From Myxococcota bacterium (GTDB lineage Bacteria; Myxococcota; JAJVIH01), in NCBI GenBank assembly GCA_022072125.1, contig JAJVIH010000059.1, positions 1 to 32,927 of the forward strand: a DNA stretch of 32,927 bases, read 5' to 3'. The translations under genes and the position numbers were made by a program. Shown piece after piece: positions 1 through 32,927 of the stretch. Under the pieces are notes generated by a model that searched no databases, was not told the origin of the DNA, and saw only the letters and a program-made list of their open reading frames with translations. Each line of letters starts with the position of its first letter. Position 1 is the stretch's first letter.

Positions 1-1
1 C

Positions 2-631
2 GCGGAGTCCTGCCGCATCGCCGCGGTGCTCACCGCGCCTTTCCTGACAACGAAATCCCCCGGATTGTTGCGCAAACTGGGCATGGCTGGCGGCGAGGAT
101 GACCTGCGCTGGAAGACCATCGAAACCTGGGGCGGATTGCCCAGCGGCATCCGGTGCGACCGGGGTGATCCGCTATTCCCCCGGCTGGAAGCGCTTCCCG
201 CGGCCGCTCCCGTCTCCGGGCCCGCCACGGCGCCGCCCGGACCCGCCGTGGCGGCGCCGGGATCGGCGGAAGAAAAGAAGGGCAAAAGCATTCCAGGACC
301 CGCCGCGGAAATCACCTATGATGAATTTGCACGGATAGACTTGCGCGCGGCGCTGGTTGAGCACGCGGAGCGGGTCCCCAAAAGCGACAAACTGCTGAAA
401 TTGAGCGTGCGGGTGGGGGAGGAAACCCGGCAGATTGTCGCGGGCATCGGCCAGGCATATGCTCCTGAGCAGTTGATCGGGCGCAAGGTGATCATTGTCG
501 CCAACCTCAAGCCCGCCAAACTGATGGGGCTGGAGAGTTGCGGCATGGTGCTGGCGGCGGGCCCCGGAGGAGCCGATCTGGCGATTGCGGGTTTTGACCG
601 GGAGGTCGCTCCCGGAACGCGCGTGAAGTAG
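2..631 (+). CDS. metG: Methionyl-tRNA synthetase, C-terminal part (5' end outside window)
   Basis: This is the C-terminal part of class I methionyl-tRNA synthetase, which charges tRNA-Met with methionine in the cytoplasm. The frame is open from the window edge, so the catalytic Rossmann domain lies upstream. What remains is the end of the anticodon-binding helical domain, with the motif GDPLFPRLE at about residues 55-63 of the visible part. An Ala/Pro-rich linker follows, and then a roughly 100-residue EMAPII/Trbp111-type tRNA-binding OB-fold. That fold begins at YDEFARIDLR and includes VPKSDKLLKLSV, RQIVAGIGQ and VANLKPAKLMGLESCGM. The OB-fold dimerises bacterial MetRS and adds nonspecific tRNA affinity. 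The gene ends 16 nt before a HEAT-repeat gene on the same strand. An isolated tRNA-binding protein is unlikely because the LFPR segment of MetRS is continuous with it. Confidence 0.93.
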   Translation, partial: AESCRIAAVLTAPFLTTKSPGLLRKLGMAGGEDDLRWKTIETWGGLPSGIRCDRGDPLFPRLEALPAAAPVSGPATAPPGPAVAAPGSAEEKKGKSIPGPAAEITYDEFARIDLRAALVEHAERVPKSDKLLKLSVRVGEETRQIVAGIGQAYAPEQLIGRKVIIVANLKPAKLMGLESCGMVLAAGPGGADLAIAGFDREVAPGTRVK

Positions 632-647
632 GTCCGGAACGGAACAT

Positions 648-1664
648 ATGAACGGCGAGGACATCAACGCACCGGATTTCAGTGGGCGAACCATCAATGA
701 ACTCAATGAATTGACCGCCTCGGTCAGTCCGTTCGAGCGCGCCGAAGCAGCCATGGAACTGGGCCGCCGCAAGGACTCCGGCGCGTTCGAGCGCCTGGAA
801 AAACTGTTCCGCGGCGAGGAAGTGTTGTGGGTCAAGGCCCGCATTCTGCAAGCCATCCGCGAATTGGGGGGCGATATGGCGCGCGGATTCATCTTCGCTC
901 ACGTCAACGATCCCGAGCCGCGCATCCGCGGCAGCGCCATCGCGGCGCTGGCGGAGATGGAGGACCCTGAAGCCATTCCGGTCTTTCTCAAGGCCATCCA
1001 GGACGCCGATGAGATGGTGCGGTTTGACGGCGCGGTGGGCCTGGCCATCCAGAACCGGGTGGAAGCGGTCCAACCCCTGCTGACGTTTTTGGAAAATTCC
1101 GATTTGCGCATGTTGTCCCTCGTCTGGCTGACCCACCTGGGGCACGCCAGCAGCAGGGAAGGGCTGCAGAAGGTCTTCCGCAAATGGTTTTTGCCGCATT
1201 TTGAACGGTTGCAGGCCGCCGCGGCGCTGATGAGGCTGGGTGATCAGAAAGGTCAGGAATATGTGCTGAAGGAACTGGAGTCACGGAAACCCACCCGCGT
1301 CCAGGCCATAGATATTTTGGGCGAATACGGTTCCGGGGAACACCTTCAGAAACTCTGCGCCATTGCGAGCAATCCACGGGACGATGACCGTGGCGTCGCC
1401 GTGCAGGTGCTGGCCTCCCGCCATTATCCGGACAACCTGCCCGAATTGATGCGCGCCATGCTATTGAAAGACCCCGATCCGGAAATCCGGACGGATGCGG
1501 CCGAGGCCCTGGTCAACTGGAATGATCCTGTTCTGGCGGCGGTGCTGGACGAAGCCATCGCCTCGGAACGCGACCCCGATGTCCGCCGCGCCATGAAGGA
1601 AGCCGCCGCTGAACTGCGGGCGGGCGGGCCGGGGGCGTCCGGCGAAAAGCTGAATATCAACTGA
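648..1664 (+). CDS. HEAT-repeat protein
   Basis: The 338-residue protein is made almost wholly of HEAT/PBS-lyase-type alpha-helical repeats of about 30 residues. Examples are KARILQAIRELGG, RIRGSAIAALAEMEDPEAIPV, VRFDGAVGLAI, ERLQAAAALMRLGD and EIRTDAAEALVNWNDP. There is no signal peptide or membrane segment, so it is probably cytoplasmic. Such solenoids are protein-protein scaffolds, and nothing in the sequence indicates a catalytic role or a partner. It follows metG by 16 nt and may be cotranscribed with it. About 150 nt containing a promoter-like site separate it from the fatty-acid operon downstream. A second, shorter HEAT protein lies at 11201-11761. The repeat class is clear and the cellular role is unknown. 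Confidence 0.85.
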   Translation: MNGEDINAPDFSGRTINELNELTASVSPFERAEAAMELGRRKDSGAFERLEKLFRGEEVLWVKARILQAIRELGGDMARGFIFAHVNDPEPRIRGSAIAALAEMEDPEAIPVFLKAIQDADEMVRFDGAVGLAIQNRVEAVQPLLTFLENSDLRMLSLVWLTHLGHASSREGLQKVFRKWFLPHFERLQAAAALMRLGDQKGQEYVLKELESRKPTRVQAIDILGEYGSGEHLQKLCAIASNPRDDDRGVAVQVLASRHYPDNLPELMRAMLLKDPDPEIRTDAAEALVNWNDPVLAAVLDEAIASERDPDVRRAMKEAAAELRAGGPGASGEKLNIN

Positions 1665-1729
1665 ATCCATCTCCTTGCTGGCGGGGATGGCGCGGCGGGC
1701 ACGAACAGAACCTGCCGCGGTTTGCCGCC

Positions 1730-1758
1730 TTGTAACTTTGATGGCCGCGGACTAAGAT
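1730..1758 (+). promoter_or_regulatory. Putative sigma70-type promoter of the beta-oxidation operon
   Basis: TTGTAA at 1730-1735 and TAAGAT at 1753-1758 are separated by exactly 17 nt; each matches the consensus at 4 of 6 positions. The site lies in the only sizeable gap before the nine-gene operon. It would give a leader of roughly 45 nt ending in a GGGAG ribosome-binding site 7 nt before the thiolase ATG at 1813. It was identified by eye only. Confidence 0.4.
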
Positions 1759-1812
1759 TTTGGGGCCGATTTACAGGCGGAATGACCTTTTACCGAATCC
1801 GGGAGCCCCTCC

Positions 1813-2988
1813 ATGAAAACTGTGGTGATTGTATCCGCGACCCGTACGGCCATTGCTTCGTTTCAGGGGGCGCTGGCTCCCCTGAGCGCTCCAAAGCTTG
1901 GCGCGGCGGTGATCCGCTCGGCCATTGATCGCGCCCGTCTGACCGTGGAACAGGTGGATGAGGTGTTCATGGGGCAGGTCCTTCAGGCAGGGGTGGGGCA
2001 GGCGCCTGCCCGTCAGGCCGCCTTGGGGGCGGGATTGCCCTATTCGGTTCCCTGCACCACCATCAACAAGGTATGCGGATCGGGCCTCAAGGCGATCATC
2101 AACGGCGCGCAGGCCATCATGACCGGCGACGCCAGCGTGGTGGTGGCGGGAGGGCAGGAGTCCATGAGCAACACGCCTTACTATCTGCCCAAGGCGCGCA
2201 ACGGCTATCGCATGGGCCACGGCGAAATCCTCGATGGCATGATCAAGGATGGGTTGTGGGATGTGTACAACAACTACCACATGGGCAACGCCGCCGAACT
2301 GTGCGCAAGGGAGATGAAAATCTCCCGGGAGGCGCAGGACGCCTTTGCGGCGGAAAGCTACAAGCGCGCGCTGGCGGCCATCCAGTCGGGCGCGTTCCGG
2401 GAAGAAATCACCCCGGTGGAGGTCCCGCAGGGCAAGGGCGATTCAATCCAGTTCGCGGAAGATGAAGAGCCGGGCCGGGGAAAACCGGAAAAATTTCCCT
2501 CGCTCAAACCGGTTTTCGACAAGGCGGGAACCGTCACCGCCGCCAACGCCAGTTCGATCAACGATGGCGCCGCCGCCGTCGTATTGGCTGATGAAGAGTT
2601 CGCGCGGCAGAACAAACTTCCAGTCCTGGCGCGCATTCATGGCTGGAGCAGCGCCGCTCAGGCCCCCGAATGGTTCACCACCGCCCCCGCCAAGGCCATA
2701 GGCCAGTTGCACTCCCGCTTGGGATGGAACGCCAACACCACCGACCTGTATGAGATCAACGAAGCATTTTCCGTGGTGTCGATCGCCTGCAACACCAAGC
2801 TGGAACTGGATCCCGCCAAAGTCAATGTCAACGGCGGCGCGGTGGCGCTCGGGCACCCGATAGGCGCTTCGGGCGCCCGGCTGGCGGTCACGCTGATCCA
2901 CGCCCTCAAGGCCCGTGGAAAATCGCGCGGCATCGTGAGTCTATGCATCGGCGGCGGCGAGGGGATCGCCCTGGGGCTGGAGGTTTGA
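1813..2988 (+). CDS. Acetyl-CoA C-acyltransferase (thiolase)
   Basis: This 391-residue thiolase carries out the reversible CoA-dependent cleavage of 3-ketoacyl-CoA to acetyl-CoA and a shortened acyl-CoA. The length is typical of the family. The catalytic residues are all visible: nucleophile Cys88 in NKVCGSG, His348 in [12 protein letters not shown], and Cys378 in SLCIGGGEG. The GQ(E)SMSNTPY segment is also typical. It opens the operon, with a GGGAG ribosome-binding site 7 nt before the ATG, and its stop is 2 nt before the hydroxyacyl-CoA dehydrogenase start. With a dehydrogenase, hydratase and acyl-CoA dehydrogenases following, the likely direction is degradative. A biosynthetic acetoacetyl-CoA role cannot be excluded from sequence alone. 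Confidence 0.96.
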
Positions 2989-2990
2989 TC

Positions 2991-3848
2991 ATGGCCGTCA
3001 AAACCATTGGCGTGATTGGAGCGGGACAGATGGGCGCGGGCATCGCCCAGACCGCCGCTCAATCCGGATATTCCGTTGTCCTCAATGACATCAGCCAGGA
3101 ATATATTGGCAAGGGCCTGACCGGAATCGAGCGCGGCCTGGACCGGCTGGTCGCCAAGGAGAAGATCACCGGAGAGGATCGCAAGGCGATACTGGGACGC
3201 ATTCAAGGCTCCCCGTTGCTGGAAAACCTGGGGCAATGCGATCTGGTCATCGAGGCGATTGTCGAAAACGAGGAGACCAAGCGCGCCCTGTTCCGGCGGC
3301 TGGACGGCATCGTGAAGCCGGAAGCGATTTTCGCTTCGAATACCTCGTCCATTTCCATCACCCGGCTCTCCTCGGTGACCAAACGCCCCGATCGCTTCAT
3401 CGGCATGCATTTCATGAATCCGGTGCCGGTGATGAAGCTGGTCGAGATTATCCGCGGCCTGCCCACCAGCGACGCCACCTATGAAACCATCAGGGAGTTG
3501 GCCGTGAGCATGGGCAAAACCACGGTGGTGGCGCAGGACTATCCCGGCTTCATCGTCAACCGCATTCTCATGCCCATGATCAATGAAGCTGTGACCGCGC
3601 TCATGGAAGGGGTCGGTTCGGCGCAGGATATTGACGCCGGCATGAAACTGGGCGCCAACCACCCCATGGGTCCGCTTGAATTGGCGGATTTCATCGGACT
3701 CGATACCTGTCTGGCCATCATGGAGACCCTGCACAATGGCCTGGGCGACGACAAATACCGCCCCAGTCCATTGCTGCGGAAATACGTGGATGCTGGCTAT
3801 CTGGGCCGCAAAAACGGCCGCGGTTTCCACACTTACGAAGGAAAATGA
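2991..3848 (+). CDS. 3-hydroxyacyl-CoA (3-hydroxybutyryl-CoA) dehydrogenase
   Basis: The product is an NAD(P)-dependent dehydrogenase of 285 residues that oxidises L-3-hydroxyacyl-CoA to 3-ketoacyl-CoA, the step before thiolase. The N-terminal Rossmann motif [11 protein letters not shown] is at residues 7-17. The catalytic region carries SNTSS near residue 119, His140 in GMHFMNPVP, and the PGFIVNR motif that supplies the active-site Asn. The length matches single-domain HBD enzymes rather than FadB fusions. The frame is open further upstream, but ATG at 2991 sits 2 nt after the thiolase stop and starts directly at the Rossmann strand, so it is the natural start. The next gene begins 3 nt after its stop. 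Confidence 0.95.
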
Positions 3849-3851
3849 TTC

Positions 3852-4634
3852 ATGTCCTTTGAGAATATCCTGCTCGGCGTCGAGGAGACGATCGCCGTCA
3901 TCACCGTCAACCGCCCCAAGGCTCTCAACGCTCTCAACCGCAAGACCCTGGAGGAACTGGAAGCCGCCGTCCACGAAGTGGGCCGCAACTCCAGCCTGCG
4001 CGCCCTGATCATCACCGGCGCGGGCGAAAAAAGCTTCGTCGCCGGAGCGGATATCGTTGAAATGTCCGCCCTGCAACCGGTGGAGGCGCGGCGGTTTTCC
4101 GAACTGGGATACCGGGTGGGAACAGCCATCGAACGGTTGGAAATTCCGGTGATCGCGGCGGTCAACGGTTTCGCCCTGGGAGGCGGTTGCGAACTGGCGA
4201 TGGCCTGCGATTTCATCATTGCGTCCACGAACGCCAGCTTTGGCCAGCCGGAAGTCAGCCTGGGGGTGATCCCGGGCTTTGGCGGATGCGTCCGGTTGCC
4301 CAAACTCGTGGGAACCGCCTGGGCGAAATACTTGGTGTACTCCGGCGAGCGTATCAGCGCCGGCAAGGCCCGCGAGATCGGCCTTGTTCTGGAAGTGGTC
4401 GAGCCTGCCGAATTGATGCCGCGCGCCCGCGCCATCGCCGCTTCCATCGCCAAACGGGGTCCGCTGGCGGTGGCGCAGGCCAAGCGCGTGATGGATCTGT
4501 CACCGGACATGGATTTGGCTTCCGCCGCCCGGCTGGAGCAGCAGGCGTTCGGCCTGTGTTTTGGAACCGAAGACGCCCGCGAAGGGCTGAACGCCTTCGC
4601 GGCGAAGCGCGAGGCCCAGTTCAAGAACCGCTGA
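3852..4634 (+). CDS. Enoyl-CoA hydratase (crotonase)
   Basis: This 260-residue crotonase-fold enzyme hydrates trans-2-enoyl-CoA to L-3-hydroxyacyl-CoA. The oxyanion-hole segments AGADI (residues 64-68) and GFALGGGCE are present. Both catalytic glutamates of true hydratases are kept: Glu114 in GGGCE and Glu134 in FGQPE, equivalent to Glu144 and Glu164 of rat mitochondrial hydratase. The C-terminal region TEDAREGLNAFAAKR is also typical. Because both glutamates are present, I favour a hydratase over other crotonase-superfamily activities. It lies 3 nt after the hydroxyacyl-CoA dehydrogenase and 15 nt before the first acyl-CoA dehydrogenase, in the same operon. Confidence 0.95.
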   Translation: MSFENILLGVEETIAVITVNRPKALNALNRKTLEELEAAVHEVGRNSSLRALIITGAGEKSFVAGADIVEMSALQPVEARRFSELGYRVGTAIERLEIPVIAAVNGFALGGGCELAMACDFIIASTNASFGQPEVSLGVIPGFGGCVRLPKLVGTAWAKYLVYSGERISAGKAREIGLVLEVVEPAELMPRARAIAASIAKRGPLAVAQAKRVMDLSPDMDLASAARLEQQAFGLCFGTEDAREGLNAFAAKREAQFKNR

Positions 4635-4649
4635 TTTTCCGGAGCCGTC

Positions 4650-5792
4650 ATGGATTTCAACCTGACCCAAGAACAAAGCCTGATTCAGAAGACCACCCGC
4701 GAATTCGCTGAAAAGGAACTGGTTCCCATCGCCGCCAAACTGGATCACGACGGCGTATTTCCCCGCGAGATCGTGGATAAACTCGCGGAACTGGGATTGC
4801 TCGGCGTGGCGGTGCCGGAGCAATACGGCGGAGCGGGCATGGACAATGTCTGCTACGCCCTGGCGATGGAGGAAATCTCCCGCGGGTGCGCCTCGACGGG
4901 CGTTATCATGTCCGTCAACAATTCGCTGGTTTGTGACCCCTTGCTGAAATACGGCACGGAAGAACAGAAAAAGAAGTGGCTGGTTCCGCTGGCGCAGGGG
5001 AAAATCCTGGGCTGTTTCGGCCTGACGGAACCCAACGCCGGCAGCGACGCCGCCTCGCAGAAAACCACCGCCGTCAGGGACGGCAGCCAGTGGGTGATCA
5101 ACGGCGCCAAGAATTTCATCACCAATGGGCCGCAATCGTCGGTGTGCATTGTCTTCGCCATGACCGAACCGGAGAAGGGCAATCATGGAATCTCGGCGTT
5201 CATCGTCCCCGCCGACACCCGCGGTTACGCCGTGACCCGCGTGGAAGACAAGATGGGCATCAAGGCGTCTGGCGCCTGCTCGCTGGCTTTCGAGGATGTC
5301 CACATTCCGGCTGAAAACCTGCTGGGGACCTATAACAAGGGCTTCGGCGTGGCCATGAGCACGCTGGATGGCGGGCGCATCGGCATTGCTTCCCAGGCGC
5401 TGGGCATCGCCCGCGCCGCCTACGAAAAGGCCCTGAAGTATTCCCATGATCGCACCAGCTTCGGGAAACCTATCAACCAGCACCAGGCCATCGCCTTCAT
5501 GCTGGCGGACATGGCCACCGAACTGGACGCCGCCCGCCTGCTCATCTGGAAGGCCGCCACCATGAAGGACAAGGGCGTGCGTCACAGCATGGAATCGTCA
5601 ATGGCCAAACTCTACGCCTCCGAAATGGCGGATCGGGTGTGCAACAAAGCCATTCAGATTCACGGCGGCTATGGCTATATCAAGGAATACCAGGTGGAGC
5701 GGCACTGGCGCGACGCGCGCATCACGGAACTCTACGAAGGCACGTCGGAAATCCAGCGGCTGGTGATCTCACGCAGCCTGCTCAAGGACTAG
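4650..5792 (+). CDS. Acyl-CoA dehydrogenase 1 (short-chain/butyryl-CoA type)
   Basis: The gene encodes an FAD-dependent acyl-CoA dehydrogenase of 380 residues, which forms the 2,3-double bond of acyl-CoA and passes electrons to ETF. The signature GCFGLTEPNAGSDA lies near residues 125-138, and SLAFEDVHIPAENLLG marks the middle beta domain. The C-terminal helix domain carries Glu363 in [10 protein letters not shown], the expected catalytic base for short/medium-chain enzymes. The sequence is of the butyryl-CoA dehydrogenase type, but chain length cannot be assigned safely. It is the first of three acyl-CoA dehydrogenases in this operon, all with the catalytic Glu at position 363. No etfAB genes are in the window. 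Confidence 0.95.
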   Translation: MDFNLTQEQSLIQKTTREFAEKELVPIAAKLDHDGVFPREIVDKLAELGLLGVAVPEQYGGAGMDNVCYALAMEEISRGCASTGVIMSVNNSLVCDPLLKYGTEEQKKKWLVPLAQGKILGCFGLTEPNAGSDAASQKTTAVRDGSQWVINGAKNFITNGPQSSVCIVFAMTEPEKGNHGISAFIVPADTRGYAVTRVEDKMGIKASGACSLAFEDVHIPAENLLGTYNKGFGVAMSTLDGGRIGIASQALGIARAAYEKALKYSHDRTSFGKPINQHQAIAFMLADMATELDAARLLIWKAATMKDKGVRHSMESSMAKLYASEMADRVCNKAIQIHGGYGYIKEYQVERHWRDARITELYEGTSEIQRLVISRSLLKD

Positions 5793-5799
5793 CCCGCCC

Positions 5800-6951
5800 A
5801 TGGATTTTGAACTGACGGAACAGCAGCGCCTCTTCCGCGACGGCGTTCGCGCCTTCGTGGAGAAGGAAGTGGCGCCCTTCGCGGCGCTGTGGGATCGCGA
5901 ACACCGCTTCCCCGTGGAACTCATGCCCAAACTGGGTGCGGCGGGCCTGCTGGCGGTGCAATCGCCTGAATCCACCGGCGGAACCGGCGCGGGTCCCATC
6001 GAATACAGCCTGGCCATCACCGAACTGGCGCGGGCCTGCGCTTCGACCTCGGTGACGGTGGCGGTGACCAACCTGTGCTCGGATGTCATCCGCAAGTTTG
6101 GAAATGACGCCCAAAAACAGCGCTTCATCCCGCGGCTGGCCAGCGGGGAGGCGGTCGCCGGCTCTTTTTGCTTGTCCGAACCCCACTGCGGATCGGATGC
6201 GGCGGCGCTTCGCACCCACGCCAGGCGCGACGGCGGGGATTATATCATCAATGGCTCCAAGAACTGGATCACCAATGGCGGCCATGCGGGCGTTTATATC
6301 GTCATGGCCACCGTCAACCGGGAACTGGGCCCCAAAGGCATCTGCGCCTTTATTGTCGAAAAAAGGACTCCCGGCCTGATCACCGGCAAGGAAGAACGGA
6401 AGATGGGCCTGCGCGCTTCCAATACCGTCTCCCTTGCCTTCGAGGACATGCGGGTCCCCGCTGAAAATCTGCTGGGCAGGGAAGGCGACGGCTTTCGCAT
6501 CGCCTTGGCCTCGCTGGATGGCGGGCGCATTGGCGTGGCGTCGCAAAGCGTGGGTATCGCGGAAGCGGCTCAGGCGGCGGCCATCCGCTACGCGCGGGAC
6601 CGCAAGGCGTTTGGAGAACCCATCGCCAATTTCCAGGCCATTCAATGGATGATCGCCGACAACCAGGTGGATATCGAAACCTCCCGTTTTCTCGCCTTGA
6701 GGGCGGCCTGGCTGAGCGCCAATGGCAAGCCCTTTTCCCGGGAAGCAGCGATGGCCAAGGTGGCGGCTTCCGAAGCGGCCAACCGGGTGGTCAACCGCGC
6801 CGTTCAGATCCACGGCGGATACGGCTACATTGGCGAGTTTCCGGTGGAGCGTTATTTCCGCGACGCCAAGGTCACGACGATTTACGAAGGCAGTTCCGAA
6901 ATCCAGCGCATCGTCATCTCGCGCGAGGTCATTCAGGGTTCCCGGGCATGA
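5800..6951 (+). CDS. Acyl-CoA dehydrogenase 2
   Basis: This is the second FAD-dependent acyl-CoA dehydrogenase of the operon, 383 residues. It shows [28 protein letters not shown] and catalytic Glu363 in [10 protein letters not shown]. It is a diverged paralogue of the preceding gene, not a recent duplicate, since the N-terminal halves differ substantially. Its stop overlaps the start of the B12-binding subunit gene as ATGA (6948-6951), so the two are probably translationally coupled. That coupling suggests a branched- or odd-chain substrate whose product feeds a mutase step, but this is inference from position. Confidence 0.94.
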
Positions 6952-7370
6952 GCGTGGAGCGCAAATACCGGGTGCTGATCGCCAAACCCGGTCTGGACGG
7001 CCATGATCGCGGCGCCAAGGTGGTGGCCCGGGCGCTGCGCGACGCCGGATTCGAAGTCATCTATACCGGCCTGCACCAAACGCCCGAGTCCATCGTCAAT
7101 ACCGCGATTCAGGAGGATGTGGACGCCATCGGCCTGTCGTTGCTCTCCGGCGCCCATAACCACCTGATGCCCAAGGTGGTGGAACTGCTTCGCCAGAAGG
7201 GAGTGAACGATGTCACCGTATTTGGCGGCGGCATCATTCCGGATACAGACGCCCCATTCCTGAAATCCAAAGGCGTGGACCATATCTTCACGCCCGGAAC
7301 AGACACCCACGTCATCATTGATTACGTCCGCAGGGTGTGCCAGGCCCGCCATGCGCCAACCGCTGGATAA
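6948..7370 (+). CDS. Free-standing B12-binding subunit of a methylmalonyl-CoA-type mutase
   Basis: This is a 140-residue stand-alone cobalamin-binding domain of the acyl-CoA mutase family. The base-off/His-on motif DxHxxG is present as Asp17-Gly-His19-Asp-Arg-Gly22, with His19 the expected lower cobalt ligand. The SLLSGAH and FGGGIIPD segments complete the Rossmann-like B12 fold. The frame is open upstream inside acyl-CoA dehydrogenase 2, but ATG at 6948 gives the conserved [15 protein letters not shown] start and an ATGA overlap. The domain needs a separate catalytic (TIM-barrel) subunit, which is absent from the window. MeaB, the GTPase that protects such mutases, is encoded 1.1 kb downstream. 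It could serve methylmalonyl-, isobutyryl- or ethylmalonyl-CoA mutase; context favours methylmalonyl-CoA. Confidence 0.93.
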
Positions 7371-7373
7371 ACC

Positions 7374-8519
7374 ATGCATTTTGAACTCACCGAACAACAG
7401 ATTCAGGTCCGCGACACCATCAGGGCTTTCGCCGAAAAGGAGATCGCTCCCCACGCCGGTAAATGGGATGAAGAACACCGTTTTCCCATCGAGACCGTGC
7501 GGGCCATTGGCAAACTGGGCGCGCTGGGCATTGTCGTGCCGGAGAAATACGGCGGAGCAGGGCTCGATTATGTTTCCTACGCGCTGGTCGTGGAAGAAAC
7601 GGCCCGGTGGGATGGGTCCTTCGCGCTGACAGTGGCGTCGCACAACGGCCTGGGTCAGGGACATATCCTGGCGGCGGGCACTGAAGAGCAGAAGCGCCGC
7701 TACATCCCTGATCTGGCGAGCGGCCGGAAACTGGCGGCCTGGGGGTTGACCGAGCCGGGCAGTGGTTCGGATGCGGCCGGCATGAAGACCACGGCGGTGC
7801 GCAAGGGCGATCGCTGGATTCTCAACGGCGCCAAGATGTTCATCACCCAGGGTTTCCATGGCGATGTCTACGTGGTGCTGGCGGTGACCGATAAATCCAA
7901 GGGGAGCCACGGCGTTTCAGCCTTCATCGTGGAAAAGGGATGGAAGGGATTCAAGCAGATTCCGATCAAACACAAGCTGGGCATGAACTCCTCGGACACC
8001 GCCGAACTGGTGTTCGAGGATGTCGAGGTTCCCGATGAAAACCGCCTGGGAACTGAAGGCGAAGGTTTTATTGACACCCTGAAGATTCTCGACCGCGGGC
8101 GGGTGTCCATCGGCGCCCTGGGCGTGGGCATCATCCGCGGGTGTCTGGAGGAGAGCGTCAAATACGCCAAACAGCGGACCGCGTTCGGCAAACCCATCGC
8201 CGAGTTTCAGGCCATGCAGTGGATGATCGCCGACATGGGCACGGCGCTGGAGGCTTCTCGCCTGCTGGTGCTGCGCGCGGCGAAATACCTGGATGACGGA
8301 CGTCCGGCGGGCGTGGCGGCTTCCATGGCCAAACTCTTCGCTTCCGAGGCGGCGATGAAGGCTTCCACCCAGGCGGTGCAGATTCATGGCGGGTACGGTT
8401 ACACCAAGGAGTTCATGGTCGAGCGCCATTTCCGCGACGCCAAGCTGCTGGAGATCGGCGAGGGCACTTCGGAAATCCAGCGGCTGGTGATCTCGCGCTC
8501 CATCACGGGAAGCCGCTGA
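7374..8519 (+). CDS. Acyl-CoA dehydrogenase 3
   Basis: The third acyl-CoA dehydrogenase has 381 residues. It keeps [27 protein letters not shown] and Glu363 in [11 protein letters not shown], which uses the IGEG variant rather than the YEG of the two paralogues upstream. It is placed between the B12-binding subunit (3 nt upstream) and MeaB (1 nt downstream). The variant motif and this position suggest a substrate different from those of the other two enzymes, for example a branched-chain acyl-CoA. I cannot assign specificity from sequence alone. Confidence 0.95.
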
Positions 8520-8520
8520 C

Positions 8521-9495
8521 ATGCATCCGGCCGCCGCTCAGATCCGGGCGGGGGATATTCGCGCGGCGGCGCGCCTGATGCGCGATCTGGACGACGGCGT
8601 GCCGGGCGCGCAGGATATCCTCAAAGACCTGTTTCCATTCACCGGCCGGGCGTGGATCATCGGCGTCACCGGCAACCCGGGGTCAGGCAAATCCACGCTG
8701 GTGGATCAACTCATCGGGACATTCCGCGCTCAGGGCAAGCGGGTGGGCGTGGTCGCCATCGATCCCTCCAGCCCGTTCAGCGGCGGCGCCATCCTGGGCG
8801 ATCGCATCCGCATGCAACGTCATTCGGGCGATGACGGGGTATTCATCCGCAGCCTGGCGACGCGCGGCCATTTGGGCGGCTTGTCCGCATCCACGGTGGA
8901 TGTCGCCTCGGTCCTGGATGCGATGGGGTTTGACATCATTTTTATCGAAACGGTGGGGGTGGGGCAGGATGAGATCGAGGTGGTCTACGCCGCGGACACC
9001 GCGATCGTGGTCTGCATCCCCGGCGCTGGCGACGACGTGCAGTCCATCAAGGCGGGGATTCTCGAAATCGCCGACCTGTTCGTGGTCAACAAGGCGGACC
9101 GGGAAGGCGCCCAACGGCTGGTCCGCGACCTGCAGATGCTGCTTTCGCTGGCCCCGCAGCCAGAGGACGCCTGGCCGCCGCGCATCCATGAAACCGTGGC
9201 CGTGGAAGGGAAGGGCGTGGATGACCTCATGTCCTCGCTGCAGACGCACCGGGACTGGATTCAGGCCCACGGCGCGGATCGCCGCCGGGCCAAAATGGAA
9301 TGGCGCTTCTGGAGCATATTCCGGCGGACCCTGCTGGAAGAAGCCCGCGTGGAATCGCGGCTGAGGCAACGCATGCCATCCCTGCTGGATGACCTGCTGG
9401 CGCGCCGGCGGGATCCGCATACCCTGGCGCGGGAGGAAGTGCGGGCGCTGTTTCACCCCGCGCCCCGGCTATCACCGGACCTGAGCGAGCCATGA
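8521..9495 (+). CDS. meaB: MeaB/ArgK-type GTPase, methylmalonyl-CoA mutase chaperone
   Basis: The gene encodes a G3E-family P-loop GTPase of 324 residues that gates cofactor loading and protects B12-dependent acyl-CoA mutases from inactivation. Walker A is GNPGSGKS at residues 51-58. The switch region IDPSSPFSGGAILGDRIRM, the ETVGVGQDE motif and the NKADR guanine-specificity motif are all present. The C-terminal helical region starting near residue 255 is the usual dimerisation part. The gene lies 1 nt after acyl-CoA dehydrogenase 3, and its stop overlaps the methyltransferase start as ATGA. Its presence supports a functional B12 mutase in this organism even though the catalytic subunit is not in view. 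Confidence 0.95.
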   Translation: MHPAAAQIRAGDIRAAARLMRDLDDGVPGAQDILKDLFPFTGRAWIIGVTGNPGSGKSTLVDQLIGTFRAQGKRVGVVAIDPSSPFSGGAILGDRIRMQRHSGDDGVFIRSLATRGHLGGLSASTVDVASVLDAMGFDIIFIETVGVGQDEIEVVYAADTAIVVCIPGAGDDVQSIKAGILEIADLFVVNKADREGAQRLVRDLQMLLSLAPQPEDAWPPRIHETVAVEGKGVDDLMSSLQTHRDWIQAHGADRRRAKMEWRFWSIFRRTLLEEARVESRLRQRMPSLLDDLLARRRDPHTLAREEVRALFHPAPRLSPDLSEP

Positions 9496-10229
9496 GCGGT
9501 TCCATCTATCATTCCATGCGGCCGGAAGACGGCGTGCAACTCAAGGGCGATCAGAAAACCGCCTTTGTCTCCACCATGTTTGATCGCATCGCGCGCCGCT
9601 ATGACGCGATGAACCTGATTATCTCCCTGGGCCAGACCAGTTACTGGCGCTGGCGCGCCTTCCGCGGCCTGCAATTGCCCGAAGGCGCCGCCGTGCTGGA
9701 TGTGGGAACGGGACCGGGGAATATTCCGCGCATGCTGCACGGGCGATTCAGGGGGGTGCAGGTCGAAGGAATGGATGTCTCACCGGGCATGCTGGAACTG
9801 GCCCGCAAGGCGGATTCCCAATCCCGCTATTTTGAAGGCAGCGTGACGGCGATTCCCCGCCCGGACCATCAATACGACCTGGTCACCACCATCCTGACCC
9901 TGCGCAATTTCCCGGATTTGGACCTTTCGCTCGCGGAGATGATCCGGGTGTTGAAGCCGGGCGGACGGTTGATGATCCTCGACGCTTTCAACGGCGATGG
10001 CGTGGTCATGCCCCTGTTGCGCCGCGCGTGGATGCGAGGCGTGGTTCCCCTGCTGACCGCGCCATTCACCGATCGCAAGGCGTATGAATACCTGGCAGAG
10101 AGCATCGAAAAGCAGGTCAGCGTGGAAGATGTGGCCGCCCGGCTGCGCGGATTGGGGTGTTCGCGGGTTGAAATCACGGCGTACAGTTTTGGCTCCGCCG
10201 CGCTGGTGGTGGGAGTCAAGGGAAAATAG
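9492..10229 (+). CDS. UbiE/MenG-type quinone C-methyltransferase
   Basis: The product is a SAM-dependent class I methyltransferase of 245 residues. The family signature FDRIARRYDAMNLIISLG is near residues 33-50, the SAM-binding motif VLDVGTGPGN near 74-83, and the LKPGGRLMILD strand after it. UbiE/MenG enzymes methylate demethylmenaquinone or the ubiquinone precursor ring at carbon. The sequence alone does not decide which quinone is made. It is the last gene of the acyl-CoA operon, overlapping meaB by 4 nt. The link may reflect the need to pass acyl-CoA dehydrogenase electrons through ETF to the quinone pool. The assignment to the wider UbiE family is firm, the exact substrate less so. Confidence 0.88.
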   Translation: MSGSIYHSMRPEDGVQLKGDQKTAFVSTMFDRIARRYDAMNLIISLGQTSYWRWRAFRGLQLPEGAAVLDVGTGPGNIPRMLHGRFRGVQVEGMDVSPGMLELARKADSQSRYFEGSVTAIPRPDHQYDLVTTILTLRNFPDLDLSLAEMIRVLKPGGRLMILDAFNGDGVVMPLLRRAWMRGVVPLLTAPFTDRKAYEYLAESIEKQVSVEDVAARLRGLGCSRVEITAYSFGSAALVVGVKGK

Positions 10230-10265
10230 CGGGTTTCCGCGGTTCTTTCCCCTGGATCAGGCGCA

Positions 10266-10294
10266 TTGACCGGTCCGGGCGCCGGGAGTATGGT
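10266..10294 (+). promoter_or_regulatory. Putative sigma70-type promoter upstream of parA-like gene
   Basis: TTGACC at 10266-10271 (5 of 6 consensus matches) and TATGGT at 10289-10294 (4 of 6) are separated by 17 nt. The site lies in the 106-nt gap between the methyltransferase gene and the ParA gene. A transcript would start near 10301, and the ParA ATG at 10336 is preceded by AGGGGA with 5-nt spacing. It was found by eye and has not been tested. Confidence 0.45.
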
Positions 10295-10335
10295 TTCCGC
10301 CACCGCTCGGCCGTGTTTTCCTTCAGGGGACAGGA

Positions 10336-11157
10336 ATGGCAGTCACCATTGCGATTGCAAATCAGAAAGGCGGGTGTGGAAAAACCACCTCGACCATCAA
10401 TCTCGGCCATTGTCTGGCCGAGGCTGGCAAAAAAGTGCTGCTGGTGGACCTGGATCCGCAAAGCCATCTTTCGCTGGGACTTCAGGTCAATCCCATGGAA
10501 CAGCGTTCCACCGTCTACAATGTCCTGGTGCAGGATGACTTCCAGACCCGGGAAGCCATCGTCAAGGTGCGCGAACACCTGGACCTGATTCCGTCCACCT
10601 TGGATTTGGCGGGCGCGGAAATTGAACTCAGCAATAAAATCGCCCGGGAAAACCGCCTCAAGCGATCGCTGGCGCAGGTGGATGGGCAGTACGATTACAT
10701 CCTGCTGGATTGTCCGCCCGCGCTGGGAATTTTGACCATCAACGGCCTATGCGCCTGCCAGCAACTGCTGATTGTCATCGAGACTTCGTATTTCGCGCTG
10801 CATGGCGTGAGCAAACTGTTGCAGGTGGCCAAGGCCATCCAGTCGAATTTTGGAAACACCATCACGGTGCGCGCCATGGCGACCATGTACGACCGGCGCA
10901 ACAACCTGGACAACGACGTGCTGGACGAGATCAGAAAACAATTCGGCGAGCGCGCCATGAAGACGGTCGTGCGCCGCAGCGTGAAGCTGAAAGAAGCTTC
11001 CAGCGCTGGCGTGCCGATCGGTGAATATGATCGCAGTTCGACGGGATACGTGGACTACAGCCAACTCACCGAGGAACTGCTGGAGGCCACCGCACCCACG
11101 GCGGCCAGGGCGGGTGAAACAACGGAGCCGGTGACTGCAACCCCGGCGGCGGTGTAA
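10336..11157 (+). CDS. ParA/Soj-family ATPase (orphan)
   Basis: This deviant Walker-A ATPase of 273 residues belongs to the ParA/MinD group, which uses ATP-driven dimerisation on nucleoid or membrane to position DNA or protein cargo. The deviant Walker A KGGCGKTT is at residues 11-18, with signature lysine Lys11 and catalytic Lys16. VLLVDLDPQSHLSLG and YILLDCPP supply the switch and Walker B regions. The last 20 residues are a low-complexity Ala/Thr/Glu tail. No ParB gene or recognisable parS site flanks it. Instead a small HEAT-repeat gene follows by 43 nt. It may therefore position a protein complex rather than segregate a chromosome. That is inference from context. Confidence 0.92.
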   Translation: MAVTIAIANQKGGCGKTTSTINLGHCLAEAGKKVLLVDLDPQSHLSLGLQVNPMEQRSTVYNVLVQDDFQTREAIVKVREHLDLIPSTLDLAGAEIELSNKIARENRLKRSLAQVDGQYDYILLDCPPALGILTINGLCACQQLLIVIETSYFALHGVSKLLQVAKAIQSNFGNTITVRAMATMYDRRNNLDNDVLDEIRKQFGERAMKTVVRRSVKLKEASSAGVPIGEYDRSSTGYVDYSQLTEELLEATAPTAARAGETTEPVTATPAAV

Positions 11158-11200
11158 ACTGGAGTTGTTCGGGGCGATTCAGGAATGTGGAGCCGCGGGT

Positions 11201-11761
11201 ATGGCGGACAAGAAAAAAAAGAAACAGCGCAAGGGACTTCATCGCGGATTCGACAGCTTCGATTCCGAGAACACAGCCGACGTCAGTTCGATTGTGGAGA
11301 AGATCGCCGGCCGTGACTCCATTGCGGATGAACCTCCTCCCGTACAGACCGCTGAAGCCGCGCCTGCCGCCGCTGAAGCGCCCAAATCCGAACCCCCCGC
11401 ACCGGCGCCTGAACCGCCTCCCGTCCGCAAACCCTATGAAAAGCTCGATGAACTGCTGGGCGCTAGCGAAGGCTTGGTCAAATATTTCGGCGGATTCTTG
11501 AAGGATCGGGACTGTCATATCCGCGCCGCCGCCCTGCGCGCCATTGCGGATGTCGGCCCGGACAAGGTGGCGCCTTTCGCCGTGGAAGCCCTGAACGACG
11601 AACACCCCCTGGTGCGGCGGCAGGCGCTCGACTCGCTGCGCGGGTGGACCGACCTGCCCGGCGTCCGGGAGTCCATTGGCCGTCTGCAAAGCGACTCCGA
11701 CGATCTGGTGCGTTCCCGCGCGGAAGCCCTGATGCGCGAACCGGCGGCTGCGGTCGCATAA
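11201..11761 (+). CDS. HEAT-repeat protein with disordered N-terminus
   Basis: The 186-residue protein has three parts. A lysine-rich N-terminus (MADKKKKKQRKG) comes first, then a Pro/Ala/Glu-rich linker at about residues 45-80. Two to three HEAT repeats follow, such as IRAAALRAIADVG, VRRQALDSLRGW and VRSRAEALM. It has no signal peptide. I chose ATG at 11201 over a TTG 36 nt upstream because it starts the basic segment. It follows the ParA gene and probably shares its transcript, so it is a candidate adaptor between the ATPase and its cargo. The basic tip could bind nucleic acid or acidic phospholipid. Function is unknown. Confidence 0.78.
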   Translation: MADKKKKKQRKGLHRGFDSFDSENTADVSSIVEKIAGRDSIADEPPPVQTAEAAPAAAEAPKSEPPAPAPEPPPVRKPYEKLDELLGASEGLVKYFGGFLKDRDCHIRAAALRAIADVGPDKVAPFAVEALNDEHPLVRRQALDSLRGWTDLPGVRESIGRLQSDSDDLVRSRAEALMREPAAAVA

Positions 11762-11820
11762 GGGCTTCGACATTCCTTTTTTTCTGAACACGGATGTTTT
11801 CCATGAGAGGGTGCAACAAA

Positions 11821-14800
11821 ATGGAACAGCGAATGCTTCATGGACTGAGCCTGATTGCGGCTGTTGGGCTGGCTTTCCTGCCGTCCCTCCATGCGCATGC
11901 GCAGGGGACCAACAACCCGGTTCCGAAGATTATATCGGTCAAGCCCAACCAGTTGATCGCGGGTTCCGGGGACGCCGATCTGGAAATCACCGGCGCCAAT
12001 TTTGTCCCGGACAGCATGGCTGCGGCGGGTCCGCGGATGCCGTTGAAGACCGAATTCGTGGATTCCAAAACCATCCGGGTGAAGGCGCCGGCCAAGTACA
12101 TCGGCGGCACGGGCAAACTCAATATCACCGTCATGAACCCGGCCCCCGGCGGCGGCGACTCCAACGTGGTTCCGGTCAGCATTGTTTATCCAAAGCCGGT
12201 GGTGACAGGTTGCGATCCCGCGGAAATCGAACGGCTGAGCACACAGGCGAAGGTGACCGTCAGCGGCGAGGCGTTGCTGCCCTCCACCCAGTATTTTTTG
12301 AATGGGACCCCCGCGAAACTCAACAGCCTTGATTCCGGAAAGGCGGTATTGCTGGTTCCCGCCGCGGTGACCGCGCTGCCAAAATCCATCAGCGTGGAGG
12401 TGCGCAATCCCGCGCCGGGCGGAGGAAGCGCCAAAGCCGCGTGCGTGGTTGTCCGCAACCCGCCGCTGCAAGTGGTGTCGGGAACGCCCAACGAACTGGT
12501 GCTGAATACCCCGCGCCCCATCATTACCCTGGAGTTGAAAGGGGTGGTTCCAGAGACCATCGCCTTGGTGGGGACCCAGAAAGCCACCCTGCAGCGATCC
12601 GGATCAAAAACCGTGGCGACCCTGCCGGCCGCCGCAATAGCGAAAGCGGGACCATCCACCCTGATCATCAAAAACTCGCCAGGCGGTGAAAGCACGGAAT
12701 TTGCTTTCACGGTGATCAACCCGGCGCCGGTGGTGACCTCCGTATTTCCCAACCGGGTGGAGCGGGGCGCCAGGAACACCCTGATCGAGGTGAACGGTTC
12801 CGGTTTCGTCAATGGTTCGCGTATCTACGCCGCCGCCACGGAATTGGCGGCCAAATACGCCGGCCCCAACAAACTCACGGCGGTGCTGCCGCCGGATTTG
12901 ACCGCCAGCGCGGGCGATCTGGAACTGAAAGTGGTGACAGATTCCCCCGGCGGCGGGTCTAGCGGCGGAAAACCCATCACGGTGTTCAACCCCAGGCCGG
13001 AATTATCAGCCATCAACCCGTCTTCCGTGCAACCGGAGAGCCCCTCCGCCCAAATCAAATTGTCCGGATCGGGTTTTGTGTCAGAGTCCCAGGCCGCCGT
13101 GGATGGCAAGAATTTTCCACTGACCGTACTGTCCTCCACCTCGGCCCAGTTCGATCTGGGCGCCGATGATCTGCTGCAGGGCCGCATCGCCAAAATCTCC
13201 GTGACCTCTCCGGCCCCCGGCGGCGGTTCTTCCCGTACGGTTGAACTGGCGATCCGCCATCCCATTCCAACGCTGACAGCGATTGAACCTTCCACCGTCT
13301 CCATGGGCAAGCAGGATATTCAACTCCCGGTGACGGGAAAGGGTTTCGCCGAAGCCATCAAGGCGTTCATCAATACGACCGAACTCAAGGTCAAACGGGA
13401 TTCCAGGGAAAACCTGACCGTCACCATCCCCGCTGCCCTGTTGCGCGCGGCGGGCGCGTTGCCCATCCGGCTGCGCAATCCCGAACCGGGTGGAGGGGAG
13501 GGCGCGCCGAAGAACCTGCAGGTGGTTCATCCGGTTCCGGTTGTTTCTTCCGTGACGCCTGATTCCGGCAAGTTGCGCGCGGCCGCCGAAACCATCACGA
13601 TCACCGGCGATGGTTTTGTCAACGGCGCCTCCATTCTGGTGGAAGGAAAACCCGCCGTGACGGTCTGGCTTGCGGAAAACAAGGTCAAAGCCACCCTGGG
13701 TCCGGAATGGACGAGGACGGCTGGCGCGCTGGAATTGAAAGTCAAAAACCCCGGCCCCGGCGGAGGGGTAAGCGAGGGCGGGGTCCGGTTCGAGGTCCGC
13801 AATCCGCCGGCGCAACTGACCGGTCTCAATCCCGCCCAGGCGATCATGGAGACCACGCCTTTCAAACTCATTCTTGAAGGCAAGGATTTTGTCCCCGGTG
13901 CTGTGATCAAGGTGGATGGACAGGAGTACAAACCTTCCTCGATGACCGATACCCGCGCCGAAATCTCCCTGCCCGTGGAGGTGCTGCGGACGGCTGGAGC
14001 GCGCAAGGTGGAAATCGCCAATCCCGGACCGGGCGGAGGCGGCTCCGGCGCACGTGATCTGACGCTGGTTCCGGCGAAACCGGTGCTGCTGTCAATCAAG
14101 CCGGAACAGGCGGAACGCGGGTCGTCTTCGATGGATATCACCTTGTCCGCTTCCGGCATGAACTCCGGCACGGAGATCCTGGCGGGCAATGACGTGGTGG
14201 CGGCCATCCGCCGCCATGCTGCCGGCAAATCCATCAATCCCTCCAGCGGGGAGATCGCCCTGGCCGATAACGCCGGTCAGGTGGTGGTGCGTATCCCTGG
14301 CAGGCTGTTGGCCAATGCGGGCCCGGTGGAAATCCGCCTGCGCAACCCCGCGCCGGGCGGATCCTCCGAGCCGCGCAAGTTAATGGTTGGCAATCCCAAA
14401 CCCGAATTGAAATCCGTTCAACCCCAGAATGTCGTGGCGGAGGAGCCGGTGACCCTGAGGCTCACCGGCGCGGGCTTTGTCTCCGAAACCCAGGTGCTGG
14501 TGGCGGACAAGGAAGTGACCCCGCAGGTGCTGAATCGCAACGAAATGATCGTCAATATCCCCCGGAATTTCATTTCCGCCGCGGGCAAATTGCCGGTGCA
14601 GGTTCGCAACCCCGCCCCCAACGGCGGCGAATCTGACAAGATTGATATTCAGAGCGCCTTCCGCATCCGCACCATCGCCGGACAGGATGGCGGGGGCGGC
14701 ACGGCTGACCGCGTGGACGCCCAGATGGCCGCCATCCGGTATCCGACGGATGTGGCCCTGGACGCCAACGGCGCCATCTATTTCACCGACACCACCGGTA

Positions 14801-15693
14801 ATCTGGTTCGCCGCATTGACGCGGGCAGCAACAAAGTGATGACCATCGCCGGCAACGGCAAGCCCGGGTTCATGGGCGATGGTTCCCCGGCGCGGGAATC
14901 GGCGGTGAAATACCCCAATGCCGTGACGGTGGATTATATCGGCAACGTTTATATCGCCGATACGGAAAACCATGTGGTCCGGAAGATAGACGCCGCCACG
15001 GGGTTTATTGAAACCATCGCGGGCAATGGCACCCAGGGATATGGCGGCGACGGCGGCCGGGCGCGGGAGGCCATGCTTTCCAGCCCGGTGGGGGTGCGCG
15101 CCGATTCGATGGGGAACCTGTATATCGCGGATTTTGGCAATCACCGGGTGCGCCTGGTGGAAGCAAACAGCGGGAAAATCCGGACCATCGCCGGAACCGG
15201 GGAAGAGGGATACAACAAGGATGGCGTTCCAGCAGTGGAAGCCCAGTTGCATTCACCGAAGGACATTGTTCTGAGCGCCGATGGAACTGTGCTGTTCATC
15301 GCCGACCGGGGCAATCACCGGGTGCGCAAGGTCAATCTGAGGACGGGGATCATTGAAACCTTCGCGGGGGATGGAACCCAGGGGTTTTCGGGCGATGGCG
15401 GCCCCGCCACCAAGGCCCGGTTGAATTACCCATCCCGGTTGGCGCTGGATGAAGGGGGAAATCTGTTTGTTTCCGACGTCCGCAACCACCGCATCCGCAA
15501 GGTGGACGCCCAGCGGGGAATCATCTCCACCGTGGCGGGAACTGGTAAACCCGGCTACAGCGGGGATGGCAATCTGGCCACCAACGCTGACCTGAAAGAG
15601 CCGGGAGGCATTACATCCGGACCCGGGGGAACCCTGATCTTCACCGACTCGGGCAATAATGTCATCCGCATGGTGGGACCGGAGAAACGTTGA
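11821..15693 (+). CDS. Exported TIG/IPT-repeat protein with C-terminal NHL beta-propeller
   Basis: The predicted product is a very large exported protein of about 1,290 residues. A Sec signal peptide covers roughly residues 1-28, with a hydrophobic core followed by HAHAQ. About ten Ig-like TIG/IPT repeats of 85-95 residues follow to near residue 945. Each ends in a variant of NPAPGGG, such as NPEPGGG, NPGPGGG, NSPGGE and NPAPNGG. The last 340 residues are six NHL repeats. Each opens with a TIAGNG-like motif followed by GDG and contains a D-NHRVRKVD-type strand, giving a six-bladed propeller. ATGs at 11794 and 11803 are in frame, but only 11821 has a good ribosome-binding site (AGAGGG, 9-nt gap). 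The architecture suggests a surface or periplasmic adhesion or binding protein. No enzymatic motif is visible. Confidence 0.88.
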   Translation: MEQRMLHGLSLIAAVGLAFLPSLHAHAQGTNNPVPKIISVKPNQLIAGSGDADLEITGANFVPDSMAAAGPRMPLKTEFVDSKTIRVKAPAKYIGGTGKLNITVMNPAPGGGDSNVVPVSIVYPKPVVTGCDPAEIERLSTQAKVTVSGEALLPSTQYFLNGTPAKLNSLDSGKAVLLVPAAVTALPKSISVEVRNPAPGGGSAKAACVVVRNPPLQVVSGTPNELVLNTPRPIITLELKGVVPETIALVGTQKATLQRSGSKTVATLPAAAIAKAGPSTLIIKNSPGGESTEFAFTVINPAPVVTSVFPNRVERGARNTLIEVNGSGFVNGSRIYAAATELAAKYAGPNKLTAVLPPDLTASAGDLELKVVTDSPGGGSSGGKPITVFNPRPELSAINPSSVQPESPSAQIKLSGSGFVSESQAAVDGKNFPLTVLSSTSAQFDLGADDLLQGRIAKISVTSPAPGGGSSRTVELAIRHPIPTLTAIEPSTVSMGKQDIQLPVTGKGFAEAIKAFINTTELKVKRDSRENLTVTIPAALLRAAGALPIRLRNPEPGGGEGAPKNLQVVHPVPVVSSVTPDSGKLRAAAETITITGDGFVNGASILVEGKPAVTVWLAENKVKATLGPEWTRTAGALELKVKNPGPGGGVSEGGVRFEVRNPPAQLTGLNPAQAIMETTPFKLILEGKDFVPGAVIKVDGQEYKPSSMTDTRAEISLPVEVLRTAGARKVEIANPGPGGGGSGARDLTLVPAKPVLLSIKPEQAERGSSSMDITLSASGMNSGTEILAGNDVVAAIRRHAAGKSINPSSGEIALADNAGQVVVRIPGRLLANAGPVEIRLRNPAPGGSSEPRKLMVGNPKPELKSVQPQNVVAEEPVTLRLTGAGFVSETQVLVADKEVTPQVLNRNEMIVNIPRNFISAAGKLPVQVRNPAPNGGESDKIDIQSAFRIRTIAGQDGGGGTADRVDAQMAAIRYPTDVALDANGAIYFTDTTGNLVRRIDAGSNKVMTIAGNGKPGFMGDGSPARESAVKYPNAVTVDYIGNVYIADTENHVVRKIDAATGFIETIAGNGTQGYGGDGGRAREAMLSSPVGVRADSMGNLYIADFGNHRVRLVEANSGKIRTIAGTGEEGYNKDGVPAVEAQLHSPKDIVLSADGTVLFIADRGNHRVRKVNLRTGIIETFAGDGTQGFSGDGGPATKARLNYPSRLALDEGGNLFVSDVRNHRIRKVDAQRGIISTVAGTGKPGYSGDGNLATNADLKEPGGITSGPGGTLIFTDSGNNVIRMVGPEKR

Positions 15694-15767
15694 CGCGCCG
15701 CATCCGGGCGCTTAGAGCTTAGTCATTCACGGCAGAAAGGCCCGTCCAGGGCGAAGGAGAATATCCC

Positions 15768-16301
15768 ATGGCCAAAAATGAATTGTGGGCTGACGAGATC
15801 AAGGTCACTTTCCAAACCAGCATGGGCAGTTTCGACGCCGTGCTGTTCGCGGGAAAAGTTCCCAATACGGTCGCCAATTTTGTTGGCCTGGCCATGGGAA
15901 CGAAGGAGTGGAAAGACCCCAAAACCGGACAGATGGTCACCCGTCCCCTGTATGATGGCACCATATTTCACCGGGTTATCCCCGATTTCATGATTCAGGG
16001 CGGCGACCCGCAGGGCAATGGCATGGGCGGTCCGGGGTACCGTTTCCCTGACGAAATTGACCCATCCCTCAAGCATTACAAGAAAGGGATTCTCTCCATG
16101 GCCAACGCCGGACCCAATACCAACGGCTCCCAATTTTTTGTCACCGATGCCCCCACCCCCTGGCTGGATGGCAAACATGCGGTCTTCGGAGAAGTGACCT
16201 CGGGCATTGAAGTGGTGGCGAAAATCGCCCGTACGCCAAAGGGGGGGAATGACCGTCCGTTGACTCCAGTGGTGCTGGAAAAAGTCACCATTCACCGCTG
16301 A
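15768..16301 (+). CDS. Cyclophilin-type peptidyl-prolyl cis-trans isomerase
   Basis: This is a 177-residue cyclophilin, which speeds cis-trans isomerisation of X-Pro bonds. Active-site residues are visible: Arg69, Phe74 and Gln77 in [14 protein letters not shown], the NGSQFF segment, and the tryptophan of [13 protein letters not shown]. There is no signal peptide, so it should be cytoplasmic, unlike PpiA-type periplasmic enzymes. AAGGAGA lies about 9 nt before the ATG at 15768. A 74-nt gap separates it from the TIG/NHL gene, so cotranscription is possible. Family assignment is firm, and the client proteins are unknown. Confidence 0.95.
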
Positions 16302-16329
16302 AGTGTGATCCCCGGCACAGAAATCGCAG

Positions 16330-16357
16330 TTGCAATCCATTCACGATCGCATATACG
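16330..16357 (+). promoter_or_regulatory. Weak promoter-like site upstream of FecR-domain gene
   Basis: TTGCAA (16330-16335) and TATACG (16352-16357) are separated by 16 nt. They sit in a locally AT-richer 119-nt gap between the cyclophilin and FecR-domain genes. Both hexamers are imperfect and no other signal supports the site. Nothing else recognisable lies in this gap. Confidence 0.25.
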
Positions 16358-16420
16358 TGACTTTGTATCTGGGCTGCAGAGTTGCTTCCATGGTAACATA
16401 TCCTTCATCCAGGGAGTCTT

Positions 16421-17203
16421 ATGAACCGTAGCATTCTTGCAGTGATTCTGGTTGTCTTCTTCGGTGGTCTGGCGTTTGTAACCTGGGAGTTTCTGGTTCC
16501 CAAACCGGACGATCAGCCTATCGTTTTCACCCCTCCGCCCACCCCTCCAGGGTATAATGAGCGGATAGGCAAGGAAGACCCGGACGCGGGTCTGCCCAAA
16601 TTCTTCCCCGCGGAGCCCGCGGTCACCGCCCTCGATAAGCCGGCAGGCGGTGAAGTTGGCCTGGTGGATGCCGTCAAGGGCCAGCATGTGCGTTTGGTCC
16701 GCGGCGGAAAAAACATGACGCCCGCCAAGGGAGAAACCATTTATGCTCAGGATTTGATCGTTACCGGACCCCAAAGCCGTATCCGCGTGAAGCTGGGCGA
16801 TGGGTCTGTCCTGAATCAGGGATCCAACAGCCAGTCCGTGGTCAACCAGTTCTCCTACAAGGATGGCGAGAGCCGGGAGGTCAAATTCGAGTTGTCGTTC
16901 GGCAAAATCCTGCTTGATATCAGGAAGTGGGCCCACGGCGGCCGCAACGAGTTTGAAGTGAAATCCCCCTCTGTTGTCGCTGGCATCCGCGGCACCACCA
17001 TCTGGGCTGATGTGGAGCAGGACGCCATGTGCGTGCTGGAGGGCAAGATCGCGGCCAAAAGCCGGCAGGATGAAACCAAACCGGAGATTGAAGTTCCGGC
17101 AGGTAAGGGGTTGAAAGACCTGTCTTCCGGCAAGATGACCGTATTCGATGTCACCCCGGACGATGAAAAGGCGTACAAGGACAGCATCCTGATCACGGAC
17201 TGA
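16421..17203 (+). CDS. Membrane-anchored FecR-domain protein
   Basis: The 260-residue protein has an N-terminal hydrophobic segment at about residues 4-24, which could be an uncleaved anchor or a signal peptide. A Pro-rich stretch (FTPPPTPPGY) comes next, and then a FecR-like domain at roughly residues 80-215. The diagnostic part is FEVKSPSVVAGIRGTTIWADV, close to the FecR consensus in which a phosphorylated-looking VRTP/AVAGVRGT loop precedes a beta-solenoid. FecR proteins usually carry iron or envelope signals to an ECF sigma factor. No sigma factor, TonB receptor or other partner is nearby, so it may be a stand-alone envelope FecR-domain protein. A hairpin terminator follows it. Confidence 0.8.
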   Translation: MNRSILAVILVVFFGGLAFVTWEFLVPKPDDQPIVFTPPPTPPGYNERIGKEDPDAGLPKFFPAEPAVTALDKPAGGEVGLVDAVKGQHVRLVRGGKNMTPAKGETIYAQDLIVTGPQSRIRVKLGDGSVLNQGSNSQSVVNQFSYKDGESREVKFELSFGKILLDIRKWAHGGRNEFEVKSPSVVAGIRGTTIWADVEQDAMCVLEGKIAAKSRQDETKPEIEVPAGKGLKDLSSGKMTVFDVTPDDEKAYKDSILITD

Positions 17204-17227
17204 AATCCTGCTTTCCGTTCCTCGCCG

Positions 17228-17253
17228 CAGGCCGCCAGAAGGCGGCCTGTTTG
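17228..17253 (+). terminator. Hairpin resembling a rho-independent terminator
   Basis: A perfect 9-bp stem, CAGGCCGCC paired with GGCGGCCTG, closes a 4-nt AGAA loop at 17228-17249. It is followed by a short T-containing tail (TTTGCTTG). It begins 24 nt after the FecR-gene stop. The T tract is short, so termination efficiency is uncertain. Confidence 0.55.
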
Positions 17254-17288
17254 CTTGATGGAAAGCCGCGGCCTCACGAAAGTCCATC

Positions 17289-17317
17289 TGGACAGATCGC
17301 GGCGGGGAACCCATAAT
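17289..17317 (+). promoter_or_regulatory. Putative sigma70-type promoter giving a nearly leaderless transcript
   Basis: TGGACA at 17289-17294 and CATAAT at 17312-17317 each match consensus at 5 of 6 positions and are 17 nt apart. The -10 box ends only 7 nt before the ATG at 17325, so transcription would begin at or next to the start codon. No Shine-Dalgarno sequence is present at the correct distance, in keeping with leaderless initiation. Confidence 0.5.
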
Positions 17318-17324
17318 CCGCGCG

Positions 17325-18329
17325 ATGATGAAGAAGTTCACCTGGGGATATCTCTGGACTGCATATGGGCGCTGGCTGTTGCTGGCGCTGGGCGTGGGCG
17401 CGCTCTGGGTGCTGGTTCAACGCTCCGGCCCTGAGCAGGTGTTTTCCGCCGTGGCGGCGGCGTCACCCTGGATTCCAGTCATTCTGGCGCTGGAAATTCT
17501 GTGGATATCCATGGATGTTGTCGCGGTCTGGCGTCTGGCGGGTCCCCGCCGCAAACAGGTTTCCCTGGGCGAATGGGTGCGCACGGGCATGATGGCCTAT
17601 TCCATCATGACCTTCCTGCCCGCTGGCAGGGCGGGCGGGGAAATCGCCCGCGCCGCCGGGTTGGCCCCCCACGTCGGCGGCCCCAGGGCGAGCGCCGCCG
17701 CGGCGCAACTGCAAAGCCTGGTGCTGATCGCCAATTTTTTGGTGTGCATGATGTGCGCCCTAGCCGTGACCGGAATCGCCGGCGCGGATCAACTCCTGTT
17801 TCCCGCGCTTCTGGTCAATGGGACAATCACCCTGTCCCTTGGGTCATTCATGCAACTGGGGATGCGACGCATCCAGTTGGGCGGCTGGCTAGGGCGGAAA
17901 ATCGAAAAGCTGCGGCATCATGGCCCTGAATTTGACCGGGCCATCCAGGAAAGCGGCGGATTCCCTTTTCAACCATTGATGATTGTCACCCTGGGCAGGC
18001 TGTTTCAGGTGGCGCAATACGGGGTTCTGGTGATGGCGGTCGGCGGGTCCCTGGGCGTCCAGGTTGCGTTTGTCGCCGAGGGGATCCACCTCATCGGCGC
18101 CGGACTGGGTGATATGGTTCCAAACCAGGTGGGAATCACGGAAGGCGCCTTCAGTCTTTTCCGCGCCGCTCTGGGGTTTCAGGATCAGGAAGCACGGGCC
18201 ATCAGCATCGCCATACTGGCCCGGTTGGTGCAGTTCGCCTTTGGCGGGGTGTGCATTGTATTCAGCGGCACGCCCAAGGCGCCCAATCCCCAGCCGGAAA
18301 CCGGGGTGGAACCTGGCGCCGCTGGATAA
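17325..18329 (+). CDS. Lysylphosphatidylglycerol synthase TM-region (UPF0104-like) membrane protein
   Basis: This 334-residue polytopic inner-membrane protein resembles the flippase-like transmembrane region of MprF/lysylphosphatidylglycerol synthases (UPF0104, LPG_synthase_TM). About seven hydrophobic segments are visible, including LLLALGVGALWVLV, WIPVILALEILWISMDVV and LVLIANFLVCMMCALAV. The conserved loop around MTFLPAGRAGGEIARA and the late motif GDMVPNQVGITEGAFSLF are characteristic. The soluble aminoacyl-transferase domain of MprF is absent. Family members have been linked to lipid or hopanoid translocation, but the substrate here cannot be told. Two ATGs (17325, 17328) are adjacent. 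The gene is convergent with the SNase gene at 18397. Confidence 0.82.
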   Translation: MMKKFTWGYLWTAYGRWLLLALGVGALWVLVQRSGPEQVFSAVAAASPWIPVILALEILWISMDVVAVWRLAGPRRKQVSLGEWVRTGMMAYSIMTFLPAGRAGGEIARAAGLAPHVGGPRASAAAAQLQSLVLIANFLVCMMCALAVTGIAGADQLLFPALLVNGTITLSLGSFMQLGMRRIQLGGWLGRKIEKLRHHGPEFDRAIQESGGFPFQPLMIVTLGRLFQVAQYGVLVMAVGGSLGVQVAFVAEGIHLIGAGLGDMVPNQVGITEGAFSLFRAALGFQDQEARAISIAILARLVQFAFGGVCIVFSGTPKAPNPQPETGVEPGAAG

Positions 18330-18396
18330 TCCCGGCGGCCGCGGCTCCAGTCCCTTGTCAATCATATCAATTCACGGCGCGCGGCTTCGCGGAAAC

Positions 18397-18999
18397 CTAT
18401 TTCAGGCAGGCGATTTCGGAGCAACTTCCCCACATGCCCATTTTGGCGTTCCGGGCGGAATCCTGGATTTTCTTGAACTCGCCCGCCCGATCATCTCCAT
18501 TGGGGGGGATATGCAGTACGCAGGCGTATCCGCGCTCCACCAGCAGGGTGTTGAGTTCCCGGTTGTTGAGATAAACATACGCCAGCAGACGATTGTACCG
18601 GTCCCGGCAAACCTTGTCGTAGACCAGCGAAATTTCCTGGTTCAGCACCAGGCTTTTGTTGAACTCCTTGGCTTCCAGGCCATAGCAGTCCGCGGCGCCC
18701 TTGGTGGTTTCGGGGGTGTCCACCATCAGGTAGCGGATTTTCTCGCCCCCCTCGATGGTGATGGTGTCCCCATCGGTGACGGCCACGACTTTCGCCCGGG
18801 CGGGACCGCATGAAACATTCCCGGCTGGAAGAGAAGCGTCGCCGCCCGCGCTTGAAGCGCCGCTATCGGCCGCGCCATCAACCGAGGTTTCCCCGCATCC
18901 CGCCGCCAACAAGCCTATCAGGAACAAGATCGGCGGCAGACAGGGCTTTTCCTGCCTTCGCCTGGCTGCGGCAAGGTTGTTGATGAGAACCGGGATCAT
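18397..18999 (-). CDS. Exported thermonuclease (SNase-like) lipoprotein
   Basis: The predicted lipoprotein has 200 residues. A positively charged N-terminus and hydrophobic stretch lead to the lipobox LAAGC, with the lipidated cysteine near residue 35. An acidic/serine linker follows, and then a staphylococcal-nuclease domain (residues 68-190) that hydrolyses DNA and RNA with Ca2+. The catalytic set is complete: Asp78 in DGDT, Arg89, Asp94 and Glu97 in IRYLMVDTPE, and Arg137 in DRYNRLLAYVY. Three or more cysteines in the mature part could form disulfides. ATG at 18999 overlaps the stop of the triple-LTD gene as ATGA, which supports this start over one further upstream. It is the last gene of a five-gene coupled operon. 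Confidence 0.9.
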   Translation of the reverse strand: MIPVLINNLAAARRRQEKPCLPPILFLIGLLAAGCGETSVDGAADSGASSAGGDASLPAGNVSCGPARAKVVAVTDGDTITIEGGEKIRYLMVDTPETTKGAADCYGLEAKEFNKSLVLNQEISLVYDKVCRDRYNRLLAYVYLNNRELNTLLVERGYACVLHIPPNGDDRAGEFKKIQDSARNAKMGMWGSCSEIACLK

Positions 19000-20810
19000 G
19001 GACAATTGGCGTTGGCCGCGCCCGGAGTGCCCAGATCTCCCTTGCCGAAGGGCGCGGCGGCCTTGCACCAGTTGGCCGGATCATCGTTCGCGGCCGGGTC
19101 TGTCTTCCGGGCGTCCAATTGAGACGACGCGCCATCGCTGGTGGTGGAATATTTGGTCCCATCAATGAGTTGGCCGTCAATCCCCAGGAAAATCCCCTTG
19201 TTGGAATTGGACAATGTGAAAGAAGCCTTGACGTTCACCTTGGGAATACCGCCGTTCTCGTCCGGGTTGTCTTCGCGGGCGAAGACCAGATAACTGCCGG
19301 TTTTCACCGGGATGCAATCCATCGGGTTCAGGCCGCCAGTGAAGCTGCCTTCCGTGGTGGATATCTGCAGCCCGTTCAGATCGGCGTCGCGGGTGACATA
19401 GGCTTCAAACCATTCGCCTTTGGTGTCATCCACGGCCTTGGGATTGGCCAGATATTCGGTGATGACCAGATCGCCGGCGTTCAGCCGGTTGATAGGGCGT
19501 TCCCTGCCGCCTTCCAGACAAGCGCCTTTCATGGGGCCGCCGCCATCAGAGGGACCGGAATCCGATGGGCCGCCATCGGTGGTTCCGCCGTCCGCGTCTC
19601 CGCCTCCCGCGCAGGGAGTATTGGCGGCGCGCGGCGTGCCTTTGTCTCCCGCTCCATAGGTGGAAGTGGAACGGCACCAGTTGGCGGGGTCGTCGTTTGC
19701 GGCGGCGTCCAACTTCGCCGGATCAAGCTGGGTGGAAACCCCATCTCCCGTGGTGGCGTAGGTGATTCCATCAATCAGATCCTCTTCATAACTCAGATAA
19801 ATTCCTTTGTTGGAGTTGGTCAGGGACAGGTCCACTTCGCTGTCCACTTCAGGCAAGCCGCCATTGGCCGCCGTGTCGGCCACCCGTGCGAACAGCAGGT
19901 AAGAGCCCGCCTTGACGGAGATACATTCATCCGCCTCAACCACCAGTTTGGGAGCGCCTTCCTCGGTTCCAATTTCAAGCCCGTTCAGGTCCATATCCTT
20001 CCTGACCAGCACTTCAAACCATTCGCCCTTCGTGTCATCTACCGCTTTGGGGTTGGCGTGGAACTCCGTAATCACCAGGTCTCCGGCCGAAGGGGGGATG
20101 GTCTCGCGTTCGGCTCCGGATTCATCCAGACAGGTCCCGGGAGCGGCGGGGCCGCCATCCTCTCCGGGATCAACCCCGCCGTCTGGCGGTCCGCGGCTCC
20201 CGCACGATGGATTGGCCTTGCCGGGCGAGCCGAAATTTCCTCCGCCCAAATCATCGGACCCGGGGCACCAGTTGGCGGCATTGTCATTGGCGGCGGAATC
20301 GGGCGTTTTGGATCCATCCAGGCTGTAGGACTGGCCTTCCTTGCTCCCCGCGTAAATCACTTCGTCAATTTTGCTGTCGCCGCAGCCGATTCCAAGCAGG
20401 CCGGCCTCGTTGCGCAGGTCTCCCAGGTCCGCTCCATAGCCATAGTCCGCGAACGACGGCTTGGCTTCGTTCAGGGCGTTGGAGAAGGTGAAATACTGGC
20501 CGGCTCCGATTTGTCCGCTTTTGATGGTGTGGGACTTTTTGCCGGAAAGGTCCGCCTTGGCCGAATAGATGGACAGACCCGTCAAATCCACGGCCTTGCC
20601 GCTGGCGTTGAAGATTTCAAACCACTCGTTGCCGGTGTCCGCCCCCTTGGGGTTGAACATGATCTCCGTGATGATCAAATCCCCCGCGACGAATTTCCCG
20701 CCGCAGGCGCCCGGACCAGAACCGCCATCCACGCCGCCCTTGTCAGTCGAACATCCAACCGCCGTGGCCGCCAGGGATAACGCCGTCAGAACCTTCATAC
20801 GCAGTTTCAT
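18996..20810 (-). CDS. Lipoprotein with three lamin-tail (LTD) domains
   Basis: This 604-residue lipoprotein has signal residues 1-19 and lipobox AVGC with Cys20. It carries three repeats of about 160 residues at 41-203, 241-400 and 443-603. Each starts GDL(V/I)ITE and continues through NPK...EWFE, then (D)LNGL or DLTGL. Each ends ANWC...G(T/S)P(G/R)(A/K)AN..C. This is the Ig-like bacterial lamin-tail fold. Two cysteines in each repeat could pair. Repeats 2 and 3 share longer identical stretches (NPKAVDDTKGEWFE), so they duplicated more recently than repeat 1. Linkers are rich in DGG and Pro. Bacterial LTDs often accompany secreted nucleases, and both flanking genes are SNases. Starts and stops overlap by ATGA at both ends. 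Confidence 0.88.
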   Translation of the reverse strand: MKLRMKVLTALSLAATAVGCSTDKGGVDGGSGPGACGGKFVAGDLIITEIMFNPKGADTGNEWFEIFNASGKAVDLTGLSIYSAKADLSGKKSHTIKSGQIGAGQYFTFSNALNEAKPSFADYGYGADLGDLRNEAGLLGIGCGDSKIDEVIYAGSKEGQSYSLDGSKTPDSAANDNAANWCPGSDDLGGGNFGSPGKANPSCGSRGPPDGGVDPGEDGGPAAPGTCLDESGAERETIPPSAGDLVITEFHANPKAVDDTKGEWFEVLVRKDMDLNGLEIGTEEGAPKLVVEADECISVKAGSYLLFARVADTAANGGLPEVDSEVDLSLTNSNKGIYLSYEEDLIDGITYATTGDGVSTQLDPAKLDAAANDDPANWCRSTSTYGAGDKGTPRAANTPCAGGGDADGGTTDGGPSDSGPSDGGGPMKGACLEGGRERPINRLNAGDLVITEYLANPKAVDDTKGEWFEAYVTRDADLNGLQISTTEGSFTGGLNPMDCIPVKTGSYLVFAREDNPDENGGIPKVNVKASFTLSNSNKGIFLGIDGQLIDGTKYSTTSDGASSQLDARKTDPAANDDPANWCKAAAPFGKGDLGTPGAANANCP

Positions 20811-21931
20811 GGGGTTTGCTCGCTTGGTGAAGGCGCCGCGCCTGTGACCGGATTGGCGGTCGAAGGCTCCAGCACCTGGCCGGGCAGGGTGACAACGATC
20901 TGCAGTTGCTCGGTGTTCCGGTATTTGTCCTGATATTTGTTGACCAGTCCGCGCACCCGCACATATTCGCCGGAGTATTTGGCGATTTGGGAACTGGTCA
21001 GCACGTCATTGTCAAAAAAGACGAGGGGAAAATCCGCCTTGGCCCGCTTGCTCAACATCACCATGGAGGGGCCGCGCTCCCGTACGATGATCCTGCCCAC
21101 CACGCCAAAAACCACGACTTCCTTGCCGATGTATTGCTCCAACTGGCGCAGCGCGTCCCACCGGGTTAGGGAGACATAATTAGGATGGGACTCCATCTCT
21201 TCCTCGAATTTTTTCACTTCTTCCGCCCGGCGGTTCCACCAGGACAGGCGCTCCGGATAGTCCGGATAATGTTTGATGGATGGATCCCAGATGCCGGCGC
21301 GTTTCGCCTGAGCCTCCGCCTGGGCCGCTACGAACTCCCTGTGAAACCGGCGGGAATAACCGTATTTGGTGAAGTATGGACTCCAACCCGCCCGCACCAC
21401 CTCGATATTGTAATTGATCCAGCGGCCGTCTTTCTTCGCGTAGATATAGGAGAGGTACCGGTTGTAATAGTCGCGGATTTCCCTGGGGTGATCCCGTTCC
21501 AGCTTGACCTCGGGATGGCCGGAAAAAAATTCATCGGCGAATTTTTTCGCGGCTTCGCCCGCCGGGGTCGCCATCTTCACCGGTTTGCTGGAGCCGCCCC
21601 GGTTCTTCCTGAGGTATTCATCCCAGGTCAGGGTTTCAAAATCCCGGCGTTCATGCTCCTTCTTGAAGGTCTCTTCCGTATCCACGCCCAGCAGGCGCAG
21701 GGTGGAGGGCAGTTCCTTCACCCGGATGGTGTCGCCATCGAGGATGGCTTTTTCATCCGCCAGCGTGAACAGCCCAATATCCAGGCCGGGAACTTCCGCC
21801 TTGAGTACGGCTTTGGAAATGTCCTTCTTGTTGTAACGCTGCGGGGCCGAGGAGCAATTGGCCGCTCCCATGGCGGCGATGGCGATCGCCAGCAGGGAAG
21901 GGAGCCAGATTTTTTTCAGCCGTCGAGCCAT
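20807..21931 (-). CDS. Exported SNase-like nuclease with C-terminal OB-fold
   Basis: The predicted exported protein has 374 residues. Its signal segment covers residues 7-25 before Cys26 (GAANC, an imperfect lipobox, so lipidation is likely but unsure). The SNase domain has Asp67 in DGDT, Arg79, Asp84 and Glu87 in LRLLGVDTEE, and Arg158 in DYYNRYLSYIY. An insertion of about 45 residues (about 90-135) separates the two halves of the active site, longer than in typical SNases. Residues 266-352 look like a nucleic-acid-binding OB-fold (IGKEVVVFGVVGRI, YVRVRGLVNKYQDKY). ATG at 21931 is preferred because the basic, hydrophobic signal starts there. Its stop overlaps the triple-LTD start as ATGA. 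Confidence 0.86.
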   Translation of the reverse strand: MARRLKKIWLPSLLAIAIAAMGAANCSSAPQRYNKKDISKAVLKAEVPGLDIGLFTLADEKAILDGDTIRVKELPSTLRLLGVDTEETFKKEHERRDFETLTWDEYLRKNRGGSSKPVKMATPAGEAAKKFADEFFSGHPEVKLERDHPREIRDYYNRYLSYIYAKKDGRWINYNIEVVRAGWSPYFTKYGYSRRFHREFVAAQAEAQAKRAGIWDPSIKHYPDYPERLSWWNRRAEEVKKFEEEMESHPNYVSLTRWDALRQLEQYIGKEVVVFGVVGRIIVRERGPSMVMLSKRAKADFPLVFFDNDVLTSSQIAKYSGEYVRVRGLVNKYQDKYRNTEQLQIVVTLPGQVLEPSTANPVTGAAPSPSEQTP

Positions 21932-21938
21932 GGATATG

Positions 21939-22565
21939 TCAGGACCCCGGTTTCTGGCACGGGGGATTTTTTCGTCTTGGACTGCCTGGGATTCCCAATC
22001 CCGCCCCATCCCCCGTGGATGGAGTGTCGTTCACGCACCATGACTGGGCATTATCGTTGTTCTGGGCGTTGGGTTCCAGCGCGCCGTCCAGGGACCAGGT
22101 TCCAGCCGTTGGGAGACCACGGAAAACCACCTTGTCGAGGGATTTTCCGCAGGCCTGCACTTCCAGGATCCCATCGCCGGGCAGGTCCTTGGAAAAACTG
22201 TCCGCGTAACCGTAATCCACATGGGAGGGAATATCCTTTTCCGGAAAACGTCCCATCACGAAATACGATTTGGCGCCGATGGACGCCTGCGGATCGCGCA
22301 CGAGGATATCGGCGATGACAGAGCCATCCAGCCGCAGTATCCGGATTTTCGCCCCGGATAGACTGATCTCCGCCGTGGTGGGGTTGTACAGCTCAATCCA
22401 TTGTCCCTGGGAATCGGCGCCGGACTGCTTGCCGCGAATCTCCGCCGCCACGATGGCGCCATCGGGAATATTCGCCTGCGCGCAGCCAGAGGTTTGCAAC
22501 GGCTCGCGCCCGCATCCCCAGAACACCCAAACCATGGCGGAAAACGCCAGCAACCGGGACCACAT
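21939..22565 (-). CDS. Small exported lamin-tail (LTD) domain protein
   Basis: The 208-residue exported protein has an N-terminal hydrophobic segment ending FWGC. This may be a lipobox with Cys18, although Trp and Phe before it are unusual. One LTD-type domain covers about residues 33-205, with IVAAEIRGKQ, GQWIELYNPT and LSGAKIRILR. It ends with the same NAQSWC...IPGSP...PPC pattern seen in the triple-LTD lipoprotein. Its ATG shares one base with the stop codon of the outer-membrane barrel gene (TGATG), so the two are translationally coupled. It ends 7 nt before the SNase-OB start. It is probably a binding partner in the same surface complex; no catalytic motif is visible. Confidence 0.82.
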   Translation of the reverse strand: MWSRLLAFSAMVWVFWGCGREPLQTSGCAQANIPDGAIVAAEIRGKQSGADSQGQWIELYNPTTAEISLSGAKIRILRLDGSVIADILVRDPQASIGAKSYFVMGRFPEKDIPSHVDYGYADSFSKDLPGDGILEVQACGKSLDKVVFRGLPTAGTWSLDGALEPNAQNNDNAQSWCVNDTPSTGDGAGLGIPGSPRRKNPPCQKPGS

Positions 22566-24721
22566 CAGAATCGCGCCTCCACATCAAAACGGAAGCGGTG
22601 TTCCGGCGAGGGATTGCGTTTGGCGGTGGAATCGCGTTCGTCGAGATAAACCAGAAAATCGTAGCGCAGACGGCCCGAGACCATGCCCGCGAAGTTATAA
22701 AAGGCGTCCAGGTAACTCCAGATGAACTGGCGCAGGTAGGTGTTATCGGAAATATCCTCGTTCCGGTAATTGCCGCGCAGGCGGATGCCCAGGCGATCCA
22801 CGGGCCGCACCACGATGGTGAGCCATGCGACCGCGTCCTGGCGCATGTCTTCCTTGTAGCGCGGGTCGGAGAGCCATTCGTGCTGGTACTGCACGGAGAC
22901 ATCGAAGACCCTGGCGGGGGAATAACGCAGCCTGGCCACTCCCACATAACGCTCGCCGCCGCAGCGCAGGGGTTCGCCCTCCGGAATGGTGTCCGCGTTG
23001 AAGAAATCAAAACATTCGCCCGGGCCGTTGCGCCCCAGGTTTTTGTTGAAATAACGGACCCACAGGCTGGGAATAAACTTCTTGACGCCCAGGTAATCCG
23101 CCCGCAGGAACAAATTGGTATTCAACACGCCATCGGAAGGATAGGTCCAGAAATCGGCGGAGGAACGCAGTTCGATGACTTCCGGCCAGCGGCCATTGTG
23201 GCGGAAGCGGGCGCCCGCTTCATCGCGGGAGCGCACGCCGTCCACTTCATCCGGCGCGGCGATGGCGCGGGAGTATGGATTGTCGAAATTTTTTCCATAG
23301 TAGCGCAGGGCCAGTTCCAGTTCGTGTTTGTCCAGGCTGGCGACCGACCGCTGGAGCACGCCGAAATCGCCGCCCTGATTGGGAATGGAATCCAGGCTGC
23401 GCGTTCCTTCAATGAACATATCCAGCCAGGAAACTCCGTACGATCCGGACAAACCCACCGCGCCGAAAGGACCGCCGTAGGGAAAACGGGACCATTCCTG
23501 AAAATCCAGTTCCGCGCCTTCGGATAGCCATTGCGTCGTGGCGTAATAGCCCGTCACTCCAATGCCGCTGCGCCGGTTAAAGAAGAAGGAGGCGTGTCCG
23601 CCGCCCATGATCTCGTTGAACATGTCAGGCAGGGTGCTGTAGCTGAACCGGGAAGTGGGTTCGAGCAGGTTCTCGCGGCGCACGAACACGCTGGGCGCAC
23701 CGCAGTTGGGATCGTCATCGTTCTGCGGGTCGTCGCAGCGCAGGCGGCTGTACAATTCATATTGGTAAATGGATCGGGTCTGGTGCGATCCAAAGGCGAA
23801 GGCCTGCAGGAAGGACTCGTCGCCGAGTTTGAGCTTCTTTACACCCAGCGCGACTCCGCGGAAGCTCTGGTACCAGTCGTAATCCGGAGTGATGTATTCA
23901 TAGCGCTTGTCTCCCGCGCAGGGGGAGACGTCCAGTTCTCCCGTGGATTGGCGGCAACGCACGGACAAGTCCGCTATGCTGAAGACGACGGTGTCATCCA
24001 GGTAAAAGCCGTTGGGGGTGTAGCGGTTGGTGTTGTCCAGGGTCAGCCGTTGAGCGAAACCAATGCGATAGCTGCCGCCAATGACGCCCCATTCCGGTGT
24101 TTCCCACTTCAGGAAGAGTTTCGGCATGACCACGGTGGGAGCGGGCTCCAGGGCGGAAAGCGCGAGGCGGGAGGGATCAAATCGCACGTCGCCCGCCTGC
24201 TGGCGGTTGAGCAACAGCGCGCCGCCGGCGGAGAGATGACGCAATCCCGAAAGCCGGAACTGCGTGAACATGGGCGGAACCTCGTCATCGCTTGGCGCCC
24301 ACGCGAGGCCGTAGCGGAAGCGCCCGGAAAACAGGCTGTATTTGCGGTCCGCGTCGCTCACCACCAGGAACGGGGCGATCGCCGTCAACTCCGCCGCGTC
24401 GAGCACTCCCGCCCCAATCAGTTCCGATGGGTCCTTGATGCCGCCGGTTTGCATCCGGAATTCGATGATGGCGTCCGCCTGAGCATAGGTGATGTTCGGC
24501 AGCACATAGATTTCGTCCCGGCTGGCGGTGTTCAGGTCCACGCCGGTGCGCAGGGTGTCCAGCAGCAGGTCAAAGGTGGTTTCGGAGATATCCTGAGAGA
24601 GCAGCAGTTCGTAGAGGTCCTGTTCGTCTTCAATCTCAATAAAAACTTCGTATTGGGCCGCGCGGGCCGGCGCCGCCAGCAACCCGGCCGCAAGCGCCAG
24701 GCCGCACGCAACCTGGCGCAT
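22565..24721 (-). CDS. Outer-membrane beta-barrel protein with N-terminal helix-hairpin-helix domain
   Basis: The 718-residue exported protein has a signal peptide at 1-21 (LALAAGLLAAPARA). Residues about 58-118 form a ComEA-like helix-hairpin-helix: VDLNTASRDEIYVLPNITYAQ then AIIEFR. This is the canonical DNA-backbone-binding VNxNTAxxxEL arrangement. The rest is an alternating hydrophobic/polar beta pattern with many aromatic residues, and the protein ends RFRFDVEARF, the C-terminal Phe signature recognised by the BAM complex. It therefore looks like a barrel with a periplasmic DNA-binding domain. ATG at 24721 starts the signal peptide; a longer TTG frame from 24781 is less likely. It heads the coupled LTD/SNase operon. 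Confidence 0.85.
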   Translation of the reverse strand: MRQVACGLALAAGLLAAPARAAQYEVFIEIEDEQDLYELLLSQDISETTFDLLLDTLRTGVDLNTASRDEIYVLPNITYAQADAIIEFRMQTGGIKDPSELIGAGVLDAAELTAIAPFLVVSDADRKYSLFSGRFRYGLAWAPSDDEVPPMFTQFRLSGLRHLSAGGALLLNRQQAGDVRFDPSRLALSALEPAPTVVMPKLFLKWETPEWGVIGGSYRIGFAQRLTLDNTNRYTPNGFYLDDTVVFSIADLSVRCRQSTGELDVSPCAGDKRYEYITPDYDWYQSFRGVALGVKKLKLGDESFLQAFAFGSHQTRSIYQYELYSRLRCDDPQNDDDPNCGAPSVFVRRENLLEPTSRFSYSTLPDMFNEIMGGGHASFFFNRRSGIGVTGYYATTQWLSEGAELDFQEWSRFPYGGPFGAVGLSGSYGVSWLDMFIEGTRSLDSIPNQGGDFGVLQRSVASLDKHELELALRYYGKNFDNPYSRAIAAPDEVDGVRSRDEAGARFRHNGRWPEVIELRSSADFWTYPSDGVLNTNLFLRADYLGVKKFIPSLWVRYFNKNLGRNGPGECFDFFNADTIPEGEPLRCGGERYVGVARLRYSPARVFDVSVQYQHEWLSDPRYKEDMRQDAVAWLTIVVRPVDRLGIRLRGNYRNEDISDNTYLRQFIWSYLDAFYNFAGMVSGRLRYDFLVYLDERDSTAKRNPSPEHRFRFDVEARF

Positions 24722-24729
24722 GATTTTCT

Positions 24730-24786
24730 TCAGACCGGGATGCACAGCCCACCTGATATCAACAGTCTTTCCTCCGGACAATCCAT
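24730..24786 (-). CDS. Possible 18-residue leader ORF before the barrel gene
   Basis: A short frame starts at ATG 24786, 6 nt after AAGGA, and ends in TGA 8 nt upstream of the barrel-gene ATG. It fills most of the 90-nt gap after the glycosyltransferase gene. A GGAGGA inside it would also place a ribosome 7 nt before an in-frame TTG. The peptide has no recognised motif. It could be a coupling leader or pure chance. Confidence 0.2.
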   Translation of the reverse strand: MDCPEERLLISGGLCIPV

Positions 24787-24811
24787 GCTCATTCCTTATG
24801 CCAGGCGGGAT

Positions 24812-26191
24812 TCATCCGTCCAGCGCGTCACGATAAAGTTTCCCGATTGTACGGGCGTGTTCCTCGATCGGTTGAACGGCCGGGGCGTTGCCCGCCAGTT
24901 CCCGGAGCAGCGCCGGATTTTCCGTCAGGCGCCGCATGCAGGCCGCCAGTAAACCGGCGTCTCCGGGGTTGAACAGCAGTCCATCCACGCCATCGCGGAC
25001 CGCTTCTGGCAAGGCCCCCAGCCGTGACGCGATAACCGGCATGCGCGCCATCCGCGCCTCGGCGATGGTCAAGGGGGCGTTCTCATACCAGCGGCTGGGA
25101 ATCACCAGCGCGTCAAACTCGCGGTAGACAGCGCCCGCATTCATGGGATCAAAGGGGCCGCGCCATTGGATACGGTCTCCCGTCCGTTCCATCAGCGGGC
25201 GGGTGAAGGCGGGAAATACACCCGTGTCGCCGAAGACCAGAAATTCCGCGCCGGTCACCTGCGAAGCGGCGGCGCAAAAAACATCCAGCCCCTTGCTGAA
25301 GGATGGAGTACCTACAAAACCGAAGCGCACGGGGCCAGGTCCGCGCGGTGCGGGCGAAAAACCGGATGCATCATGACCATGCGGCAAAATGATCAGCCGT
25401 CCGTTGTCAAAACCGTGGTCTTTCATGCGTTCGTAAAGAAACCGCGAGGGAGCAATCACCCTGCGCATGCGCCCATATACCTCGCGGAACGCCCGCAACC
25501 GGGTTTCGATGGCGGACGCCGGCAATGGCGGAATGGGCGCGGCCCGGGATTTTCCGCCGGCGCTTTTCATGAAAAGGCGATCAACAAGCGGCGCCAGATC
25601 AGTCCGGTGAGCGCGCACCCATTGCGACGCGGATGGAGGTGCGATCGCCGCCAGCCTGGGAGTCCAGCGCAGGGCCTGGCGCTCGACCCAGGCGGACGCC
25701 GCCGCCTGATCCGGAACGCAATCAGCGCATATTATGGAAATGGCCTTCTGGCACAGTTCGCCGCCGGCCCGCATCATCTGTCCGCCGCGGGGACACAGCG
25801 GAAAATAATCATGAAGCGTGGCGATCATCGGCGTTTCTTCGCTCTGGAGCGCGCGCAGGCCCGAGAGACCAATATCGAGGGTATGGTGGACATGGAGAAT
25901 ATCCGGGCGAAAATCCGCGGCCGTCTGGCGCAGGGCTTTTCCCGCCGCCGGGTTCTCCCAGCAGGAAACGAATCCATCGCGCCGCCGGTGATGCACATGG
26001 CGGAAGACCGGCACGCCGCCGAAAGAGTCGAGGATGGCCTTGCCTTCGGGCTGGAAGACGTCATACTCCCCGCAAAACACCGCCACGGCATGGCCAAGGC
26101 TCATCAGTTGACGCGCCAGCCGCCAGGCGTAAATCTCCGTGCCCGCCATGATGCGGGGCGGGAAATCGTGGATCACCATCAAGACCCTCAT
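24812..26191 (-). CDS. GT4-family glycosyltransferase
   Basis: This 459-residue GT-B glycosyltransferase transfers a sugar from an activated donor, probably during envelope polysaccharide or lipopolysaccharide synthesis. The N-terminal donor-free domain opens MRVLMVIHDFPPRIMAGTE, the classic start of the family. LHVHHTLDIGL and TLHDYFPLCPRGG follow. The C-terminal donor-binding domain has FVGTPSFSKGLD and the E-x7-E motif in ENAPLTIAEA. A run of cysteines (residues 150-165, CQKAISIICADCV) is common to GT4 members with this middle segment. Its start is only 11 nt from the divergent mutM start. It may share a transcript with the barrel operon downstream. Confidence 0.9.
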   Translation of the reverse strand: MRVLMVIHDFPPRIMAGTEIYAWRLARQLMSLGHAVAVFCGEYDVFQPEGKAILDSFGGVPVFRHVHHRRRDGFVSCWENPAAGKALRQTAADFRPDILHVHHTLDIGLSGLRALQSEETPMIATLHDYFPLCPRGGQMMRAGGELCQKAISIICADCVPDQAAASAWVERQALRWTPRLAAIAPPSASQWVRAHRTDLAPLVDRLFMKSAGGKSRAAPIPPLPASAIETRLRAFREVYGRMRRVIAPSRFLYERMKDHGFDNGRLIILPHGHDASGFSPAPRGPGPVRFGFVGTPSFSKGLDVFCAAASQVTGAEFLVFGDTGVFPAFTRPLMERTGDRIQWRGPFDPMNAGAVYREFDALVIPSRWYENAPLTIAEARMARMPVIASRLGALPEAVRDGVDGLLFNPGDAGLLAACMRRLTENPALLRELAGNAPAVQPIEEHARTIGKLYRDALDG

Positions 26192-26202
26192 GGCGATACT
26201 CT

Positions 26203-28425
26203 ATGCCTGAATTGCCAGAAGTGGAAAACCTGCGGCGCGACCTGGAAGACCATGTCGCCGGCAGCCGGATCGTGGGCTTTGAATATTCGGGAAGCGCCCT
26301 GCGCCGCTCCAACGCCGCCATTCATCTGGCCGGACAGGTGGAAGGGCGGCGCTTCCGGCGTTTTCACCGCCGCGGCAAATACATCCTGGCGGAACTGGAT
26401 GGACCCACCGCGATGCTGATTCACCTGGGCATGAGCGGGCGGATGCGCCTGTGCGGCGGGAGCGAGCCGCGGCAGCCGCATACCCACGCTGTCTGGCGCC
26501 TGGAAGGCGGCAGGGAACTGCGGTTTGTGGACCCGCGCCGCTTTGGCGTTCTCAGGCCGTTTTCGTGGGAACAGCGCGATCAACTGCCCGAACTGAAGAA
26601 AATGGGCCCAGAGCCTTTGTCGAAGGAGTTCTCCCCGCAAGTATTGAAAGAGGCGCTCGCGGGCCGGAATTGCGATATCAAGGCCGCTCTGCTGGATCAG
26701 ACCACCGTGGCGGGAATCGGCAATATCTACGCCAGCGAAGCCCTGTGGGAGGCCCGCATCCACCCCGCCGCCAGCGCGTCGTCGCTCAGGTCCGCGCAAG
26801 TGGAGCAACTGCACGCCGCCATCTCCGCCGTGCTGCACCGGGCCGTTCCCGCGCGCGGAACCACGTTCTCGGATTTCGAGGACCTCTTCGGAAAAACCGG
26901 CGGCCATCAAAACGATCTGAAGGTTTTCCAGCGCGAGGGAGAGCCCTGTCCCCGCTGCGGAACCCGGATCATCCGCATGGTGCAATCCGGCCGCTCGACC
27001 TTTCTCTGCCCGGCCTGCCAGCCTGCGCCGCACGGTGCGAAGGCGCGCATCCGGAAATACCTCCTCGCCACGGGCGTGCTCATGGCGCTGGCGGCGTTTG
27101 CTGGTTGCTCCAGCCGCCCAGGCGCCGCGGCCGGTCCACCGGCGGAAACCCGGCCGCCCCAATACTGGAGCGATCTTTCCGCTCGCGAACAAAGCTGGAT
27201 CAGCGAGGTGTTTGAACGCGCGCGCGTGATGGCTTCCGGAGCCAAGACCACGAGGGAGCGCGTCGCCTGGGCTCGCGATGAAATCAGCCGCAAGTTGTTC
27301 GATGGCTCCGGGCAGGGCGGAACATCTGGCGATTTGGAGAAAGACCGCGTCAGGGTGATGGTCCGCCGCGGCAAGGCGATGCTGATTCTGCGGCAGGGCG
27401 AGCGTCTTCCTCATGAAGGAATGGTGATTGTTCTGATTCCCGTGGATTCGCCCCGCCTGGAGATGAAACAGAATCCGGAAGCCGCGGAGGGGGGATTCAT
27501 CCGCTACCAGGCCGCCATGGCGGGCCGTTTCGACATGAAAAGCTGGCTGTCGTTCCCGCTTTCCCTGCATGGCGACTGGGTGGATGACAACGGAGAATTG
27601 CGTCACGCCATCATCGGCGAGGCGGAGGGCGAGCCGCGTTTTGTGATTCCCGATCTTCTTCCGCATCTGTCGTACAAAGCCCAGTCGCAGCGCGTGGTTC
27701 ATGGCGAACAGATGGACCCGCTGGCGGCGGTTCACGAAGACGGCGTTCCAGTCACCGCCACGGTCTGGTCATTGCCGGGCGGAAAGAGCGCGCCTCTTCA
27801 TGCGGCCGCGGACGGCGAATGGACATTCACGCCATCCGGACCCGCCTGGTATGCGGGCATGGGAAGGGGCGCGCTGGCCGGATACGGCGCCGGACCCTGC
27901 GCGCTGGCGGCGGGGGCGATCCACGCCCTTGCGGACGCCAACATAGGAACCGGCAGCGCGGCCGTGCTGCTGGCGGATCGCTCCACCATGCAGCAATCGG
28001 GGAATACCGGCCGCGCCATGGTGGAACAACTGTTGTTTGAAATGATGTCCTCCTCATCCCGTGATGACAGCGCCCTGGGTTTCCTCCGGGCGATGTCCCG
28101 TTCCGCCATCTTCGTGGCGGATGATTTTTCCGGCGAACCAGGCCGGGGCGTGACCATCAACCCGCGCCAATCCGCGGCTTTGCGCCAGCAATTCCGTCCG
28201 CTGGCCAGCCTGCTGGAGCGCGAACGCATACCGTTTGTGGTGCAAAACCGCATGACCTGGTGGTCGTGGACGCGCTGGGTGCAGACCCTGGATGTCAACG
28301 CCATCAGCCTGTCCATTCCAGTGGCGGGTCACGAACGCGCGCAATCCGTCGTGAACCGCAACGATTTCGCGGCGTGGGTGCGCGCGCTCAAGGCCATTAT
28401 TGAATCGGAGTGGAGCGATGAATAG
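26203..28425 (+). CDS. mutM: Formamidopyrimidine-DNA glycosylase reading through into a lipoprotein-like M18 homologue
   Basis: Residues 1 to about 275 are MutM/Fpg, which excises oxidised purines and nicks the abasic site. Pro2 and Glu3 of MPELPEVE are the catalytic N-terminus, which fixes the start. Lys59 matches Lys57 of E. coli. The QTTVAGIGNIYASE helix-two-turn-helix is present, and the zinc finger is Cys249, Cys252, Cys269 and Cys272. A normal Fpg would stop here. Instead the frame continues 465 codons, beginning with a perfect lipoprotein signal (RKYLLATG to AFAGC, Cys302). A cytoplasmic glycosylase joined to an export signal makes little sense. Either a separate lipoprotein starts internally or a stop has been lost. 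Only 11 nt separate it from the divergent glycosyltransferase. Confidence 0.85.
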   Translation: MPELPEVENLRRDLEDHVAGSRIVGFEYSGSALRRSNAAIHLAGQVEGRRFRRFHRRGKYILAELDGPTAMLIHLGMSGRMRLCGGSEPRQPHTHAVWRLEGGRELRFVDPRRFGVLRPFSWEQRDQLPELKKMGPEPLSKEFSPQVLKEALAGRNCDIKAALLDQTTVAGIGNIYASEALWEARIHPAASASSLRSAQVEQLHAAISAVLHRAVPARGTTFSDFEDLFGKTGGHQNDLKVFQREGEPCPRCGTRIIRMVQSGRSTFLCPACQPAPHGAKARIRKYLLATGVLMALAAFAGCSSRPGAAAGPPAETRPPQYWSDLSAREQSWISEVFERARVMASGAKTTRERVAWARDEISRKLFDGSGQGGTSGDLEKDRVRVMVRRGKAMLILRQGERLPHEGMVIVLIPVDSPRLEMKQNPEAAEGGFIRYQAAMAGRFDMKSWLSFPLSLHGDWVDDNGELRHAIIGEAEGEPRFVIPDLLPHLSYKAQSQRVVHGEQMDPLAAVHEDGVPVTATVWSLPGGKSAPLHAAADGEWTFTPSGPAWYAGMGRGALAGYGAGPCALAAGAIHALADANIGTGSAAVLLADRSTMQQSGNTGRAMVEQLLFEMMSSSSRDDSALGFLRAMSRSAIFVADDFSGEPGRGVTINPRQSAALRQQFRPLASLLERERIPFVVQNRMTWWSWTRWVQTLDVNAISLSIPVAGHERAQSVVNRNDFAAWVRALKAIIESEWSDE
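27049..28425 (+). other. Second half of the fused frame: lipoprotein-like, catalytically dead M18 peptidase homologue
   Basis: From about residue 283 of the frame, 458 residues match the length and pattern of the two M18 peptidases that follow. Shared anchors include the N-terminal helix, the VDSPRLEMKQNP segment, FPLSLHG, VIPDLLPHLS and GYG. The metal and catalytic residues are lost: His of HxD is Pro413, Asp-Asp-Arg becomes Gly564-Pro565-Cys566, and the Glu-Glu pair becomes Ser594-Thr595. The nearest recognisable start is missing. GAAGG at 27039-27043 lies 5 nt before ATC at 27049, which would give an ideal lipoprotein signal with lipidated Cys at 20. ATG at 27082 leaves too short a signal. 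Probably a scaffold or regulatory pseudoenzyme. Confidence 0.65.
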
Positions 28426-29863
28426 CCGCTACGGCGTCTTCGCCGCGGTAAGCATGGTTGGCGTGCTGGCGTTGCTCCCGCCCGCGCGGGCCGGTGATCG
28501 CCAGTCCATCGCCGCCGGCATGGCCGCGGAATACATGGACTGGATTTACGCGGGGAAAACCGCCTCCACTTTTCTGCACAAGGCGCGCCTGGAGGCGGAG
28601 AAACTGGGTTTCCGCACCATCAACCTGCGCCGCGCCGCCCAGGGGGATCTGCGCATCGTCTCCGGGGATCGGCTGGTGATTATCAACCGGGGTCATTCCG
28701 GGTTGTTCATCCGCGTGGGAAAACGTCCGCTTTCCGGGGGAGTCCGCCTCATCGCCACACACCATGACACGCCCGCGTTCCCGCTCAATTTCAGCAAGCC
28801 GGCGGAGTTTTCCGGCGGTTTCACGGTGGACGCATTCTCCCATGGCGGCGTGAAGCAATGGCAATGGGTGGGCCGTCCGCTGGCGCTGCATGGAATGATC
28901 ACCCGCGGCGGCGTGGATCAGGTGATCAGCGCCGGCGAATTCCCCGCGTCGGGACATTTGATTGTCATGCCGCAGGTGTTGACGGAACCGCCGCCTCCCA
29001 CTCCTGTTTACGGCGACTGGAATGCTCCGCTGCCGGTCACCCTGTTCGCGCCTGGCGCCGCGCCAAAAGAAGGCGGAACGCCTGATTCCTGGCTCAAGGA
29101 ACTCGGGGTGACGCCTGGCGAATTTCGTCAGGGCGAATTCTGGGCGGTTCCCGCCGGGCGTCCGGTGACGCTGGGAAAAGACTCCGAACTGGTGGGCGGT
29201 TTCGGGCATGATGATCGCGCCTGCTCCTTCGTGGCGCTGAAATCGTTGTTTCAACTGGAAGACCCGGAATATACGGCGATTGTGTACCTGACGGATCGCG
29301 AGGAAGCCGGCGGAGACGGCGCGGTGGGCGCCCAGAGCAGATGGTTTCGCCGTGCGATCATGGAGTTGATGCAGGCCCAGCGATCCGGAGCCGATGGTCC
29401 CGATTACCGCCAGGCGATGGCGAGATCATTCGCCATTTCAGGGGACGTGACCGGCGGATCGGAGCCGTGGTTTGAAAGCGTATACGACAAACAGAATTCA
29501 CTCCGTCTGGGGCAGGGCGCGGCCTTCATCCGCTACACGGGCAGCGGCGGCAAATTCAATGGCGCCGAGCCGGACTCCTGCTACGCCAGTTCCCTGGGCG
29601 CTGTTTTCGACGCCGCGGGGGTCAAATGGAGGACCGTGATCATCGGCCGTGTGGATGAAGGCGGAGGAGCCACCATTGCGGCCATCATGGCGGAGGAAGG
29701 GATGCCGGTCGCCGATGTCGGTCTGCCCACCATCTCCATGCACGCTCCTTTTGAACTGATTCACCGCGGCGATCTGGCGGAACTCGCCAGGGCGTACGCG
29801 GCGTTTTTCCAGTCCAATCAATTGGGAAAAGCCCCATGCGAAAAATCCTCGTCTTCACCCTGA
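28418..29863 (+). CDS. Exported M18-family metallopeptidase-like protein 1
   Basis: This 481-residue relative of M18 aminopeptidases, dizinc enzymes that remove N-terminal residues from peptides, keeps the expected ligands. They are His115 and Asp117 in THHDTP, Asp265-Asp266 in GHDDRACS, Glu295-Glu296 in DREEAGG, Asp343 in SGDV, and His442 in SMHAPFEL. The VDEGGGATIA loop is also present. The N-terminus (residues 1-24, VFAAVSMVGVLALLPPARA) is a signal peptide, although M18 enzymes are normally cytosolic. ATG at 28418 is chosen over a TTG at 28400 because it has GGAG upstream and starts the signal. It overlaps the preceding stop by 8 nt. Confidence 0.85.
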   Translation: MNSRYGVFAAVSMVGVLALLPPARAGDRQSIAAGMAAEYMDWIYAGKTASTFLHKARLEAEKLGFRTINLRRAAQGDLRIVSGDRLVIINRGHSGLFIRVGKRPLSGGVRLIATHHDTPAFPLNFSKPAEFSGGFTVDAFSHGGVKQWQWVGRPLALHGMITRGGVDQVISAGEFPASGHLIVMPQVLTEPPPPTPVYGDWNAPLPVTLFAPGAAPKEGGTPDSWLKELGVTPGEFRQGEFWAVPAGRPVTLGKDSELVGGFGHDDRACSFVALKSLFQLEDPEYTAIVYLTDREEAGGDGAVGAQSRWFRRAIMELMQAQRSGADGPDYRQAMARSFAISGDVTGGSEPWFESVYDKQNSLRLGQGAAFIRYTGSGGKFNGAEPDSCYASSLGAVFDAAGVKWRTVIIGRVDEGGGATIAAIMAEEGMPVADVGLPTISMHAPFELIHRGDLAELARAYAAFFQSNQLGKAPCEKSSSSP

Positions 29864-31284
29864 TTCTGCTTGTGGCCGCGCCAGGCTGGAGCGGAGGTCC
29901 CCAGGACAGTCCGCCAACCTTCAAACGGCAGACCTGGTCGCGGATTCCGGAGAAGGATCGCGCCACGCTGGATGCGCTGGCGGAGGAATACATCCGGGAC
30001 ATCAACCGGTTGCGCATGGAGACCGAGTGGGTCGAGGAGTACGCGCAGCGCCTGGGCGCGAGCGGCTTCCAGAAGCTGGAGAATGCCCGCACGCTCAAGC
30101 CCGGCGCGAAATTTTTCACCACCGTGCGCGATCGCATGCTGATCGCGGGCGTGATGGGCAAGCGCCCGGTATCCGCGGGTTTGCGCGTGATCGCGGCCCA
30201 TATTGACGCCGTGAAGCTCGATCTGAAACCCAATCCGCTTTACGCCGCCGCCAACACCGCCTTGTTGGACAGCCATTATTATGGCGGGATCAAGAAGTAC
30301 CAGTGGCTCGGCATTCCCCTGTGGCTGCGTGGCCGCATCACCACCCGCGACGGCGCAGCCGTAAATGTGCGCATGGGCGATTCGGCGGATGATCCCGTGC
30401 TGGTGATTCCGGATCTAGCGGCCCATGTCTCCGCGCGCGCCGATGATCGCGAGGGCGAACAGGTTCCCGCGGAATATCTGGACGCCGTCGCCGCGAGCCG
30501 CCCCGCCGATGGCGAAAGCGCCTCCGCGTCCGCGATTCTGGCGCCGGTGGAGGAATGGCTGCGCGTGAAATACGGCGTCACTCCGCGTGATCTGGAGACC
30601 GCCAGTCTGGCGCTGGTGCCCGCGCACCGCGCCACGCGATCTGGCGTGGATAAATCCATGATCGCCGCCTACGGACAGGATGATCGCGCCTGTTCATTCG
30701 CCGCGCTGCGCGCGCTGATGGATGGAAGCGGCGCGCCTGAATTCACCGCCGTGGTGGTGTGGGCGGACAAGGAAGAGACCGGATCGCCGGGGATCACGGG
30801 AATGAGGTCCGCCGCCTTTCTGCGGGCGCTGGACAGGATGTGGAACGCCTCCGCGGGAAAATCGCCCGCCGAGGGAGAACTGCGGGCGGCGTTGAGCCTG
30901 TCGCAGGCGTTGTCCGCCGATGTGACGCTGGCGGCTCATCCCCAGTACCCGGAAACCTACGACCCGAAAAACATGGCGTATCTGGGCGGCGGTCCGGTGT
31001 GGGATCAGTCGGGAGCGAACGCGGCGTTCCTGTCGTCATTCCGGCGTTTGATGGAGACATACCGGATCCCCGTTCAAACGGGCGATCCCTGGTCTTCGAT
31101 GGAGCCGAAAAACGCCTATTCCACAGTTCTTCCCTACCTGACCGGCCTGGGAATGGACGGCATGGACGTCTCCATCCCGCTGCTGGGCATGCATGGACCT
31201 TATGAACTGATCTCCGCGGCGGATTTATATTGGGCGTGGCGCGCCTATGGAGCCTTTCTCGGGGTCATGACGCCCGCTCCATGA
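29836..31284 (+). CDS. Exported M18-family metallopeptidase-like protein 2
   Basis: The 482-residue paralogue of the preceding peptidase has a signal peptide at 1-19 (ILVFTLILLVAAPGWS). Ligand residues are His122 and Asp124 in AAHIDAV, Asp282-Asp283 in GQDDRACS, Glu313-Glu314 in DKEETGS, Asp362 in SADV, and His453 in GMHGPYEL. The DEGGG loop of its neighbour is replaced here (DPWSSMEPKNAYS), so substrate handling may differ. The start overlaps the preceding gene by 28 nt, with GGGAAAAG just upstream of the ATG, and the stop overlaps the acyltransferase start as ATGA. It is probably an active periplasmic aminopeptidase, but this has not been shown. Confidence 0.86.
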   Translation: MRKILVFTLILLVAAPGWSGGPQDSPPTFKRQTWSRIPEKDRATLDALAEEYIRDINRLRMETEWVEEYAQRLGASGFQKLENARTLKPGAKFFTTVRDRMLIAGVMGKRPVSAGLRVIAAHIDAVKLDLKPNPLYAAANTALLDSHYYGGIKKYQWLGIPLWLRGRITTRDGAAVNVRMGDSADDPVLVIPDLAAHVSARADDREGEQVPAEYLDAVAASRPADGESASASAILAPVEEWLRVKYGVTPRDLETASLALVPAHRATRSGVDKSMIAAYGQDDRACSFAALRALMDGSGAPEFTAVVVWADKEETGSPGITGMRSAAFLRALDRMWNASAGKSPAEGELRAALSLSQALSADVTLAAHPQYPETYDPKNMAYLGGGPVWDQSGANAAFLSSFRRLMETYRIPVQTGDPWSSMEPKNAYSTVLPYLTGLGMDGMDVSIPLLGMHGPYELISAADLYWAWRAYGAFLGVMTPAP

Positions 31285-32189
31285 ACCGGCGCATCCGCAA
31301 GGCGGTCAAAAATCTGCTGATTTACCGGGCGCTGCGGATCGCCGCCGCGGTTGTCCGGCTGGCGCCGCGCCGCCTGTCGCTGGCGCTGGGCGCGGCGCTG
31401 GGCTGCGCCGCATATCTGTTCGCCCGGCGCACGCGGCGCGCCGCTCTTGTCCGGGTGCGAACCGCGCTGGGCGTGACGCCGGGTGAAGGCGGAGAAATCC
31501 TGCGGGAAATGGCCGTGAACACCGGCCGCCACCTCGCGCTGCTGATCCATCTCCGGACCGGCGAACCGGTGTCGTCATTCTGTCAATGGCGGGAAAGAGA
31601 CGGCGAACTGCTGCGGGAGATGATCGGCCGCGGCCGGGGCGTGATTGTGATCTCGGCCCATTTGGGCAACTGGGAGTTGATGGCGCGCTTCATCGCCGCC
31701 GAAGGGTTTCCGGTCTCCACCATCGCGCGCGCGAGTTATGATCCCAGGTTGACCGCCTGGATTGCGGACGTCAGGAAGGATTCGGGAATCGAGACCATCT
31801 GGCGGGACAGCCCCGGAGCCGCCAGGGCGATGCTGAAGGCGTTGCGCGGCGGACGCCTGCTGGCGTTTTTCATTGATCAAAACACCCGCGTGGAGAGCAT
31901 TCAGACGGAGTTTTTTGATCAGCCCGCATGGACCCCATCGGGTCCCGCCCGCATCGCGCTCAAAACGCGCGCGCCGGTGGCGGCCATTTTCGCGCACACG
32001 GCCGCGGTGGTTCATGGCGCGGCCATCCAGCAGATCAGCGTGCGGGAGATCGCCTTTGACGGCCTGGCCGATCCGGATGAAGGCGTTCGTCAACTCACCC
32101 AACGGGCGACGGAGGCGATCGAACAGCAGGTGCGCGCCTCGCCAACGGACTGGATGTGGGCGCATGATCGCTGGGGGCCGCGCCGTTGA
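31281..32189 (+). CDS. LpxL/HtrB-family lipid A acyltransferase
   Basis: This 302-residue late acyltransferase adds secondary acyl chains to the lipid A precursor at the inner membrane. The catalytic H-x4-E motif is His127 to Glu132 in SAHLGNWEL. A basic N-terminus (MNRRIRKAVKN) and a hydrophobic stretch (about 35-55) provide membrane attachment. Further family hallmarks are the FIDQNT segment and the RIALKTRAPVAAIF region. ATG at 31281 overlaps the peptidase stop as ATGA and is preferred over an upstream in-frame start at 31230. The gene implies a lipopolysaccharide-bearing outer membrane. The acyl donor and position cannot be told. Confidence 0.92.
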   Translation: MNRRIRKAVKNLLIYRALRIAAAVVRLAPRRLSLALGAALGCAAYLFARRTRRAALVRVRTALGVTPGEGGEILREMAVNTGRHLALLIHLRTGEPVSSFCQWRERDGELLREMIGRGRGVIVISAHLGNWELMARFIAAEGFPVSTIARASYDPRLTAWIADVRKDSGIETIWRDSPGAARAMLKALRGGRLLAFFIDQNTRVESIQTEFFDQPAWTPSGPARIALKTRAPVAAIFAHTAAVVHGAAIQQISVREIAFDGLADPDEGVRQLTQRATEAIEQQVRASPTDWMWAHDRWGPRR

Positions 32190-32220
32190 TTTTGTACGGC
32201 AGTCATGGTGTTTTGCCGCG

Positions 32221-32927
32221 ATGCCACCGGCCATATTCATAGCCAGCCTTGTCGTGCTGGCGGTCTGGACCCTGCAGTTCAGGAAGTCATTGCGGTCGAG
32301 AAATGGTCTGCACGTGCTGGATCCCGGACGGCCCGGCGCGTCTGGCGATCAACCCGCCTGCTCGATTCTGGTTCCCGCCCGCAACGAGGAGGAGATCATC
32401 GGAAGCTCCATTCGGTCGCTGATCAATCAGGAACTGAAGGATTTCGAGTTGATCGTTCTCAATGACAATTCAACGGATCGGACTGGAGAGATACTCGACC
32501 AACTGGCGAGAGAAAACAGCGGAAAACCGCGCGTGATCCATGGCCGCGAAGACCCGCCCGCCGGCTGGTTCGGAAAACCCTGGGCGTTGCAGCGGCTTGG
32601 GGAAGCCGCGCGCCGGGAAAGCGAATGGCTGCTCTTCACCGACGCCGATTGCATCCACCATCCGCGTTCGGTCGCGCTGGCGCTTGATTTCGCGGCGGAG
32701 CACGGGGCGGACATGGTGTCGCTGTTTCCGTTCAACCAGTGCGACACCTTCACCGAAAGGCTGTTTCAGCCGTCAATCGCGGCGTTGACGGGCCTTCGTC
32801 ATGATCCCTCATCGGTCAACGGGAGGCCGCGCGATCCGGAAACCGCATTCGCCAACGGGCAATTCATCCTCGTCCGGCGAAGCGTCTGGCTGGCGATGGA
32901 AGGCTGGGAGCCCGTGCAGATCGGAAG
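32221..32927 (+). CDS. GT2-family glycosyltransferase (3' end outside window)
   Basis: The frame runs off the window edge, with 235 codons visible. A hydrophobic N-terminal helix (IFIASLVVLAVW) is followed by a GT-A domain opening SILVPARNEEEIIGSSI. LNDNSTDRTGEI and the DxD-type TDADC motif come next. The PPAGWFGKPWALQRL segment resembles the HpnB/CrtQ-like branch of GT2, which acts on lipid or hopanoid acceptors, but this match is only suggestive. ATG at 32221 lies 31 nt after the acyltransferase stop and has no strong Shine-Dalgarno sequence. The context with a lipid A acyltransferase and another glycosyltransferase suggests envelope glycan or glycolipid synthesis. Confidence 0.87.
   Translation, partial: MPPAIFIASLVVLAVWTLQFRKSLRSRNGLHVLDPGRPGASGDQPACSILVPARNEEEIIGSSIRSLINQELKDFELIVLNDNSTDRTGEILDQLARENSGKPRVIHGREDPPAGWFGKPWALQRLGEAARRESEWLLFTDADCIHHPRSVALALDFAAEHGADMVSLFPFNQCDTFTERLFQPSIAALTGLRHDPSSVNGRPRDPETAFANGQFILVRRSVWLAMEGWEPVQIG

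What the first reader, a model, noticed from the sequence alone, without database searches (positions are those of the whole stretch)
18397..24721. Coupled operon of HHH-barrel, lamin-tail and SNase proteins: possible surface DNA capture and cutting machine
Seen: five minus-strand genes joined by 1-4 nt overlaps or a 7-nt gap. In order they encode an outer-membrane barrel with a ComEA-like HHH domain, an LTD protein, an SNase-OB nuclease, a triple-LTD lipoprotein and an SNase lipoprotein. All carry export signals and both nucleases have complete active sites. Known: ComEA HHH domains bind double-stranded DNA in uptake, LTDs often occur beside secreted nucleases, and SNases cut DNA and RNA. Inferred: the set binds extracellular DNA, threads or anchors it at the outer membrane, and degrades it for nutrition or uptake. 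It is not a textbook competence locus, since no pilus or ComEC gene is visible.
Basis: partly seen in the sequence, partly recalled or inferred. Interest (0 to 1): 0.82.

Follow-up and report, generated by a model that had tools for sequence, protein, structure and literature searches.

The report
Conserved myxobacterial surface DNA-digestion operon
A five-gene operon kept together across predatory myxobacteria probably builds a cell-surface station that cuts up DNA or RNA from outside the cell and passes the pieces through a dedicated outer-membrane pore; the part thought to grip DNA like a competence protein has lost the residues needed to do so.

Summary
Five minus-strand genes (24721 to 18397) join by 1-4 nt overlaps or a 7-nt gap: an outer-membrane barrel with a ComEA-like HHH domain, an LTD protein, an SNase with an OB-like tail, a triple-LTD lipoprotein and an SNase lipoprotein.

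The set is real biology. It recurs throughout Myxococcota. The barrel gene occurs in Myxococcus xanthus, where the contig ends before its partners could be seen; full sets occur in close Myxococcus relatives. All 198 neighbouring cluster pairs in 78 named loci are on one strand; of 38 loci with long flanks, 38 have an LTD gene and 35 an SNase. Both nuclease active sites are nearly invariant.

The barrel models confidently (pLDDT 90) as 24-stranded, with a net-positive lumen and six conserved cysteines in outer loops.

The 'HHH captures DNA' step fails its own test. In all 74 aligned HHH domains the second hairpin glycine is gone, and the lysine essential in Vibrio ComEA is basic in only 3.

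Best reading: a surface nucleic-acid scavenging locus, comparable in logic to SNase-LTD lipoproteins such as Hvo_1477 plus a dedicated channel. The channel's role is inferred. Rivals: surface display of the lipoproteins by the barrel, eDNA remodelling, pilus-less DNA uptake.

The parts
22565..24721 (-). Outer-membrane beta-barrel with N-terminal HHH_3 (ComEA-like) domain, 718 aa, Sec signal
   Evidence: relatives
24365..24547 (-). HHH_3 domain of the barrel protein, degenerate hairpins (LPNIT, AGVLD)
22568..24328 (-). Predicted 24-stranded beta-barrel; six conserved cysteines (C256/C268, C329/C340, C570/C587) in outer loops
21939..22565 (-). LTD lipoprotein-like protein, 208 aa (LTD1)
   Evidence: partner gene in relatives
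20807..21931 (-). SNase with C-terminal OB-like domain, 374 aa, lipoprotein-like
20894..21121 (-). OB-like domain of the SNase-OB protein
   Evidence: sub-threshold Pfam tRNA_anti-like; AF2 topology
18996..20810 (-). Triple-LTD lipoprotein, 604 aa (LTD modules about 20196-20708, 19605-20135, 18999-19526)
18397..18999 (-). SNase lipoprotein, 200 aa, complete active site

Best explanation
A surface nucleic-acid scavenging locus of Myxococcota. Two SNase lipoproteins on or just under the outer membrane cut extracellular DNA or RNA. LTD lipoproteins (1-5 tandem modules in relatives) hold the substrate or the nucleases at the surface, as LTDs may do in single-chain SNase-LTD and ExeM-type nucleases. 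The 24-stranded barrel, with its net-positive lumen and probably disulfide-stapled outer loops, lets the polyanionic products into the periplasm. The HHH-derived domain is a periplasmic structural or docking piece, not a DNA clamp. Shown here: gene set, conservation, active sites, export-type signals, predicted barrel topology, loss of HHH DNA-contact residues. Inferred: surface exposure, binding by LTDs, transport by the barrel, nutritional purpose.
For: Operon conserved over deep divergence (barrels about 33-48% identical to the window's) with permuted gene order but constant membership. Catalytic residues nearly invariant in both SNases (the only site with repeated real exceptions is D40 of SNase2, N in 2 of 53). 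Four partners carry lipobox-like signals. AF2 barrel pLDDT 90.4, pTM 0.88; 24 strands with periplasmic turns of 2-5 residues and outer loops up to 65 residues, all six conserved Cys in the outer loops, lumen net charge mean +11, range +3 to +18 (strand-parity estimate). SNase and LTD occur fused in one lipoprotein in Haloferax Hvo_1477, whose deletion diminishes growth on DNA as phosphorus source (PMC3929857); B. subtilis YhcR with NucA and NucB reclaims eDNA phosphate (PMC11458576); LTD plus a YhcR-like OB region sit in the secreted nuclease ExeM (PMC6085458).
Against: No nucleotidase, phosphatase, nucleoside or phosphate transporter was seen as a shared neighbour (one search found no sixth family in more than 20 of 78 loci, though shadow reading frames blurred that screen). 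Outer loops are net negative, odd for a surface meeting DNA. No energy coupling (TonB box, plug) is evident. Substrate, localisation and regulation are untested. Many Myxococcota lack the barrel.
Confidence: 0.5

Rival explanations
1. The barrel is a dedicated secretion or display channel that puts its partner LTD and SNase lipoproteins on the cell surface, in the way Slam barrels or ushers serve their neighbours; the HHH-derived domain docks substrates in the periplasm. The nucleases then act outside for any purpose.
For: Best structural neighbours of the 24-stranded barrel are usher translocation pores FimD/PapC. The barrel is nearly always with LTD-type lipoproteins and gene order is tight. 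The HHH domain has lost DNA contacts, fitting a protein-protein role.
Against: Foldseek TM-scores are only 0.35-0.38 with about 8% identity, a general large-barrel match that also covers TonB receptors and the Mtr complex. No usher plug, usher periplasmic domains or TPR-type Slam domain is seen.
Confidence: 0.22
2. Extracellular DNA remodelling: the set trims eDNA in the biofilm matrix or slime or clears prey DNA, and import is incidental.
For: Active-looking exported SNases and LTDs; matrix DNA is bound to exopolysaccharide in M. xanthus biofilms (PMC9073016, abstract); predatory Bdellovibrio nucleases affect biofilms (PMC3593177, title and abstract).
Against: Does not explain why a 24-stranded barrel is a constant partner of the set.
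Confidence: 0.15
3. Pilus-independent DNA uptake for transformation or nutrition, with the barrel as the dsDNA pore, in the manner proposed for Riemerella (barrel RS04915, surface protein RS04920, HHH protein RS02645 all essential).
For: Barrel with ComEA-derived domain, net-positive lumen, ComEC elsewhere in the genome, no stand-alone ComEA found there. Riemerella precedent (PMC8459023).
Against: HHH lacks ComEA DNA contacts in 71-74 of 74 sequences and is shortened in many Myxococcaceae. Two active nucleases beside the pore would destroy transforming DNA. ComEC is near-universal in the phylum with or without the barrel. Short stand-alone HHH proteins coexist with the barrel in several genomes.
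Confidence: 0.1

Closest known systems
Hvo_1477 and other SNase-LTD surface lipoproteins (YokF/Nuc-like)
   Same: Lipoprotein SNase domain plus a lamin-tail domain; implicated in use of extracellular DNA (PMC3929857)
   Different: There the domains are one chain with no barrel described; here they are separate neighbouring genes with an outer-membrane barrel
YhcR (Bacillus) and ExeM (Shewanella)
   Same: OB-type and nuclease domains in exported, surface-associated nucleases; ExeM also has an LTD (PMC6085458, PMC11458576)
   Different: Single large proteins, wall-anchored or secreted, ExeM with an EEP nuclease; no dedicated outer-membrane barrel partner in the passages read
ComEA
   Same: The N-terminal domain matches HHH_3 and aligns with solved ComEA (8dss, E 3e-5)
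   Different: Fused to a barrel; hairpin glycines and essential lysines lost
SusCD-type and other surface-lipoprotein plus barrel utilisation systems
   Same: Logic of surface hydrolase and binding lipoproteins beside an outer-membrane channel (own knowledge)
   Different: Barrel is 24-stranded with no plug domain seen; lipoproteins are LTD and SNase, not SusD or glycoside hydrolases
Chaperone-usher pores (FimD, PapC)
   Same: 24-stranded barrel, top Foldseek hits
   Different: TM about 0.36, about 8% identity; no usher plug or periplasmic chaperone-binding domains, no chaperone or pilin genes noted beside it
Riemerella barrel/HHH natural-transformation genes
   Same: Barrel plus HHH plus surface protein, proposed to work without known pilus parts (PMC8459023)
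   Different: Homology not tested (sequences not held); there HHH is a separate protein; no SNases described as partners

Membership tests
Staphylococcal nuclease (SNase) family | SNase fold above family cut-off | tested here: met
   Pfam PF00565, both above cut-off; model of the SNase-OB protein matches SNase crystal structures
Staphylococcal nuclease (SNase) family | Catalytic D21, R35, D40, E43, R87 equivalents | tested here: met
   Alignments; conserved in 43/43 SNase-OB rows with the region and 50-53 of 53 SNase2 rows
Staphylococcal nuclease (SNase) family | Nuclease activity | not testable with these tools
   Needs purified protein
ComEA DNA receptor | HHH_3 domain | tested here: met
   Pfam 39.3 bits against cut-off 27
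ComEA DNA receptor | GIG hairpin glycines and K62/K63-type contacts | tested here: not met
   Second glycine absent in 74/74; K63 position basic in 3/74; K-K pair in 0
ComEA DNA receptor | NCBI comEA model | tested here: not met
   TIGR01259 19 bits, cut-off 152
Lamin tail domain proteins | LTD above Pfam cut-off | tested here: met
   Triple-LTD protein 80 bits; single-LTD protein below cut-off but aligns with the same modules
Integral outer-membrane beta-barrel | Even number of amphipathic strands, short periplasmic turns, C-terminal strand ending in F/aromatic | tested here: met
   24 strands, alternating pattern; sequence ends ...VEARF
Chaperone-usher | Close structural match and chaperone/pilin partners | tested here: not met
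   TM 0.35-0.37; no such partner seen among the conserved neighbours
Type IV pilus competence locus | Pilus or ComEC genes in the conserved locus | tested here: not met
   No sixth conserved partner found; ComEC lies on another contig

The most novel reading that the evidence does not exclude
A new kind of pilus-free, nuclease-coupled nucleic-acid import machine: surface SNases nick or shorten DNA held by LTD lipoproteins and a 24-stranded barrel takes oligonucleotides or DNA strands across the outer membrane.
Probability: 0.2. Interest if true: 0.85.

Novelty: new variant of a known kind. Interest (0 to 1): 0.6.

Why it matters
How large DNA or its fragments cross the outer membrane without a pilus is open. 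Here an uncharacterised barrel family travels with exported nucleases across Myxococcota, including Myxococcus species with genetics, so a single deletion series can test a dedicated nucleic-acid utilisation locus, relevant to how predatory bacteria eat prey DNA and RNA. It also warns that an HHH_3 annotation alone does not mean DNA binding.

Tried and rejected
HHH as DNA clamp: rejected by residue test. HHH net charge as evidence: dropped, because the solved ComEA stretch is also slightly acidic by my hand count. The other HHH_3 hit in the genome as a ComEA: it is a Tex-type RNA-binding protein by sequence. Co-occurrence with ComEC as support: uninformative, near-universal. Search for a sixth conserved partner: none beyond clade-local synteny, with shadow frames blurring the result. 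Gene fusions between barrel, LTD and SNase: none convincing; one weak hit in L062 lies in the upstream part of a stop-to-stop frame and may be read-through before the true start. Promoter and terminator scan: barely above shuffles, no use. First genome-contig scan with the single barrel sequence found nothing; the family alignment worked. Barrel against viral structures: only generic barrels. Literature: no paper found describing this gene set. T6SS PAAR search of the genome: no match.

Full report
OBSERVATION. Domains: HHH_3 plus barrel, LTD, SNase plus OB-like, three LTDs, SNase. The single LTD and the OB are the weaker calls. Both SNases keep the catalytic set against solved staphylococcal nucleases.

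WHERE IT LIES. The window is a whole contig (C43) of a 4-Mb Myxococcota assembly; the phylum is inferred from its held relatives and from the named loci. Named relatives come from Myxococcales, Nannocystis, Enhygromyxa, Kofleriaceae, Archangium, Corallococcus and Myxococcus, including M. xanthus AM003. One record labelled Comamonas (L103) resembles the Myxococcus loci and is probably mislabelled.

CONSERVATION. Of 58 relatives, 24 have a barrel match; in the phylum 102 of 156 genomes match, about 14 of them only through weak, mostly short hits, many over the HHH alone. In 78 named loci the cluster was scored with the window's proteins. All 198 neighbouring pairs are on the same strand. The commonest order is LTD1, SNase-OB, LTDxN, SNase, barrel (24 loci); then barrel, LTDxN, SNase (14); then SNase-OB, LTDxN, barrel (11). 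With at least 7 kb on both sides, 38 of 38 loci have an LTD gene and 35 an SNase. Of the three without, L074 and L088 have N gaps beside the barrel and ordinary chromosomal genes upstream, and L112 appears to lack both SNases. For M. xanthus AM003 itself (L105) the contig ends just after the barrel, so the partners were not seen there; close relatives such as L108-L111 have them. The barrel tree places the window next to the split between barrel-first and barrel-last groups; order changed little and membership persisted.

NUCLEASES. Over 53 SNase2 and 45 SNase-OB rows, the equivalents of D19, D21, R35, D40, E43 and R87 are nearly invariant. Four partners have lipobox-like signals in about two thirds of rows by a crude pattern.

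BARREL. AlphaFold2 with 43 family sequences gives mean pLDDT 90.4 and pTM 0.88. DSSP shows helices 10-95 and 24 long strands. Strand-parity analysis on the alignment gives lipid-facing and lumen-facing sides, periplasmic turns of 2-5 residues and outer loops up to 65. All six conserved cysteines (four in 75-77 of 77 rows, the last pair in 57) lie in the outer loops; disulfides are inferred. The lumen estimate is net positive in all 43. Foldseek against the PDB finds only generic large barrels, ushers first, TM about 0.36. I had no coordinates, so pore size and the position of the HHH domain are unknown.

THE HHH TEST. In V. cholerae ComEA, K63 is essential, K63E abolishes transformation, G60V/E of the GIG hairpin destroys it, and R71 is judged structural (PMC3879209). 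The family alignment to solved ComEA (8dss) puts residues 78, 81 and 89 of the window protein at G60, K63 and R71. Across the family: 78 is T/D/S/N/A in 74 of 74; 81 is D/Q/E/H in 71 of 74; 89 is R in 70 of 71. Hairpin 2 has L/I/V in place of its second glycine, and in Corallococcus and Myxococcus much of the domain's second half is deleted. So the fold is inherited but the known DNA contacts are gone. Another mode of binding is not excluded.

MECHANISM. Most likely a surface station for nucleic-acid digestion with its own outer-membrane channel (0.5). Precedent for SNase-LTD lipoproteins in use of DNA as phosphorus source is experimental in Haloferax, and for eDNA phosphate reclamation in Bacillus. 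That the barrel imports products is inference from constant linkage and lumen charge. The main rival is that the barrel displays the lipoproteins (0.22).

NOVELTY. Each domain family is known. I found no description of the set or of this barrel family in the open-access literature searched; subscription papers were not available. I rate it a new variant of a known kind.

Noticed in passing
window 26203-31284: MutM (formamidopyrimidine-DNA glycosylase) reads in frame into a lipobox-bearing segment with an M18 aminopeptidase match; two further M18-type ORFs follow. Possible frameshift, read-through or real fusion.
   Followed up: no
window 11794-15693: 1299-aa exported-looking protein with nine choice-of-anchor Z/TIG repeats and NHL repeats.
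   Followed up: no
window 16421-18329: FecR-domain protein and an HpnL-like membrane protein run toward the operon from the other side.
   Followed up: no
window 24812-26191: Family 4 glycosyltransferase on the same strand 90 nt upstream of the barrel; could share its transcript, but did not show up as a partner in the first relatives checked.
   Followed up: partly
G000:C34:27984-30653, G000:C14:39571-39909, G000:C11:7313-7606: Other LTD proteins (one with four LTD matches) and a third SNase in the same genome, outside the operon.
   Followed up: no
L022:10628-11173: Extra SNase-like ORF on the opposite strand between SNase2 and the barrel gene.
   Followed up: no
L103: Record named Comamonas sp. 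KCTC 72670 carries a Myxococcus-type cluster; probably mislabelled or contaminated.
   Followed up: no
L074 about 9560-9675, L088 about 9640-9800: Runs of N just upstream of the barrel where the LTD gene should be, with rpoC-like or other chromosomal genes beyond; probably masked or misjoined contigs.
   Followed up: partly
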